64,000 nucleotides of DNA from Oscillospiraceae bacterium (GTDB lineage: Bacteria > Bacillota > Clostridia > Oscillospirales > Oscillospiraceae): contig WRMH01000001.1 of assembly GCA_009777235.1 (NCBI GenBank), positions 1-64,000 of the forward strand, read 5' to 3'. Position numbers and translations under genes: made by a program. Positions within the stretch are counted from its first letter, which is position 1; the number at the start of each line of letters is the position of its first letter. The notes beneath the pieces are model-generated. The model searched no databases, had not been told where the DNA came from, and worked only from the letters and a program-made list of their open reading frames with translations. Positions 1 through 64,000 of this stretch are shown here, in pieces.

Positions 1-1
1 G

Positions 2-628
2 AAGATGAGGTTGCCGGAGTTTAGAGGGGAGTGGGAGCGTGTCCGATTGGGAAAAATCGCAGATAATTTTCAATATGGATTGAATTCTTCCTCAAAAGAG
101 TATGATGGAGAAAATAAATACTTACGAATTACTGACATAGATGAAGAAAGTCGAAGTATTATATATAGTAACTTGACATCACCTAACTGCACCCTATCAA
201 ATGATTATAAGTTACGTAAAAATGATTTACTTTTTGCTCGAACAGGCGCGAGTGTTGGAAAAACATATCTATATAATCCAAATGATGATGTTGTGTATTT
301 TGCAGGGTACTTGATAAGATGCAATATAACAGATGCCTGTTCTCGATATGTATTCTACGTAACACTATCAGGGAAATACAATAAATGGGTACAAGTAATG
401 TCGCAGCGTTCAGGGCAACCAGGGATAAATGCAGAAGAGTATCAAATGTTTTCATTCCTACTCCCACCCATCGCCGAACAGCAAGCCATCGCCGAAGTCC
501 TCACCACTGCCGACCGTGAAATCAAGTTGCTCAAAAAAGACCTCGAACAGCACAAACTGAAAAAGAAATACCTCATGCAACAACTACTTACAGGCAAAAT
601 CCGTGTGAAAGGAGCAACGAAGACATAA
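2..628 (+). CDS. hsdS: Type I restriction-modification specificity subunit HsdS, 3' part
   Basis: This is the DNA-recognition subunit of a type I restriction-modification complex. The visible 208 codons hold one target-recognition domain followed by the conserved coiled-coil region (LPPIAEQQAIAEVL, then a Lys/Leu-rich helix ending in LLTGKIRV), which is the usual end of an HsdS protein. Full HsdS proteins are about 400 residues with two such domains, and the segment RLPEFRGEWERVRLGKIA is typical of the start of the second domain. The frame is open to the window edge, so the first half and hsdM probably lie upstream. The ATG at position 5 is therefore probably internal. The gene is followed by dinD and hsdR on the same strand. 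Confidence 0.88.
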   Translation, partial: KMRLPEFRGEWERVRLGKIADNFQYGLNSSSKEYDGENKYLRITDIDEESRSIIYSNLTSPNCTLSNDYKLRKNDLLFARTGASVGKTYLYNPNDDVVYFAGYLIRCNITDACSRYVFYVTLSGKYNKWVQVMSQRSGQPGINAEEYQMFSFLLPPIAEQQAIAEVLTTADREIKLLKKDLEQHKLKKKYLMQQLLTGKIRVKGATKT

Positions 629-712
629 AAGAAATCGAATTTGAACAGTTAAACCCGAGGGAGAGCGGCAAGCTGTACGCAAACCGAAGTAAAAAATAGT
701 GGAGGAATTATT

Positions 713-1576
713 ATGGGGGTATTAAAAGCGAAAGAATATAAGCGATTCGAGGACATCAAGCATCTTCGAGATGACGGCAGTGAATACTGGATTGGCCGTG
801 AGCTTTCTACCGAACTGGGTTATGTTCAATGGCGCAATTTCTCAAAAGTTCTTGACAAGGCGAAACTTGCTTGCAAAAACAGCGGCTTTGATATAGATGA
901 TCATTTTGCTGAGGTCAGCAAAACGATACAAATGCCTAAAACTGCAAGTAAAGAAGTCATCGACTATGAACTCTCCCGCTATGCTTGTTATCTCATCGTT
1001 CAAAACGGTGACCCGCGCAAGGAGGTCATCGCGCATGGACAGACCTACTTTGCAATACAAACGCGCCGACAAGAAGTGGCGGATTATTTCAATCAGCTTG
1101 ATGAGGATAACAAGCGGCTTGTAGTGCGCGGAAATATCAAGCAATGGAATCAAATGCTTGCCGAAGCCGCCCGTAATGCTGGGTTGATTACAAACGAAGA
1201 ATATGCCATCTTTCAAAACGCCGGATATAAAGGCTTATATGGCGGTCTTGATGTTGAAGATATCCATACCCGGAAAAATCTGAACCAAAATGAAAAAATC
1301 CTTGATTTCATGGGAAGTGAGGAGCTCGCGGCAAATCTTTTTCGCATTACTCAGACCGAGAGCAAATTGAATCGTGAGAATGTGCAGGGGGCGCGGGCAG
1401 CAATCGCTACGCATTATACGGTCGGCAGAAAAGTCAGACAAACCATCAAGGACTTAGGCGGCACAATGCCGGAGGACTTGCCGACACCTGAAAAGGGTAT
1501 ATCCCAAGTGGAGCGTGAGCAAATTGCAAAATTGAAGCGTAAAGCTAAGAAAAACCCGCTGTTGCTTGATGAATAG
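713..1576 (+). CDS. dinD: DinD-like DNA-damage-inducible protein (BRO-N type)
   Basis: This is a 287-residue protein of the DinD family, named after the SOS-induced E. coli protein. Its N-terminal part (about residues 10-110) resembles the BRO-N fold found in phage antirepressors, with the motif YWIGRELSTELGY, and its C-terminus is rich in Lys/Arg. E. coli DinD is reported to interfere with RecA filaments; that role is not shown here. The start has an excellent ribosome-binding site (GGAGG, 8 bases upstream). The gene sits between hsdS and hsdR in the same direction, a position where accessory genes of type I restriction loci are often found. No LexA box was recognised upstream. Confidence 0.85.
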   Translation: MGVLKAKEYKRFEDIKHLRDDGSEYWIGRELSTELGYVQWRNFSKVLDKAKLACKNSGFDIDDHFAEVSKTIQMPKTASKEVIDYELSRYACYLIVQNGDPRKEVIAHGQTYFAIQTRRQEVADYFNQLDEDNKRLVVRGNIKQWNQMLAEAARNAGLITNEEYAIFQNAGYKGLYGGLDVEDIHTRKNLNQNEKILDFMGSEELAANLFRITQTESKLNRENVQGARAAIATHYTVGRKVRQTIKDLGGTMPEDLPTPEKGISQVEREQIAKLKRKAKKNPLLLDE

Positions 1577-1624
1577 GTGCGTATACCGCAAACAACCGAT
1601 TCATAGAAAATGAGGTCAAAACAT

Positions 1625-4600
1625 ATGACGATAAACAATCCCAACTCATACCTCGAAAAGGAATTCCAAGCGCAAGCGACGGATGTGCTGCAAAAGCTCG
1701 GCTATACGGTGCTGTCGCCCGAGGAGTGCTATCAGCAGCGCGGCGGGCGATATCATGTTCTGCTGGGTGACATTCTACGCGCCAAGCTACGGGAACTAAA
1801 TATGTTTGAGTACGGCGGTACAAAGTACCGCTTTAAGCCCGCCAATATCGAACGAGCTATTGACGAACTGAACATCAGCATCGACGATGCGGGCGGGCTG
1901 ATTAAGGCAAGCGAGAAGATATATGACGCGCTGTTACTTGGGCGCGACTTACCCGAAACAGTCGCTGACGGGCGGTCGCTTTCGTTCAACCTGCGTTTTA
2001 TCGACTGGGATAACATCGAAAATAACGCTTTCCATGTCACACAGGAGTTTTCGGTGTCCAATGCGGCGGGTGACGGCGGCGCAATACCCGACCTTGTGCT
2101 GTTTGTCAACGGTATACCACTCGGCGTGATTGAGTGCAAATCGCCCATGCTTGACGAAAACCTTGCTGTGGCGCAGCATATCCGCAACCACGGCGCGGAG
2201 TATATCCCGCAGCTTTTCAAGTTCGCGCAGATATTACTCGCAAGCAACAAAAATGCCGTACGCTTCGCTACAGCGGGAACCCCTAAGAAGTTTTGGAATA
2301 TATGGAGAGAAGAATATACAGACTGGCAAAACGAAAAACTCGCGCTGTGCGTGGTTGACCGCATACCGACCGAGCAGGACAAGTCGTTGGTGTCGCTGTT
2401 ATCAAAGGAGCGGCTACTGCGGCTCACGCGATATTTTACGCTGTATGACGCGAATGTAAAGAAAATAGCGCGGTATCAGCAGTTTTTCGCCGTCGAGGAA
2501 ATCATCAAGACCGTCAATTCGACCGACCCTGTGACCGGCAATCGCCAAAGCGGGGTTATTTGGCATACGCAGGGTAGCGGAAAGTCGCTGACAATGGTGA
2601 TGTTAGCGAAATACCTATTGGAGCAGATTCGCGGCAGCAAAGTAGTCATTGTAACCGACCGCACCGAGCTTGACCGTCAGATTGAAAAAACATTCAGCCA
2701 CACGAAGTTAAAACCCGCCCGCGCCACCAGCGGGAAAAACTTGATTGACCTTATAAACGAGGGTAAATCGGACATCGTGACGACGATTATCAACAAATTC
2801 AACACAGTGGAAAACAGCAAGGTAAAAATTGAAAGCCGCGACATTTTTGTGCTTGTAGACGAGAGTCACCGCACGAATTACGGCTCACTTGCGGCAAAAA
2901 TGAGGTTTGTGTTCCCAAATGGATGCTATATCGGTTTCACGGGTACTCCGCTGATGAAAAACGAAAAGACCGCCGCTCGTTTCGGAGGAAATTATATTCA
3001 CAAATACACAATCAAAGACGGGGTTGACGACAATGCCATCGTGCCGCTCATTTATGAAGGGCGTTTTGTGGAGCAGAAGGTTGACGAAGCGAACATCGAC
3101 TTGTGGTTTGACCAGATAACCCGCCGCCTTTCCGAAAAGCAAATCGAAGACTTAAAGAGCCGGTGGTCACAGCTTAGGCGGCTCACATCCACCGATGCCC
3201 GCATCCGCCGTATTGCGCTTGATATTAACACGCATTTCCTTAATAGTTTCAAAAATACAGATTTCAAAGCTATGCTCGCTTGCAATTATAAACGCGACGC
3301 GGTGCGGTATTTGGAGTGCTTTGAACAACTTGGCGACTTGACAACTGCCGTGGTTATTTCGCCGCCTGATATGCGCGAGGGTTATGAGGACATGGACGAA
3401 GACCCGGACGACAAGGTTCTCGCATATTGGAAAAAGATGATGAACCGATACGGAAATTTTGAGGTTTATGAGGAAATTACTAAAAATCGATTCCTTGACG
3501 GCGATATTGACATTCTTATCGTTTGCGGAAAACTGCTGACAGGTTTTGACGCACCGCGCACACAGGTTATATACATCGACAAGGAGTTAAAGGAACACGG
3601 ATTATTGCAGGCTATCGCAAGGGCAAATCGTCTGTACGGCGGCAAGGATTACGGGCTAATTGTGGATTATCGTGGCTTGATTTTCAAGCTCGATGAAGCA
3701 ATGGAGATATACAGCGGCGCGGGGCTTGAAAATTTTGACAGCGGCGAAATAAAAGGCGCGGTTGTTGATGTTATTTCCTGCGTGGGTAAAATCCGTGAAA
3801 CATATTCAAGTTTGCTCGACATTTTCGACGGGTTGCGTAACAGCAAGGACACCGAAGCACTTGAGGTACACCTTGCTGACGATAAAATCCGCGAAGATTT
3901 TTACGCCGCTTTGTGCGAATTCGGTAAGGCTCTGGCGCTGGCGCTGGGCTCCGAAAAAGTATATGAATCGTTGCCAAAAGACGAAATTCAGCGATATAAA
4001 CAGGCTTTCGCGTTCTTTTCAAAAGTCCGCAGAAGTGTAAAAATTCGTTATGCCGACTCAATCGACAACACCGAATACGAGCCGCAAATGCAAAATCTGC
4101 TTGATACGCATCTTGCTGTTGCAGGGTTAAAACAAATCACCAACCCTGTGGATGTACTCAATCAGGACGAGCTTGAAAAAGAGATTGCCCAGCTCGGCTC
4201 CGCCCGCGCCAGAGCGGATGCTATCAGCTCTACAATGACAAAAAGCATCAGCGAACATTTCGACGAAAACCCGGCGTTTTATGATAGCTTTTCCAAGCGT
4301 ATCAAGGAAGTTTTGGAAGAATACAAAGATCGCGTTATATCCGAAGCGGAGTATCTTAATAAGATGAAAGATATTCTGGAGGATTATCGCAAGGGGCAGA
4401 CAAATATTGTGTTTCCCGAAAAAATAAAAGGAAATGTCCACGCACAGGCGTTTTATGGCGTTATCGGCTCAGCTTTGGATGGAGTGGTCAATGAGCCAGG
4501 TATTGAATATCTGACAGAAATATCACTCGCTACCACAGAAATCATTCAGCAGCATAATTCTGTTGACTGGCAGACAAATACTGACATTCATAAACGTATT

Positions 4601-4720
4601 GCACAGGATATAGACGACTTGTTCTACGAATATGAGAAAAAGGGATTAAAGGTTGATTTTGACACAGTTGATAAAATCATCGAGAACGTCAAAACAGTTG
4701 CTCTGCGGAGGTTTCGATGA
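1625..4720 (+). CDS. hsdR: Type I restriction endonuclease subunit HsdR
   Basis: This is the motor and nuclease subunit of a type I restriction enzyme (1031 residues, the usual length). An N-terminal PD-(D/E)xK nuclease motif is visible at about residues 155-172 (PDLVLFVNG then GVIECK). The Walker A motif (TQGSGKS) follows near residue 315 and the DEAD-like box (VLVDESHR) near residue 410. A helicase motif VI-like segment (LLQAIARANR) lies near residue 665. The chosen ATG has GAGG upstream at a good distance; an in-frame ATG at 1610 is possible but lacks a ribosome-binding site. It acts with HsdM and HsdS to cut foreign DNA after ATP-driven translocation. Its stop overlaps the next gene by 4 bp. 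Confidence 0.95.
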   Translation: MTINNPNSYLEKEFQAQATDVLQKLGYTVLSPEECYQQRGGRYHVLLGDILRAKLRELNMFEYGGTKYRFKPANIERAIDELNISIDDAGGLIKASEKIYDALLLGRDLPETVADGRSLSFNLRFIDWDNIENNAFHVTQEFSVSNAAGDGGAIPDLVLFVNGIPLGVIECKSPMLDENLAVAQHIRNHGAEYIPQLFKFAQILLASNKNAVRFATAGTPKKFWNIWREEYTDWQNEKLALCVVDRIPTEQDKSLVSLLSKERLLRLTRYFTLYDANVKKIARYQQFFAVEEIIKTVNSTDPVTGNRQSGVIWHTQGSGKSLTMVMLAKYLLEQIRGSKVVIVTDRTELDRQIEKTFSHTKLKPARATSGKNLIDLINEGKSDIVTTIINKFNTVENSKVKIESRDIFVLVDESHRTNYGSLAAKMRFVFPNGCYIGFTGTPLMKNEKTAARFGGNYIHKYTIKDGVDDNAIVPLIYEGRFVEQKVDEANIDLWFDQITRRLSEKQIEDLKSRWSQLRRLTSTDARIRRIALDINTHFLNSFKNTDFKAMLACNYKRDAVRYLECFEQLGDLTTAVVISPPDMREGYEDMDEDPDDKVLAYWKKMMNRYGNFEVYEEITKNRFLDGDIDILIVCGKLLTGFDAPRTQVIYIDKELKEHGLLQAIARANRLYGGKDYGLIVDYRGLIFKLDEAMEIYSGAGLENFDSGEIKGAVVDVISCVGKIRETYSSLLDIFDGLRNSKDTEALEVHLADDKIREDFYAALCEFGKALALALGSEKVYESLPKDEIQRYKQAFAFFSKVRRSVKIRYADSIDNTEYEPQMQNLLDTHLAVAGLKQITNPVDVLNQDELEKEIAQLGSARARADAISSTMTKSISEHFDENPAFYDSFSKRIKEVLEEYKDRVISEAEYLNKMKDILEDYRKGQTNIVFPEKIKGNVHAQAFYGVIGSALDGVVNEPGIEYLTEISLATTEIIQQHNSVDWQTNTDIHKRIAQDIDDLFYEYEKKGLKVDFDTVDKIIENVKTVALRRFR

Positions 4721-5415
4721 TTAAATCCATTCTCCTGAACGGACGTGAAATATCATATGAGCTTGTACGGAAAAACGTAAAAAACATAAATCTGCGCATC
4801 CGTTCGGATTGCTCTGTATATGTGTCTGCAAACGCCCGTGTCGCCGATAGTGTGATTGAAGAATTTTTGCATAAGAAAGCAGCATACATTGTATCAGCAT
4901 TGGACAAGTATGCAGAGATTGCGAAATACGCTGTGGACAAACACAATTATGTTACAGGCGAGAGTTTTCACTACTTGGGCAAAGACCTTCGGTTAGTTGT
5001 TACGCAGGGTAAGAATAATGTGTCGTCCGATGGGGTTTATCTCGCCATGAGTGTCGCAGACGTATGTGATAATCAACAAAAAGAAAAACTAATAGCAAAG
5101 TGGTACGATACACAGTGCAGAGAAATATTTTCTGATATTATTTCCGATACATTCCCGATTTTTCAAAAATATGGTGTGACGATGCCGCAACTAACATTAC
5201 GGAATATGTCTTCACGTTGGGGAAGCTGTCAGCCAAAGCGTGGAATCATTACACTCAACAAAAAACTAATCGAAGTTCCGCGTAACGCTGTTGAGTATGT
5301 AGTCATGCACGAGTTTGTGCATTTTTTGCACCCGAATCATTCTACAAAGTTTTACGAGATGTTAGCTACCCTGATGCCGGATTGGAAAGCTCGGAAAAAG
5401 CTCCTTGAGTCTTAG
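4717..5415 (+). CDS. YgjP/SprT-like zinc metallopeptidase (DUF45, M48 type)
   Basis: This is a 232-residue protein of the YgjP-type family often found at the end of type I restriction operons. The zinc-binding HExxH motif (HEFVHFLHPNH) lies at about residues 197-207, preceded by the typical family segment MSSRWGSCQPKRGIITLN. It has no signal peptide or membrane segment, so it is cytoplasmic. The ATGA overlap with hsdR implies translational coupling. The family is a genuine metal-dependent hydrolase by motif, but its substrate is unknown; a role in restriction control or in cleaving protein-DNA adducts, as for SprT proteins, would be inference. Confidence 0.88.
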   Translation: MIKSILLNGREISYELVRKNVKNINLRIRSDCSVYVSANARVADSVIEEFLHKKAAYIVSALDKYAEIAKYAVDKHNYVTGESFHYLGKDLRLVVTQGKNNVSSDGVYLAMSVADVCDNQQKEKLIAKWYDTQCREIFSDIISDTFPIFQKYGVTMPQLTLRNMSSRWGSCQPKRGIITLNKKLIEVPRNAVEYVVMHEFVHFLHPNHSTKFYEMLATLMPDWKARKKLLES

Positions 5416-5528
5416 GTCAGACTGTATTGCAATTTTTTACCTTTCGTGAAAAGGTATAACCGCAAAGTGAACCCGCCCATCTTTCGTGAGATTGTATCAA
5501 AAGTCGTCTACCTCCGCCACACCCAACC

Positions 5529-5573
5529 CTCAACACTCACCGATATTCCCGGTGGGCGTTGGGTTCAGTTTTT
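5529..5573 (+). terminator. Stem-loop terminator after the restriction operon
   Basis: An imperfect stem (arms about 5529-5542 and 5550-5563, including CACCG/CGGTG) is followed by TTCAG and a run of five T. It lies 114 bp after the metallopeptidase stop and just before the convergent gene on the other strand, the expected place for an intrinsic terminator. The rest of 5416-5592 shows nothing else. Confidence 0.5.
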
Positions 5574-5592
5574 CCACCCCGTCAAAATCGGT

Positions 5593-7080
5593 TTAGCGGG
5601 AGGATACTTCTGCGCGGAACATTACTATCTCGCCGTCTTTCTCATAAAATTCTCCTATTATGGCGTACTGATCTGAAACAAAAAGCGCGCCCCATATGTC
5701 GTGGTCATATCCGTCTCCGAACCAGTCGTCCGGATCATATGCAATAAACCACTCGTTTTCCAAATCAAAAAACAACAGCATATTATCAAAAGTGAGCGGA
5801 ATATTTGCGTCAAACAGTAAGTGCATGTTGAAACGGGGAGACCACCAGTCATAGTCCCACGCCTCTATCCTTGCGACAGTAAGATTATCCGGCCAATTGC
5901 CGTTCGGTCCTCCGGTATTTGCTATATCAATTATTTGGTCATAGTCTTTTTCCGTATCCATATAGAATGAAAATGGATATTTAACATAAGCGTCCATATA
6001 TTCGGAGACAGGTCCGTCTCGAGTCATGCCCGACCATACGCTGTCGCCGTTTTCTTGATATAAATACCCGCTTGTCTGCCCTATCAGGCGGACTACGTCC
6101 ATGTTAAGCTCGATAAACTGCGCCGGTGGCGGCGTTGGAGTAGGTATGGACAATGGGTCTTCGAAATGACCTAAGAAATAAGAATGCGGCGCCGGTGCCT
6201 CAGGGTCTGTATCTATATCCGCCCAAGGCGGAACACCCGCAACCATCCAGTCTCTCGTCAGCGAGAGGGTAGCTTCCCCCACGTATGAATCTACAGACTC
6301 CTCATTTACCGGGTATCCACCATAGACGTCAAAAACCCATGTGTAAACCTGTCCGTCTTCCATATGCCATGTCAAAGAGACCGTGCCGTAAGCCAAGCCG
6401 TCTATCCAGTAAGCGTGAACAACGCCTACCTCCGCATAGTTCGCGTCGGGCTGCCGATCAATAATCTGACCTGCCGCCGCCCCTAAAACACCTTCGCCGT
6501 TTGGCATATCGTTTTCCCAATATCCCTCATATCTGTAATTGTGGTAAATCCCCGTGCCATAGCCGCTTCGTTTGCCGTTTGAGTCGTATTCACCGATGTA
6601 AGTGCCGTCCGCAAATAAATCGGGAGGTTCGGGAGTGGGAGATGGCACAGGTGATGGACTTGGCGTTTCCAAATTGCCGGCCGGGGTTTCTTTTGGTCCT
6701 CTTTCAAAGCCGGTATCACCTTGCCTTGTCGTCTTTGGCAAAAAAGGCAAGGTATAGAAATCTAAAAAGTGACCGCCAAACGTGACGCCGAGCAGCAAAA
6801 TGATTACCGTCACCGCGATGCCGGCTTTTTTGCCGCCGGATTTCTTGCTGCCCGGCGGCGAAGTAAAGGGCGGATATTGCGGCGCGGGATATTGTGTGGC
6901 GGGATATACGGGAGCTTGCGGCGGATATTGAGACACAGCTTGCGGCTGCGATGGCTGCGTGACAGTGGGGGGAGGCTCTTGCGATTGCACAGCAGGGGCA
7001 GGCGGCGGCACGGGTGTTCCGCATTTTTTGCAAAATTTCTGTCCATCAGTTATTTGCGCGAAGCAGTTTGTGCAATTCAT
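5593..7080 (-). CDS. Zinc-ribbon, single-TM protein with MORN repeats
   Basis: This is a 495-residue protein of unknown function. It begins with a zinc ribbon (CTNC at residues 3-6 and CKKC at 17-20), then a Pro/Gln-rich linker to about residue 75. One transmembrane helix follows at about 88-105 (GIAVTVIILLLGVTFGGHFL), then a Pro/Ser/Thr linker. Two MORN-like units come next at about 158-200 (GTYIGEYDSNGKRSGYGTGI, then YEGYWENDMPNGEG). The remaining 290 residues are rich in Trp, Tyr and Asp and presumably lie outside the membrane. It starts 11 bp after the histidine kinase stop, so the two are probably co-transcribed. Similar zinc-ribbon/TM/Pro-rich proteins are common and uncharacterised in Clostridia. 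Confidence 0.75.
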   Translation of the reverse strand: MNCTNCFAQITDGQKFCKKCGTPVPPPAPAVQSQEPPPTVTQPSQPQAVSQYPPQAPVYPATQYPAPQYPPFTSPPGSKKSGGKKAGIAVTVIILLLGVTFGGHFLDFYTLPFLPKTTRQGDTGFERGPKETPAGNLETPSPSPVPSPTPEPPDLFADGTYIGEYDSNGKRSGYGTGIYHNYRYEGYWENDMPNGEGVLGAAAGQIIDRQPDANYAEVGVVHAYWIDGLAYGTVSLTWHMEDGQVYTWVFDVYGGYPVNEESVDSYVGEATLSLTRDWMVAGVPPWADIDTDPEAPAPHSYFLGHFEDPLSIPTPTPPPAQFIELNMDVVRLIGQTSGYLYQENGDSVWSGMTRDGPVSEYMDAYVKYPFSFYMDTEKDYDQIIDIANTGGPNGNWPDNLTVARIEAWDYDWWSPRFNMHLLFDANIPLTFDNMLLFFDLENEWFIAYDPDDWFGDGYDHDIWGALFVSDQYAIIGEFYEKDGEIVMFRAEVSSR

Positions 7081-7091
7081 AGTTTTACCTC

Positions 7092-10000
7092 CTACGACCC
7101 GACCTCTTGCTTTGCCAGCAGGCTATCCGCGTCTGCGACCGCTTTTTTGAAAGCGCTGTGCAGTATGTGCATGGAAATATCATCTAAGCCGCCTTGTATC
7201 TCTTGCGGCCACTGCTCGCTCAAAAGCCTCTCTATCAGTTTCCTTGCTTCATTTGAATCAAATTCTTTGCACGCCTTTTTTAGATCGCTTAATTTTTCGC
7301 GCAAAATGCTCTCTTTTTCCTTATTTAACCCGGCATTTGCCGTTTCGCGCCGGGCGTCGCTCTTTTCGATGAGCGCGGCAAGCAAGTCTATAAAGCCGGG
7401 AGTTTTCTCCGCTATTATTTCTATATCCCGGACTATTGCGGCTTTTTCCAGCTGCAGCGCTTCCAAAGATAAATCCTTTTCGCCTATGTTGGACAGTGCG
7501 CTTTTCATGCCGTGGACAGTCACAGCAAATATCTGCATATCTGTCTCGGATAAATCGCGTATATGGTCTTTCATACCGCTGAGTATATTTACGGCTTTTT
7601 TTGCGTCCGCCAAGAAGAATTTCATCATCGCTTCGGTATTCTTTGCCGCGCTGGGTACAAAATCTTTTACGATAAAGCCTTTTTCTTTCTGCAAACGCCG
7701 TGCCGCTTCCACGACCTCGCCCGGCTTTTTGTCACGGATAAAAGTATTTAGCGAGCTGTTTAGCTCACGCGAGTCTATTGGTTTTGCAATATATCCGTCA
7801 AAGCCGTTTTTCAAAAACATTTCCGACTGTCCGACAAGAGCGTTGGCCGTGAGTGCCACTATCGGTTTTGTATATCCCTTTTCGCGTATGATCTTGGTAG
7901 CTTCCATGCCGTCCATCTGCGGCATCATATGATCCATGAAAATAATATCATACGTATCTCCGTTATCTATTTTACGCACAACCTCAAGCCCGCTGCACGC
8001 GGTATCAATTTTAAGTCCATACGGCATTAACATACCTTGCGCTACATATATGTTAGATTCAACGTCGTCAACGATCAAGACGCTGCCATACGGCATATAC
8101 TCTCTAAAGAATTGGATTTTCTTTTCCATTATTGTGCTGCGGTAATGGAAGTTTTTCAGCTTTTCGACAAGCTCCGCCCCGCATATTTCCGTACCCACGC
8201 ATTTCTGAGGGATAGCTACGGTAAACACCGAGCCCTTTCCTTCCTCGCTCTGTATTGACATTTCACCGTCCATCATGGCCACAAGCCGTTTTACTATGTT
8301 CATGCCTAAGCCCGTGCCGATGACAGTCCTGTTTGCGCTCATGTTAAAGCGCGAATATTCTTCGCCAATCTTTTTCAGCTCTTCCTTCGACATACCTATA
8401 CCCGTATCGCTCACGCTAAATACAATGCGTATATCGTCGCTTATGCTCTGCGCGTCTCCGCTTTTTTCCGATTTGCCTTGGACATTTGCGGACTGTTTGG
8501 ATATTGAAAACTTTATCTCTCCCTCCTGCGTATATTTAAAGGCGTTGGATAGCAGGTTGTTGAGTATTTGTTTTATACGAAGCTCATCGCCTATCAGGTC
8601 GTGCGGTATATTTTCGTCTATTTCCAAACTGAATTTGATCGGCTTGCTATAGTAGCGCAAACGGTTTAGCTGAACCGTATCGTTTATGAGGCTCGGCATA
8701 TCATATTTTGTGGGCAGTATTTCAAGTTTACCCGCCTCAATTTTTGAAAGGTCGAGTATGTCGTTTATGATGCTCATTAACATATTGCCCGAGTCGTATA
8801 TCTTTCCGAGCGCCTCTTGCGTTTGCTGCGAAAGCTCCCGGTTTTGCATTTGCATTTCGGTAATGCCGAGTATCGCGTTCATCGGAGTGCGTATCTCGTG
8901 GCTCATGTTTGCAAGGAACGCGCTTTTGTAATTGCTGGTCTGTTCGGCATATTCCTTGGCCTCGATCAGCTCTTTTTCCATTTTTATTCTCTCGCGCAAA
9001 TCATAAGAGAATGCGAGCCCCATAAATGTATCTTCATCTCTTACGCGCATTGCCGTAAGCTCGGTCGCCACCGGCTCCCCGTCGCTTGTTTGGTGAATCC
9101 ATTCGCCGATAAATTTTTCTCCGTCAATTGCTTGTTTGATGATGTCAGAGACCTTACCTTCGGATTTTGAGCCGTCCGGCTGATATTCTTGCGAGAATTT
9201 AAAGAAGTTTTCGGTAAAGTCTTGCTTTGTGGTTTTGAGCATTTCAAGCAGGGCATTGTTACAGTCCATGATGTTTAGATTTTCATCATAGACCGTAAGT
9301 CCCACCGGCATATCGGCGAGTATGGTTTCATTGAGCCTTTGCGCGCGGCTTAGCTCTCTTTCCATTTGTATAATATTGCGCAAATCGTATATATAGCCAA
9401 GCGCGATGTATTTATCTCCCTGTTTTGTGCGCGTCATCGAAAGCTCGACAGGCAGCTGTTCACCGTCAGGTTTGAGATGAATCCATTTTACCTTGACCTC
9501 TCCGCCGTCAAAGACCTGACTTATAATTTCCTTTGCCTTATCATATGATTTTGAGCCGTCTGGCTGAAATTCCGGTGAGTGCCTCGCGCTGCCAAAGAAA
9601 GTGCTGTAAAATTCTCTTGTGACTCCATATAATTCCAAGACAGCCTCATTGCAATCAATGAATTTGAAATTTTCGTCAAATACCGTGAGTCCCACCGGAG
9701 CGTTATTGAAAATTATGCGTATATATTCGTTTTTTTCGTCTATCAATCTTTCCATTTCCGCGCGGATAACAGCGTTTGCGCATAAAAACGCGGCGGAATT
9801 CATCATGTCGATACTGTTTTGGGAGAAATGCCTCTCTCTTTTCCGCTCTTCAAACATGACGAAACCCCAAAACGTCTCTTGTATGAAAACAGGCGTGACA
9901 TATACCGAAATAACGCCAAAATTCTTTAGCAAAACGGTTTCCGGCATATCAGCCTGAAGCTCGCTCACGGGGCTGTTGAGCGATTTGCCGCTGCCAAAAA

Positions 10001-11327
10001 GCTCGAGCCAGTTTGGCGCGGATTTACTATAGCACACGTCCAAAAGCGCCTGTGTTGGCTCTGTCGTCCCTCCTGATGCTTTATCCCACCGATATATCTG
10101 ACCTGTATGCAAGCCGTCCGGCTTTTTCTCGTTGCGCCAAATTGACATTCGATCCAAATCAAGTATTTCGGCTATTATGCTCACGCCTTTTGTCATCATT
10201 TCATCAAAGGATTCGTTTTCGTTCGACAAAAGCGATATGGCGGCTTCGTTGAGGGCTCTCATCATCTCTTCACGCTGGGACAAATCTTGCATAGCCTTTT
10301 TTTCGCTTTGCATTTGTTGGTTTTTTATGATGGCATTGGCGCATAGGTTAGCGACCGAACGCAAAAATCCCACGCAGTCATAATCAAATAGCTGCTCGTT
10401 TACATGGTCTTGAAAAGTCACCATGCCCCACAGTTCACCGCCGATTATTACGGGCGAAAGCAGCAGTGACTTTACTCCAAGCGAACTTAAAAATGAAACT
10501 TCATCGGGCGTCATCGTCGCTGTATGAATATTTATTACATTGTTTTCCGACAGTATCTCTATCCAGCGTTTTACAGCAGGGTGATCCGGCAAAATTTCAA
10601 AATCTTTATCTTCGGCAACAAATCCGCCTTCGCCCTTATTCCAATAGAATTTCTGCCTCATCTTAGATCTTTTTTCTTTATCATCATCAAGGCAAAAAAT
10701 AGTGATTCTATCGAGCTGCGCGGTTTTTGCTATTGGCTCTAAGCTGTCGCTCATTACCTTTTCAAGCATTTCAAATTTTTGCGAAAGCAGCGTAAACTCC
10801 ATCTCTTCGAGTGCGCCAAGCAGCTTTTCGCGATACTCCATTGTCTCTTGCAGCTTCACTTTTTCATCTATATCTTCTAAAGCCCCGGTGAGCCGCAAAG
10901 GCGCCCCATTTTCGTCCCTTGTTACCGTGCCGAAAGCGCGAAACCATCTATACTCGCCGTTTTTTAGCATGAGGCGGTATGTTTTGTCCCACGGTGTCTG
11001 ATTTGTATAGTCGTTGAGACATTCGGAAAGAAAACTAAGCGTCGCCTCTTTATCGTCGGGGTGAAGCCTGTCACTCCAGCTCGACAGCTTATTTGGGAAA
11101 TCATTTTTGTCTTTAAATCCGAGCATACGGCGAAAATCGTCAGACCACCAAAACTCATACTCCCCCAGTGTCGGATCAAAGCCCTGTTCGATAAATATAT
11201 CCCATAGGGCAATGTTCATACATTCAAAAAGCAATCTCAGCCTTACGTTCTCGTTAGAATAATCCTCGGCAATTTCTTTTTCTTTCCCGGTCTTTTTTCT
11301 CCCGGCAATATTCTTTTGCTCACTCAT
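7092..11327 (-). CDS. Soluble multi-PAS/GAF hybrid sensor histidine kinase
   Basis: This is a 1411-residue phosphorelay protein. The order is PAS (about 30-155), GAF (190-345), GAF (365-525), PAS (540-660), PAS (670-790), HisKA with the phospho-acceptor His in SHEIRTPMN (about 809), and HATPase (N box ELRIKQILNNLLSNAFKYT near 915, G box GTGLGMN near 1003). Then come a receiver domain with Asp in IIFMDHMMPQMDG (about 1129) and Lys in IAKP, and an HPt domain with His in VHGMKSA (about 1272). No transmembrane segment is seen, so the input is cytoplasmic. Start: GAGGAG 7 bases before ATG. It follows a single-domain response regulator and precedes the zinc-ribbon protein; no DNA-binding output is encoded alongside, so the output is unknown. 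Confidence 0.92.
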   Translation of the reverse strand: MSEQKNIAGRKKTGKEKEIAEDYSNENVRLRLLFECMNIALWDIFIEQGFDPTLGEYEFWWSDDFRRMLGFKDKNDFPNKLSSWSDRLHPDDKEATLSFLSECLNDYTNQTPWDKTYRLMLKNGEYRWFRAFGTVTRDENGAPLRLTGALEDIDEKVKLQETMEYREKLLGALEEMEFTLLSQKFEMLEKVMSDSLEPIAKTAQLDRITIFCLDDDKEKRSKMRQKFYWNKGEGGFVAEDKDFEILPDHPAVKRWIEILSENNVINIHTATMTPDEVSFLSSLGVKSLLLSPVIIGGELWGMVTFQDHVNEQLFDYDCVGFLRSVANLCANAIIKNQQMQSEKKAMQDLSQREEMMRALNEAAISLLSNENESFDEMMTKGVSIIAEILDLDRMSIWRNEKKPDGLHTGQIYRWDKASGGTTEPTQALLDVCYSKSAPNWLELFGSGKSLNSPVSELQADMPETVLLKNFGVISVYVTPVFIQETFWGFVMFEERKRERHFSQNSIDMMNSAAFLCANAVIRAEMERLIDEKNEYIRIIFNNAPVGLTVFDENFKFIDCNEAVLELYGVTREFYSTFFGSARHSPEFQPDGSKSYDKAKEIISQVFDGGEVKVKWIHLKPDGEQLPVELSMTRTKQGDKYIALGYIYDLRNIIQMERELSRAQRLNETILADMPVGLTVYDENLNIMDCNNALLEMLKTTKQDFTENFFKFSQEYQPDGSKSEGKVSDIIKQAIDGEKFIGEWIHQTSDGEPVATELTAMRVRDEDTFMGLAFSYDLRERIKMEKELIEAKEYAEQTSNYKSAFLANMSHEIRTPMNAILGITEMQMQNRELSQQTQEALGKIYDSGNMLMSIINDILDLSKIEAGKLEILPTKYDMPSLINDTVQLNRLRYYSKPIKFSLEIDENIPHDLIGDELRIKQILNNLLSNAFKYTQEGEIKFSISKQSANVQGKSEKSGDAQSISDDIRIVFSVSDTGIGMSKEELKKIGEEYSRFNMSANRTVIGTGLGMNIVKRLVAMMDGEMSIQSEEGKGSVFTVAIPQKCVGTEICGAELVEKLKNFHYRSTIMEKKIQFFREYMPYGSVLIVDDVESNIYVAQGMLMPYGLKIDTACSGLEVVRKIDNGDTYDIIFMDHMMPQMDGMEATKIIREKGYTKPIVALTANALVGQSEMFLKNGFDGYIAKPIDSRELNSSLNTFIRDKKPGEVVEAARRLQKEKGFIVKDFVPSAAKNTEAMMKFFLADAKKAVNILSGMKDHIRDLSETDMQIFAVTVHGMKSALSNIGEKDLSLEALQLEKAAIVRDIEIIAEKTPGFIDLLAALIEKSDARRETANAGLNKEKESILREKLSDLKKACKEFDSNEARKLIERLLSEQWPQEIQGGLDDISMHILHSAFKKAVADADSLLAKQEVGS

Positions 11328-11369
11328 TTTTGTCTCCTCATAACCTCACGGTTGTATTTCCTTACCCAC

Positions 11370-11750
11370 TCACTCATCGCTGCCGCCGTCGTCATCTAAG
11401 TTTATTTTAACATACTCAATAAGGTCGCTTTCAACAAAAGGCTTTGAAATAAAGTCCACTGCGCCCATGACAAGCCCGTCCATTTCTGTATCCGGGTCGT
11501 TTCGTCCCGTCAGGAAAGCTACCGGTATGTTCTTGTATCTGTCGTCCTCCCGGAGCATCTTCATCGCATCAAAGCCGGTGACTTCCGGCATCATAATGTC
11601 AAGCAAAATAAGGTCAGGCATTACATCTTCCAATAATTCAAACATCGCGCCGGCCGACGGCAGCGTAAACACTTTATAAAGCTCCGCTAAAGCCTTTTGC
11701 GCAGCAAAGAGATTCGCGTTATTATCGTCTACGACAAATATTTTTTTCAC
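11370..11750 (-). CDS. Single-domain response regulator (receiver only)
   Basis: This is a 126-residue receiver domain with the acidic pair in VVDDNN (residues 7-8), the phospho-acceptor Asp in LILLDIMMPE (about 50), Thr in FLTGRN (about 79) and Lys in ISKPF (about 101). It has no output domain, so it works by protein contact or as a phosphate shuttle. I chose the GTG start because AAGGAG lies 7 bases upstream; upstream in-frame codons overlap the preceding gene and are not receiver-like. It lies 16 bp after the oxidoreductase gene and 42 bp before the hybrid kinase, its likely partner. Confidence 0.88.
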   Translation of the reverse strand: MKKIFVVDDNNANLFAAQKALAELYKVFTLPSAGAMFELLEDVMPDLILLDIMMPEVTGFDAMKMLREDDRYKNIPVAFLTGRNDPDTEMDGLVMGAVDFISKPFVESDLIEYVKINLDDDGGSDE

Positions 11751-11766
11751 TTTACATCTCCTTTTT

Positions 11767-13185
11767 TTATCCGAATATTGTTCCGGCCACATGGACGCCC
11801 GCCGCGCCCGCCTGCGCAAGGCCGCGCGTAATGCCCGCCCCGTCGCCCGCGCAGTATAGACCCTTTATTTTTGTTTCAAAGCTATCTGAAAGCTCCGGCC
11901 TCGCGGAATAAAACTTTGCTTCCACTCCGTAAAATAACGTATGCTCCGCCGCAAAACCCGGCGTCACCTTGTCAAGGGCGTTTGTCATTTCGATAAGGCT
12001 CACCATTGTATTATACGGCAAAACGAGCCCCAAATCGCCCGGCACCGCTTCCTTGAGAGTGGGTTCTATAAAGCCTTCGGCAATGCGTTTTTCCGTAGAC
12101 CGCCTGCCGCGCAGTATGTCTCCAAATTTTTGCACTATCAGGCCGCCGCCCGACAAATCATTTGCGCGTCTGCAAATGTCGCGGGCATATTCGTTTGGTT
12201 TGCTAAACGGCTTTGTGAACACATGGGATACCAGCAGCGCGAAATTTGTATTTTCAGAGCCAAGTGACGGGTCAAAGAATGAGTGCCCGTTGGCCGCTAT
12301 AACACCGCTGTGGTTTTCAACGACCACATACCCGGAGGGGTTTGCGCAAAAAGTCCGCACAGCGGAGCCTGTAGATGAGTTGAATATCAGCTTTGCTTCA
12401 TAAAGGCAGCGGTTTATGTCTTTCATTACGACATTTGACGTTTCCGCCCTCACGCCTATATCCACTTGATTGCACGCAACAGATATGCCTTGCTTTTCCA
12501 AAATCGCGGCAAGCCACGCGCTGCCGTCTCTTCCGGGCGCGATAAGGATGTTTTTGCCGAAAATCTCTTGCCCGTCTTTTGTGATAACTCCGACGGCTTT
12601 TGTTTCACCGCTCGCCTGCGCGGTAAGGATATCGGTCACTTCCGTCTCAAACTTTATCTCGACTTTTTCTTTGAGCGCATCATAAATGGAGCGCATGACG
12701 CGCAGATTCATCTCCGTGCCGAGATGACGCACCTTGGCCCGCAGCAGCTTTAACCCCGCCCCGTAAACTTTTCTCTCAATTTTTTCAACGTCGGGGCTGT
12801 CCGGGTTTGTAATTTCTGTCGGTGCTCCGCTCATTAAGTTTATTTCATCTACGCGATTTATAAGCTCCATAAGTTTTGACGCCGGCATATAGTCTCCGAG
12901 CCATCCGCCAAACTCTGTCGTTATATTGAATTTTCCGTCGGAATATGCCCCGGCGCCGCCAAACCCGCAGGTCACGGAACACGCCGGTTTACAGCCCGAA
13001 AACCCGCCCTCGCTGTCCTTCATCGGGCAAAGTCTTGCTTTTTTACTCATGATCGGGCATTTTCTTTTGTAGATGTCAAAGCCTTTTTCTATGAGCAGAA
13101 TTTTCTCACGCGGAGCAAGCCTGGCAGCTTCCCACGCGGCATAAATGCCGCAGGGCCCGGCTCCTACTATTATGAGATCATACAT
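11767..13185 (-). CDS. FAD-dependent dehydrogenase, COG2509-like
   Basis: This is a 472-residue flavoprotein. The N-terminal dinucleotide-binding motif (IIVGAGPCGIYAA) covers about residues 5-17. A Cys-rich segment (KRKCPIM, CPMK, CKPACSVTCGFGGAGAYSDGK) follows and is characteristic of this family. The C-terminal FAD motif is GLYCAGDGAGITRGLAQAGAAGVHVAGTI. The substrate is unknown; such proteins are annotated as uncharacterised NAD(P)/FAD-dependent oxidoreductases. The ATG at 13185 has AAAGGCGG upstream; an in-frame GTG at 13209 is less likely. It is the first gene of a run with the response regulator and hybrid kinase, so a redox link to that system is possible but unproven. Confidence 0.85.
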   Translation of the reverse strand: MYDLIIVGAGPCGIYAAWEAARLAPREKILLIEKGFDIYKRKCPIMSKKARLCPMKDSEGGFSGCKPACSVTCGFGGAGAYSDGKFNITTEFGGWLGDYMPASKLMELINRVDEINLMSGAPTEITNPDSPDVEKIERKVYGAGLKLLRAKVRHLGTEMNLRVMRSIYDALKEKVEIKFETEVTDILTAQASGETKAVGVITKDGQEIFGKNILIAPGRDGSAWLAAILEKQGISVACNQVDIGVRAETSNVVMKDINRCLYEAKLIFNSSTGSAVRTFCANPSGYVVVENHSGVIAANGHSFFDPSLGSENTNFALLVSHVFTKPFSKPNEYARDICRRANDLSGGGLIVQKFGDILRGRRSTEKRIAEGFIEPTLKEAVPGDLGLVLPYNTMVSLIEMTNALDKVTPGFAAEHTLFYGVEAKFYSARPELSDSFETKIKGLYCAGDGAGITRGLAQAGAAGVHVAGTIFG

Positions 13186-13268
13186 AGCCAACAAAACCGC
13201 CTTTCCCACTCTTTTACTTTACCATACATCGGCGGATTGTTCAACCGTTTTTACCAAACTTCATTATA

Positions 13269-13342
13269 AAGCGGTCATAAAGGCAACTTCCGAAAACATT
13301 CCGAGAGCGGAGCATGGAAGATGAATGATTTTATGACCGCTT
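13269..13342. repeat. 13-bp perfect inverted repeat after the ribosomal cluster
   Basis: The arms AAGCGGTCATAAA (13269-13281) and its reverse complement (13330-13342) enclose 48 bases that can form further short stems (CTTCC/GGAAG). It lies between rplQ and the oxidoreductase gene, where a terminator or RNA-processing structure for the alpha operon is expected. There is no strong T run, so the type is uncertain. Confidence 0.5.
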
Positions 13343-13351
13343 ACATGACCA

Positions 13352-13693
13352 TCAGACTAATTCGAGTATTGCTACCTCCGCGCCGTCGCCGCGGCGGTTT
13401 CCGAGTCGGGTGATGCGGGTATATCCGCCGTTTCTGCTCCCATAACCGGGAGCTACTTCATCAAAGAGCTTTTTCACCACGTCCTCGCGGGTCATAAATG
13501 AGATAGCCTCGCGGCGCGAAGCCAATGTGTTTTTCTTGCCAAGCGTTATCATTTTCTCGGCAAGCGGCGCGATTTCCTTGCAGCGCGTCACCGTTGTTTC
13601 TACTCTTCCGTTATTTAAAAAGTCGGTAACCTGCTGACGGAGCATTGCCATGCGCTGATCCGTCGGTTTACCAAGTTTGCGTGTTCCCGGCAT
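13352..13693 (-). CDS. rplQ: 50S ribosomal protein L17
   Basis: This 113-residue protein has the usual L17 length and sequence ([27 protein letters not shown] near the N-terminus, RIGDGA-type end [15 protein letters not shown]). L17 sits by the exit of the polypeptide tunnel on the large subunit. It is the last gene of the S10-spc-alpha cluster, 13 bp after rpoA, the standard bacterial order. Confidence 0.97.
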
Positions 13694-13706
13694 TTGATTG
13701 TCCCTC

Positions 13707-14651
13707 CTATTCGTCTATCTTTAAAAACAGTCCCATCATTGAAAGTTTGTGAATGACTTCCTCCAGTGACTTTCTTCCAAGATTGCGAACCTTAATCATT
13801 TCGCCCTCTGTTTTTGATACCAAATTTTCGACGGTGTTGATTCCCACCCGTTTAAGGCAGTTGAAGCTCCTGACTGATAAATCAAGTTCTTCTATCGTCA
13901 TTTCAAGAACCTTGTCCAATTGAGCCTCCGTTTTTTCCACAACGATTGATTGCTCGCCTATCACATCGGACAGGTCTGTAAACAGCGTAAAGTGGTCGCG
14001 CAGTATTTTTGCCCCCAACGAAACCGCATCCCTTGCCGATATTGTCTTATTCGTCCAAACTTCCAAGGTGAGCTTGTCAAAGTCGGTAATCTTTCCGACG
14101 CGGGTATTTTCTACGGTATAATTCACTTTCTGCACGGGCGTATAGATGGAGTCTATGGGGATTACTCCAATCACCGGCTGTGCCAGCTTGTTTCTTTCGG
14201 CGGACATATATCCGCGTCCCCGATCAATCGTCATTTCCATACTGAGCGCTCCGTCGTGGCTGAGCGTGGCAATGTGCAAGTCAGGATTTAGTATCTCAAC
14301 TTCCGCGTCCGGCTTTATGTCAGCGGCGGTTACAATACCTTCTCCCGCCGTATCTATGTATATGGTTTTCGCTTTATCCGAATGCAGCTTTGCGATCAAG
14401 CCTTTGATATTAAGGATTATTTCCGTTACGTCTTCCTTAACGCCCTTTAGCGTCGAAAACTCATGTTGAATACCCGCTATTTTTACCGATGTAACCGCCG
14501 TGCCCGGAAGCGAGGAGAGCAATATCCTGCGCAGTGAATTGCCCAGCGTCGTTCCATATCCGCGTTCTAACGGTTCTATCACATACTTGCCATAAGATTC
14601 GTCCTCGGGGGACTCTATACATTCTATTCGCGGCCTTTCAATTTCTATCAT
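13707..14651 (-). CDS. rpoA: DNA-directed RNA polymerase subunit alpha
   Basis: This 314-residue protein has the full alpha-subunit architecture. An N-terminal dimerisation domain (to about residue 230) carries [20 protein letters not shown], which contacts beta and beta'. The C-terminal domain (about 245-314) carries [17 protein letters not shown] and [11 protein letters not shown], which bind UP elements and activators. It lies between rpsD and rplQ, as in most bacteria. It is followed by rplQ within 13 bp. Confidence 0.98.
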
Positions 14652-14693
14652 ATGTAATCCACCTTTCCATTTTTGGGAACCGATCTCACTTAG

Positions 14694-15320
14694 CTATTTA
14701 GAGTAGAGCTCAACTATAAGCTGTTCTTCAATCGGGAAATCAATATCTTCTCTCGTCGGAACTGACGATACTTTTGCGATGAGCGCGTTTGCGTCATACT
14801 CCAACCAATTTGGCGGCTGTCTTGAAGCGTTTGCCTCAATCGCCGATTTTAGCTTATCAAGCCCGCGGCTTTTCTCGTTTAGCGTGATTATCATGCCCGT
14901 TTTAACAAGAAAAGACGGAATATTCACCTTTCTGCCGTTTACGAGAAAATGCCCGTGCAAAACAAGCTGCCTGGCTTCGGCGCGGCTCATTGCAAAACCC
15001 AGCCTGTAAACCGTGTTGTCTAAACGCGACTCCAAGATTGACAGCAGTATTTCACCCGTTTTACCCCTGCGCTTACTTGCCATTTTAAAGTATCCCCTAA
15101 ACTGGCTTTCCAATATCCCGTAGTATCTCTTCGCTTTCTGCTTTTCGCGCAATTGCAAGGCGTATTCAGATGCTTTGCTGCGCCCTTGACCGTGTTGTCC
15201 CGGAGGATACGGTCTCCGGTCGGCAGCGCATTTATCTGTGTAGCATCTGTCGCCTTTTAGAAAGAGTTTTTGCCCTTCTCTGCGGCAAAGGCGGCAAACT
15301 GCGCCTGTATATCTGGCCAT
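14694..15320 (-). CDS. rpsD: 30S ribosomal protein S4
   Basis: This is a 208-residue S4 that begins [18 protein letters not shown]. It is the zinc-binding version (CRLC at residues 9-12, then Cys at about 26 and 31), followed by the S4 RNA-binding domain ([31 protein letters not shown]). The frame is open 54 bases further upstream into rpsK, but MARYTG is the conserved start of the family. S4 starts assembly of the small subunit and usually autoregulates the alpha operon. Confidence 0.97.
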
Positions 15321-15339
15321 AAATTCTATCCTTTCTACC

Positions 15340-15738
15340 TTAAACTCTGCGGCGTTTGGGCGGACGGCATCCATTATGCGCTATCGGCGTCACATCTTTG
15401 ATCATAGTAACTTCCAATCCTGCCGTTTGCAACGCTCTGATCGCGGCTTCGCGTCCGGAACCCGGCCCTTTGACAAAGACCTCAACAGTTTTGAGTCCAT
15501 GCTCCATAGCCGCCCTTGCCGCCGCTTCCGCTGCTGTCTGCGCCGCAAAGGGAGTTGATTTTCTGCTCCCGCGAAAGTCCATGCCACCGGCTGATGCCCA
15601 CGATATGGCGTTTCCGTGAACGTCCGTCACCGTAACCATAGTGTTATTAAAGGACGATCTGATATGGACTGCGCCTTTTTCTATATTTTTTCGTTCGCGG
15701 CGCCTGGATCTCGTCTTTTTTCCCTTGGGTGGTGCCAT
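15340..15738 (-). CDS. rpsK: 30S ribosomal protein S11
   Basis: This 132-residue protein has the conserved S11 core ([34 protein letters not shown]) and the basic end [12 protein letters not shown]11 helps to form the platform of the 30S subunit near the mRNA exit. It lies 16 bp after rpsM in the alpha operon order. Confidence 0.98.
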
Positions 15739-15754
15739 CTGAAAGCTCCCTCCT

Positions 15755-16123
15755 CTATTTCTTCTTATTAGCTATCGTGCGTTTTGGTCCCTTGCGTGTG
15801 CGGGCGTTCGTTTTGCTGCGCTGCCCGCGCACGGGAAGCCCCCGTCTGTGACGCATACCACGATAACTGCCTATTTCCGTAAGCCTTTTAATGTCGAGCG
15901 CGACTGTCCGCCTCAGGTCTCCCTCAACGGTATAGCTCTTGTTTATACACTCGCGCAATGCGGTTTCTTCCGCTTCGGTAAGGTTTTTGACCCTTGTGTT
16001 CGGGTCTATTCCCGTTTCCTCACAAATCTTTTCCGCGCTTGTCCTGCCTATGCCAAAGACATAGGTAAGCCCTATTACTACTCTTTTATCCTTAGGTAGG
16101 TCTACACCGGCAATACGTGCCAT
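15755..16123 (-). CDS. rpsM: 30S ribosomal protein S13
   Basis: This 122-residue protein begins [20 protein letters not shown] and ends with the basic tail [20 protein letters not shown], as in all S13 proteins. It contacts L5 in an inter-subunit bridge and the P-site tRNA. It follows the small gene rpmJ and precedes rpsK. Confidence 0.98.
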
Positions 16124-16153
16124 ACTTTAAATCAGTCCTTCCTGTATTATGTT

Positions 16154-16267
16154 CTATCCTTGTCTTTGTTTATGTTTGGGGTTTATGCATATTACTCTGA
16201 CTTTTCCCTTGCGTTTAACTACCTTGCATTTCTCACACATGGGTTTGACCGACGGCCTTACTTTCAT
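16154..16267 (-). CDS. rpmJ: 50S ribosomal protein L36 (zinc-ribbon form)
   Basis: This 37-residue protein reads [17 protein letters not shown], continues with a basic stretch and ends NPKHKQRQG. The three Cys (11, 14, 27) and the His (32) form the zinc-binding CCCH site of the C+ type of L36. The gene lies between infA and rpsM, its standard position. Confidence 0.96.
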
Positions 16268-16319
16268 GTTTTACTATCCAACCTTTCCTGCCGGCTATTT
16301 GCCTCCCGGCATATGGGCA

Positions 16320-16538
16320 TTACTTGCTGCGCCATGTAATTCTGCCTCGAGTCAGGTCATATGGGGACATTTGCACTGTGACCTTGTCGCCCGGGAGAAT
16401 TCGTATAAAATTCATTCGGAGTTTTCCCGAGATGTGCGCCAATATTACGTGTCCGTTGCCTATGTCAACATGGAACATGGTATTCGGCAGTGAGTCAACT
16501 ACTGTTCCTTCCAGTTCTATCATGTCTTCTTTTGGCAT
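16320..16538 (-). CDS. infA: Translation initiation factor IF-1
   Basis: This 72-residue protein is a single OB fold ([59 protein letters not shown]), the normal IF-1 length. It occupies the A site of the 30S subunit during initiation. Its first 19 bases overlap the end of the KOW gene, implying translational coupling. It lies before rpmJ. Confidence 0.97.
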
Positions 16539-16831
16539 TGCGGCACACCTCCTTTATCGTGCTTGCTTGAATCGTTATCTGTTTCGAGTGCGGCTAAGGC
16601 TCGTCTGAGCTCGTTGTTTGTTATCTTATCCCCTCTTATTAGCTTTTCGGATATGAGGCCGTCGAGGCTTCCTGTCAGCTTTAGGTGCTTATTTTTTTTT
16701 CTTTTCGGCTTTTCTATCCTTCTTCTTTTTCCGTCCGCTATCAGCGAGTATTCGTCAGAAATCCCGATTATCGTAAACTGCCGCCCGGCATCTCTGCCAT
16801 TTATCGAAATAACTAAGTCAGCTATCTTCAT
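16520..16831 (-). CDS. KOW-domain RNA-binding protein (L14e-like)
   Basis: This is a 103-residue protein with an N-terminal KOW/SH3-like segment (about residues 1-45: [20 protein letters not shown], then a Lys/Arg-rich turn [16 protein letters not shown]). It is a small family found between map and infA in many Clostridia and is annotated as KOW-domain or L14e-like RNA-binding. Function is not established. It overlaps the map gene by 4 bp and infA by 19 bp, so it is an integral part of the spc operon here. Confidence 0.85.
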
Positions 16832-17595
16832 GGCATATCCTCACAAACTGTGAGTATCTCCGGATCGCTTCCGGTAATAAGGATCGTATTCTCATAATGT
16901 GCCGAGTTTTTTCCATCTTTTGTAACAACTGTCCATCCGTCATCCAGTATCAATATCTCCGGAACTCCCGCGTTTATCATGGGCTCTATCGCTATTGTCA
17001 TACCCTCCGTGATGCGCGGGTCTGCTTTTTTTCGCGGTGTTTCTATGAAGTTCGGCACTTCCGGCGACTCATGAATCTGGCTTCCCACACCGTGCCCCGT
17101 ATAATCGCGCACTACCGAATATCCGTTTGATTCCGCGTGCCTTTGCACCGCTCTTGATATATCGGAGACTCTGTTTCCCGGTTTTGCCGCTTGGAGCGCT
17201 TTGTAGAAACACTCCCTTGTGATTTGTATCAAGCGATTTGACTCTTCGCTGCCCTCTCCGGCGATAAACGTCGCCGCGCAATCTCCCACAAATCCATCTT
17301 TCATCACTCCGACATCAATGCTGACAATATCACCTTTATTGATCCGCCGCCCTGACGGTATGCCGTGGATTACTTCGTTGTTTAGCGAAATACATATGCT
17401 TGCCGGATAATCCCTGTACCCTAAAAACGCGGGTGTGGCTTTTTGCGATATGATATAGTCGTGTACCGCTTTGTCTATACTCCGGGTCGTCACCCCTGCC
17501 TTCACCATTTTTCCGGCCAAGGCGCGGGCTTTGGCGGCTATGCGGCCGGCTGCGCGCATTTTGTCTATTTCTCCGGGTGATTTTCGCAAAATCAT
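16828..17595 (-). CDS. map: Methionine aminopeptidase, type I
   Basis: This 255-residue enzyme removes the initiator Met from nascent proteins. The metal ligands are visible in SIDVGVMKDGFVGDCAATF (Asp pair), GHGVGSQIHESPEVPN (His) and the Glu residues of IAIEPMI and HYENT, in the family order. The length is standard. It lies 7 bp after adk and overlaps the KOW gene by 4 bp, the usual Gram-positive order secY-adk-map. Confidence 0.96.
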   Translation of the reverse strand: MILRKSPGEIDKMRAAGRIAAKARALAGKMVKAGVTTRSIDKAVHDYIISQKATPAFLGYRDYPASICISLNNEVIHGIPSGRRINKGDIVSIDVGVMKDGFVGDCAATFIAGEGSEESNRLIQITRECFYKALQAAKPGNRVSDISRAVQRHAESNGYSVVRDYTGHGVGSQIHESPEVPNFIETPRKKADPRITEGMTIAIEPMINAGVPEILILDDGWTVVTKDGKNSAHYENTILITGSDPEILTVCEDMP

Positions 17596-17602
17596 AATAA
17601 CA

Positions 17603-18235
17603 CTACAGACCTAACACTTTGAACACTTCCGCAGTCTGACTGGCTATATTGTACTCGCCGCCAACATCTTTCAGCTTGCCTTGCGCTCTGTAATAGTCAA
17701 TAAGGGGAGCTGTTTCCTTGTGATATGTTTCGAGCCGATTCTTTATCGTTTCGGTTTCATCGTCTTTTCTGATGATGAGCCCCGCGCCGCAAGCATCGCA
17801 GATTCCGTCCTTGCTCGGCTTTTTGGTTTGGGTGTGATATATCATTCCACATTCGGGGCATGTGCGCCTTCCGCCAAGCCTTGTGATGATTATTTCATCG
17901 GGCACTTCAATGGATAAAACCGCGTCTATTTGCACATTTTGCGCGTCAAGCGCCTCGGCTTGAGCTATTGTCCTCGGCATTCCGTCAAATATGTAGCCTT
18001 TTTCGCAGTCTTTTTCTGTGAGGCGTTCTTTGACCACTCCGATTATGACATCGTCGGGGACAAGGTCTCCGGCATCCATGTATGCTTTCGCTTGCAAGCC
18101 CACCGGCGTACCGGCTTTGACCGCGGCGCGCAGTATGTCTCCCGTAGATATTTGAGGTATTTTCAGCTTCTCTGTAAGAATTTCCGCTTGCGTGCCTTTA
18201 CCCGCTCCCGGCGGTCCGAGCAAAATGATTTTCAT
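17603..18235 (-). CDS. adk: Adenylate kinase, zinc-lid type
   Basis: This 210-residue enzyme converts ATP plus AMP to two ADP. It has the P loop [10 protein letters not shown] at residues 7-16, the AMP-binding segment ISTGDILR and the motif FDGMPRT. A four-Cys zinc lid (CPEC and CDAC, about residues 130-153) is usual in Gram-positive bacteria. The ATG at 18235 has CAGGAG 9 bases upstream and matches family starts; the frame remains open 30 bases further upstream. It lies between secY and map. Confidence 0.96.
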
Positions 18236-18323
18236 ATGCTGTAACTCCTGATTTATAGGTTTCAATCCGCGTTTTTTACCGCTTCGCTTCGCAATCTTTG
18301 CATATCCTGCTTGAAGCTCAAAT

Positions 18324-19628
18324 TTATTCTAAAAATCCCTTGTAGTGCCTCATGAGCATTTGAGATTCAAGCTGCTTGATGGTTTCGATAGCCACGCTGA
18401 CCACGATTATGATTGACGTTCCGCCCATCGAGATTCCTGATTCTTTTGCCGTTTGTGACACCGCGCTGACAATAATCGGCGATATGGCGACAACCGCGAG
18501 GAAGAGCGCGCCAAAGAGCGTTATTTTCGTCAGAACCTTTTGTATAAACTCGCTTGTCGGCTTACCTGCACGAAATCCGGGTATAAATCCGCCGTTCTTT
18601 TTGAGATTGTTTGCTATTTCAACCGGATTAAACTGTACCGTCGAGTAGAAATACGAGAAGAACACAATAAGCAGGAAGTATATTACCATGTATGTGACCT
18701 TATCCGTATCAAATACGCTCATGAGCCAGCCCTCTCTCATGCCGGGTATAAAGACGCCGACTGTTGCCGGGATTGACGCGATAGATTGCGCGAAGATGAC
18801 CGGGAGCACGCCCGACATATTGACTTTCATCGGAAGATGCGTGGACTGTCCGCCATACATCTTTCTGCCGACGACACGTTTTGAATACTGCACCGGTATC
18901 CTGCGCTCAGAATTTTGAACAATTACAATGAGCACGACTATGGCGAGAGCTCCGAGCAGCATAAGTGCGTAAATCCACCAATTGCTTGGGGCGGCAATAG
19001 TTTTAGTTACCATTTGATATATTTCATTTGGAAATCTTGACACTATGCTGACAAACAATATGATCGAGATACCGTTGCCTATGCCAAACTCGGTGATTTG
19101 CTCGCCCATCCACATCAAAAGGGCGCTGCCTGTCATAAATGTCGCGACTATTACTACCGCAGGAAGCCATCCTTCGGCTCCGTCTACGAGCATAGACCCG
19201 CCGGAACCGTCGCCGCCGCTGATCATGGTATAGTATGCAAAACCTTGAAGCGCGGCAATGCCTATCGTCGAATAGCGCGTTATTTTCTCGATTTTCTTTT
19301 TGCCTTCTTCGCCGCCCTCTTTGCGCATACGCTCAAGCGCGGGAATCGCTATCGTAAGAAGCTGCATTATGATTGACGCGTTGATGTACGGCTGTATTGA
19401 CAGGGCAAATATCGAGGCTCTCTCAAGCGCGCTGCCCGACATCGTGTTAATAAGCCCAAGTATCGAGCCGCTCAAATCCCTCTGGAACCATCTGGTCAGC
19501 TCCGCCGCGTTGACATAAGGCACTGTGACCGCGTTACCCAAACGGTAAATAAGCACCATAAACATCATAAATAGAAGTTTCTTGCGTATATCGTCTATTT
19601 TCCACGCATTGCGAAGTGTAGCAAGCAC
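18324..19628 (-). CDS. secY: Protein translocase subunit SecY
   Basis: This 434-residue protein is the ten-helix channel of the Sec translocon. Visible hallmarks are the N-terminal [23 protein letters not shown], the helix containing [19 protein letters not shown], and the cytoplasmic loop with [10 protein letters not shown], a ribosome/SecA contact. The C-terminus is [11 protein letters not shown]. It follows rplO by one base and precedes adk, as in other spc operons. Confidence 0.98.
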
Positions 19629-19629
19629 G

Positions 19630-20070
19630 TTACACCACCTGTGCCTTTCCGCCGGCTTTTTCTATTTTCTTCTTTGCCGACTCGGTAAATGCCGTTGCTT
19701 TTACTGTGAGCTTGACATTTAGCGTTCCGTTTCCGAGTATCTTGACCCCATACTTGCATCCGCTCAGTATGCCGGCCTCTATGAGTTCTTTTTGACCAAC
19801 CGTATCACCCGACTTGAATCTTTTTAGGACGCCGACGTTCACAGCTTCAAGCGGCTTTGCGAATATGTTGTTAAAGCCTCTTTTTGGTACGCGGCGGGCA
19901 AGCGGCATTTGACCGCCTTCAAAACCTATTCTGACACCGCCGCCGCTTCTTGATTTTTGACCTTTATGCCCCCGGCAAGATGTCTTTCCGTGACCGGAGC
20001 CATGTCCGCGCCCTTTGCGCTTCGGCGAATGGGTAGAACCCTTTGCCGGTGAAAGTTCATGAATTTGCAT
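19630..20070 (-). CDS. rplO: 50S ribosomal protein L15
   Basis: This 146-residue protein has the Gly/Arg-rich N-terminal arm of L15 (KGSTHSPKRKGRGHGSGHGK, then RSGGGVRIGFEGGQMPL), which threads into the large subunit, and the C-terminal globular domain. It lies between rpmD and secY. Confidence 0.98.
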   Translation of the reverse strand: MQIHELSPAKGSTHSPKRKGRGHGSGHGKTSCRGHKGQKSRSGGGVRIGFEGGQMPLARRVPKRGFNNIFAKPLEAVNVGVLKRFKSGDTVGQKELIEAGILSGCKYGVKILGNGTLNVKLTVKATAFTESAKKKIEKAGGKAQVV

Positions 20071-20149
20071 TTATCTGATCACCTTCCCTGTCTCAGGAAT
20101 TTGTGCCTTTGGCACATTTCGTATGCTAAGTGTCTTGTCTTTTTATGAT

Positions 20150-20719
20150 CTATTTTATTTCCGTAACCGCTACCATATACGAGATTTGAGCAATCTTGCC
20201 TCTTGTCTGGGGGTTATCGGGCTGAATCGCTTCTTTTCCGATTCTTTTAAGCCCAAGCGATATTGCGGTCGCAATATGTTTGTCCTGCCTGCCGTTCAAA
20301 CTCTTTATAAGTTTTATTTTGAGTCTCGGTGTGCCTGCGGTTTTGGCTTTTTCCGGCGTTTTTGTTGCTGCTGCGGCTTTTTGCTCTACATTCGCTTTTG
20401 CGGGTTTTGCCGCAGTGCCGCTTGCCTCGCCGGTAGCTTCTTCCTGAGCCTTTGCCGCTGTTTTTGGCGGAGCTTTGACCGCAGCGGTTTTTATCACGGC
20501 ATCATCTTTTTTTGCTTTCGCAGCTTTATCTTTCGCGTCCGCGCCGCCTGTTGCCGCGCTCGTCTTTTTTGCCGCGCCTGCGGGCTTCTTTGCCGCCGCG
20601 TCCGCCGCCTTTGCTGCGCCTGCGGGTTTCTTTTCCACCGATGCCGCTGCCGCGCCGCTTGTTTCCGCCGCCTTTTCAATTGCTTTTTTTGTCGTCTTTT
20701 TTTCTGTTGTTTCTGCCAT
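20150..20719 (-). CDS. rpmD: 50S ribosomal protein L30 with a long Ala/Lys-rich N-terminal extension
   Basis: The last 62 residues or so (TPRLKIKLIKSLNGRQDKHI, then LGLKRIGKEAIQPDNPQTRGKI) are a normal L30, a protein that is usually only about 60 residues. Here it is preceded in the same frame by about 127 residues of Ala, Lys, Pro, Thr and Glu, with repeats such as KKPAGAAK, resembling a histone H1 tail. The frame has no internal stop, and the start has a ribosome-binding site (GAGGA; ATG at 20719 or 20725). The position between rpsE and rplO is normal. Internal initiation giving a short L30 is possible but no good site was recognised. Confidence 0.9.
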   Translation of the reverse strand: MAETTEKKTTKKAIEKAAETSGAAAASVEKKPAGAAKAADAAAKKPAGAAKKTSAATGGADAKDKAAKAKKDDAVIKTAAVKAPPKTAAKAQEEATGEASGTAAKPAKANVEQKAAAATKTPEKAKTAGTPRLKIKLIKSLNGRQDKHIATAISLGLKRIGKEAIQPDNPQTRGKIAQISYMVAVTEIK

Positions 20720-20759
20720 CACCATAAGTCCTCGCTATAATTATTTCCAAACCGCAGCC

Positions 20760-21326
20760 TTAGCCAATAATCTCCTCAATGGTCTTTCCTCTGGTTTTTG
20801 CCACTTTCTCGGCATCGCGCAGAGATTTTAGCCCTACCATGGTAGCCGCGACTATGTTTTGCGGATTGTTTGAACGCAGGCATTTTGTCCTGATGTCACG
20901 AATACCCGCCGCCTCCACCAAAGCGCGGACAGCACTGCCCGCTATAACGCCCGTTCCGGGAGGCGCCGGTTTTAAAAGAACTCTGCCCGCTCCAAACGCG
21001 CCGATAACCTCATGCGGTATTGTGCCGCCGGAAATCGTTATCGTTGTCACATTTTTCTTTGCGTCCTCAATGCCTTTGCGAATCGCTTCCGATATCTCGC
21101 CGGCTTTGCCCAGTCCAAAACCAACTCTGCCCTTTTCATCTCCGACCACGCAAAGAGCCGAAAACTTGAATATACGTCCGCCTTTGACCGTCTTTGCAAC
21201 GCGGTTTAATGAAACCACTTTCTCAACAAATTCCGGTGGCTGAGCTTCCTCTCTTCTATTATCTCTCCTGTTGTCTCGGTTGTCGCCTCGGCGACCTTGA
21301 CCTCCCGCACCAAAAGCCATATACAT
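20760..21326 (-). CDS. rpsE: 30S ribosomal protein S5
   Basis: This 188-residue protein has the double-stranded RNA-binding N-terminal domain of S5 ([19 protein letters not shown]) and the C-terminal part with [19 protein letters not shown] and [12 protein letters not shown] short Gly/Arg/Asn-rich leader (residues 5-30, with repeats of DNRR) precedes the conserved domain. S5 acts in decoding fidelity. ATG at 21326 or 21320 could be used. It lies between rplR and rpmD. Confidence 0.97.
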
Positions 21327-21355
21327 ATAATCCTTTCCTTTATCGCCGGTTTGAT

Positions 21356-21715
21356 CTAAAATCGCAGCCCGCCCTCACGGGCAGCTTCCGCAAGTTCCTT
21401 TACACGACCGTGATAGATATATCCGCCCCGGTCAAACACAACCTCTTGCACGCCTTTGCTCTTGGCGCGTTCGGCAATTTGCTTGCCTACGATCGAGGCT
21501 CCTTCTTTGTTTGCTCCCGAGCTATTGAAGCCTTTTTCGAGCGAGCTGGACGCGCAAAGGGTTTCACCCTTTGTATCATCAATGATTTGCGCGTAAATAT
21601 GCTTTTTGCTGCGAAAAACATTGAGCCTGGGACGCTCGGACGTACCGCTTATCTTTGCGCGGACTCTTTTATGACGCTTCTTGCGCTGTACATTTGTATC
21701 AATTTTTTTAATCAT
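21356..21715 (-). CDS. rplR: 50S ribosomal protein L18
   Basis: This 119-residue protein has the L18 features [33 protein letters not shown] and the end [20 protein letters not shown]. It binds 5S rRNA with L5. It lies between rplF and rpsE. Confidence 0.98.
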
Positions 21716-21740
21716 TACAAACCTGACTCCTTACTTCACA

Positions 21741-22283
21741 TTATTTTGCGCCTGTTTTTCCTTCCTTGCGGCGCACGACCTCTCCTGCATATCTTATGCC
21801 CTTGCCCATGTACGGCTCAGGAGGTCTCTTTTTTCTGATGTCGGCGGCAAACTGGCCTACTGCCTGTTTGTCCATGCCGCTGATGGTTATTTTATTTGGC
21901 GCGGGCACATCAATCGAGATGCCTTGAATTGCTTCAATAATTACTTGATGCGAATATCCAAGGTTCATGACGAGCTTGGAGCCTTCCATTGTCGCCCTGT
22001 AACCGACGCCGCTTATTTCGAGTTCTTTTTTGAAACCGTCCGTAACGCCGACGATCATGTTGTTTATCAGCGTGCGCGACAGCCCGTGCATACTGCGATG
22101 CCTTGGCGCGTCGGTGGGCCGCGATACGCAAAGCACGGCGTTTTCTATCTCGATAGCTATCTGCGCGTCTATCGGCTGCTGCAATGTGCCTTTAGGGCCT
22201 TTGACGGTCACGACATTAGTCTCGGATATTTTCACCTCAACTTCAGGCGGTATTGTAATTGGAGCTCTTCCTATTCTGGACAT
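21741..22283 (-). CDS. rplF: 50S ribosomal protein L6
   Basis: This 180-residue protein begins SRIGRAPITIPPEVEV and ends with the conserved RKKRPPEPYMGKGIRYAGE segment of L6, which lies near the factor-binding site of the large subunit. The ATG at 22283 has GGAGG at a good distance; the frame is open 18 bases further upstream. The order rpsH-rplF-rplR is standard. Confidence 0.97.
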   Translation of the reverse strand: MSRIGRAPITIPPEVEVKISETNVVTVKGPKGTLQQPIDAQIAIEIENAVLCVSRPTDAPRHRSMHGLSRTLINNMIVGVTDGFKKELEISGVGYRATMEGSKLVMNLGYSHQVIIEAIQGISIDVPAPNKITISGMDKQAVGQFAADIRKKRPPEPYMGKGIRYAGEVVRRKEGKTGAK

Positions 22284-22294
22284 TTTATACCTCC

Positions 22295-22690
22295 TTACCA
22301 AACAAACGCGAGAACTTCACCGCCGACATTCGCTTCGCGGGCCTTTTTGTCGGTCATGATTCCCTTGGACGTTGAAACTACGGCTATACCCAATCCGCGT
22401 AAAACATACGGAAGCTCATCAGCTCCGGCATATACGCGAAGGCCGGGCTTTGATACGCGCCGCAGCCCCGTAATGGCTTTTTCGGAGCCGTTGTATTTTA
22501 GCGTGATTTTTATGACGCCTTGCGCGCCTTCGTTAATCAGTTGATAGTTTCTTATATAGCCTTCCTGAAGCAGAATCTCCGCTATCGCTTTTTTTACATT
22601 TGAAGCGGGGATATCTACGGTTGCATGCTTTACGTTGCTTGCGTTTCTTATGCGCGTCAACATATCGGCAATGGGGTCTGTTATGTTCAT
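22295..22690 (-). CDS. rpsH: 30S ribosomal protein S8
   Basis: This 131-residue protein begins [15 protein letters not shown] and ends with [20 protein letters not shown] and GGEVLAFVW, as in all S8 proteins. It binds the central domain of 16S rRNA and in many bacteria represses the spc operon. It lies between rpsN and rplF. Confidence 0.98.
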
Positions 22691-22785
22691 GCTTTTATCC
22701 TCCCTGTTAGAGTTACAGGTCTTGTACCTGTTTTCGCGCCAATGGTATCCGATACCATGTTTTTTTGGACCCTTTGGTTACGTTT

Positions 22786-22971
22786 CTACCATGATGCCTT
22801 GCGGACACCCGGTATTTGACCTTTATAAGCCAAGTTGCGGAAACAAATGCGGCAAATGCCGAAATTACGCAAATATGCATGCGGGCGGCCGCAGATTTTA
22901 CAGCGATTGTAGCGGCGAGCTTTGTATTTTGAGCCCCTTTGCTGCTTTAGAATCATAGCTTTCTTTGCCAT
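22786..22971 (-). CDS. rpsN: 30S ribosomal protein S14, zinc-binding type Z
   Basis: This 61-residue protein is the short S14 of Gram-positive bacteria. The four zinc-binding Cys are in CKIC and CRIC, and the end is [13 protein letters not shown]14 lies in the head of the 30S subunit. It is between rplE and rpsH; about 95 bp separate it from rpsH. Confidence 0.97.
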
Positions 22972-23012
22972 ATACCATTTCCTCTCGTCATATGTGATAT
23001 CTGAATATCTGA

Positions 23013-23573
23013 TTATGTGTTAAACGGCGCTCCCATCAGCGTAAGCAACTCACGGCCTTCCTCGTCTGTCTTTGCCGTCGTGCATATAACTATGTCCATA
23101 CCCCTGATTTTTTCGATCTTGTCATAGTCTATCTCAGGAAAAACCAACTGCTCTTTCAGGCCAAGCGCGTAGTTGCCGCGCCCGTCAAAAGCGTTTGCGC
23201 TGATACCTCTAAAGTCTCTCACACGCGGCAGAGCCACGTTAAACAATCTGTCGAGAAATTCCCACATTTTGTTTTGGCGCAGCGTCACCTTCACGCCAAC
23301 GGACATTCCCTCGCGGAGCTTAAAGTTGGCTACTGATTTGCGGGCTTTTGTTATGACCGCTTTTTGCCCCGTTATTGTGGTTATGTCTTTAACGACCGCC
23401 TCTAAGGCTTTGGCATTGTCACGCGTATCACCGCAGCCGACATTGATAACGATTTTTTCAAGGCGCGGCGTTTCCATGACGCTCTTATAACCAAACTTTT
23501 TTACGAGCGCGGGGACTGCCTCATCTTTATATCTCTTTTTAAGTCTTGGGGTCATCTTCTCTGTCTGTGCCAT
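23013..23573 (-). CDS. rplE: 50S ribosomal protein L5
   Basis: This 186-residue protein has the L5 signature ([11 protein letters not shown]-like segment [20 protein letters not shown]) and the C-terminal [21 protein letters not shown] with FPEIDYDKI. It binds 5S rRNA and forms a bridge to S13. It lies between rplX and rpsN. Confidence 0.98.
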
Positions 23574-23628
23574 ACCTTTAACTCTGTCATCCTTTCGTAA
23601 AATGCCGCTTGCGGGTTTTTGCCGCGTT

Positions 23629-23943
23629 TTATTGAATCTCGGCGCCGCATTTTTTGCAAACTCTTACTTTGTCACCGTTTTTGTTTATCTTGTGCGCCGG
23701 CCTTGTCGGTTTGTCGCATTTTGGGCACACGCGCATTACTTTATCGGCATAAATCGGCGATTCTTTTGTAATTATTCCGCCCGGCTCGCCTTGTTTTCGC
23801 GGCTTTTTATGTCTCTTGGCGACAAGCACGTCCTCGACAAGCACCTTCTTGCCTTTGGGGTCTACGTGCATCACCTTGCCCTGTTTTCCTTTGTCTCTGC
23901 CGGACAGCACCACTACTGTGTCATTTGTTCTTATATGCATCAC
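23629..23943 (-). CDS. rplX: 50S ribosomal protein L24
   Basis: This 104-residue protein has the KOW motif near the N-terminus ([18 protein letters not shown]) and [10 protein letters not shown] in the middle. A C-terminal pair of CxxC motifs (CPKC and CKKC) suggests a zinc ribbon, which is common in Gram-positive L24. It starts large-subunit assembly. It lies between rplN and rplE. Confidence 0.97.
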
Positions 23944-23957
23944 TCTTGCCTCCCAAC

Positions 23958-24329
23958 TTATATTACTTCGGGAGCGAGCGATAGGATTTTCATATAATCC
24001 TTGTCGCGAAGCTCTCTCGCTACAGGCCCGAAAATACGCGTGCCTCTGGGGTTTTTGTCGTCGTCTTTGATAAGGACCGCGGCGTTTTCATCAAAGCGCA
24101 CATGCGTCCCATCCGCTCGGTGTACGCCTTTTGCCGTGCGCACTACGACGGCTTTTACGACCTCGCCTTTTTTTACCGTGCTTGCCGGAGCCGCTTTGCG
24201 GACAGAGGCCACAATAACGTCTCCCACACTCGCATACTTGCGTTTTGATCCGCCCAGTACGCGTATGCACTTTATCTCTTTAGCGCCGGTATTGTCGGCA
24301 ACTTTCAGATATGATTCTTGCTGTATCAT
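23958..24329 (-). CDS. rplN: 50S ribosomal protein L14
   Basis: This 123-residue protein begins [18 protein letters not shown] and has the L14 signature [20 protein letters not shown] and [14 protein letters not shown]. It lies at the subunit interface. It is between rpsQ and rplX. Confidence 0.98.
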
Positions 24330-24387
24330 ATATAATCTATCCCTTCTGTGATACTCAAGCCTTGCCGGTCGGGTTTTGCAAAAGCGG

Positions 24388-24651
24388 TTATTTCGCTTTT
24401 TCTACGATTTCAACGAGTCTCCACCGTTTTTCCTTCGATAACGGACGCGTTTCCATGACGCGGACTATGTCGCCTATGCCGCATTCGTTATTCTCATCAT
24501 GCGCCTTGAGCTTATATGTCCTGTTAATAATTTTTTTGTACAGCTTGTGCGGTACACGCGTTTCGACCGCAACGACTATGGTTTTGTCCATTTTGTCGGA
24601 TATGACCCTGCCGACTCTTGCCTTTCTGCCGGATTCTCTGGTTTTGATCAT
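24388..24651 (-). CDS. rpsQ: 30S ribosomal protein S17
   Basis: This 87-residue OB-fold protein has the S17 features [18 protein letters not shown] and [20 protein letters not shown]. It binds 16S rRNA early in assembly. Its first bases overlap the end of rpmC by 4 bp. Confidence 0.97.
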
Positions 24652-24860
24652 GCCTCTGCGCCCTCCTGCGTACTAAACTGCTGCTGGCGAATAACCGTCT
24701 TGACTCTGGCAATATCTTTTTTGACTTCCGATATCTTGATTGGGTTGTCAAGCTGATTTGTCGCGTGCTGCATTCTCAAAAAGAAGAGGTCTTTTTTCAG
24801 CCCTGCGAGCTTTTCTTGAAGCTCTTCGGAGCTTAATGCCCTCGCTTCACTTGCCTTCAT
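24648..24860 (-). CDS. rpmC: 50S ribosomal protein L29
   Basis: This 70-residue helical protein has the L29 pattern [20 protein letters not shown] and [19 protein letters not shown]. It lies near the tunnel exit next to L23. It is followed by a 4-bp overlap with rpsQ. Confidence 0.97.
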
Positions 24861-24862
24861 CT

Positions 24863-25390
24863 TTATTCACCGCCTGTCTGTGTTGTTCCCGCGCCTGCCG
24901 ACTCGGTCACGTCTTTAGTTTCTTCTTCGGTTACTGTCTCTGTGGTCATTTTCTTTGTGCTGACACGCGCTTCGGTAAATTCGCCCTCACGTTTGACAAA
25001 TTTTATTTTGCAAGGGAGCTTATGTCCGGCAAGACGTATTGCCTCACGCGCCACTTCTTCCGTAACTCCGCCTATCTCAAAGAGCACCCTGCCCGGCTTT
25101 ACCACCGCGACCCAGTGATCGGGAGAACCTTTTCCAGAACCCATTCTGGTTTCGGCAGGCTTTGATGTGACGGGTTTGTTTGGAAATATTTTTATCCAGA
25201 CACTTCCTCCGCGTTTTGTATAACGTGTCATGGCTATACGCGCCGCTTCAATTTGATTTGCCGTAATCCAAGCCGGTTCTAAGGTTTTCATGCCATATGC
25301 GCCATATGTGATGCTTGTGCCTCGCGTAGCTTTGCCTCTCATGCGGCCTCTTTGCTGCTTGCGGTACTTTACTCTCTTTGGTGATATCAC
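24863..25390 (-). CDS. rplP: 50S ribosomal protein L16 with a C-terminal extension
   Basis: The start is a GTG ([18 protein letters not shown] follows), with GGAGGT 10 bases upstream inside the end of rpsC; the open frame continues upstream but is only rpsC in another frame. The L16 core ends near residue 143 ([14 protein letters not shown]). About 32 extra residues rich in Thr, Glu and Gly follow, which the roughly 144-residue family lacks. L16 helps to bind the A-site tRNA. The tail is acidic, unlike the rest. The gene starts one base after the rpsC stop. Confidence 0.95.
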
Positions 25391-25391
25391 G

Positions 25392-26429
25392 TTACTTTGC
25401 ACCTCCTTCGCTTTCAGGTGCGGTTTGCGGTGCTGATTCAGGAGCGTTTTGCGATATGCTTTGCGGTGCGGTTTGCGGGCGCGGGCGATTATCCGCATGT
25501 GCGGGGGCGTTTCCTGAGCCGCCCGGTCTGCTGCCATATGCCGGTCTGTCGCCGGGTCTGCCGCCGTATGACGGTTTATCTCCCTGCCTGCCGCCGTATG
25601 ACGATCCGGGGGCGCGGTCTCCGCCGCCGTAGGGCGGTCTCGAGCCGCCGGGTCTGCCGCCTCGGTCTCCGCCGCCGTATGATCCCCCGTCCCTCGGACG
25701 GTCGTCGCGTGGACGGTCGTCGCGTGGACGGTCGTCTCTGTCGCGCCGCTGTCTCGGAGGTCTTGACAAGTCCATTGTCCTCGGTGTTGTGCGAAGAGTC
25801 TGGCTTAATATCTCGCCGTTATATACCCATACTTTTACGCCGATTCGTCCATATGTCGTTGCCGCTTCGGCAAATCCGTATTCGATATCCGCCCTGAGCG
25901 TTTGCAGGGGAATGGTGCCTTCGTGATAAACCTCGCTTCTGGCGATTTCGGCTCCGCCGAGTCGTCCCGATACCATGACTTTTATTCCTCTGACGCCAAG
26001 CCTCATGGCTTTGCTCATCGCAAACTTCATAGCGCGTCTAAATCCGATACGTTTTTCCAATTTTTGAGCGATGCTTTCCGCGACAAGCTGCGCGTTTGTA
26101 TCAGGGCTTTTGACTTCAATGATTGAAAGAGCCACCGGTTTGCCGATTTTCTTTTCGATATCCATACGGTGTTTTTCAATCTCGCTGCCGCCTTTGCCGA
26201 TAACAACGCCCGGACGCGAGCAATGGATAAGTATTCTCACCTTTGCGTTGTCCCGCTCTATCTCAATCTTGGGCACACCCGCGTCAAACAGCAGCTTTTT
26301 TAGATACTTGCGTATGTTGTAATCTTCGACTATGAGGTCTCCCACTTTATCTTCGCGGGCGTACCAGCGGGAATCCCAGTCTTTTATAACGCCGACTCTA
26401 AAGCCGTGTGGATTAACTTTCTGTCCCAT
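25392..26429 (-). CDS. rpsC: 30S ribosomal protein S3 with a long Arg/Gly-rich tail
   Basis: Residues 1-220 or so are a normal S3: [20 protein letters not shown] at the start, the KH domain ([19 protein letters not shown]) and [14 protein letters not shown]. The family is usually 210-230 residues, but here the frame continues to 345. The tail starts with repeats of DDRPR encoded by 15-bp tandem repeats, then has Gly/Tyr/Arg-rich repeats (SYGG, RPGD), then a Gln/Ala/Pro/Glu-rich end. S3 forms part of the mRNA entry channel and helicase. The tail resembles RGG-type RNA-binding regions. Confidence 0.96.
25696..25740. repeat. Three 15-bp tandem repeats in rpsC
   Basis: The unit GGACGGTCGTCGCGT occurs twice exactly (25696-25710, 25711-25725) and once with changes at the end (25726-25740). 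On the coding strand each unit encodes five residues of the DDRPR repeat. This suggests growth of the S3 tail by slippage. Confidence 0.85.
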
Positions 26430-26443
26430 CTATATACCCCTCT

Positions 26444-26797
26444 CTATCCTTTTTCAGCAACCGCAACGGTTATGTGTGAAGTTCTCTTGTTTATCCTGTG
26501 TCCTCTTCCGCGTCCCACCGGCCTCATTCTCTTGAGTATCGGACCGGGGCAGGCAAAGGTTTCCATCACGTAGAGGTTGTCGGGGTCCATGTCGTGATTG
26601 TTCTCCGCGTTTGCTACCGCGCTGGCAAGAAGTTTTATTAAAACCTCTGACGCCGCTTTTGGCGTCTGCCGAAGTATCGCTCTTGCCGTAGTGGTATCCT
26701 TGCCTCTGATAAGGTCACAGACTATCTTGACTTTGCGCGGTGATATGCGCACGTATTTTGAATGTGCTTTTGCAACTTTGGGTTCTGTATCCATCAT
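26444..26797 (-). CDS. rplV: 50S ribosomal protein L22
   Basis: This 117-residue protein has the L22 core ([34 protein letters not shown]) and the C-terminal hairpin [18 protein letters not shown], which lines the exit tunnel. The ATG at 26797 has AGGAAAGG upstream; GTG at 26803 is possible. It lies between rpsS and rpsC. Confidence 0.97.
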
Positions 26798-26830
26798 AGT
26801 CACCTTTCCTCGCTTAAAAACTCAGGTGTT

Positions 26831-27103
26831 TTATTTTGAAGTCTTGCTGCCGGCGTGTCCCCGGTATGTGCGCGTCGGAGCGAATTCTCCGAGCTTGTGG
26901 CCTACCATGTCTTCCGTAATGTATACCGGTACGTGGCGCCTGCCGTCGTGTACCGCTATTGTGTGTCCTACAAACGACGGAAATATCGTAGTGGCGCGAG
27001 ACCATGTTTTCAGAGCTGTTTTCCTGCCCGATGCGTTCATTTCATCGATACGTTTTACAAGCTCCGGCGCGGCATATGGGCCTTTCTTAACGCTTCTGCT
27101 CAT
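26831..27103 (-). CDS. rpsS: 30S ribosomal protein S19
   Basis: This 90-residue protein begins [18 protein letters not shown] and contains [20 protein letters not shown] and [10 protein letters not shown], the S19 signature. It lies in the head of the small subunit next to S13. It is 13 bp after rplB. Confidence 0.98.
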
Positions 27104-27116
27104 TTATGTTCTCTCC

Positions 27117-27953
27117 TTATTTCTTACCACGACGTTTGACAATGTATTTATTGTTTTGGTTTCTCACCTTGCGTGTTTTGTATCCAAGTGTCGGCTTGCC
27201 CCACGGTGTGACAGGTCCGGGACGCCCTATCGGAGCTTTGCCCTCGCCTCCGCCGTGCGGGTGGTCAACAGGGTTCATGGCCGATCCGCGCACTGTGGGG
27301 CGGATACCCATGTGACGTTTGCGCCCGGCTTTACCTATATGTATATTTGCGTGATCCGTGTTGCCAACCTGCCCAATCGTCGCCATGCAATTGCTGCGCA
27401 CCAACCTGTGTTCGCCCGACGGCAATCTGATTTGCGCCATATTTCCTTCTCTTGCCATAAGCTGTGCCGCGCCTCCGGCGCCGCGAACGAGCTGCGCACC
27501 TTTTCCCGGGTGCATCTCTATATTGTGTATGACCGTTCCGACCGGAATATGCGTAATCGGCAAAGCGTTGCCCGGTTTGATGTCGGCGTCTTTTGACGAG
27601 ATGACAGTGTCTCCCGCAAAAAGGCCGTTTGGCGCTAAGATGTAGCGAAGCTCGCCGTCTTCGTATTCGATGAGAGCTATATTCGCGCTGCGGTTCGGGT
27701 CATACTCAAGATGCAAAACCTTTCCCGGCACGTCAAATTTATTGCGCTTAAAGTCAATGATCCTATACTTCTTGCGGTTACCGCCGCCTTTGTGCCGAAC
27801 GGTAATGCGTCCGTAGCTGTTTCGTCCCGAGTGCTTTTTAAGAACCTCTGTGAGACCGCGCACGGGTTTTGCTTTTTTGTCAACTCCGTCAAATCCCGAT
27901 ACGGACATATGCCTTCTTGACGGCGTTGTTGGTTTATATGTTTTAACAGGCAC
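27117..27953 (-). CDS. rplB: 50S ribosomal protein L2
   Basis: This 278-residue protein has the L2 features [51 protein letters not shown] and [12 protein letters not shown], including the conserved His near the peptidyl transferase centre. It is of standard length and lies between rplW and rpsS. Confidence 0.98.
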
Positions 27954-27975
27954 GGTGGCTTTCCTCCTTGTTTGC

Positions 27976-28275
27976 TTATGTCAACCCTTCAAAGAACTCA
28001 ATTGTCTTTGATGCGTCCGTCAATTTAACGACAGCTTTCTTCCAATCTTTTCTTTTGCCTTCGGGGTGGCGGCCAAGTCGTTTTGTCTTGCCTTTCATAT
28101 TTAAGGTGGTAACTTTTTGTACCTTGACGCCAAATAAATCCTCAACGGCCTTTTTTATTTCGATTTTGTTGACATCGGGCCGGACTTCAAAGACGTATTT
28201 TTTTAAGTCAACATGTTCTGTTGATTGCTCCGAAATAATTGGCCGCAATAAAATGTCGCTTGATAATTTCATCAC
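27976..28275 (-). CDS. rplW: 50S ribosomal protein L23
   Basis: This 99-residue protein has the L23 pattern [38 protein letters not shown] and [20 protein letters not shown]. It docks trigger factor and SRP at the tunnel exit. Its ATG overlaps the stop of rplD by 4 bp. Confidence 0.98.
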
Positions 28276-28895
28276 GCATAGACCTCCTCAATCTTCCCGA
28301 TTGCCGCTTTATCAACTACGAATGTTTTCGCGTTCATGATGTCATAGGTGTTTAGCAGCGTTGAGTATGTCGTTTTGATTCCGCTGATGTTTCTTGAGCT
28401 GTATACGATGTTTTCGTCAACTGCCTCCGTAACGATTAAAGCTTTGCCGTCAATTCCGAGAACGCTCAAGAATTTGGCAAAGTCTTTTGTTTTTATTTCT
28501 TCCATTTTTAGGTTATCAATGACAATAATACAGTCATTTGCGGCTTTAAGAGAGAGCGCGGATTTGAGGGCAAGCCTCCTTAATTTTTTGTTTAATGAGT
28601 AGCGGTAACTGCGCGGTTTTGGCGCAAATGCCACGCCGCCATGCGTATAATGAGGATTGCTCACGCTGCCTTGACGGGCGCGTCCTGTACCCTTTTGGCG
28701 ATACGGTTTTCTGCCACCGCCCGCTACTTCGGCGCGTGTAAGCGCGGATTGCGTGCCTTGCCTTTTATTTGCCAAATGGTTTTTGACTGCCGCGTGAATT
28801 GCCGCGGTGTTCGGCTCTATACCAAATATCTCATCGGAGAGCTGGGCGTCGCCGACAATATTCCCTTTCATGTCGTGTACTTTAACTTTTGGCAT
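28272..28895 (-). CDS. rplD: 50S ribosomal protein L4
   Basis: This 207-residue protein has the L4 features KQGTQSALTRAEVAGGGRKP, YRQKGTGRARQGSVSNPHYT and the C-terminal Rossmann-like part. L4 lines the exit tunnel and in some bacteria represses its own operon. It lies between rplC and rplW. Confidence 0.98.
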   Translation of the reverse strand: MPKVKVHDMKGNIVGDAQLSDEIFGIEPNTAAIHAAVKNHLANKRQGTQSALTRAEVAGGGRKPYRQKGTGRARQGSVSNPHYTHGGVAFAPKPRSYRYSLNKKLRRLALKSALSLKAANDCIIVIDNLKMEEIKTKDFAKFLSVLGIDGKALIVTEAVDENIVYSSRNISGIKTTYSTLLNTYDIMNAKTFVVDKAAIGKIEEVYA

Positions 28896-28984
28896 ATATA
28901 GTCCACCTTTCCTAAATGGAGACTCGTTAAAATCCGTTAAACCTTGTCCGCTCGGGCTTTGAGCGCGTTTTTTCTTGCGTTCGG

Positions 28985-29617
28985 CTAATTTTTTACCGTA
29001 TTTTTAAGATATACGATTCCTTTTCTCGGTCCGGGTATAGCTCCCCTCACGGCTATTAAGTTGCGTTCGGGGTCAACCTTTACAATGTCAAGGTTTTGGA
29101 CGGTCACTTGCACATTGCCCATTTGACCGGCTCCCATTTTTCCCTTAAATATGCGCGACGGGTCGGTGCCTGATCCCATTGAACCGGCGTGGCGGTGCAC
29201 CGGGCCTCCGCCGTGTGAAGTGGCTGTCCTTCCCGCGCCGTGACGCTTGACGACTCCTTGATAGCCTTTGCCTCGTGATATTCCCGTTATGTCAATTTTA
29301 TCCCCTTCGGCAAAGATGCTTGCTTTAAGCTCGTCGCCGACATTTAATGCCGATATATCGTCGAGGCGAAACTCTTTGAGATATTTCTTTGCTCCGACCT
29401 TTGCCTTTTTGATATGACCAAGCTCCGGTTTTGTGAGCTTTCGTTCCTTAACATCGGTATAGCCGAGCTGTATCGCGTCATATCCGTCGCTTTCTACGGT
29501 TTTTTTATAAACGACGACACACGGGCCTGCCTCAATAACGGTGACCGGCACAACTTTGCTGTTTTCGTCAAATATTTGAGTCATACCGACTTTTTTTCCT
29601 ATGATCGCTTTGACCAT
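28985..29617 (-). CDS. rplC: 50S ribosomal protein L3
   Basis: This 210-residue protein begins KAIIGKKVGMTQIFDE and contains GISRGKGYQGVVKRH, the glutamine-methylation loop region GSMGSGTDPSRIFKGKMGAG and the end LIAVRGAIPGPRKGIV. L3 reaches the peptidyl transferase centre. It lies 39 bp after rpsJ. Confidence 0.98.
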   Translation of the reverse strand: MVKAIIGKKVGMTQIFDENSKVVPVTVIEAGPCVVVYKKTVESDGYDAIQLGYTDVKERKLTKPELGHIKKAKVGAKKYLKEFRLDDISALNVGDELKASIFAEGDKIDITGISRGKGYQGVVKRHGAGRTATSHGGGPVHRHAGSMGSGTDPSRIFKGKMGAGQMGNVQVTVQNLDIVKVDPERNLIAVRGAIPGPRKGIVYLKNTVKN

Positions 29618-29656
29618 TGTGTTTGTCCTCCGTTGCGGTTTAATCTATGGTTTCCT

Positions 29657-29968
29657 CTACAGCTTTATCTCGATCTCCACGCCTGCCGGCAGTTCAAGAG
29701 ACATAAGAGCTTCTACCGTTTTTTGAGTGGGACTGATTATATCAATCAGTCTCTTGTGTGTAAGGCGTTCAAATTGCTCTCTGGAGTCCTTATACTTATG
29801 CACCGCGGACAAAATCGTAATCACTTCTTTTTTTGTCGGCAGCGGTATCGGGCCTGATACCCTTGCATCCGTGCGTTTTGCGGTTTCAACGATTGTTGAA
29901 GCGGCCTGATCTATGAGCTGGTGGTCGTATGCTTTGAGTCTTATGCGGATCATCTTTTTCGATGCCAT
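29657..29968 (-). CDS. rpsJ: 30S ribosomal protein S10
   Basis: This 103-residue protein has the S10 signature [40 protein letters not shown] and [20 protein letters not shown]10 lies in the head of the 30S subunit and also acts with NusB in antitermination. It is the first gene of the cluster; GGAGG lies upstream of its ATG, and the promoter is about 150 bp further upstream. Confidence 0.98.
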
Positions 29969-30117
29969 TTTTTATCCTCCAAAAATTTCTGCACACCATG
30001 CCGTGCGTGTCATTCTTGCCGAAAGTTACCAGGTGGTGCCTGCAATCTCCCGGGGGTGCTGTGTTTTCGCCCTTTTTGCACGTCAGTTCTAAGCGCCCCA
30101 TTTCAAGACGCCACGAT

Positions 30118-30146
30118 AGAATACCAAACACGTAAGCACTTGTCAA
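30118..30146 (-). promoter_or_regulatory. Sigma-A promoter of the S10-spc-alpha cluster
   Basis: On the minus strand a perfect TTGACA (30146-30141) is followed by 17 bases and TATTCT (30123-30118). This predicts a leader of about 140 bases before rpsJ, long enough for autogenous control, though I could not assign an L4-binding structure. Confidence 0.85.
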
Positions 30147-30238
30147 GAACTATTTTTGAAATTTTGAAAAAATTTTGGGGGATTTTTGGCGAAATCTGAA
30201 TCGAGCCGCTGTAATGTTGCTGTAATTGACGAAAAGCA

Positions 30239-30265
30239 TTGCAAATTTCAAAGGTTTTGTATACA
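30239..30265 (+). promoter_or_regulatory. Possible promoter of hprK
   Basis: TTGCAA (30239-30244) and TATACA (30260-30265) are separated by 15 bases, shorter than ideal. The site lies 40 bp before the hprK start, in the divergent region with the S10 promoter. Support is weak. Confidence 0.35.
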
Positions 30266-30305
30266 CTAAGAGTTGCGGATAGTTTGAGACCGATAAGGGG
30301 GCATT

Positions 30306-31271
30306 ATGGAAAACAAGTACAGCTATAAGCTATCTAAGCTGACGGAAGACATTCCGGCGGAGATAATTTTCAAATCAACGGATTTTGACGACGTGCTTAT
30401 CTATACGGGAGACGTGCATCGCCCCGGCTTACAGCTTGCCGACTATTACGAGCATTTTGAGCCGACCCGCATACAGCTTATCGGGCAAATGGAGATGTCA
30501 TATATGCAAGGGTTGCCCAGACCGGAGCGGCTTCGCAAGTGGGAAGCCCTCATGAAGCATAAGATACCCGCGCTCATAATGTGCCACAGGGCGGACATCA
30601 CGAGCGCCATGCTTGAAGCTGCGGAAAAATATGATGTCACCATTCTTTGTACGCACACGCACACAACAGAAACAATGTCAAAGGTTATCCGTCTTGTAAA
30701 AAGAGAAATAGCTCCGCGCCTCACACAGCACGGCGTGTTGGTCGAGGTGTATGGCGTCGGGCTTTTGCTCGTCGGCGAGAGCGGCGTGGGCAAGAGCGAA
30801 ACAGCCATCGAGCTATTAAAACGCGGACACAGGCTCATCGCGGATGATGCCGTTGAGATAAAGGCCATTGACGTAAACGTTGTACAAGGTACCGCGCCCG
30901 ACCTTATACGGCATTATGTAGAGCTGAGAGGTCTTGGCGTTATAGATGTGCGTCAGATATTCGGTTCCGGCGCAATCAAGGATTATCAAAACGTCCATTT
31001 GGTGTGTAACATCGAGCTTTGGAAAGATGACGCAAAATACGACAGGCTCGGGGTGGAAGAAAAAACAATAGATATATTGGGCGTCAAAGTGCCTACGGTT
31101 ACGATCCCTGTTAAGCCCGGCCGCAATCTGGCGGTGATTTTGGAAGTGGCCGCAATGAATCAGCGGCAAAAATTCATGGGTCATAATGCCGCCGTCGAGT
31201 TTTCTAAGCAAATTGACAAGCATATGGACAATCAGCTCCTTGAAGCGGTCGCACTGGGGCACAATCAGTAA
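30306..31271 (+). CDS. hprK: HPr kinase/phosphorylase
   Basis: This 321-residue enzyme phosphorylates and dephosphorylates Ser46 of HPr, the central switch of carbon catabolite control in low-GC Gram-positive bacteria. The P loop (GESGVGKSE) lies at about residues 155-163 and the family signature (LRGLGVIDVRQIFGSGA) at about 205-221. The start has AAGGGGG upstream. It is followed by murB at 41 bp; the order hprK-murB-rapZ-whiA is common in Clostridia. Its presence implies that the glycan island downstream may be under CcpA/HPr control, although no cre site was identified. Confidence 0.97.
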   Translation: MENKYSYKLSKLTEDIPAEIIFKSTDFDDVLIYTGDVHRPGLQLADYYEHFEPTRIQLIGQMEMSYMQGLPRPERLRKWEALMKHKIPALIMCHRADITSAMLEAAEKYDVTILCTHTHTTETMSKVIRLVKREIAPRLTQHGVLVEVYGVGLLLVGESGVGKSETAIELLKRGHRLIADDAVEIKAIDVNVVQGTAPDLIRHYVELRGLGVIDVRQIFGSGAIKDYQNVHLVCNIELWKDDAKYDRLGVEEKTIDILGVKVPTVTIPVKPGRNLAVILEVAAMNQRQKFMGHNAAVEFSKQIDKHMDNQLLEAVALGHNQ

Positions 31272-31312
31272 GACCGTCCAAAACGCAATGGCTTGAAAGA
31301 AGAACATTAAGT

Positions 31313-32239
31313 ATGGATATGATAGCGCGGTTTTTAAAAAACGATTGCGGCATACTTCCGGGTCTCGAAGCGCGTTTTGACGAACCCATGAAAAATCATA
31401 CGACTTTCAGCATCGGCGGGCCTGTACGCGCCATGTATTTCCCGGACAGTACCGACACTGCGCAGCGGCTTTGCCAGATTTTGTCGGATTATGAAATAAC
31501 GCCGCTCATCATGGGTAACGGGTCTAATATTCTCGCAAGCGACGATTGCCTTGATATAGTCGTCATAAACACAAGAAATTTAAGGTCAATCAAACCCGGC
31601 GAGCCGAACGACGGCGAGACCTCTTTTATAACAGCCGAATCCGGCGTTCTTTTGTCCGAACTTGCCGTATATGCGAGAGAACGCGGCCTTACCGGGTTGG
31701 AGTTTGCGCACGGTATACCTGGCACATTGGGCGGAGCCGTCGTTATGAATGCCGGCGCGTATTGCGGAGAAATGAAAGACGTAGTCCGCAAAACATTTGC
31801 ATACGGCCACGGGCAAGGGATATATTCGATAGCGGGCAACAAACACGAATTTGCGTACCGCGGCAGTATTTTCACCCACAAACAAGATATTGTCCTCTCG
31901 TCCGTGATTGAGCTAAAAAATGGCGACAAAACGGCCATAGCAACTAAAATGGAAGAGCTTGCAGCCCACCGCGGCGCAAGTCAGCCGCTTGATAAATTCA
32001 GTGCCGGAAGTATTTTTAAACGCCCGGCAAATGGATACGCGGCGGAGCTTATCGAGCGGGCGGGACTCAAGGGATATTCCATAAGGGGGGCGCAGGTTTC
32101 GCCAAAACACGCCGGATTTATTGTAAACAACGGCAATGCCTCGTTTGATGATGTAATGGCTCTGATTGCGCATATACAGGAAGCGGTGAGCCGAGAGTTA
32201 AAAATCCAACTTGAGCTTGAGGTAAAAATCATTACTTAA
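31313..32239 (+). CDS. murB: UDP-N-acetylmuramate dehydrogenase
   Basis: This 308-residue flavoenzyme reduces UDP-GlcNAc-enolpyruvate to UDP-MurNAc in peptidoglycan synthesis. FAD-binding segments (PLIMGNGSNILASD, EFAHGIPGTLGGAVVMNAGAY) and the catalytic Ser region (FSAGSIFKRP) with the terminal GAQVSPKHAGFIVNNGNAS are visible. It is cytoplasmic and of normal length. It lies between hprK and rapZ. Confidence 0.96.
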   Translation: MDMIARFLKNDCGILPGLEARFDEPMKNHTTFSIGGPVRAMYFPDSTDTAQRLCQILSDYEITPLIMGNGSNILASDDCLDIVVINTRNLRSIKPGEPNDGETSFITAESGVLLSELAVYARERGLTGLEFAHGIPGTLGGAVVMNAGAYCGEMKDVVRKTFAYGHGQGIYSIAGNKHEFAYRGSIFTHKQDIVLSSVIELKNGDKTAIATKMEELAAHRGASQPLDKFSAGSIFKRPANGYAAELIERAGLKGYSIRGAQVSPKHAGFIVNNGNASFDDVMALIAHIQEAVSRELKIQLELEVKIIT

Positions 32240-32302
32240 TTTGCTCACGGAATTTTCATAACAGATAAAGACATATAAAGTCAGTAAGGAAGTGCGTGGT
32301 AC

Positions 32303-33166
32303 ATGGATATTGTTGTTATATCGGGTATATCGGGAGCGGGAAAAAGCCAAGTGGCGGCGGCTCTTGAGGATTTGGGATTTTACTGTGTGGATAATATGCC
32401 GCTTGCCATGATACCCAAGTTTGCCGAGCTGTGCTTTGCCACGCAAGGCAGATATGAACGTGTCGCCTTGGTTACGGATATCCGCGCAGTAAAAAGCGCC
32501 GATGAGCTGTTTATGACGCTCGATGAAATACGTGAGCTTGGATGCGCTCTAAAACTTTTGTTTATCGAAGCCGAAACAGAGACTATAGTGAGACGCTATA
32601 AAGAAACGCGGCGGCGCCATCCGCTCGATTTATCGGGAAGAGACCTCGAAAAAGCGGTTCTCCGCGAGGTAGAGCTGCTGGCTCCGATCAAAATCAAAGC
32701 CGATGAGGTCATTGACACCACGGGGCTGACGCTGAGTAAACTCCAGCGCCGCCTAAATAAACTGTTTCAAGGAGATGGCGAAGAGCAAAAAGCGCTTAAT
32801 GTTACGGTAAAGTCGTTTGGTTTCAAGCATGGGCTGCCGGTTGAGGCGGACATATTGTTTGATGTTCGCTTTATGCCAAATCCTTTTTACATACCGGAAT
32901 TAAAACCCAGAACAGGGCTTGACAATATTGTAAAAGATTACGTTTTCGGCTTTTCGCAAAGCAATGATTTTCTAAGTAAATTTAGCGAAATGCTGGATTT
33001 GCTGCTGCCTTATTTCATCGAGGAAGGGCGAAGATATTTTGTCGTTTGCCTTGGCTGCACCGGAGGCCGTCACAGGTCGCCCGCCATGGCCGAAGCTCTC
33101 ACCGAGTTTTTGAGCGAAAAGGGATATCCGGTAGATTGCATACACAGGGATATTGACAGAGACTGA
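32303..33166 (+). CDS. rapZ: RapZ-type RNase adapter / nucleotide-binding protein
   Basis: This 287-residue protein has a Walker A motif (GISGAGKSQ) at residues 8-16 and the family segments DNMPLAMIPKFAEL and LGCTGGRHRSPAMAEAL. In E. coli RapZ controls glucosamine-6-phosphate synthase through small RNA; in Gram-positive bacteria the family (YvcJ) is nucleotide-binding with a less clear role. It lies between murB and whiA, the conserved Gram-positive order. Confidence 0.95.
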   Translation: MDIVVISGISGAGKSQVAAALEDLGFYCVDNMPLAMIPKFAELCFATQGRYERVALVTDIRAVKSADELFMTLDEIRELGCALKLLFIEAETETIVRRYKETRRRHPLDLSGRDLEKAVLREVELLAPIKIKADEVIDTTGLTLSKLQRRLNKLFQGDGEEQKALNVTVKSFGFKHGLPVEADILFDVRFMPNPFYIPELKPRTGLDNIVKDYVFGFSQSNDFLSKFSEMLDLLLPYFIEEGRRYFVVCLGCTGGRHRSPAMAEALTEFLSEKGYPVDCIHRDIDRD

Positions 33167-33215
33167 CGCGAAAATAAGGGGCTTCGCCGCCCATTAAGCT
33201 GACCCGGAGTAAAAT

Positions 33216-34130
33216 ATGTCTTATTCATATTCGTACAATACGAAGATAGAGCTATGTAAGCTCCCGTGCGAGCGCGATTGCTGCGCCGCGGCGGAGGCTT
33301 ACGGAATGTTGTTGTTTGCCAATACATTCAGCAGGCGTGAAATAAGGATCATTACCGGAAATAAATCACTTGGCAAGCGTATCATAGACGTTTTCATGAT
33401 GGCTTTTAAGACGTCTTTTGATACCATGCCGGACGAAGAGCATATCGGCAAACAGCCGTATCTCATAAGCCGCCCGGAGAAAATAAGCCGTATCTTTGAA
33501 GCATACGGTTTTTCAAAGGATAATATGCTGGCTCACAATGTAAACCTTGGTATGCTTGAAGATGATTGCTGCCGTACAAGTTTTGTGCGCGGCGCGTTTT
33601 TGACCGGCGGAGCTGTGACCGACCCGGAAAAAAGATACCATCTTGAAATTGTGACGCCGCATTATAACGTGAGCCGTCAAACATTTTCGCTTCTGCTTGA
33701 TATGGCTTTGACGCCAAAAGAAGCGTCCCGCAGCGGGAACTATATCATCTATTTTAAGCAAAGCTCCGCTATCGAAGATTTTTTAACGCTTATCGGCGCC
33801 CCCGTCCACGCCATGAAATTGATGTCGGCAAAGATCGAAAAAGACATGATAAACACCGTAACCCGCAAGATAAATTGCGATAATGCAAATCTTGATAAAA
33901 TCGTTGACGCGGCAGACGCGCAAATCAAAGCGATTAAGCAAATCATGGCTGCGGGAGCTTTCGAAAAGCTAACGGAAAGACTTAAAGAAACGGCAAGGCT
34001 TCGCCTCGACAACCCCTCGCTTAGCATTTCGGAGCTTGCCGCTATTTCCGTTCCTGCCGTCACTAAATCTTGCATGAATCACAGAATGAGAAAATTTGTA
34101 GAAATTGCCTTGACATTTGACGGTTTATAG
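33216..34130 (+). CDS. whiA: WhiA-type DNA-binding protein
   Basis: This 304-residue protein combines a LAGLIDADG-like N-terminal domain (FVRGAFLTGGAVTDPEKRYHLE, about residues 125-146) with a C-terminal helix-turn-helix (LSISELAAISVPAVTKSCMNHRM, about 268-290). WhiA regulates sporulation in Streptomyces and cell division or chromosome segregation in Bacillus. It is the last gene of the hprK block; about 150 bp follow before the next gene. Confidence 0.96.
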   Translation: MSYSYSYNTKIELCKLPCERDCCAAAEAYGMLLFANTFSRREIRIITGNKSLGKRIIDVFMMAFKTSFDTMPDEEHIGKQPYLISRPEKISRIFEAYGFSKDNMLAHNVNLGMLEDDCCRTSFVRGAFLTGGAVTDPEKRYHLEIVTPHYNVSRQTFSLLLDMALTPKEASRSGNYIIYFKQSSAIEDFLTLIGAPVHAMKLMSAKIEKDMINTVTRKINCDNANLDKIVDAADAQIKAIKQIMAAGAFEKLTERLKETARLRLDNPSLSISELAAISVPAVTKSCMNHRMRKFVEIALTFDGL

Positions 34131-34281
34131 GCTAAAATGAGATTTTGGAGGGCTATCTGACGGTCATGAGTTTTGTAAAATATACCGGACGATGGTTTTC
34201 GCGAGATATTTAACGGCGTAGATTTTCTAATATATGCAAGACGCGGTTTTCGCAAAACGACGGTTTACAAGGAGGTAAGCT

Positions 34282-35190
34282 ATGAAAGTATCAGGAGGGT
34301 TTGGAAACCTAAATAACATCAACAATTTGTTTAGTACATTGCACCAAGGCAAGGTCGCGATGTACGCAAATAAGCTGTCCGGCAGCAAGGTTCTTTTTCC
34401 CGAAAATAAAGCTCCGGGAACTTCGGGAGCTTCAGGTCAGGGGTCGCTTAGTTCCGATGCCGTAGGGTATGTAAATGACATTAAAGCGGCAGCCGGAGAC
34501 CTAACCGCCGCCCTCAAAGATTTATCGGGTCCGGCGTTTAATCAGAATTCTTCTTCCACAGCGGCAAATGGCGCGGGAACAAATGAAGAAACAACAGGCG
34601 GTGCAGCCGTGAACGGCGCGGAAAATGGCGCAGCGGAAAATACCACTGCCACAGGCGGTGCAGCCGTGAACGGCGCAGAAAATAACGCGGCCACAAATAC
34701 CACTGCCACAACCGGAACGACGGCGGCAAATGGAGAAAAAACCGCGAGCCGGGCTATCAGCGCGGTAAACGACATGGTAAAGAGCTTCAACAGCCTCTTT
34801 AGCGCGGCGGTCGGCAACACCGGCGATCCCAAAGCGCAGAGCCTCGCCTCTCGCCTTATGAATGTCGGAAGCGCATACTCCAAATCACTTTCGGACATTG
34901 GTATTGGTTTTGACAGCAGCGGAAAAATGACCATAGACAGCGCTAAACTAAATAAAGCCGAGGAAAGCGGTAAACTGCAACAGTTCTTTACCGAAAACAG
35001 CGGCAAAAATTACGGTTTTACCGCTCAGCTTGGCAAATTGGCCGGCAATGTGTCAAACAATACTTCGATGTTCGTTTCAAATTCAATATGGGGCGACGGT
35101 GCGGGCAGTAGTTTCTCCTACAACGGCTTTGGTAACGCGCAGCAAATGAGCAATATGCGCGCCGGTTCGATATTTGACTTTTCATTTTAG
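34282..35190 (+). CDS. FliD-like, Asn/Ala/Thr-rich repeat protein
   Basis: This is a 302-residue protein of unknown function. It begins with a Gly/Asn-rich segment (residues 1-60). Residues about 88-160 are low-complexity, rich in Ala, Asn, Gly and Thr, with a 19-residue unit (TGGAAVNGAEN core) present twice. The C-terminal part, near residue 208, contains SLSDIGIGFDSSGKMTIDSA, which resembles the C-terminal region of the flagellar cap protein FliD. There is no signal peptide. No other flagellar gene is in the window. GGAGG precedes the start. Possible roles as a surface or flagellum-related structural protein are guesses. Confidence 0.6.
   Translation: MKVSGGFGNLNNINNLFSTLHQGKVAMYANKLSGSKVLFPENKAPGTSGASGQGSLSSDAVGYVNDIKAAAGDLTAALKDLSGPAFNQNSSSTAANGAGTNEETTGGAAVNGAENGAAENTTATGGAAVNGAENNAATNTTATTGTTAANGEKTASRAISAVNDMVKSFNSLFSAAVGNTGDPKAQSLASRLMNVGSAYSKSLSDIGIGFDSSGKMTIDSAKLNKAEESGKLQQFFTENSGKNYGFTAQLGKLAGNVSNNTSMFVSNSIWGDGAGSSFSYNGFGNAQQMSNMRAGSIFDFSF
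34594..34707. repeat. Two 57-bp tandem repeats in the FliD-like gene
   Basis: Two units of 57 bp start at 34594 and 34651 (first 25 bases identical: ACAGGCGGTGCAGCCGTGAA and following). Each encodes a 19-residue Ala/Asn/Gly/Thr-rich block in frame. Confidence 0.8.
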
Positions 35191-35233
35191 ATACGTTTTT
35201 AATTGAGCGACTATAGAGGCGTAGTTATAAGAA

Positions 35234-36172
35234 ATGCTAAGCGCGACGGATAATCTCTTGCCTATGGAAACTGTTATTTTGCGCGAGAATATATCGCTCC
35301 CCGCCAGAGTGCCCGATACACACAAGGGCGACTATGGGCGTGTGCTTGTCGTCGGCGGCAGCATCGGATATACGGGAACACCGGGTATTTCGGCAAGAGC
35401 CGCGACAAAGGCGGGTGCCGGTCTTGTGTACGTAGGTGTTCCGGAGTCCATTTATGAGATTGTGGCGGCTCGGCTCGACGAGGAAATGCCATTCCCGCTC
35501 CCCGCCAAAGACGGAAAGCTCCGCGCAAACGCGGCAAACGAGATTTTTTCCCGCGCCGGGATGTGTGATGTCTGTCTTATCGGGCCGGGTCTTGGCACAT
35601 CGGACGAGATAACCGAAATCGTCAGCGAGGCTATCCGCAATATCACGATTCCGCTTGTTTTGGACGCCGACGGCCTGAACGCGATTGCAAACAATACGGA
35701 CGTTCTCAGCCGGGCGGCCTGTCCGCTCATTCTCACGCCGCATCCGGGCGAGTTTGCGCGGCTTGGCGGCAAGCTCTCTTTCGATAAAAATATCGGGCCT
35801 GATGAAAAACACCGCGAGCGGCTGCGCGCCGCTTTGGATTTTGCGAAAAAATATGGCTGTGTGCTTGTGCTTAAAGGGTGGAAAACGATAATCGCTTTGC
35901 CTGACGGCGGCGCCTATGTAAACACAACGGGCAATCCGTGCATGGCAAAAGGCGGCTTTGGGGATGTGCTTGCCGGAATGATAGCCGCGCTTATAGGACA
36001 GGGCATCCCGATAGTTGACGCGGTCATCGCCGCCGTTTATTTGCACGGATTGGCAGGTGATATGTGCGCCGCCGCTTATGGCGAATATTCCGTCACGGCG
36101 ACCGACATTATAAATATGCTTCCCAACGCGTTTATCACTGTATTGCCTCCCGCGAATAAAGCTCGCCCGTAG
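35234..36172 (+). CDS. nnrD: ADP-dependent NAD(P)H-hydrate dehydratase
   Basis: This 312-residue enzyme repairs damaged NAD(P)HX using ADP. It has the family motifs YGRVLVVGGSIGYTGTPGIS, IGPGLGTSDE, PLVLDADGLNAI, LTPHPGEFARL and the nucleotide site GNPCMAKGGFGDVLAGMI. It is the dehydratase domain only; the epimerase (NnrE) domain often fused to it is absent. It is cytoplasmic. It ends 43 bp before tRNA-Arg, at the left edge of the island. Confidence 0.95.
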   Translation: MLSATDNLLPMETVILRENISLPARVPDTHKGDYGRVLVVGGSIGYTGTPGISARAATKAGAGLVYVGVPESIYEIVAARLDEEMPFPLPAKDGKLRANAANEIFSRAGMCDVCLIGPGLGTSDEITEIVSEAIRNITIPLVLDADGLNAIANNTDVLSRAACPLILTPHPGEFARLGGKLSFDKNIGPDEKHRERLRAALDFAKKYGCVLVLKGWKTIIALPDGGAYVNTTGNPCMAKGGFGDVLAGMIAALIGQGIPIVDAVIAAVYLHGLAGDMCAAAYGEYSVTATDIINMLPNAFITVLPPANKARP

Positions 36173-36215
36173 CCGGGCTCGCGGCCGGGAGATGAAACAA
36201 AAATATAAATAATGC

Positions 36216-36290
36216 GCCCCCGTAGTTAAATGGATATAATAGTTCCCTCCTAAGGAATAGTTGTGCGTTCGATTCGCGCCGGGGGTGCCA
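36216..36290 (+). tRNA. tRNA-Arg, anticodon CCU
   Basis: A complete 75-base cloverleaf with encoded CCA can be folded. The acceptor GCCCCCG (36216-36222) pairs with CGGGGGT with a G-T first pair. The D stem is GTTA/TAAT. The anticodon stem GTTCC/GGAAT encloses the loop CTCCTAA, with the anticodon CCT at 36249-36251. The T stem GTGCG/CGCGC encloses TTCGATT. Its 3' 44 bases are repeated at 62761, making it the attachment site of the island. Confidence 0.95.
36247..36290. repeat. Left copy of the 44-bp att-like direct repeat (attL)
   Basis: It runs from the first base of the anticodon loop of tRNA-Arg to the CCA end and is identical to 62761-62804. The flanking bases differ on both sides. Tyrosine integrases typically recombine in this part of tRNA genes. 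Confidence 0.85.
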
Positions 36291-36324
36291 GTAAACCCGG
36301 TCGGGACAAGGTTTTCCGGCTTCC

Positions 36325-36363
36325 ATGCAACCTTACAGGCGATGATTGTAAGGTTGCATTTTT
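36325..36363 (+). terminator. Intrinsic terminator after tRNA-Arg
   Basis: A perfect 13-bp stem (ATGCAACCTTACA at 36325-36337 and its complement at 36347-36359) with a 9-base loop is followed by TTTT. It lies inside the island, 35 bp after the tRNA. The stretch 36364-36535 shows no further gene. Confidence 0.85.
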
Positions 36364-36535
36364 CTGTTAATTTCCACTTCCATCGTCAACCTTCAAGTGT
36401 CGGAATCTTTTGATTACAGTTAGAGGTGTCATTCATGCCTACGTACCCCTTGTCAGCTTGCGGATATGAATTGGTTCCAAACCGTCGTCCCACAAATGCC
36501 CTATATCTGAAAACCACAAAACCACTATAAATTAT

Positions 36536-37984
36536 CTATTCTATTCCGGTTCCGTTGATCTGTCCGTCCGAGCGCAAACTTTTTCTCAAACCATCACCCG
36601 TCGCTAACGCAAACGATTCCAAACTCGCATTCCCATCGCCTTTATACATAAAATACAGCGCGTGTACACCGTCCGGGATGATGATGTCAGATGAAAACTC
36701 CGTCCAAATATTTGTGCCTTCAACGGCAATGCTTCCTAAAGGCGCGCCATCCGGCGCCGTCCTCAACTCGAACGCTCCGTTGCAGTACGCGCGCGTTTTT
36801 ATCGACACCCTGTGGATACCCTTGCAGTCAAAATACTTGAACCCAATCGCCGTGCCGTCCGTTATGCCGGCGATATAGCCTTGCTCCTCGTCGCCGTCCC
36901 TGCCGTCCTGCGTGATTTTAGCGGTCAGTTCGCTGCTTCCGTCCGTTTGAAACAGGTTACACGCTATATACGCCGGATATTCACCTTTGCCCTCAAGGGG
37001 GTACTTACCGCCGCCCATCGAGGTCATTTCAACCTGCTTTATTGTGCCGTCCGCTTTAATTTCGATAGGTTCTATACAGCCCTGACGGGAGAACCATGTC
37101 CCATTGGTCTGCCTGTGATAGAAAATATACCATTGGCCGTTTATTTCCACAATGCTGCCGTGATTGTTTCCGTCGGGATATATACGCTTATCTGCGGGTT
37201 TATACGAATCTATGTGAAAATCACAGTTACTTACAATCACACCGCCGTATTCAAAGCCTTTGGTCGGATGCTTGCTCGTCGCGTAACACAGCTCGTGCAT
37301 AGCCACGGAGGAATATACGAAATAATAAGTATCACCGCGCTTTCGGATGGACGCGGCCTCAAAATACTCAAAGCCCTCAAAGGAGGTGCCTTTGCCGTAA
37401 CTCCCGCTGGGCACGACAAACACCGGAGCTTCGCGCACGGTCAGCATATCCGGCTCCAACACCGTCGCCATGGCGCCCTTTCTTGTTTTATCGTGACCCC
37501 AGCAAAAACCTGTGTAGAGATATGTTCTATCTCCTTCGGTCAATACGCCCGGGTCGAATTGCGGCTCATCGCCCTCGCGCTCACCTAGGCGTGTCCCGTC
37601 CGGGTAGCGGACATATCCATAGAACTCATACTTACCTGCCGGCACATCGCATACTGCGACAGAGATGACCGAAACCTTATCCAGCACATAATAAAGATAA
37701 TACCGCCCGTCAGAGCCGACGGTCACATCGGGGGCGTACAAGCACATTCTGCCGTCCGCATTCAGCGGGTCGTCCGTCTTCCTATAAAGCACCCCTTCAT
37801 ATCGCCAATCGCTCAAGTCGTCTACGGGTGCAGACCAGCACACATAATCATTCAGGCAAAACACATACCCGTTAAAGCGATCATGTGAGCCATAGATATA
37901 CACCCTGTCGCCAAAGACATAAGGTTCACCGTCGGGGATGTATTCCCATGACGGAAGGTAAGGGTTGAAGCACTGCTTTTTCAT
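36536..37984 (-). CDS. GH43 glycosidase with C-terminal CBM6-like domain
   Basis: This 482-residue protein has a five-bladed GH43 catalytic domain (about residues 10-330). Characteristic segments are GDRVYIYGSHD, LYAPDVTVGSDGRYYLYY (pKa-modulating Asp) and FEYFEAASIRKRGDTYYFVYSS (acid Glu). NNHGSIVEINGQWYIFYHRQ contributes the His. A CBM6-like domain follows (about 345-465: IIIPDGVHALYFMYKGDGNASLESFALA). GH43 enzymes are mostly alpha-L-arabinofuranosidases, beta-xylosidases or arabinanases; the exact activity cannot be read. There is no signal peptide, so it should act on imported oligosaccharides. It is the last gene of the transport operon and overlaps the esterase by 4 bp. Confidence 0.88.
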   Translation of the reverse strand: MKKQCFNPYLPSWEYIPDGEPYVFGDRVYIYGSHDRFNGYVFCLNDYVCWSAPVDDLSDWRYEGVLYRKTDDPLNADGRMCLYAPDVTVGSDGRYYLYYVLDKVSVISVAVCDVPAGKYEFYGYVRYPDGTRLGEREGDEPQFDPGVLTEGDRTYLYTGFCWGHDKTRKGAMATVLEPDMLTVREAPVFVVPSGSYGKGTSFEGFEYFEAASIRKRGDTYYFVYSSVAMHELCYATSKHPTKGFEYGGVIVSNCDFHIDSYKPADKRIYPDGNNHGSIVEINGQWYIFYHRQTNGTWFSRQGCIEPIEIKADGTIKQVEMTSMGGGKYPLEGKGEYPAYIACNLFQTDGSSELTAKITQDGRDGDEEQGYIAGITDGTAIGFKYFDCKGIHRVSIKTRAYCNGAFELRTAPDGAPLGSIAVEGTNIWTEFSSDIIIPDGVHALYFMYKGDGNASLESFALATGDGLRKSLRSDGQINGTGIE

Positions 37985-39030
37985 TGGTCATCCTCTCTTT
38001 CATCTATACGAAAAATATTCTTTGCGAAGTAGTACAACCCGTTCTTCCACACATTGAAGTCATGCCCGCCGTCAATCGTATAGAAAACGCTCTCTATACC
38101 GTTATTAACAAAAGCATTATGATACATCAACGGGTTACCACCCACCACGCCGTCTTGATTTCCGGTGTTGATGAGTACAAATATATTGCGTTTATACTCG
38201 TCGGGGATAGCCGTTATTTCGGCATCTGTAAGCTGTGCGTCCGTGTCGTGGAGCGCGGACATCAATCCCGGCGCGGGCGCAAATGCCCCTATGTACCCAA
38301 AGGCCTCCGGCATCCTCGCGGCAATGTTAAGAGCCTCTCTGCCACCCATTGAAAGTCCTGCGAGCGCGGTATCTTCTCTTTTTTCAGATACAGGATAGTT
38401 TTCGCGGATAAAGGGCATAAGGTCAGCGCGCAAATCATGGATGAAATTACCAAACGCTGCTATGTGTTCCGGTGAGAACATATCCGAGGGTATGCCGTCG
38501 TCGGCCGTTGCTCTGACATTTGGCATTACGGCAATCATAGGCGGGGCTTCGCCGGTTGCCAGAAGATTACTCAAAATCTCATTCGGTCTGCCGCCGTTCC
38601 ACTCGGTATGCGTACCGCCTATTCCATGAAGCAGATAAAGCACAGGGTAGGTTGTTTCGGTGTCAAAGTCCGGCGGTGTATAGATATTCGCTTTTCGCAT
38701 AGTACCCGTTGTTTCGGAGTAATACTCAATCTCGAAAACCTCGCCGTATTCGGCGTTATCATGCTTCCTGTCAAAGCCTTCCGCGGGTGTAAAGTCATTT
38801 TCAGCCGCGAAATAGTCAAGAATGTCTTGTAAAGGGATACTGCTCATGTGCATACTCTCCTTTCCCTCCTGCTTGCCTTCTTCAGGCGCTTCGGACACAT
38901 CGGGTAATTTAGTCGTTTCTGCAGACGCTACAGTTCCTTCATCGCCGATTGCGGCAGAGCCGTTCGGGGTTTCTCCACCGCATCCTGCGACAAAAAGAAA
39001 GCATATAGCCATCATGATTAGCCTTTTCAT
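37981..39030 (-). CDS. Lipoprotein esterase (esterase D / CE1-like)
   Basis: This 349-residue protein starts with a lipoprotein signal (KRLIMMAICFLFVAGC; lipobox VAGC, lipidated Cys at about 17) and an acidic, low-complexity linker, so it is anchored outside the cell. The alpha/beta-hydrolase part has YPVLYLLHGIGG (oxyanion region), GLSMGGREAL (nucleophile Ser at about residue 228) and the His in IDGGHDFNVW. The family includes feruloyl and acetyl xylan esterases. It could remove ester groups from side chains before uptake. It is the only enzyme of the island predicted to be exported. It starts 30 bp after the GH31 stop. Confidence 0.87.
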   Translation of the reverse strand: MKRLIMMAICFLFVAGCGGETPNGSAAIGDEGTVASAETTKLPDVSEAPEEGKQEGKESMHMSSIPLQDILDYFAAENDFTPAEGFDRKHDNAEYGEVFEIEYYSETTGTMRKANIYTPPDFDTETTYPVLYLLHGIGGTHTEWNGGRPNEILSNLLATGEAPPMIAVMPNVRATADDGIPSDMFSPEHIAAFGNFIHDLRADLMPFIRENYPVSEKREDTALAGLSMGGREALNIAARMPEAFGYIGAFAPAPGLMSALHDTDAQLTDAEITAIPDEYKRNIFVLINTGNQDGVVGGNPLMYHNAFVNNGIESVFYTIDGGHDFNVWKNGLYYFAKNIFRIDEREDDQ

Positions 39031-39060
39031 GCGTTATAACCTCCTTAAAAAAAGTAGCTG

Positions 39061-41427
39061 TCAGATGGAAACCACGACTGTTTGCTTTTTTTCTACACTA
39101 AACACTATTTCCGCACCGCATGGCAGCAACAGAGAAAAACGGCGTTTTTGAGGCATATTCGGGTATTCGCCTTCGTGCCTGACGGTCAGATTCCCGGATA
39201 CGTCTTCCCAATGGATGCTGTATCGCGCGTATTCACCTTGTTCATAACCGTATCCATCCCCTTCGTCTTCATATAAAACAAACTCGCTGTCCGCGCCGTT
39301 ATATACACGCAGGGTTATTGGAGCATCCGGTGATTCAAGGGCGTGTTGACGCACGATTCCCATCGGGATAATACTTCCTGAAGGAACAAACAACGGGATT
39401 TTATTCAACGGAGTTTCTACTGTGATTGTCTGACCACCTGAGTACCGTTTACCCGTATGGAAGTCAAACCAGTCCTTACCTTCAGGCAAATAGACATCAC
39501 GGCTTTTTGCGTTCGGTCGCATTACGGGGCATACCATTAGACCGCGACCCAACATAAATTGGGTTTTAATATTGAAAACCTTTTCATCTTTCCTAAAATC
39601 AAACGCGAGCATACGCATGATGGTATCCCGTTCATAAAAAACGGACGCACATAAACTATATATGTACGGGAGCAAACGCATCCTCAATCGAATCGAATCA
39701 GCTAATGCTTCGTATATTTCGTCGCCTATGTCACCGAAGCGCCATACTTCTCGGGGCGTATTCGTGCCATGACTGCGAAACAGCGGTAAAAACGCCCCTG
39801 TTTGAAACCAGCGCAGATATAACTCCCTATATGCGGGGTCATTGCATCCTTCGTTATATTCGCCGCGGGCAAACCAACAGTCTTCCCATCTTCCCGAAAA
39901 GAAACCGCCTATATCAAAATGCCAATACGGCTGACCGCTCAAACAGAGGTTTAATCCGTCAGCGATGGAGCGGCGTAGGTTTTCCCATGTTGCCGAAACA
40001 TCTCCATTCCATACCGCGGTTCCGTAGCGCTGCTGACCGGGATACCCCGAACGGGTCAGATTAAATACGCGCTTTTGGTCGCTTTTTTCGCGCTGACCTT
40101 CCCATATACCCTTGCTATGCAAAAGAGAATAGGCATTTATCATCGAAGGGTCAAGATATGCTTTCGCTTCGCTCACGTTCAACTGCATTCGGTTTTCAGG
40201 AATCATCGGCTCTTTTCCGTGCCAGTCTGCTTCAAACGGTTCGGAACAATCGCACCACCAAGCATCCACGCCTTTAGAAAACAAACCCTCGTTGGCTTGC
40301 CGCCAATAAACCTTTCTCGCTTCATCGGAAAACGCATCGTAGGTGGAGCGATTACCCAATAGCAACCCCTTTTCCAGCATTTCAAGTCGATTTGCGCCGT
40401 CGCCTTGCATATGAGGCCATATAGAAACCATCAGCTTTACATTCATGTTATGCAGTTCGTTTATACAGTCCTTCAAGCAGGGATAGCGTTCAACATCCAC
40501 CGTTTTCTGCCCCCACAAACCGTCCTCCCATGACTGCCAATCCTGCACGATAAGGTCAAGGGGGATTTGCCGCCGCCGATACTCGCGGGCAATTTCCAGA
40601 AGTTCATCCTGAGTGCAGTATCGCTCTTTTGATTGGATATACCCAAATGCCCACTTGGGCAGCATGGGGGCGTCTCCTGTAAGACGGCGTATGCTTGCAA
40701 TCATAGTGTCGAAATTGGGGCCATACAGGAAGAAGAAATCCATTTCCTCGTCTGCGTCCGAAGACAGATAACTTCCCATTGCGTCATCGTGAAAGGTCAT
40801 CGCGGAACAGCTATTGTACAGTATACCCCAGCCGTTACTCGACATCAATACCGGACAGGCGATTTTTAAGTTATGTTGATAAAGAAATTGATGCTGTCCC
40901 CGGTAATTCAGTACGCCTTCCTCATGTTGACCCAGCCCGTATATCGCTTCGCCCGGTTGAAAATCAAACGAAAGCCTTGTTTGGACTCCTTTTCGGTCTA
41001 TATAAGGGACTCCTTGTGCGTGCTGACGTATGCCGTCCACGCCCTGTACAGTTTCAATAAGTGCGTCTGAATGATAGTTGATTTGTACAATATCAATCTC
41101 GCGCAAAATCCGCCCACTCCGACTCGGTTCCTGCGTAAGAAGTTCGCCGTCGCTTGTCTCATAGCGCAGTACACCTTCGTGCGACAAATGAACATGCACT
41201 TTTGGTGTCGTTATCAAATACCCTTTTTCAGAATCGATTAAACTCCATTTCACGGTAATAGGTTCTGAATTTATTATCATGGGTTCGTTGCGGAGAATAA
41301 ACCGGCTCTTTACTGATGCGGTTATGCGCAGTAAATCCTCTTGAAGAACTTGAATACGCAAAGCGGAATCAGAGCCGGAGAATACAACGGCACTCTGTTC
41401 CCGCTTTAACAAGGTATAATTCCCCAC
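39061..41427 (-). CDS. GH31 alpha-glycosidase, probably alpha-xylosidase
   Basis: This 788-residue protein has the GH31 order: an N-terminal beta-sandwich, the barrel with WWCDCSEPFE (nucleophile Asp at about 392), WNGDVSATWENLR (acid Asp at about 475), FDIGGFFSG and RSHGTNTPREVW, and C-terminal beta domains. The resemblance is closest to YicI-type alpha-xylosidases. I chose the GTG at 41427 because GGGGGAGGG lies just upstream. An open frame extends to 41493 but runs through a perfect hairpin and matches no family sequence. It has no signal peptide, so it is cytoplasmic. It lies between the permease and esterase genes. Confidence 0.9.
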   Translation of the reverse strand: MGNYTLLKREQSAVVFSGSDSALRIQVLQEDLLRITASVKSRFILRNEPMIINSEPITVKWSLIDSEKGYLITTPKVHVHLSHEGVLRYETSDGELLTQEPSRSGRILREIDIVQINYHSDALIETVQGVDGIRQHAQGVPYIDRKGVQTRLSFDFQPGEAIYGLGQHEEGVLNYRGQHQFLYQHNLKIACPVLMSSNGWGILYNSCSAMTFHDDAMGSYLSSDADEEMDFFFLYGPNFDTMIASIRRLTGDAPMLPKWAFGYIQSKERYCTQDELLEIAREYRRRQIPLDLIVQDWQSWEDGLWGQKTVDVERYPCLKDCINELHNMNVKLMVSIWPHMQGDGANRLEMLEKGLLLGNRSTYDAFSDEARKVYWRQANEGLFSKGVDAWWCDCSEPFEADWHGKEPMIPENRMQLNVSEAKAYLDPSMINAYSLLHSKGIWEGQREKSDQKRVFNLTRSGYPGQQRYGTAVWNGDVSATWENLRRSIADGLNLCLSGQPYWHFDIGGFFSGRWEDCWFARGEYNEGCNDPAYRELYLRWFQTGAFLPLFRSHGTNTPREVWRFGDIGDEIYEALADSIRLRMRLLPYIYSLCASVFYERDTIMRMLAFDFRKDEKVFNIKTQFMLGRGLMVCPVMRPNAKSRDVYLPEGKDWFDFHTGKRYSGGQTITVETPLNKIPLFVPSGSIIPMGIVRQHALESPDAPITLRVYNGADSEFVLYEDEGDGYGYEQGEYARYSIHWEDVSGNLTVRHEGEYPNMPQKRRFSLLLPCGAEIVFSVEKKQTVVVSI

Positions 41428-41447
41428 ATTTAATCCCTCCCCCACAG

Positions 41448-41476
41448 AACGCCGCCGAAATACATCCGGCGGCGTT
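41448..41476. terminator. Stem-loop between permease and GH31 genes
   Basis: A perfect 10-bp GC-rich stem (AACGCCGCCG at 41448-41457, complement at 41467-41476) with a 9-base loop lies 30 bp after the permease stop. No T run follows on the minus strand, so it may be an attenuator or an mRNA-stabilising structure rather than a full terminator. Confidence 0.6.
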
Positions 41477-41506
41477 TGAATAGTCCGGCGCAACCGGGAT
41501 ACGGTA

Positions 41507-42400
41507 TTATTCTTTCACGCTGCCTATGTTCACGGTTACGAAATACTTCTGCAGGAATGGGTACACGAATAGAATTGGAACGGTAGCTACAATTGTCATT
41601 GCTGCCCGTATGGAGTTTGGCGTTACTATGTTGCGCATTTCCTGGCCGGGCATCATGTATTCGGGTGCTTGATTGGCGCCGAACTGCATTGATGCCGAGA
41701 GCATTTTCATAAGCTCATATTGCAACGTGCTATGCTGCTGCGCGGGAGCGAAGATAAAGGAATCGAACCATGAGTTCCACGCACCAACGCCGACCCACAA
41801 GGCAATAGTAGCGAGAACGGGTAGACATAATGGGAAAATGATACTAAGAAATATCCGCAGTTCACCCGCGCCGTCAATTTTCGCCGCTTCCACTAAGGAA
41901 CCGGGTAATGATTTGATGTATGTCCGTACAACGATGACATTAAACGGTCCGACCATGCCCGGTAAGACATAAACCCAAAAATTATTATACAGTCCGAGGT
42001 CGCGGATCAGGAAGAACTGTGGTATCAAACCGGCACTGACATACATGGTCAGAATCATAAAAATTGTCAAAAATTTTCGAAGCACAAACTCGTTGCGGGA
42101 TAGTATGTACGCAAGCAATCCTGCTGATAAAACATTAATTACAACTGAAATGACAGTACGCACTACAGACACAAAGAAAGCATCAAGCAAATACTCATTT
42201 TTGAATACGCTCTGATAATTAAACATAGACCATACTCTTGGCCAAAGGGTAATTCCGCCTCTTATTGTATCCCGGGCATCGTTGAAAGAAATAACCAGCG
42301 TGTTCCAGATAGGGTACAGCATGATTACTACTATCAAAAACATACCAAAAATGTTGATGACGTCGAATACTTTCTCGAGGGTGGTTCTTTTCATGTTCAT
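41507..42400 (-). CDS. ABC sugar transporter permease, YtcP/LplC type
   Basis: This is a 297-residue inner-membrane protein with six predicted helices. The permease EAA loop is visible (EAAKIDGAGELRIFLSIIFPL, about residues 187-207). The N-terminal part SFNDARDTIRGGITLWPR and the end VTVNIGSVKE are typical of the LplC/YtcP subfamily of CUT1 importers. It pairs with the upstream LplB-type permease, 13 bp away. No ATPase gene is present, so the importer probably uses a shared MsmX-type ATPase, as is known for this family. Confidence 0.92.
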   Translation of the reverse strand: MNMKRTTLEKVFDVINIFGMFLIVVIMLYPIWNTLVISFNDARDTIRGGITLWPRVWSMFNYQSVFKNEYLLDAFFVSVVRTVISVVINVLSAGLLAYILSRNEFVLRKFLTIFMILTMYVSAGLIPQFFLIRDLGLYNNFWVYVLPGMVGPFNVIVVRTYIKSLPGSLVEAAKIDGAGELRIFLSIIFPLCLPVLATIALWVGVGAWNSWFDSFIFAPAQQHSTLQYELMKMLSASMQFGANQAPEYMMPGQEMRNIVTPNSIRAAMTIVATVPILFVYPFLQKYFVTVNIGSVKE

Positions 42401-42413
42401 AATACGTTCCCCC

Positions 42414-43373
42414 TTATACCAGCCTTTCTTCGCCTACCCATTTTGCGGCGAAATTACATATGGTTATTACAACGAGGCTGACAACTGTTTTGAACATACC
42501 TGCCGCAGTACCATAGGAGTAACCTATGACGCTGCGCGAGCCGAAGCCCCTGCGCAGAACGAAAATATCAAGGGTTTCAGAAACATCCATGACAAGCCCG
42601 CTGTTGCCCAGCAGATACTGTACCTCAAAACCGGCGTTCAATATCCAGCCCGCATTCAGAATCAACAATATGACGATAGTAGGTTTAATGCTCGGCAAGG
42701 TAATATTCCACATCCTGCCGAAACGCCCGCAGCCATCTATTGCCGCAGCCTCGTACAGAGCAGGGTCTATGGCAGTCATGGCTGCTAAATATATGATGCT
42801 GTTCCAGCCCATTGACTTCCACACATTGGAAACGCCAACAATCCCCCAGAAGTAACCCGGCGTGCCGAGCCAGTGAATCGGCTTGTCGATAATGCCGAAC
42901 CACATCAGCAAGTTGTTAATAATCCCATCATCCATTGACAGCATATTTGCCATCAAGCCGCAAACGATAATCCATGATAGGAAATGAGGCATATATGAAA
43001 TCGTCTGTACGAACCGCTTGAAGAACCTCAAGCGCAACTCATTTAGGAACAAAGCGAACGTAATTGCTGTAACGAAGTGAAGGACGAGGTTTATAAGGCT
43101 CATCATAATGGTGTTATAGAGTGCTTGCGTGAAGTATTTGTCAGAAAAAAGATTCTTGAAGTGGGTGAGCCCTACCCATTCCTGCTCCCAGAAAGACAGA
43201 TGAGGCCTGAAGGTCTGAAAAGCCATCGTAAGTCCCCACAAGGGATAGTATGAGAAGATAAAGAAATAGACGATAAATGGTATTGATAAAAGAAGCAGCT
43301 CTTTTTGCGAACGCGCCATTGTGAAAAAGCCTCTTTTTTGAGGCGCGATTATCGGAATATTCCTATCGCTCAT
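42414..43373 (-). CDS. ABC sugar transporter permease, LplB type
   Basis: This 319-residue protein has six predicted helices and the EAA loop EAAAIDGCGRFGRMWNITLP (about residues 213-232). The N-terminal YYPLWGLTMAFQTFRP is typical of LplB permeases of the CUT1 family, which import oligosaccharides. It overlaps the small membrane-protein gene upstream by 4 bp and precedes the second permease by 13 bp. Confidence 0.92.
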   Translation of the reverse strand: MSDRNIPIIAPQKRGFFTMARSQKELLLLSIPFIVYFFIFSYYPLWGLTMAFQTFRPHLSFWEQEWVGLTHFKNLFSDKYFTQALYNTIMMSLINLVLHFVTAITFALFLNELRLRFFKRFVQTISYMPHFLSWIIVCGLMANMLSMDDGIINNLLMWFGIIDKPIHWLGTPGYFWGIVGVSNVWKSMGWNSIIYLAAMTAIDPALYEAAAIDGCGRFGRMWNITLPSIKPTIVILLILNAGWILNAGFEVQYLLGNSGLVMDVSETLDIFVLRRGFGSRSVIGYSYGTAAGMFKTVVSLVVITICNFAAKWVGEERLV

Positions 43374-43912
43374 TTCGTCACCTCCCTGTTTGTGGCTGCC
43401 GGAACTTCGGCATTATATCTGCCTGAGAACAGCTTGCATAGGAAGCCGGGAAGGAAATAAGCAACCAGGCATGTAGCAGCCAAAAAAAGCGCACCCATTA
43501 GCCCAAAAATGTCGCCAATATGGCTTATATTGAAAATAAACTTAAATAAGAAGAACGACACAGCAAACGTACCGATCCACATCAATTTCTCTGTTTTTTG
43601 AAGCTGCTGATTGTCGCTGCCGCTCCATGATAAACTCAGTGCGCTAGCGGCTAAAAAACCGCCGCCAACTGTGATAAGCAAAGCGAGCGTTCCGAGAACC
43701 CATCTCAGGGAGTTGTAGCTGCCTGAGAATAGCGCCGCCGGTATATCATCAAAATCCACGGATTGCATTCTTGCAATAATCTCTCCGTAGATTTCACGCT
43801 CAACTTCAATTTCCACTTCCAACCCTTTTGTGATGTTCCCCAGCAATGTAAAAACGCCGACAAACATAAGCAAGTAGGCAAAGAACGCGCATACCCATAC
43901 AATGTATTTCAT
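43370..43912 (-). CDS. Small four-helix membrane protein of unknown function
   Basis: This 180-residue protein is not recognised. Four hydrophobic helices are visible at about residues 4-26, 68-92, 108-130 and 133-158. An extracytoplasmic or cytoplasmic stretch between the first two is rich in Glu (TKGLEVEIEVEREIYGEII). It lies between the solute-binding protein and the permeases and overlaps the first permease by 4 bp, so it is translationally coupled to the transporter. A role as an accessory transporter subunit is inferred from position only. Confidence 0.75.
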   Translation of the reverse strand: MKYIVWVCAFFAYLLMFVGVFTLLGNITKGLEVEIEVEREIYGEIIARMQSVDFDDIPAALFSGSYNSLRWVLGTLALLITVGGGFLAASALSLSWSGSDNQQLQKTEKLMWIGTFAVSFFLFKFIFNISHIGDIFGLMGALFLAATCLVAYFLPGFLCKLFSGRYNAEVPAATNREVTK

Positions 43913-44033
43913 ATTTTAGCCTCCGATTCTGGAATGCATAATTCTGTGAACGGCATAGTTAGGTCTATTTTGCATCGGGAACTACTTTTATTGCATCCGT
44001 TTTGCATGGAATTGCGGAGCAAACAAGATTCCC

Positions 44034-44074
44034 CCGGAAACGCGGCTTAAAATAAGTTTTCACCGCGTTTCCGG
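44034..44074. terminator. Stem-loop between solute-binding protein and permease genes
   Basis: A perfect 12-bp stem (CCGGAAACGCGG at 44034-44045, complement at 44063-44074) with a 17-base loop lies 14 bp after the solute-binding protein stop. Such structures often make the binding protein mRNA more abundant than that of the permeases. No clear T run follows on the minus strand. Confidence 0.7.
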
Positions 44075-44088
44075 AGGCAAGCGCATTA

Positions 44089-45918
44089 TTATGACATTAT
44101 TACGCCTGGTAAGTATCTGTTTTGGATATCTGTTATCTTATCAAAGGTCAGTCTTTCGGCGGCTTCCGAATCCATCGTGGAGAGCAGACTCCATACCTCG
44201 GAATAGCCGGGATGTTCAAACTGCGGCAGGAAGTCAGCGCGCTGTGTGAAGTTCTCACCGTTTGGCAGCCTGTAGTTGGAATAGAACTCTCTGTCGTAAT
44301 CATACATGTTGCCAATTCTTTCCTCAGGGGAGTTGCCCGGGCCGACAGCGTTGCCGTCCGGCAAGCGGCCTTCCAGCTTCACGAAAGATTCGTTGACTGT
44401 ATAACCTAAATTATCGCGCCTCCAGTCGGGGTCGTCGTGCAGGGCTTTCTGCTCGGGGGTGCGCCTGAATGTCCCGTTTTCATCGACATAGAAGTCCTTG
44501 TCCAGAATGCCCCAGTTGAGCAGAATCTGGATTTCGGGCATAAGGAGCTGGTCGAAGAATTTAAGTGCCCTTTCGACATCGCTGCATGATACGCTGATAC
44601 CGCCACCGTTACCGCCTTGGATACCAGCATGGGTTTGCCTGTTGTACGGGTACGGCTCGTCGCGGTCGAAAGTCAGGCCGAGGGGCACATAGGTACGCTC
44701 CATTCTGTTATCGCCAATCAAAACCTGTTCGCCTTCGCCAAAGGCCCATTGCTGCGAGAATACTGAAAGTACGCGCCCTTGTGCTATAACGGACATAAAC
44801 TGGTCGTGGTTCCTCGTGAATGTCTCGGGGTTGATGAGACCGTCGTGATATGCTTGGTTGAGCCTTGCGTAGTATCTCATGGCGTAGTCTTTGTTTTGAT
44901 AAATCTCAACCGCGAGGGTGTCGGGATTGACCACCACGTCGCCTTCGTTGCGGCCGCCGATGAGGTGCTGCGGCGGGTTCTTCAGGGAGAACGAGCGCCA
45001 GTCGGTCGAGAAAATCTCAAAGGGCAAGGTCGGCTGACCGTCAATCGTCGGATGCGCCGCATAGTAGCGGGCAAGGAGGTCGAAGAACTGGTCTAAGGTG
45101 GTGGGGAAAGAATAGTTATCCCATGCTAAAACGTCTTTTTGGATGTAGAATCCGGGTCCGTTGTAGTCGGCTTCGTAAAGAGAATCGAGTCCATCGCCGA
45201 GGGTGTATCTGCGGCCCCAGATGTCCAAAAGCCTGATGGAATTGTCGGTGGTTGCATTGCGCAGCCGTGTCTCGTAGAGTCCAAAGTGTTTCCATAGGCG
45301 GTCATAGTCTTGGATAAGGCCATCGAGATTCGCGAACGCGCCCGCGTTCAGAAACTCGCCGCGGTGCTGGCCCGGGGCAATCAGGTCGGCATATTCGCCG
45401 CCTGCAATCAGGACGCCGACCTTCTGGTCGATGTCGCCGGGTGTGAACTCCCACTCAAGGGTGACGCCGGTGATTCTCGCAAGCTCCAGCATGACAGGGT
45501 TGTTTCTCGCCGGGGCCTGACCTGATCCCGCTGTGAATACTGTGAAAGTAATCGGTTCGTCGGTGCTGTCGGGAAGATGAGAGGTGCCGACGGCGTTGAT
45601 CGGTGTGTTTCCCCAATCCGTGGTTCCGGCTGTGGCGTATGCGCCGCTATTTACCTCTGCTTGAATACCTTCGTAAATCCATTGTTCGAGAGCTGAGATT
45701 TCATCTGCGATTTCGTCATAGTTTTGCAGGTAGCCCGCCCATGCGTCTGCGAAATCGTCGGTTGGAATAATGTCACCGCCCGGCGGCAGGGTTGTTGCTC
45801 CCGGAGATGTTCCCGGAGTGGGGGTTGCCGTGTCGTCGTCTCCGCCTGCGCAAGCCGCCAAAACAGCGATAAGCATAGAGCAAGCAAGCAACAGCGCGAT
45901 GATTCTGGTTCTTTTCAT
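44089..45918 (-). CDS. ABC transporter solute-binding lipoprotein, LplA/YtcQ type
   Basis: This 609-residue lipoprotein begins with a signal peptide (MKRTRIIALLLACSMLIAVLAAC region; lipobox LAAC, lipidated Cys at about 23), followed by a Thr/Pro-rich linker and a large periplasmic-binding-protein fold. Large binding proteins of this length are typical of the LplA/YtcQ group that captures oligosaccharides for LplB/YtcP permeases. The ATG at 45918 has AAAGGAGG 8 bases upstream; the open frame continues upstream without a ribosome-binding site. Its promoter carries the 21-bp-spaced repeat described separately. It lies upstream of the membrane-protein and permease genes. Confidence 0.93.
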   Translation of the reverse strand: MKRTRIIALLLACSMLIAVLAACAGGDDDTATPTPGTSPGATTLPPGGDIIPTDDFADAWAGYLQNYDEIADEISALEQWIYEGIQAEVNSGAYATAGTTDWGNTPINAVGTSHLPDSTDEPITFTVFTAGSGQAPARNNPVMLELARITGVTLEWEFTPGDIDQKVGVLIAGGEYADLIAPGQHRGEFLNAGAFANLDGLIQDYDRLWKHFGLYETRLRNATTDNSIRLLDIWGRRYTLGDGLDSLYEADYNGPGFYIQKDVLAWDNYSFPTTLDQFFDLLARYYAAHPTIDGQPTLPFEIFSTDWRSFSLKNPPQHLIGGRNEGDVVVNPDTLAVEIYQNKDYAMRYYARLNQAYHDGLINPETFTRNHDQFMSVIAQGRVLSVFSQQWAFGEGEQVLIGDNRMERTYVPLGLTFDRDEPYPYNRQTHAGIQGGNGGGISVSCSDVERALKFFDQLLMPEIQILLNWGILDKDFYVDENGTFRRTPEQKALHDDPDWRRDNLGYTVNESFVKLEGRLPDGNAVGPGNSPEERIGNMYDYDREFYSNYRLPNGENFTQRADFLPQFEHPGYSEVWSLLSTMDSEAAERLTFDKITDIQNRYLPGVIMS

Positions 45919-45981
45919 CTTTGAATCCTCCTTTAGAATTATGAAACTTCTCCAATAATACGAAGCCGTTTCCATACAACT

Positions 45982-46045
45982 ATTGTACAAGATGCCATAT
46001 GTGTATACTGTGCAAATATTGCGGAGTTTTTCTCAAATATTGCTG
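45982..46045 (-). promoter_or_regulatory. Predicted AraC-activated promoter of the transporter operon
   Basis: On the minus strand the -10 is TACAAT (45987-45982) and, 17 bases upstream, the -35 position is the poor CAGTAT (46010-46005). One base upstream of it lies the 13-mer GCAAATATTGCGG (46012-46024, plus-strand reading), and 21 bp further TCAAATATTGCTG (46033-46045). Two direct half-sites at 21-bp spacing abutting a weak -35 are the layout of AraC-type activation. The same layout occurs at 59696-59759. Confidence 0.6.
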
Positions 46046-46105
46046 AAAAAATCCGCCGCTCCGAAAATTCCCCGGACATTAACCAGGTGAGCGGGCATGA
46101 TAACA

Positions 46106-46132
46106 GGCGAGTCTCCGTATAAAAGACTCGCC
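46106..46132. terminator. Stem-loop after the AraC-GH43 fusion gene
   Basis: A perfect 9-bp stem (GGCGAGTCT at 46106-46114, complement at 46124-46132) with a 9-base loop lies 26 bp after the stop of the fusion gene. Only a weak T-rich stretch follows on the minus strand. It plausibly ends the enzyme operon before the transporter promoter. Confidence 0.55.
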
Positions 46133-46157
46133 GCATGATTGACTCTGTTTATCCGTC

Positions 46158-49100
46158 TTACCCGAACACCCAATACCGGAAACTAAAGAGATTTTCGTCG
46201 CTGTCCCCTCTAAACATAAAGAATACATTGCGTACGCCGACGACCGGCTTCACGTCACATGAACGAACAGCCCATATAGAGTCATCCCCGGTTACTCCGA
46301 CACCCAGCGAACCGATGGTGTCTCCCACAGGGCTGTCCAGCCTGAGTTCAATCTCGCCGCCGATACGGGAAGCCACCCATGCGTGAAAGCGGGAAGCGCC
46401 GCTTTTGCCGAAATCAACATTGGCCACGGCCAGCCAATCGCCATCATGGATATGGGTAACGGCTCCGGTGTTTACCGATATTCCCGCGCACCAAGCGAAA
46501 GTCACCGCGTCCGCCCGTTCATACGGATTGATGGTTCCAGGCAGAGATGCGCCCTTCATATCCGCCCTGACTTGCCGAATCTGCCCGTTTCCATAGTAAG
46601 ACAGGCGATTGATATGCGGAGAACGGTAGCCCTTGACTCGTCCCATCGCTTTACCCAATGTCTGCGACTGATATGCGATGTACCACTGCCCTTTGAATGT
46701 GAATACGCAGTGATGGTTATCGTCGCCTTCGCCGAAAAACGCGGACGGGTTTTTCAATATGATACCTTTGTAGGTAAACGGCCCCAAGGGATGGTCTGAT
46801 ACCATATACGCAATTTCTCCGCGAGAGGGATATCCGTGAGGGTGCGAACCTTCAAAGTTGGAACAGTATGAGTAGTAATACCTGCCGGCATATTTATGGA
46901 TACCGGAATCCACATAGAACGCAGGAGCGTCAATCGTCACAGCTTCGCCAACCGTGCTGACCATATCGCCGCCCAACCGGATTACACGGGCTGAACGGGG
47001 ATGCAGCACATCCTCATCCGAACCGGCCGGCAGCCCGCCGCCGAAATAAAGATACCCGCTACCGTCGTCATCTATCAGTACAGCCGGGTCAAAGCACCAT
47101 GGGACGCCTTCCGTACCCGGAAGCCCCAAGTGAATCAGCGGCTCTCCGAGTGGGTCTGTCCAAGGGCCGAGAGGAGAGTCTGCCGTCAGTACGCCGATGT
47201 TGGACGCCTCATTGGAGAAATATAAGAAAAACCTGTCCTTTTCGTCTGTTTTCTTATACGCCACGGAAGGCGCCCATGAGTATTCCGCCCATTTTGCCGC
47301 ACCGTTCGCTCCTGCAGCAGGTATTGCACCGTGGTCTGTCCAGTTTAGGAGGTCTGCGGAGGAAATCACGTTAATCGTGTTGATTTTATGATATGTGTTT
47401 TCAATCAACCGTCCATACTCGTTGTATTCGGATGTATCGCCGGTCAAATACAGATACAGCCGTCCGTCGTATTCCAGCGCCCACGGGTCAGCCCCGAACT
47501 TGTGGCTGACAAGCGGGTTGGCGTACCCGGGGAGTTTTGCGGCCGCACCTGTTTCAATAGCTCGAATAACTATTTGGCCGCGCATATTATGGGTGAGGTA
47601 CGCGGCGTTTCCGCCGTCCGCATAAATATAGTCAGCCTGTAAATCAATGGTTGCGCCCGCCGGGGCATAATCGTTGAGCTTGAAACGCAGCACCGCAAGC
47701 AGGTCTGATGTATGGTTGGAAAACGATACTGCTTCACCCGTCACAGTAATGCGCAGACGTTTGCCTTCCACGGTAAAGGCAGTTTCCCCGCAGATGTTTT
47801 CGGAACAGAAAACCACGTCGGCCACATCAAAAAGCGCCGGCACAGGCACGGAAACATATAGCCCCTTATAATCCCCCTCCGGCAACGCTTCCATATGAAT
47901 GGAGACATCAATCTGTGTGTTTTTCAATCCGACGGCTGCCGTATCCCCGCCAAAGGAAGCGCTCAGTATCGTTAATGATTCGTTGTCCTTCGCCAGTTCT
48001 CCGCTTATGCGGAAGTAATCGAAATCCGTATATCCTCCCGCAAGCTGCGTCGAGTAATAGAACAACGCGAAACGATAGCCGGTGAAATGCGACAGCTTAT
48101 ATTGCATAGGAAGTGAATCTCCGATGGAACGCCATGTTAACTCATCCAGGCTAAAGTAAAAACGGGCGTTGTCCGCGCCGTCAAAATCGAAATCCGCCCT
48201 CAGATACAAACGGTTCTGCCGGAGGGGAACGCTTTCAATTTCCTTCGCCGCACCGGACGCGGCGTTGACCATGACGAGATATTTTTTCCCATGAACCATC
48301 TTAACGCCCACATATCCGTATAGTTCCTGCAACGCCGCCAGTCCCGCAGCATCTCCGTCGTTCATCCCGCTGACGTCTATAGCGGTTGTTCCCGCGCACA
48401 CCGGACCGAAAGTACGCTGCGTCAACGTGTTGCGCGCATCCAAAAAGCCCCGGTTGAGATACCCGGAATGAAGCCTGAGATAACCGGGTCTTTCGGTCAG
48501 CGACCAAAGATTGTGGTCAGGATTGTGATTCCACTGCCATTGGAGAGGCAAGCTATATCCGGCAGGGTCATTTTCACCCGGCATTGTTTTTGTGTTTCGC
48601 GGCAGGTGCTTCTCGGTTATAGATACTTCTGCCACATAATAATCCATCAAGTCCTTTTCCTTTTTGGGTCTTTCAGAATAAGGCGTCTCGATAAAAACAG
48701 AAGTTTCGGATAAGTCCGCGTCTTCCGGTAACGTGTATGTACCGTTCAGGCAACCCCACTCTCCTTTGGTCAGATTGCCCGAACCTATTATTTGTATTTC
48801 TTCCCAAGACGTGCCGTTGCGGATACAGAGATTGAAGGTCTTTTCAGGCGGGCCTGACATATATTTAACTTTAGCGGAGGTTTTATATATGCCGCCCGGT
48901 TTCACCTTGCCCGTGATAAACTGCCGGAGACCGGAGGCCGTGGTAATCCGGGTGGTTACGGACAGCACAGGCAAGCCTTCATACGTCTCTTTTTCTGCTA
49001 TTTCAATCTTAGCGACTTCCATGGCGTCCCAATAAGCAATTCCGTCTTTGAAACGGTTATTAAGCAGCAGTTCCGCACTCTCCGGCAGAGAATCGTTCGC

Positions 49101-51110
49101 CGCGCCGTTTCCGGGTATATGCTCATAACGGTATCCGATATCGTTGTACGCACCGTAATCTTTATATACCGCGTTTTGGGAAAACTCATCGGAAGTGACA
49201 ATACTTCCTTCCATACGCCGGGATGGCGGCAGCTTCATTTGCAGCGGTACAGCGCCCTCTGTGCCGAACACCGGCCAATCATCCACCCATATTACGGGTG
49301 TCAGTACAGGAACCCGTCCTACAGCCCCATAATCCTGAAACAGTACGGCAAACCAATCTCCGTTCGGCGTATCAATAATACCGCCCTGCGCAACGCCCAT
49401 CCGCTTATATCCCATATCATCATCCAGCACGACCCGGCCTTCATAGGGGCCTGCAATACAATCCGCGCGGTAACACAACTCTATGCGCCGACCCGAACCT
49501 GTCGGCGGCCACGCGATTAGAAATAAATAATATTTTCCGTTGACTTTATATATGTGGGAACCCTCCGCAGGCAGTCCTCCGTCGCCACCCGCGTTTGCTT
49601 TTTCAATGATAATCCGGTTAAGGCCGCCGGACAAAACGGCGGTGGCGCCGGAGTTCAGCTCGACAACCCGGATTGCGCCTCCGCCATGTGCCAGATATAC
49701 GCGGCCATCATCGTCAAACAGCAACGACGGGTCGTGGAATACCTTGTCCAGCTCATACCGCCGCCAAGACCCGTTTTCTATGTTTTCGGTTTGGAAAATA
49801 TAGGTCTTGTTTGTGGTGAAAGACGCGGCAACAACAAAAAATACGCCGTTATGATGCCGCAGGGAGCTTGCCCAGCTTCCTTTCCCGTATGCCGCGGCTC
49901 CGTTGCGCAACGCGCAGGCGTCGCTGTCGTCTAAAATATCGTAGACATAATTCACGATTTCCCAATGGACTAAATCATAAGACTTCATCACCGGGATACC
50001 GGGGCAAAAATACATAGTGGTGCTGGTCATATAATAAATATCGCCAACGCGGATTACATCCGGGTCCGGGACGTCAGCCCATAGAAACGGGTTGCTGAAA
50101 GCGCCGTCCGAATCAAGACGACTTGTGAGAGAAATCGCGCTGCAACTGAACGCACCGGCAGGCGCGGGTGTTTTTATTGAAAAAATCGTCCCATTGGCTG
50201 CGGCGGTCTCTTCCCCGGCGTCTATATGGACTGCTTGCTTATTGGCCTGTCGTGTATACCGATATTCCTTTGGTGTACAATGGTTGAGATTCTTAAATAC
50301 ACGGTTAAAGGTCGCCGTGCTTTGGAACCCTGCTTCCAGAGCAATCTCGGTTACAGAACGTGCAGTATTCAGAAGCAGCGTCTCGGCTTTATCAATACGG
50401 ACTTTTGTCAAAAAGTCGTAAAAAGACATATTCGTAAACTCTCGAAACCATCGGGAAAAATAATACTTGCTGTAACTAACGGCCTGTGCCGCCATTTCCA
50501 ATGTTAAATCATCAGCATAATTTTGATAGATAAAATTTAGACACTCATTAAGCCTGCCCATATGTTCTTTACGTTTAACAAGATTGGTATACTGTAAATC
50601 GGCTTTTTTGGGGTATTTGCGCGCTAGATGCAACGTGATGCCGATAATTCTATTTGTGATTGCGATATCATAATACGCATCCCGGCGTAATTGCTCATCC
50701 AGCATTTCCATCAACAAAGTTTTTATGGCTTCATGCACATCCGGGTCATTTCCCGGTGTAATCAGCCAAGGGTTTGTGTAAAGGTAGGATGCGTTTATAA
50801 AACCGCGAATTGAGTTCAATAACTCCAAGTCGAATTGCAGTATGACTCGCTGACCTTTGGTTTCCGGCGCGCGCATTATATGCAGTCCGCCGGAAGGAAT
50901 GATTAAGATATCGTACTCGTTTAGATGATACGGCCAGTGGTTTACATCTACTTGATACGCATTTTGAATGGGCATAACAATTTCTACCGCATTATGCCAG
51001 TGACTTGGATAGCTGTCTGTGCTGAAATTGATGTGGAGCAAAAACGGTTGCTCCGTCTCATAATACACGGTTTCCTGTGTATTGACGGGTTCTTTATCCA
51101 CGGCTTTCAC
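46158..51110 (-). CDS. AraC-type regulator fused to two GH43 modules and carbohydrate-binding modules
   Basis: One uninterrupted frame of 1650 residues. Domains in order: cupin-like sensor (about 25-120) and AraC double helix-turn-helix (about 200-283: LTLEMAAQAVSYSKYYFSRW, VTEIALEAGFQSTATFNRVF). First GH43 blade domain (about 338-625; base Asp in ADVPDPDVIRVGDIYYM). CBM4/9-like domain (about 678-830). GH43 beta-sandwich (about 860-1033). A cohesin-like or Ig-like sandwich (about 1046-1180; LLAVLRFKLNDYAPAGATID). Second GH43 domain (about 1195-1500; base Asp in GADPW, EYSWAPSV, GVPWCFDPAVLIDDDG). CBM6-like end (about 1537-1650). No signal peptide is present, so it should be cytoplasmic. It is the last gene of the enzyme operon, 29 bp after the GH127 gene. 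It is the only AraC regulator in the window. A fused transcript of formerly separate genes or an assembly join are the alternatives; no frameshift is needed. Confidence 0.88.
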   Translation of the reverse strand: MKAVDKEPVNTQETVYYETEQPFLLHINFSTDSYPSHWHNAVEIVMPIQNAYQVDVNHWPYHLNEYDILIIPSGGLHIMRAPETKGQRVILQFDLELLNSIRGFINASYLYTNPWLITPGNDPDVHEAIKTLLMEMLDEQLRRDAYYDIAITNRIIGITLHLARKYPKKADLQYTNLVKRKEHMGRLNECLNFIYQNYADDLTLEMAAQAVSYSKYYFSRWFREFTNMSFYDFLTKVRIDKAETLLLNTARSVTEIALEAGFQSTATFNRVFKNLNHCTPKEYRYTRQANKQAVHIDAGEETAAANGTIFSIKTPAPAGAFSCSAISLTSRLDSDGAFSNPFLWADVPDPDVIRVGDIYYMTSTTMYFCPGIPVMKSYDLVHWEIVNYVYDILDDSDACALRNGAAAYGKGSWASSLRHHNGVFFVVAASFTTNKTYIFQTENIENGSWRRYELDKVFHDPSLLFDDDGRVYLAHGGGAIRVVELNSGATAVLSGGLNRIIIEKANAGGDGGLPAEGSHIYKVNGKYYLFLIAWPPTGSGRRIELCYRADCIAGPYEGRVVLDDDMGYKRMGVAQGGIIDTPNGDWFAVLFQDYGAVGRVPVLTPVIWVDDWPVFGTEGAVPLQMKLPPSRRMEGSIVTSDEFSQNAVYKDYGAYNDIGYRYEHIPGNGAANDSLPESAELLLNNRFKDGIAYWDAMEVAKIEIAEKETYEGLPVLSVTTRITTASGLRQFITGKVKPGGIYKTSAKVKYMSGPPEKTFNLCIRNGTSWEEIQIIGSGNLTKGEWGCLNGTYTLPEDADLSETSVFIETPYSERPKKEKDLMDYYVAEVSITEKHLPRNTKTMPGENDPAGYSLPLQWQWNHNPDHNLWSLTERPGYLRLHSGYLNRGFLDARNTLTQRTFGPVCAGTTAIDVSGMNDGDAAGLAALQELYGYVGVKMVHGKKYLVMVNAASGAAKEIESVPLRQNRLYLRADFDFDGADNARFYFSLDELTWRSIGDSLPMQYKLSHFTGYRFALFYYSTQLAGGYTDFDYFRISGELAKDNESLTILSASFGGDTAAVGLKNTQIDVSIHMEALPEGDYKGLYVSVPVPALFDVADVVFCSENICGETAFTVEGKRLRITVTGEAVSFSNHTSDLLAVLRFKLNDYAPAGATIDLQADYIYADGGNAAYLTHNMRGQIVIRAIETGAAAKLPGYANPLVSHKFGADPWALEYDGRLYLYLTGDTSEYNEYGRLIENTYHKINTINVISSADLLNWTDHGAIPAAGANGAAKWAEYSWAPSVAYKKTDEKDRFFLYFSNEASNIGVLTADSPLGPWTDPLGEPLIHLGLPGTEGVPWCFDPAVLIDDDGSGYLYFGGGLPAGSDEDVLHPRSARVIRLGGDMVSTVGEAVTIDAPAFYVDSGIHKYAGRYYYSYCSNFEGSHPHGYPSRGEIAYMVSDHPLGPFTYKGIILKNPSAFFGEGDDNHHCVFTFKGQWYIAYQSQTLGKAMGRVKGYRSPHINRLSYYGNGQIRQVRADMKGASLPGTINPYERADAVTFAWCAGISVNTGAVTHIHDGDWLAVANVDFGKSGASRFHAWVASRIGGEIELRLDSPVGDTIGSLGVGVTGDDSIWAVRSCDVKPVVGVRNVFFMFRGDSDENLFSFRYWVFG

Positions 51111-51139
51111 ATCCCTTTTCCATGTGGGCTATACCTCCG

Positions 51140-53077
51140 TCAGCCCTTTCTAACCCACACCAGCATTTCGCCCGGCTCACGGTTGCCCCACAGGTGGTAG
51201 GGGACAAAGGTCAATTCTTGCTCCGTTCGCCTCTTAGGGGTAAACGCATACATCCCGCTGCCGGCGTCCTCCTCGCGGTACCCCCGAGCCGTAAGCCTAA
51301 CGCAGCGCATCCCGCCGATGGTGTCCGCTGTTTCCGTAAAATCGGTCTCACCGTCTATCAGCAGGGCGTGCAGATTGGTTCCATTGTCACGCTCCTCAAG
51401 GCAATACACCAGCGGCCCGCGCTGCACGCAGACCTTTCCCGCGTCCGCGCGGACGTTTGTGTGCGCGTACACAAGACTGGGGAGCATATCAAAGCGGATG
51501 CCGACGGTGTCACCCGCCGCAAACTGACGGGTGATATAAGCGTACCCGTCCTTCATCACAGGTTTAATCGCCTCCCCATTCAGCGCGAACTTCGCGCCTT
51601 TGCACCATCCGGGAACACGGAACGCCAGCGTTACCGGCGTTTCTGCGTCCGTCTTGACTGTAACTGCAACCTCCCCGTCCAACGGGTATTCCGTCCGTAC
51701 AGACAACCCGAACGTACCGTAGGACAGCTCCGCCGTCATGTCCGATTGGGCGTAGAGATGAATATATACCGTATCGGTTTCAGCCGTATAAAGATATTTC
51801 CCCATAGACGCCAACAGACGTGCCGCGTTGGGCGGACAGCAGGCGCAATGATGCCACTTCTGCCGCCGCGCTTTTACATGGGCGCGGGCAGGGTTTTTCT
51901 CGCTTGCCTCCGGCCACACCTCCATCGGGTTGACATAGAGATAGCTCTCCCCGTCCGTCCCAAGCCCAGCCAAAACGGTGTTGTACAGCACCCGCTCCGT
52001 CACGTCGGCGTAAGCGGTGCGGGCTTCGATTTTCAATAGGCTGTGCGCGAAATACATCAGCCCGATGGACGCGCAGGTTTCCGAATAGTTGATTTCATTG
52101 GGCAGGTCATACGCGAAGGTAAACGCCTCGCCGTGGTTTGTCGAGCCGATACCCCCGGTTATGTACAGTTGGCGGCAAATATCCTCAAACAACACGCGGC
52201 AGGCTTTCACTAGGCTTTCGTCCTGTGTGAGACGTCCCACCTCCGCCATGCCCGTATACATATACACGGCGCGAACGGCGTGGCCGACCGCCTCCGTCTG
52301 CTCGCGGACGGGCTTATGCGCCTGATTGTAGCTGTAATCGGCGGGCATAGGCACCTTGCGCTTCGACCATTCCGAAAAACCGTCCAGCGCCTTGTATTCC
52401 TCGGCGAAAGTGTTCGGCTCCGTGCCGCGAATATCAAGGAAAAACTTGGCGAGTTCGAGATATCTCCGCTCCCCCGTCGCCTCATACAGCTTAACCAGAG
52501 CCAGCTCAATTTCCTGATGCCCCGGGCAGCCCTTGCGCTTGCCCTCGTCAGGCCCGTACAGACCGTCAATCAAGTCGACGTACCGCCGGACGATATCCAG
52601 CAGCGCCCGCTTACCCGTCGCCCTCTCATAAGCCACGGCGGCCTCGATGAAGTGGCCGAGGCAATACAGCTCATGAGCTTCATACAGGTTGGTCAGCCGT
52701 CTCTCAGGGGCTGTAAGCTGAAAATAGGTGTTGAAATATCCGTCCGGCTGCTGCGCTTTTGCTATCAGCTCAATCACCTCGTCGGCGCGGGCTTCCCATT
52801 CCAACGCGCCGCCGTTTTGCAAGCAATACGCCACAGCCTCCAGCCACTTGGCGGCGTCGCTGTCCTGAAAGAGCAATCCGTGAAACTTTCCCTCGGACAA
52901 CCCTGCGGCGATGCGGATGTTTTCAATGCAGCCGCTCTTGTCCGCACCCTCCACGAGGTCATTCAGCGCGTTCCACTGATACGGGAGTATGGCGCCGGAA
53001 ACCAGCCTGTAATACGGGCTGAGAAACGCATCGTCAAGCCGCACGTTTTCCATCGTAACCTCTCGAATCATGTTCAC
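51140..53077 (-). CDS. GH127 beta-L-arabinofuranosidase
   Basis: This 645-residue protein matches the GH127/DUF1680 family: the N-terminal VRLDDAFLSPYYRLVSGAIL, then the alpha/alpha-barrel with GCPGHQEIELALVKLYEATG and YSETCASIGLMYFAHSLL. The zinc-thiolate active site is in WHHCACCPPNAARLLA (about residues 407-421). In the characterised enzyme HypBA1 the Cys of this pair is the nucleophile and others bind zinc. It releases beta-linked arabinofuranose, for example from hydroxyproline-linked or pectic side chains. There is no signal peptide. It lies 15 bp after the GH51 gene. Confidence 0.92.
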   Translation of the reverse strand: MNMIREVTMENVRLDDAFLSPYYRLVSGAILPYQWNALNDLVEGADKSGCIENIRIAAGLSEGKFHGLLFQDSDAAKWLEAVAYCLQNGGALEWEARADEVIELIAKAQQPDGYFNTYFQLTAPERRLTNLYEAHELYCLGHFIEAAVAYERATGKRALLDIVRRYVDLIDGLYGPDEGKRKGCPGHQEIELALVKLYEATGERRYLELAKFFLDIRGTEPNTFAEEYKALDGFSEWSKRKVPMPADYSYNQAHKPVREQTEAVGHAVRAVYMYTGMAEVGRLTQDESLVKACRVLFEDICRQLYITGGIGSTNHGEAFTFAYDLPNEINYSETCASIGLMYFAHSLLKIEARTAYADVTERVLYNTVLAGLGTDGESYLYVNPMEVWPEASEKNPARAHVKARRQKWHHCACCPPNAARLLASMGKYLYTAETDTVYIHLYAQSDMTAELSYGTFGLSVRTEYPLDGEVAVTVKTDAETPVTLAFRVPGWCKGAKFALNGEAIKPVMKDGYAYITRQFAAGDTVGIRFDMLPSLVYAHTNVRADAGKVCVQRGPLVYCLEERDNGTNLHALLIDGETDFTETADTIGGMRCVRLTARGYREEDAGSGMYAFTPKRRTEQELTFVPYHLWGNREPGEMLVWVRKG

Positions 53078-53092
53078 TTCTCCCCTCTCCCG

Positions 53093-54535
53093 TCAGACGA
53101 CGGCAATCTCCATCACGGAGCAGGCGGGCATGGTCAGCGTAAAGCCGTCCGCCGTGTTAGTGATGTCCGTAAAGGCTTTGATTGCGACCGTGTCCGGCGT
53201 ACCGAAGTCGTTATGCGCGTCCATCGCGCCCGACAGGACACGCGCCGCGACACTCTCTGGGCTGTAGCCGACGGTACAGTCTATCTTGCGGCTCTCCATC
53301 GGGGAGAGGTTTGCTATGGTGATATGGGTCGTGCCGTTTTCATCCAGCGACGCGGAGAGATGGAGACCGGGGATTTGCTTTTCGCCGCCGATTGGGTCTG
53401 CTTCCACATAGCTCTCAATCAGCGTCGCGTCGTGGTGGGCTTTGTATAGGTCAAACACATGGTATGTCGGGGTCAGCACAACCTTCTCCCCCTCTGTGAG
53501 GACGACGGCTTGCAGGACGTTGACCGTCTGCGCGAGGTTTGCCATCGTGACGCGGCGGCTGTGGCGGTTGAAGATGTTGAGCGTGCAGGCGGCGACCAGC
53601 GCGTCCCGCATGGTGTTCTGCTGATATAAAAAGCCGGGGTTGGTGCCTGGCTCCACGTCATACCATGTCCCCCACTCGTCCACGATGAGTCCTACGCGGT
53701 GTTCCGGGTCGTAGTGGTTCATAATCCGCGCGTGGTTTTCAATCAGCTCATTCATCCGCAGGGCTTTCTTGAGGGTTTCAAAGTAGTCCGCCTCGGCGAA
53801 GCGGGTCGCGGAGCCTTTGCTGTCCCAGTTGTGCGGGACGGTGTAATAGTGCAGGCTCAGGGCGTCCATAAACTTCCCGGCGCGGGACATCAAAACCTCC
53901 GTCCATCTGTAGTCGTCCGAGTTCGCGCCGCAGGCCACCTTATAAATACTGTTATCACCGTAGGAGCGGAGATAGGTTTGATACCGGCGGTATTCGTCGG
54001 CGTAATACTCCGCCCGCATGTTCCCGCCGCAGCCCCAGTTTTCGTTGCCCACGGCGAAGTATTTCAAGCGCCAAGGCTCCTTGCGCCCGTTTTCCGCCCG
54101 GAGCTGCGACATGGGCGAAACGCCGTCCAAGGTCATATACTCAACCCATTCGCTCATCTCCCGCACGGTGCCGCTGCCGAGGTTTCCGTTGACATACGGC
54201 TCACAGCCCAGCTTTTCGCACAGCTCCATAAACTCGTGCGTCCCGAAGCTGTTGTCCTCGGTCACGCCGCCCCAGTGGGTGTTGACCATCTTCTTGCGGC
54301 TTTCCTTCGGTCCCACGCCGTCCCGCCAGTGATATTCGTCGGCAAAGCAGCCGCCCGGCCAGCGGAGGACGGGGATTTTGATGTGTTTCAGCGCTTCGAC
54401 GACCGGCATATTGATTTGCCCGTCCAGATACAGCCCGCCGTAAATACAGCGCCCCAGATGCTCGGAGAAATGCCCGTAGATATTCCGGTTGATTCTGCTC
54501 TGTTGAATGGCTTTGTTGATGATGAGCTTGCTCAT
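53093..54535 (-). CDS. GH51 alpha-L-arabinofuranosidase
   Basis: This 480-residue enzyme has the GH51 pattern: [20 protein letters not shown] at the start, the acid Glu in [14 protein letters not shown] (about residue 170), [18 protein letters not shown], and the nucleophile Glu in [11 protein letters not shown] (about 287). A C-terminal beta domain ends in [13 protein letters not shown]. It removes alpha-linked arabinofuranose from arabinan, arabinoxylan or arabinogalactan oligosaccharides in the cytoplasm. It lies 24 bp after the GH39 gene and 15 bp before GH127. Confidence 0.95.
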
Positions 54536-54559
54536 GTGTGTTTCCTCCTATCGAATTAT

Positions 54560-56062
54560 TCATACTCCTTGGATACGCTCTTGCGTAAAACCTCTGTCCG
54601 TTTCAGGCGTAATGGCTTGCAGCTCAAAGTAACACACGGCGTTTGCGGTTAACAAAACCTCAAACTCCGCATCGCCGTCCCTGACGTCCAACCGCTTTGT
54701 AGTGATACGGGGGCGGGCGCATTCCTTTAACAGCTCCGTCTGACGCTTTGAGGGATATGCGGGAGAGCCCATGTCAAGCCATGTTTTCAGCGGGTTGCAC
54801 GTAATCTCGTCTGCCGTCTTGAGCAGCAGGAGATACGCGCCGTCCTTAACGGCGGCCAAAAACCGCAGCGTTATATCGCCGCCCTGCCCGTCAACGGGAT
54901 TCCACGCGACGCCGCGCAAATCACCGCTGTCGGATTTGGTCACGATGAAATGTTCACTTCTCGCGACCGCCTCCGGGTACAGCTCTTTATAAAACACATA
55001 TGTCAGGTAGGTTGGCTTTGGAATCCCTCCGTTTGCAAGCAGTCCGAAGCAGCCGGAAAACGGGGTGAACGCAACGCCCGTTTCCTCAAAGACATCCCCG
55101 AATGTCCAGTATGAATACGACGCGCAGCAGTCGCCGAGTTCGCTTAACACGCGGGCTATGTACGCGGCGTTCAGATTGGTGTCGTGAATGGGGTTTTTGG
55201 GGCTGTAGGAGGTGTTAAACTCGGTGATGTGCATTTCCATACCCGAAAACTGCGGAAAGCTGTCGATAATCAGGCGGCTTTGCCTAAGCTCCTCCATAAA
55301 CGCCTCGGGCGTTATCAGCTTTTGGTACACATAGCGCCCGTCTGTTTCGGGGGCTTCCGTGGCATAGGCGTGCCGCGTCACAAAGTCGAGCGGGACATTG
55401 TTCTCCGAGCAATACTCCAAAAAGCAGCGCATCCAACGCTCGTCGTCCACGCCGCAAATTGCCGGTCCGCCGACGCGGATTCGCGCGTCACAGCTTTTGA
55501 CCGCCCTGCTTGTTACGTCATAGAGCTTGAAATACTCCTCCATATCCGCGTCTTTCCAAAAGCCCGGCAGATTGGGCTCGTTCCATACCTCAAACGGCCA
55601 GGAAATCACTTCCTCACTGCCGTAGCGTTCTATCCAGTGGGTGACCGCCGCCGTAACCAACCGCGCCCATTTATCGTAGCAGACAGGTGGGGTGACGTTG
55701 CCTTTCCAGTAAAAAATCGTTTGACTGCCCGAAGCCATCTGCTCCGGCATAAACCCGAGCTCTACAAACGGCTTGATGCCCAACGAGAGATAGCCGTCGA
55801 ACACCATATCAACATAGCTGAAGTTGTACTCCTCTTTTTCAATGCCGTCCTCGGTGTATGTATGATACACCGCCATATCGTCGCAGAACAGCCCGTGCCC
55901 GCGGATATAGGCAAAGCCGATATCCTCCTGTACCTTCTCCAGCTGCTTATGGTACTCGTGCCGCAGCGCAAGATTCATCCGTCCAGTACCCACGCAGTAT
56001 GCGGCGTTATTGCCGAACGGCACGGTGTTCTCGAGGTTTATGCGGTAAGCAAGTATTTTCAC
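54560..56062 (-). CDS. GH39 glycosidase, probably beta-xylosidase
   Basis: This 500-residue protein has a TIM-barrel with the GH39 acid Glu in WPFEVWNEPNLPGFWKDADM (about residue 160) and the nucleophile Glu in EMHITEFNTSYSP (about 281). The segments HRHEYHKQLEKVQEDIGFAY and VTRHAYATEAP also fit. GH39 contains beta-xylosidases and alpha-L-iduronidases; beta-xylosidase fits the neighbours, but some members act on other beta-pentosides. No signal peptide. It lies between GH29 and GH51 in the operon. Confidence 0.88.
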   Translation of the reverse strand: MKILAYRINLENTVPFGNNAAYCVGTGRMNLALRHEYHKQLEKVQEDIGFAYIRGHGLFCDDMAVYHTYTEDGIEKEEYNFSYVDMVFDGYLSLGIKPFVELGFMPEQMASGSQTIFYWKGNVTPPVCYDKWARLVTAAVTHWIERYGSEEVISWPFEVWNEPNLPGFWKDADMEEYFKLYDVTSRAVKSCDARIRVGGPAICGVDDERWMRCFLEYCSENNVPLDFVTRHAYATEAPETDGRYVYQKLITPEAFMEELRQSRLIIDSFPQFSGMEMHITEFNTSYSPKNPIHDTNLNAAYIARVLSELGDCCASYSYWTFGDVFEETGVAFTPFSGCFGLLANGGIPKPTYLTYVFYKELYPEAVARSEHFIVTKSDSGDLRGVAWNPVDGQGGDITLRFLAAVKDGAYLLLLKTADEITCNPLKTWLDMGSPAYPSKRQTELLKECARPRITTKRLDVRDGDAEFEVLLTANAVCYFELQAITPETDRGFTQERIQGV

Positions 56063-56087
56063 TTTGTATTCCTCCGTTTTTGTTCTG

Positions 56088-57554
56088 TTAGGTAAGTTCT
56101 ACTGCCAAACAGTTTGCATACTTTGTCGGCAATTTATCAGGCAGTTTAACGGCGAGTACGCCAAAATGGTATTCATACTCCACATTGCCGACGCCGAGCA
56201 AGCGTACATTTTTGATAACTTCCCCTTCGTTGAAGCTACGGATGACGGCTGTGCCGCTATATTGGGGAGCCATCATAAAGGCATAGACTATATTTTTCTT
56301 TTGTACGAAGCGGAAATCCATTGGAGTCCACAAGGTTTCTTCTTCATGGAAGCCTTTGATAACGGCTTTTGTCACGCCCTCATCCGCAATTTTCCATGGG
56401 CGTGTAGCGTATACACCCTCTGCACACACCGCAAACCATGAAGTTAATTCAGACAGGATATACTTTGCCTCATCGTCAATCGTCCCGTCCGGTTTTTGCA
56501 GGATGTTCAGCAGCATGGTCGCGTTTTTTGAAATGACGTCAACCAGCTTTTCGATGATATGTCCGGGTCGCTTATACGGATCGCGCACATCATAGAACCA
56601 GTTGCCAATACACGTGTCCGTATGCCACGGGTCAGGGCTGATTCCGGGAAGCTGGCTTTTTTCAATATCAAGGACTCCTACCTTGTATATCTCCGGGCGG
56701 TTGCCCTTCTGAGTATAAACCGCACAGTTTTTTCCATGTCGTTCTGCCGATGTGTTATATAAATGGGCGACCGCCTCAAGACCATAACTGTAATCTATAC
56801 TGTCAGTATCTTCCTTCACATCACCCGTCCAATGTTCGCCGAACGGCAGCACGCCGTCTGTATACAGCAGTTCCGGCGCGAACATATCTATCAGTTCCTT
56901 CATCGCCTCCAGCCAATAACGGCGGAAATGTTTATGGTTTGTATACCATGGAAAAAAAGAATCCTTATCTTTAATCCCATGACAGCCGTTATCGTGATAA
57001 AAATCTCTCCACTTAGGGTCGTTTCCGTCATATGGGACGCCTTTATAGGGCCCGTATTCATCGTGTCCCTTGTTATTCCTCCACCAAGAGAAACTTGCGC
57101 CCAGATGCTCGGACAGCCCGAAAGGCAGGTCATACCTGTTCGCCGCCTGTTTCCAAAGTCCGCATATATCCTTTTGCGGGCCAACTAGCATCGAGTTCAT
57201 CCGATTAAGTTTGGATGGATAATTGAAAAAATGGTCATGGTGCATAGCCTGCGCCACAAAATACCGCGCGCCGGCATTATAATACAGCTCCATCAGTTTG
57301 TCAGGGTCGAAATTCTCGGCTTTCCATAGGGCGCATATGTCTTTATACCCAAATTTGGAAGGATGCCCATAGCGACGGATATGGTACAGATATTGCGGCG
57401 TTTCTTCAATATACATATTCCGCGCATACCAATCCCCGTACATCGGGACGCTCTGCGGCCCCCAGTGGCTCCAAATCCCAAATTTCGCGTCACGAAACCA
57501 GTCGGCGCATCCCGCCTGATACAGCGATTCAAAGCTCGCTTCAAATTTTCTCAT
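56088..57554 (-). CDS. GH29 alpha-L-fucosidase
   Basis: This 488-residue protein has the GH29 features: DAKFGIWSHWGPQSVPMYGDWYARNMY, NAGARYFVAQAMHHDHFFNYPSKL, and the nucleophile Asp in PELLYTDGVLPFGE (about residue 232, in the position of the usual LWFDG motif). It ends in a small beta domain. It is expected to remove alpha-L-fucose from imported glycans. The ATG at 57554 has AAAGGGGC upstream; a TTG at 57575 is less likely. It lies 13 bp after the alcohol dehydrogenase gene. Cytoplasmic, without a signal peptide. Confidence 0.9.
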   Translation of the reverse strand: MRKFEASFESLYQAGCADWFRDAKFGIWSHWGPQSVPMYGDWYARNMYIEETPQYLYHIRRYGHPSKFGYKDICALWKAENFDPDKLMELYYNAGARYFVAQAMHHDHFFNYPSKLNRMNSMLVGPQKDICGLWKQAANRYDLPFGLSEHLGASFSWWRNNKGHDEYGPYKGVPYDGNDPKWRDFYHDNGCHGIKDKDSFFPWYTNHKHFRRYWLEAMKELIDMFAPELLYTDGVLPFGEHWTGDVKEDTDSIDYSYGLEAVAHLYNTSAERHGKNCAVYTQKGNRPEIYKVGVLDIEKSQLPGISPDPWHTDTCIGNWFYDVRDPYKRPGHIIEKLVDVISKNATMLLNILQKPDGTIDDEAKYILSELTSWFAVCAEGVYATRPWKIADEGVTKAVIKGFHEEETLWTPMDFRFVQKKNIVYAFMMAPQYSGTAVIRSFNEGEVIKNVRLLGVGNVEYEYHFGVLAVKLPDKLPTKYANCLAVELT

Positions 57555-57567
57555 AATCTTGCCCCTT

Positions 57568-58620
57568 TCAATCAAATACTACGGCGACCTTGCCGCATTT
57601 CCCGTCAGCCATCAATGCAAACGCCGCATCTGCTTGACGTAGGAAAAACTTGTTTGTTACAAGTCTCTCGGGATGGATGCCCCAGCGAACTATGCGCTCA
57701 ACCAGTTCCTCCATCTTCCATGTGCTGGTCACCCATGAGCCATATATTGTTTTTTGCCCATGAATGATATCAGGGCTGGGCGCGAAATTGCATACACCAC
57801 CTTCTCCGACAAATGCGATTTTGCCCCAATCACGGGTTGTGCGGAGGGCAAGCTGCCGTCCTGTATCACCAGCGGATGTATCGACTGCCTTTTCGACGCC
57901 GAACCCATTTGTGATTTCCAGCACATTTTCATATGTATAATTATCTGCAACAAAGGCGTTGTCCACAAGTCCGAGCCGTTTAGCCAACGCAATCCGTTCC
58001 GGCGATATTTCTACACCAATCAGTCTGTGCGCCCCCATCGCGCGTGCGAGTTGGAGCGCGGCCAGACCCACAGGACCCAACCCGACGACAAGTAATGCAT
58101 CATTTCCATTTATGCCCATCCTGTCGAGGGCTTCGTAGACGGTTCCGAACCCACAGGCAATTTGTGCGCCGTCTAAAAAACTTAACTTGTCAGGCAAAAG
58201 AATCAAATCCTTTTCCTCCGCGAGGATGAACGGAGCCATACCGCCGTCGCGTTGCCAGCCGTAGGCGCGGCGCAGCGGGGAACGGCAGGAAATCATGTAT
58301 CCTTTGCGGCAGTCATAACACAGACCACAGCCGGAAATATGATAGACAATCACGCGGTCGCCTTTTTTGAATCGACGCAGCCCTTCTCCTGTATCTTCGA
58401 TGACTCCACAAGGCTCATGCCCGCAGATTGTCCCGGGGATATAACTCTCAGGGCCTTTACCCAGACGCTCACGGTAAATACAGCGTATATCGCTGCCGCA
58501 GATGGTGGTCGCCTTTGTGCGAATCAAAACCTCTCCATATTTCGGGGTTGGAATATCGAACTCTCGAAATTCTACTGTGCTATTGCCGGGGAGTATTACT
58601 CCCGTCATTGTTTTGCTCAT
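57568..58620 (-). CDS. Zinc-dependent alcohol/polyol dehydrogenase
   Basis: This 350-residue medium-chain dehydrogenase has the catalytic zinc ligands in TICGSDIRC and GHEPCGVI and the structural zinc loop CGLCYDCRKGYMISC. The NAD-binding motif GLGPVGLAALQLARAMGA follows. It resembles sorbitol/threonine-type dehydrogenases. The ATG at 58620 has GGAGG upstream and overlaps the reductase gene by 40 bp, so they are coupled. With the aldo/keto reductase it could convert a pentose or fucose to a polyol and then a ketose, which is inference. Confidence 0.9.
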   Translation of the reverse strand: MSKTMTGVILPGNSTVEFREFDIPTPKYGEVLIRTKATTICGSDIRCIYRERLGKGPESYIPGTICGHEPCGVIEDTGEGLRRFKKGDRVIVYHISGCGLCYDCRKGYMISCRSPLRRAYGWQRDGGMAPFILAEEKDLILLPDKLSFLDGAQIACGFGTVYEALDRMGINGNDALLVVGLGPVGLAALQLARAMGAHRLIGVEISPERIALAKRLGLVDNAFVADNYTYENVLEITNGFGVEKAVDTSAGDTGRQLALRTTRDWGKIAFVGEGGVCNFAPSPDIIHGQKTIYGSWVTSTWKMEELVERIVRWGIHPERLVTNKFFLRQADAAFALMADGKCGKVAVVFD

Positions 58621-59662
58621 GCGCGTATCCTCCGTCCCTTGTGTAGCCGGTCCAACCCGGAATAGTTCCGTCAATATCCCATAAATCTAACCAAGATTTT
58701 GCGCCCGACCAAAGGAACACTTGTCCCTTTATTAACCGGCAATTACGCTCGACACTTTTTATGTTCTCCATTTCATCAATAGTGAGAGGGTCTTCTGTGA
58801 CGCATCGCAAGTTGGCTATATAATTCTCTTTTTTCGTTGAAAAAGGAATGGGTATTTGCCCGCGCTGAGACGCCCATTTTAAGCAAATCAGCGCGGGATG
58901 TATGTCATGCCGTTTCGCGATTTCAATTATAACAGGATGCTCAATATCGGCAATGTCGTCGGGTGTGCGGTCACGTTCAGGTCGTTTAGGAGAGCCAATC
59001 GGGGAATAACCTATGGGTTGTATCTCGTGGTCAACACAAAACTGGTACAACTCACCTTGCTGGAAACAGGGATGCAGTTCCATTTGATTAACAGCCGGTT
59101 TGATTCCGGCGTCGCGCAGAATCAGGCGCAACTTTGGTATCGTCACATTTGAGGTTCCTATATGACGCACAAGTCCTTCGTTCACCAATCGTTCCATCGC
59201 TCGCCATGTATCCATGAACTCTTCATGGATGTATGGACGCGAATCGGGGTTTCGTATGTCCGCGCCACAGCCCGGCGGATGATAATTTGGAAATGGCCAA
59301 TGAACAAGATAGCAGTCCAGATATTCCAATTTCAAATCCATCAGTGTCTTGCGGCAAGCTGCTGCCACATCTGATGGCTTATGCTTATCGTTCCACAGCT
59401 TGCTTAGAACAAATAACTCCTCCCGCAGTATATCGGCGTTGACATTATTGCGTATGACCTCGCCTATCAGGTGTTCATTCCCATAACAAGCGGCGCAGTC
59501 TATATAACGGTATCCGGCGCGCATAGCACCGCTTACGGAAAGAGCGACCTCTTCTCCGCTGCTTGCATCCGAACCGAACGTGCCAAACCCAATGCCCGGC
59601 ATCTCCGACCCGGTATAAAGAGTCCTATGGGGGATTCTCTCAGTATCGACAAAATCAGTCAA
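58580..59662 (-). CDS. Aldo/keto reductase
   Basis: This 360-residue (beta/alpha)8 NADPH-dependent reductase has the catalytic tetrad Asp (YIDCAACYGNE, about 54), Tyr (about 59), Lys (LSKLWN, about 88) and His (YLVHWPFPN, about 120). The cofactor loop is IPIPFSTKKENYIANL. It resembles sugar aldehyde reductases. It starts with TTG and has GGCGGTG 7 bases upstream. It is the first gene of the enzyme operon that ends with the AraC-GH43 fusion; its promoter carries the predicted AraC sites. The C-terminus is longer than usual, with an extra Trp/Gly-rich tail. Confidence 0.88.
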   Translation of the reverse strand: MTDFVDTERIPHRTLYTGSEMPGIGFGTFGSDASSGEEVALSVSGAMRAGYRYIDCAACYGNEHLIGEVIRNNVNADILREELFVLSKLWNDKHKPSDVAAACRKTLMDLKLEYLDCYLVHWPFPNYHPPGCGADIRNPDSRPYIHEEFMDTWRAMERLVNEGLVRHIGTSNVTIPKLRLILRDAGIKPAVNQMELHPCFQQGELYQFCVDHEIQPIGYSPIGSPKRPERDRTPDDIADIEHPVIIEIAKRHDIHPALICLKWASQRGQIPIPFSTKKENYIANLRCVTEDPLTIDEMENIKSVERNCRLIKGQVFLWSGAKSWLDLWDIDGTIPGWTGYTRDGGYAHEQNNDGSNTPRQ

Positions 59663-59695
59663 GCAATATCACCGCCATGTTAATCCATTATATAT

Positions 59696-59759
59696 ATAAT
59701 ACCATACGCTCTGCCAAAAAACCTATCAAGTAGTGCGATAAACTTCTCAAATATTGCTG
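59696..59759 (-). promoter_or_regulatory. Predicted AraC-activated promoter of the enzyme operon
   Basis: On the minus strand the -10 is TATTAT (59701-59696) and the -35 position, 17 bases away, is the weak AGGTTT (59724-59719). One base upstream is TCAAGTAGTGCGA (59726-59738) and 21 bp further TCAAATATTGCTG (59747-59759), identical to the distal half-site at 46033-46045. The geometry is the same as at 45982-46045 to the base. Confidence 0.6.
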
Positions 59760-59798
59760 TGCGGCATTTCAATTTCAGGTGAGCTGCCTTCCGGAAAT

Positions 59799-59827
59799 TT
59801 GCTTTTCGGCTCAGTTTATGGTATACT
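59799..59827 (+). promoter_or_regulatory. Promoter of araD
   Basis: TTGCTT (59799-59804), 17 bases, TATACT (59822-59827), followed by the araD start 53 bp downstream. It is divergent from the enzyme operon; the AraC half-sites lie 40 bp upstream. Confidence 0.7.
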
Positions 59828-59879
59828 CCTCAGAGTCGGGCGTCAAACGCGTCGATGATAGAATTTTTGAGGTGATACT

Positions 59880-60566
59880 GTGATTGAACTGTTAAAGCAA
59901 CAGGTGCTGGAGGCGAACCTTTTGCTTCCCACGCATAAGCTGGTCACCTTCACATGGGGCAATGTCAGCGGGATTGATCGGGCGGCGGGGCTGGTTGTCA
60001 TCAAGCCCGGCGGCGTGCCGTATGACGGAATGAGCGTTGACGACCTGGTGACGGTGCGCCTGTCGGACGGCAGTGTGGCGGGCGGCAAATGGAAGCCCTC
60101 CTCCGATACGCCGACGCATCTGACGCTGTATCGGGCGTTCCCGGATATTGGCGGGGTTGTGCATACGCACAGCCGATGGGCGACAATTTTTGCCCAGCTG
60201 AAGCGCGGGATTCCCGCCCTCGGCACAACGCACGCCGATTACTTCAACGGCGAAATTCCCTGCGCCCGCCCGCTGACGGCCGCGGAAATTCAGGGCGCGT
60301 ATGAGCTGGAAACAGGCAATGTGATTGTAGAGGCTTGTCTCTCGCCCGATACCGTTCCCGCCGCGCTGGCGGCGGAGCATGGGCCGTTTGTGTGGGGGAA
60401 AGACGCGCTTGACGCCGTGCATAACGCCGTGGTGCTGGAGGAGCTGGCGTTTATGGCGTGGCACTGCCTTATGGTCGACAGGGACTGTGCGCCCATGCAG
60501 GAGGCCCTGCTGCGGAAGCACTATTCAAGAAAACACGGCGCCGGCGCCTACTACGGGCAAATATGA
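59880..60566 (+). CDS. araD: L-ribulose-5-phosphate 4-epimerase
   Basis: This 228-residue class II aldolase-family enzyme has the signatures FTWGNVSGID near the N-terminus, VIKPGGVPYD, VVHTHSRWATIFAQ (zinc-binding His pair, about residues 95-97) and TTHADYF. It ends GAGAYYGQI, as AraD does. It converts L-ribulose-5-phosphate to D-xylulose-5-phosphate. The start is GTG with GAGG upstream. It is the only plus-strand sugar gene of the island and is divergent from the enzyme operon. No araA or araB is in the window. L-fuculose-phosphate aldolase is a related alternative but the sequence fits AraD better. Confidence 0.92.
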   Translation: MIELLKQQVLEANLLLPTHKLVTFTWGNVSGIDRAAGLVVIKPGGVPYDGMSVDDLVTVRLSDGSVAGGKWKPSSDTPTHLTLYRAFPDIGGVVHTHSRWATIFAQLKRGIPALGTTHADYFNGEIPCARPLTAAEIQGAYELETGNVIVEACLSPDTVPAALAAEHGPFVWGKDALDAVHNAVVLEELAFMAWHCLMVDRDCAPMQEALLRKHYSRKHGAGAYYGQI

Positions 60567-60711
60567 TTTTTCACAGAGTATTTGCCTTCTCCTTTATACA
60601 GTGGACATCATTGCTACAGTCAAGCCTCTGTACATTTTCCAAGCGCTAGAGACAACTTGGCACTCGTGCAATACCGCATTGAGTAAGCGCGGGAATGTCT
60701 GCATAACGCCA

Positions 60712-60984
60712 TCAATCGCTCATATCCTGTTTCGCTTCAACGAACCACGAATAGCTGTCCAGCCACATAAATGTCTCCCTGCCGTCGATTCTGCATTTAT
60801 ACCGCAACCCGAGCCCGCCGCCCTTGAGGCTGGCGGCTCTTCGCACGTCCAAGACGCGGTCGATTTCGTAAACCCGCCCGTCTACCCATGTGACGTCGAT
60901 GGGTATGCGTCGCCGGAACCAAACAGCGGCGATGAGCCATATCCTCCCGGAAATGTCCGTATATGGTCTTCTTTCGGATTGCAT
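60712..60984 (-). pseudogene. Small conserved protein usually next to a Y-family polymerase, start lost
   Basis: The 60 residues from RRIPIDVTWVDGRVYEIDRV to the end (FMWLDSYSWFVEAKQ) resemble a small uncharacterised protein that I associate with DinB-type polymerase genes in Firmicutes. Upstream of it the frame runs into the DinB remnant in another frame and no ribosome-binding site is seen, so the 5' end is probably damaged. The function is unknown. Confidence 0.45.
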
Positions 60985-61254
60985 CCTCCCAAGCGCGGGT
61001 CTGCCATGAGCGTCCCTCTGGAGATGACCTTATGCCCGAACCTATTGCGGATATCGTCCATTGTGCGGTCAATGAGCATCCGCCTCTGCCGTTCCCGCTC
61101 ATCTCCGAGAAAAGACAGTTGCTCGAACTGACCTTCACAAATCCAATCAGTCCCCGAAACGCCGGCGGCACGGATGGGGAGAAGAGCCGAGCCGGGATGC
61201 CCCAGCGTTCCGTAGCTGGCCCGGAAGAACTTCCGCCATGATAGACAAAGCAAC
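60936..61254 (-). pseudogene. Remnant of a DinB-type DNA polymerase (little-finger end)
   Basis: About 106 residues resemble the C-terminal DNA-binding (little-finger) end of Y-family polymerases: LLPIRAAGVSG, EQLSFLGDERERQRR, DRTMDDIRNRFGHKVISRG and NPKEDH. The catalytic palm, fingers and thumb are absent, since the ATPase gene ends exactly at its 5' side. The frame has no normal stop. This suggests deletion of the polymerase when the ATPase gene was inserted. Confidence 0.6.
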
Positions 61255-62430
61255 TTATAAAAATATCGGCTTATTCCCCAGCAGGAAGTCTTCCAAACCA
61301 TAATTCGCGCTGCCGACGATGAGAGAAAGGGCTTCGGGGTAACGCTGCGTGAACACAAGGCTTCCGCCCGCATTCTTCACCCTGCCGCTCTTGACCTCGA
61401 TGGCTGTTAGCTGACTGCCTTTTTTTATAACGAAATCGACCTCATGGTTGCGCTCACGCCACCAATAGACATCAAAGCCTTCTTCTTTGCCTCTCGACAG
61501 CAAGTACGCACCGACAGCACTTTCGACAAGTCTGCCTTTGTCGGCAGGACTGTCAAGAAGCCGCCGCCTGTTGGCTCCGTCTGCGTATGTCATAAGAGAG
61601 GTATCGTATACCATAAGTCTTGGGGAGCTTTTGCGTGTGCGGATTTGATTGCCTGAATAATTTTGTAATCCCGTAAGCATATTCGCTTTGCCGAGAAGCT
61701 CAAGATAGTGTGCCAGTGTTACCGTGTTTCCCGCGTCCTGAAGCTGACCGAGCATTTTTGTAAAAGATAGTTCCTGTGCGCTGTACCCGGAGCCAAGCAT
61801 AAAAAGCGCACGGAGCAAAGCCGGTTTTCTGACTTCCTCCATCATCAGAATGTCCTGTGAGATGGTTGGCTCGACAATAGACATTCCCATATACCGCGCC
61901 CAACGGCTCTCATCTTTGATAAGCGTCGCCGCGCCGGGATAACCGCCGAAGAACAAAAAATCTTCAAGGCTGTAATTGAACGCTTCCTTACACTCTGTAT
62001 AATTCCAGTGAGGGGAATAAAGAATCTCAAACCTCCCCATCAGGGACTCGGTAAGCCCTTTTTGTAGCAGAAGCGAAGATGACCCGGTGAGAACGACTTT
62101 TAATGCGGAAAGCAATCTGCCGTCTTCATCCCAAAGGAGCTTGACAATCGACGACCAGCCCTTGATTTTTTGGATTTCATCAATAACAAGAATCGCTTCG
62201 CGGGACTTGGCGAGAGCGCGGGCTTGCTCCCATTCGTTTCGCAGCCATTCGGCAGAGTTAAGGCTGGGGTCGTCCGCGCTGACAAAATGCGTTTGCATAT
62301 CAAGCTCTTTAAGCGCTTGCAAAACAGCGGTCGTCTTCCCCGTTTGCCTCGGTCCGACCACAATTTGAATAAACCGGCGCGGTTCGTTTAGTCTTTCGGT
62401 AAGCTGCGCGACCAATTTTCGTTTGAACAT
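61255..62430 (-). CDS. AAA ATPase with DUF4143 / PD-(D/E)xK-like C-terminus
   Basis: This 391-residue protein has a Walker A motif (VGPRQTGKTTAVLQAL, about residues 22-37) and a Walker B-like stretch (AILVIDEIQKIKGW, about 85-98). A C-terminal domain contains HEVDFVIKKGSQLTAIEVKSG (about 335-355), the pattern of a nuclease-like fold in this family. Proteins of this type are very common in bacteria and uncharacterised; some are suspected to be defence or toxin-antitoxin parts. The ATG at 62430 has GGAGGGAGGG upstream. It has a perfect consensus promoter and stands alone at the right edge of the island. Confidence 0.9.
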   Translation of the reverse strand: MFKRKLVAQLTERLNEPRRFIQIVVGPRQTGKTTAVLQALKELDMQTHFVSADDPSLNSAEWLRNEWEQARALAKSREAILVIDEIQKIKGWSSIVKLLWDEDGRLLSALKVVLTGSSSLLLQKGLTESLMGRFEILYSPHWNYTECKEAFNYSLEDFLFFGGYPGAATLIKDESRWARYMGMSIVEPTISQDILMMEEVRKPALLRALFMLGSGYSAQELSFTKMLGQLQDAGNTVTLAHYLELLGKANMLTGLQNYSGNQIRTRKSSPRLMVYDTSLMTYADGANRRRLLDSPADKGRLVESAVGAYLLSRGKEEGFDVYWWRERNHEVDFVIKKGSQLTAIEVKSGRVKNAGGSLVFTQRYPEALSLIVGSANYGLEDFLLGNKPIFL

Positions 62431-62452
62431 GAGAACCCTCCCTCCAATCACC

Positions 62453-62487
62453 TTTACATTTTACTCAGTACGTTTTACTGTTTACTC
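62453..62487. repeat. Five heptad repeats in the ATPase leader
   Basis: On the minus strand five 7-base units run in tandem: GAGTAAA, CAGTAAA, ACGTACT (degenerate), GAGTAAA, ATGTAAA. They start directly after the -10 region and end 22 bases before the start codon, so they span the transcription start. They could be an operator for an oligomeric regulator. Confidence 0.65.
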
Positions 62488-62516
62488 ATTATAAAGGTTG
62501 AATGTGAAATTGTCAA
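62488..62516 (-). promoter_or_regulatory. Consensus promoter of the ATPase gene
   Basis: On the minus strand TTGACA (62516-62511), 17 bases, TATAAT (62493-62488). Both hexamers match the sigma-A consensus exactly. It is 58 bp upstream of the start codon. Confidence 0.9.
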
Positions 62517-62760
62517 GCCGTTTCTCTGTCCTCGTACTGGATTAAGCGTTGCCCGGAATCGCATCGGAATAGAACTTCCCATCCAATACACCCGCCCCCC
62601 GGCTAAGGAAGCTAAGGAAAAAACCGAAAAACCCCGCACAGTTCCAGAATACCGGGTAGCACATGGTATGACATGAGCCATTCGATAAATCCAGTAACGG
62701 CAGGGCTTTCCGACTATTGCAGACTACTATGGGTTACTACAGAAAACGGGGTGCTTCCTA
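62517..62760. other. Region without a recognisable gene
   Basis: Between the ATPase promoter and the right att copy I see no supported gene. A 68-codon open frame on the minus strand (62475-62681) overlaps the promoter and resembles nothing. This is where an integrase remnant might be expected, but none was recognised. Confidence 0.5.
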
Positions 62761-62804
62761 CTCCTAAGGAATAGTTGTGCGTTCGATTCGCGCCGGGGGT
62801 GCCA
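62761..62804. repeat. Right copy of the 44-bp att-like direct repeat (attR)
   Basis: It is identical to 36247-36290, from the anticodon loop to the CCA end of tRNA-Arg. The 5' half of a tRNA is missing, so it is a partial copy and not a gene. It marks the right end of the island. Confidence 0.85.
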
Positions 62805-62847
62805 ACTTTCCCATAAACGCACCAAGTGGTGCGTTTATGGGAAAGTT
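62804..62847. repeat. Perfect 21-bp inverted repeat beside attR
   Basis: Arms 62804-62824 and 62827-62847 are exact reverse complements around the two bases AG. It starts on the last base of the att copy. The stem has no T run; it could be a recombinase-binding palindrome or part of a tRNA terminator. Confidence 0.85.
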
Positions 62848-62883
62848 GCGCTAAAACAGAACTGCAAGGTTCAGTTTTAGCGC
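62848..62883. terminator. Second stem-loop, probable bidirectional terminator
   Basis: Arms GCGCTAAAAC-A-GAAC (62848-62862) and its complement with one A/A mismatch (62869-62883) enclose TGCAAG. T-rich sequence follows. It lies between the former tRNA-Arg 3' end and the convergent ABC ATPase gene. Confidence 0.6.
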
Positions 62884-62939
62884 AGTTTATTTTCCGGGCA
62901 TCGGCTTTGCGGTATAGACTTTCGGGTTTGCCTTTGTTT

Positions 62940-64000
62940 TCACCATTTCATGCAAATCCGGTTTGTACCGTCATATGTGTATGTGATGTCGCTGATTAGT
63001 CCTCGGATTATATCGGCTTCCATTCCGGCCGCTTGCGTAACATCTCGCGCCTCGCCCCCGTACGTGACGGTAAGCTCAAATGATTCTTGATTGTCCGGGA
63101 AGCTGAAATATATTCCGACCAAATCTTTTTTGTCAATGAGATTTACCGTGAGCTCTTCCGAGAGCAGCCCCGCTTTGTTGCTGTTCGCCCTTGACAAGGC
63201 GTTTGCGACGCAGAAGTTCAGCAATTCGTTGGTAAGCCCGATGAAGTCAAAGTTTTCGGAGTTTATCTCATGCCGGAAACTCTTGATACGGTGAATGAAC
63301 GCTTTTGTCTTTTCCCGGTTTGGCGCGTCAAAGATGACCTCCGGCGGGCCTTCCTCATAGATGCCGCCCTCGTCCATGTAAAATATCCGATTAGACACGT
63401 TTTTGGCAAATTCCATTTCATGGGTAACGATTACCATCGTCATGCCATCCCTTGCCAGACGCCTTATGACTGCCGTCACCTCTCCCACCATCGTCGGGTC
63501 GAGCGCGCTGGTCGGTTCGTCAAAAAGCATTATGTCCGGCTTCATCGAAAGACACCGCGCAATCGCCACCCTTTGCTTCTGACCGCCGGAAAGCTCATCC
63601 GGGTAGTTATCGGCTTTTTCCGCGAGTCCGACTGTTTTCAAGAGCTCACGCGCCGTCTTTTCCGCCTCGTCTCTTTGCATACCCAGCAGCCTTGTCTGCC
63701 CGATGCACAGATTATCCAATACGCTCATATGGGCAAAGAGATTGAAGTTTTGAAATACCATACCCATTTTTTTGCGAACTTCGTTGATGTTGGTTTTCTT
63801 GTCGTTGAGAACCTTCCCGTCAAATTTTATAGTCCCGCCCGTGGGCTGCTCCAACAGATTCAGGCAGCGCAAAAATGTGCTTTTCCCGCATCCTGACGGC
63901 CCTATTATAGTGATAACCTCGCCTTTTTCTATGGTCGCGCTAACTCCTTTTAGCACCTCAAAACTGCCGTAACTTTTTTTCAAGTCCTGTACAATAATCA
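62940..64000 (-). CDS. ABC transporter ATPase (amino-acid type) with extra C-terminal domain, 5' end cut by one base
   Basis: The frame reads [20 protein letters not shown] up to the window edge, preceded by TG, so the ATG probably starts at 64001. The ATPase part (to about residue 245) has Walker A (GPSGCGKST), the [13 protein letters not shown] signature, Walker B ([13 protein letters not shown]) and the H loop (VTHEM), closest to GlnQ/HisP polar amino-acid ATPases. About 110 residues follow (from [15 protein letters not shown] to NRICMKW) that this family lacks. They have an alpha/beta look and a possible histidine-kinase-like ATPase fold, but I cannot assign them. Partner permease and binding protein genes are presumably beyond the window. 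Confidence 0.88.

Follow-up and report, generated by a model that had tools for sequence, protein, structure and literature searches.

An AraC-type transcription regulator and a twin-GH43 glycosidase with carbohydrate-binding modules are joined in one open reading frame in the 64,000-nt stretch of an Oscillospiraceae genome analyzed here (hereafter, the window), and the same fusion is present at full length in two other genomes. The fusion is rare but genuine, and its second glycosidase domain lacks the catalytic acid in two of the three cases. The gene closes a row of glycosidase genes next to an ABC importer, with an operator-like direct repeat in front of both presumed operons.

Reading frame and domain architecture

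The single frame of 1650 codons described in the initial annotation was confirmed at positions 46158–51110 on the minus strand. It begins with GTG, preceded at 11 nt by an AAAAGGG stretch, and is separated from the stop of the GH127 gene ahead of it by 29 bp. The AraC regulator module occupies residues 1–290 (50241–51110, minus strand) and consists of a cupin (approximately residues 26–101) and a double helix-turn-helix (HTH, approximately residues 187–284). The N-terminal position and the double HTH, both noted earlier, were well supported by Pfam (HTH_18 at residues 208–284, E 7.8e-23; HTH_AraC, E 2e-13), and the HTH region matched the structures of SoxS, Rob, MarA and AraC. The cupin (AraC_binding) scored below the Pfam cut-off in the window (E 0.07, 13.3 bits versus 21.1), whereas both other fusions exceeded it, at 36.5 and 28.2 bits (E 4.8e-9 and 1.8e-6, respectively). 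Its motif HWH..E was present throughout an alignment of seven AraC proteins, of which three are fused and four stand-alone, and the residues of both HTH motifs and of the cupin HWH motif were conserved between the fused and the stand-alone proteins. No signal peptide was seen by eye, as had been stated before, the N-terminus being the AraC domain itself.

A linker of residues 291–337 (50100–50240), free of in-frame start codons in the window, leads to the enzyme part, where Pfam recognized GH43 in two stretches (E 8.9e-64). The first catalytic domain, GH43a (residues 338–650; 49161–50099), has 6MLY (BeGH43/FAE) as its nearest solved relative. It is followed by a CBM4/9 (Pfam CBM_4_9, residues 680–811; 48678–49073) and by a concanavalin-like GH43_C2 domain (residues 853–1035; 48006–48554), which scored 133.7 bits in Pfam and had been overlooked by the initial annotation. 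After a cohesin-like beta domain (residues 1037–1188; 47547–48002), the protein continues with the second glycosidase domain, GH43b (residues 1190–1520; 46551–47543; nearest solved relative 3C7E), and ends with a CBM6 (Pfam CBM_6, residues 1535–1649; 46164–46508), all on the minus strand. Both binding modules of the earlier description thus hold by Pfam, while its cohesin-like domain survives weakly as a fold and fails as a sequence match: residues 1037–1188 had neither a Pfam match above chance nor a PDB sequence match, and in an AlphaFold model built from two sequences only (pLDDT 63) the first 11 Foldseek matches were cohesin modules or cohesin-dockerin complexes, at E values of 0.01–0.05 and TM scores of approximately 0.4–0.5, with no E value reaching 0.001. 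A cohesin identity of this domain is, on such a model, weakly supported. Another AlphaFold model, of 650 residues, was too poor (pLDDT 43) and was set aside. The G+C content of the gene is uneven: 0.42 in the AraC part and 0.48–0.56 in the remainder, next to 0.58–0.59 in the neighboring GH127 and GH51 genes.

Occurrence and ancestry of the fusion

Searches for the same domain order elsewhere yielded two more full-length fusions, making three in total across three families and two orders. The second (G140; 1628 aa, 62% identical to the window protein) came from 394 searched genomes of the order and belongs to another family; a scan of named genomes with two AraC peptide patterns identified its source as the metagenome-assembled genome Oscillospiraceae bacterium Mx356_bin55, contig JAISVY010000063.1. 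The third (G670; 1655 aa, 52% identical) was found among 391 genomes of the class and belongs to another order. Both have the Pfam domain order of the window protein. With two other genomes carrying the full fusion, an assembly error at the AraC-GH43 junction, for which the initial annotation had suggested a check, can be ruled out. No further fusion was detected among 60 relatives or 398 genomes of the phylum; the genome draws overlap and some genomes are incomplete, and scoring in the 394-, 391- and 398-genome searches was limited to three candidate places in each genome. One apparent AraC-GH43 fusion, a 1090-aa open frame in genome G421, was rejected: a response regulator ends there at position 8474 and a separate GH43 starts at 8664, while a different AraC lies on the opposite strand.

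The occurrence is patchy. Within the window's genus, a search with the AraC part at 1e-25 drew no match from the other 18 genomes, and the fusion was found at 1e-60 in one of 18 genomes of the G140 family and in one of 32 of the G670 family. From this pattern, horizontal spread is taken as the probable cause.

The two parts of the fusion have separate closest relatives. Those of the AraC part are stand-alone AraC/XylS proteins of approximately 290 aa, such as the one in G422 (289 aa, 47% identical); these relatives (G422, G661, G642; 34–47% identical) have the same cupin and double HTH and lie near a promoter with a 21-bp direct repeat, but end soon after the HTH and lack an enzyme part. The enzyme part resembles secreted-type enzymes of the same domain order (G060, G716 and, except for a missing CBM4/9, G613; 45–48% identical), which differ from it in having a signal-like N-terminus, recognized by eye, instead of AraC, and an intact GH43b triad. 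The one from the window's own family (G060, L085:7453-12990; 1845 aa) has twin GH43 domains, two CBM4/9 and FIVAR repeats, no AraC by Pfam, and, by eye, a signal-like hydrophobic N-terminus and an LPxTG-like tail. Since the AraC module stands where the unfused relatives have their signal-like sequence, a cytoplasmic location is predicted for the fused enzyme. The enzyme half would then have come from a secreted multidomain arabinoxylan-degrading enzyme, whose signal peptide was lost on joining AraC.

Active sites of the two GH43 domains

The initial annotation had assumed two complete GH43 domains, possibly hydrolyzing the imported oligosaccharide. This holds for the first one: the triad Asp349/Asp460/Glu516 of GH43a is intact in all nine aligned sequences (three fusions and all six unfused ones), and GH43a is very probably an active enzyme. 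Its relative 6MLY acts on wheat arabinoxylan by removing arabinose side chains but did not cleave arabino- or xylo-oligosaccharides (PMC7815789); by analogy, GH43a may need a polymer-like substrate.

The second domain lacks the general acid. In the window, Asp1208 and Asp1341 of GH43b are retained, while the catalytic Glu (Glu225 in 3C7E) is replaced by Val1400, encoded by GTG at 46911–46913 (minus strand). Among 24 aligned sequences, composed of the three fusions and 21 homologues from 16 genomes (several of which contributed two), the base Asp is present in all 24, the second Asp in 23 (Ala in G670) and the acid Glu in 22. The exceptions at the latter position are the window (Val, GTG) and G670 (Gly, GGG), while G140 has GAG. 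The acid was therefore lost in two of three fusions versus none of the 21 other homologues, a difference with a probability of 3/276, or approximately 0.01, in a Fisher's test calculated by hand that ignores relatedness. None of these 21 homologues was seen joined to AraC, and a Pfam scan of G060 found no AraC. Because the window protein is closer to G140, which retains Glu, the alignment is most simply read as two independent losses. Each replacement is one base away from GAG, and Val1400 in the window, taken alone, may be an error.

Other conserved positions of GH43b changed as well. Out of 81 columns invariant among the 21 homologues, the window protein departs at 8, the G670 protein at 16 and the G140 protein at 1 (with three gaps in addition), compared to 0–7 of 81–91 columns when each of the homologues was left out in turn. 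In GH43a, 2 of 57 columns were changed in each fusion, but leave-one-out counts among the six unfused sequences reached 1–16 of 58–73, so that, with the GH43a set being more diverse than the GH43b set, the contrast between the two domains is softer than the fusion numbers suggest. Overall identity among the fusions was similar, 56–73% for GH43b and 64–72% for GH43a.

Selection acts on both halves. Between the window and G140, the folded domains other than the cohesin-like one had pN of 0.15–0.27 and pS of 0.63–0.80, and the cohesin-like domain had pN of 0.34 and pS of 0.75, while the linker reached pN of 0.51–0.69 and pS of 0.68–0.72 over the three fusion pairs, with an identity of 8–32%. No dN/dS ratio is given because dS was saturated in most comparisons. 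By these substitution patterns, AraC, GH43a and GH43b are alike under purifying selection, and the linker is under little. GH43b thus appears to have been retained yet freed from catalysis in two lineages; in the window it is, judging from its active-site residues, a member of the fold family outside the catalytic class. The loss of the acid fits binding without cleavage better than hydrolysis, which shifts the initial idea of an enzyme acting as the sensor toward a pseudo-enzyme.

Gene cluster and candidate operator

The fusion gene comes last, behind a row of minus-strand genes (51140–59662) encoding an aldo/keto reductase, which is the first of them, an alcohol dehydrogenase, GH29, GH39, GH51 and GH127. 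On its other side, also on the minus strand, are the genes of an ABC binding protein (44089–45990, likely start ATG at 45918), two ABC permeases (41507–43373) and a GH31, an esterase and a GH43 with a CBM6-like module (36536–41493), the latter GH43 being 78% identical to the one downstream in G140. These genes are presumed to form two operons. The order of fusion, binding protein and permeases is common to the window and G140, while the G670 fusion comes after the permeases; the binding protein is 57–58% identical over approximately 520 residues to those beside the two other fusions. The fusion thus seems to travel with the importer, and the cluster, judged from its gene families, would serve the import of arabinoxylan fragments and their intracellular dismantling.

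Two minor features of the importer genes were observed. The binding protein looks circularly permuted: its residues 73–113, downstream of the lipobox region, correspond to the C-terminal 34–39 residues of the homologues found next to the G140 and G670 fusions (E 0.008 and 0.001), and the protein itself ends at the point where this segment would begin. A gene at 43373–43912, between those of the binding protein and the permeases, encodes a membrane-like protein of 180 aa that has no Pfam match.

A candidate operator precedes both presumed operons. It consists of a 10-bp half-site, GCAATATTTG, directly repeated 21 bp apart with an overall length of 31 bp, and the pattern GCAATATTTG-N11-GCAATATTTG was derived from the window's own copy upstream of the binding-protein gene (46013–46043, minus strand), which is followed by TACAAT at 45982–45987. 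A second copy with two mismatches (59727–59757, minus strand), followed by TATTAT at 59696–59701, is located ahead of the aldo/keto reductase gene, and therefore of the presumed operon ending with the fusion gene. At up to three mismatches, 0.02 matches were expected in the window. The rest of the 2.6-Mb genome had one other match, with three mismatches, and the reversed control pattern had one match.

The 21-bp repeats, already noticed in the initial annotation, proved to be an operator-like element that goes with the AraC clade: apart from both cluster promoters, six of the 14 further loci with a member of the clade had matches at up to three mismatches (L086, L097, L134, L137, L140 and L143), with 0.00–0.01 expected per matching locus and approximately 0.1 in all, while the remaining eight (L084, L087, L135, L136, L138, L139, L141 and L142) had none at this threshold. 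The match in L097 (G670) precedes the binding-protein gene, and so does the one in L134 (G661), where it adjoins a stand-alone AraC. In L084 (G140), a weaker copy with five mismatches was found before the binding-protein gene by eye and with a directed script. A TATAAT-like hexamer follows the second half-site at a distance of 24–26 nt in five of the six promoters examined: 25 nt at both window promoters (binding protein and aldo/keto reductase), 26 nt in G670, 25 nt in G140 and 24 nt in G661, the latter tying with another hexamer at 27 nt; the sixth promoter, from G422, is in an unclear register. With such a spacing, the second half-site would overlie the -35 region, and in activated promoters of the AraC type a half-site is likewise located at the -35 region. 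Regulators of the AraC/XylS family bind half-sites spaced by roughly two helical turns.

The motif alone is not specific, as follows from its off-locus and control matches: on whole genomes, five of six matches in G670, two of three in G422, one of two in G661 and both in G060 were off-locus, with none in G140, while the reversed control pattern produced 0, 1, 2, 0 and 2 matches in G670, G422, G661, G060 and G140, respectively. No AraC of the clade was seen in G060, despite its two matches. Because the repeat precedes both presumed operons and recurs in the AraC clade, the DNA-binding half looks functional.

Two further observations concern the repeat and its surroundings. In G422, a one-mismatch 21-bp repeat (G422:C14:38141-38171) shares a contig with the stand-alone AraC gene, at a distance of approximately 13 kb. 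In the window, an 11-bp hairpin without a T-run (46106–46132), possibly an attenuator or a processing site, is located between the fusion stop and the operator; the 126-nt stretch holding it is not unusually stable (z of -1.4; 16 of 200 shuffles fold equally well).

Proposed mechanism and alternatives

We propose that the fusion is a cytoplasmic one-component regulator-enzyme, in which a sensor composed of GH43b, CBM6 and CBM4/9 has been added to the cupin; for this model as a whole we consider the balance to be about even. The AraC half would bind the 21-bp direct repeat at both promoters of the arabinoxylan cluster that encodes it, activating the importer operon from one of them and, from the other, the operon in which the fusion gene comes last, which would result in positive autoregulation. 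DNA binding and regulation of its own cluster by the fusion are highly probable. GH43a would still trim imported arabinoxylan fragments, while GH43b, crippled in two of the three fusions and otherwise conserved, would together with CBM6 and CBM4/9 hold an oligosaccharide, and the held oligosaccharide would report on intact substrate in addition to the cupin. The cluster would be switched on as arabinoxylan fragments enter, the sensor being the cupin, GH43b-CBM6, or both. That the sugar modules take part in sensing can be suggested only tentatively, and the most specific version of this idea, with GH43b, deprived of its acid by at least two independent losses that followed the fusion, as a captured oligosaccharide receptor telling AraC of uncut arabinoxylan fragments and GH43a cutting the signal away, is slightly more doubtful. 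The complete GH43b triad of G140 means, as a caveat to the model, that loss of the acid is not universal.

It is quite possible that the AraC half is an ordinary regulator with a passenger enzyme, its cupin sensing a free sugar and the tethered enzymes gaining co-expression and co-inheritance without a part in sensing. The cupin motif shared by all seven aligned AraC proteins allows such an ordinary sugar-sensing route, and the operator-like repeats also adjoin stand-alone relatives that have no enzyme part. However, the fusion has been retained in three lineages with synonymous sites near saturation, which suggests an advantage, and a different reason would have to be found for GH43b being a pseudo-enzyme in two of the fusions. 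Neutral decay, with an intracellular enzyme losing its second catalytic domain and the regulator, would agree with the number of changed invariant GH43b columns in the window and G670 (8 and 16 of 81) exceeding the leave-one-out range, but is improbable in view of the purifying selection acting alike on AraC, GH43a and GH43b, the open frames of all three fusions and the retained operator-like repeat. A separate action of the two halves, the enzyme being freed from the regulator by proteolysis at the variable 47-residue linker or by internal translation from in-frame start codons, which are present in the linkers of G140 (residues 306 and 310) and G670 (residues 305 and 313), is marginally less probable still, since no in-frame ATG, GTG or TTG occurs at residues 251–360 of the window protein and no conserved cleavage motif was seen by eye in the alignment.

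The latter points also concern what the initial annotation had named as evidence against a true fusion. A stop or frameshift in the AraC-GH43 frame was looked for in the three genomes, and none was found; a separate start for the GH43 part was likewise missing in the window, where the first in-frame start codon past residue 251 is Met361, located inside GH43a after the catalytic base Asp349.

Relation to known systems

AraC regulators are mostly assumed to sense simple sugars, and, to our knowledge, the intracellular sensing of complex fragments in Clostridia-type fiber degraders is poorly known. A trigger enzyme is one that, besides being active, controls transcription in response to its substrate. 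In the model preferred here, the fusion may enable an enzyme to signal the presence of its substrate to the genes that it serves. It could also exemplify the conversion of an enzyme into a receptor and could yield a modular biosensor for arabinoxylan fragments. With a DNA-binding half, an intact GH43 and a crippled GH43 on one chain, the sensing question becomes testable by domain deletion.

AraC proteins with long C-terminal parts are already known; what is new here is a different enzyme set, which is partly pseudo-enzyme. The AryK-type proteins of Staphylococcus are likewise long and begin with AraC, and their C-terminal part presumably resembles GH39. The AryK model (NCBIfam NF047455) covered only residues 28–301 of the fusion with 106.5 bits, compared to a cut-off of 850, which places the fusion outside this family, and the matched part includes neither GH43 nor CBM. 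The nearest solved relatives of the two glycosidase domains, 6MLY and 3C7E (BsAXH-m2,3), are free enzymes without a regulator, and 3C7E retains Glu225.

A transcription regulator joined to predicted glycosyl hydrolase and carbohydrate-binding domains has been described for ECF52 and ECF53 (PMC10766802), although these are sigma factors of Actinobacteria with a transmembrane part, and neither AraC nor GH43 is named in the passage that describes them. In Roseburia loci, genes for AraC, GH43 and ABC proteins adjoin one another (PMC5320581). An AraC-GH43 fusion was not found in the titles and abstract beginnings of the open-licence literature in PubMed Central, a result that is weak as evidence of absence. 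Another joined frame was observed by eye in one of the loci of the AraC clade (L140:1730-4516), where a single open frame of 928 aa combines a carboxylesterase-like half with a GH43-like half.
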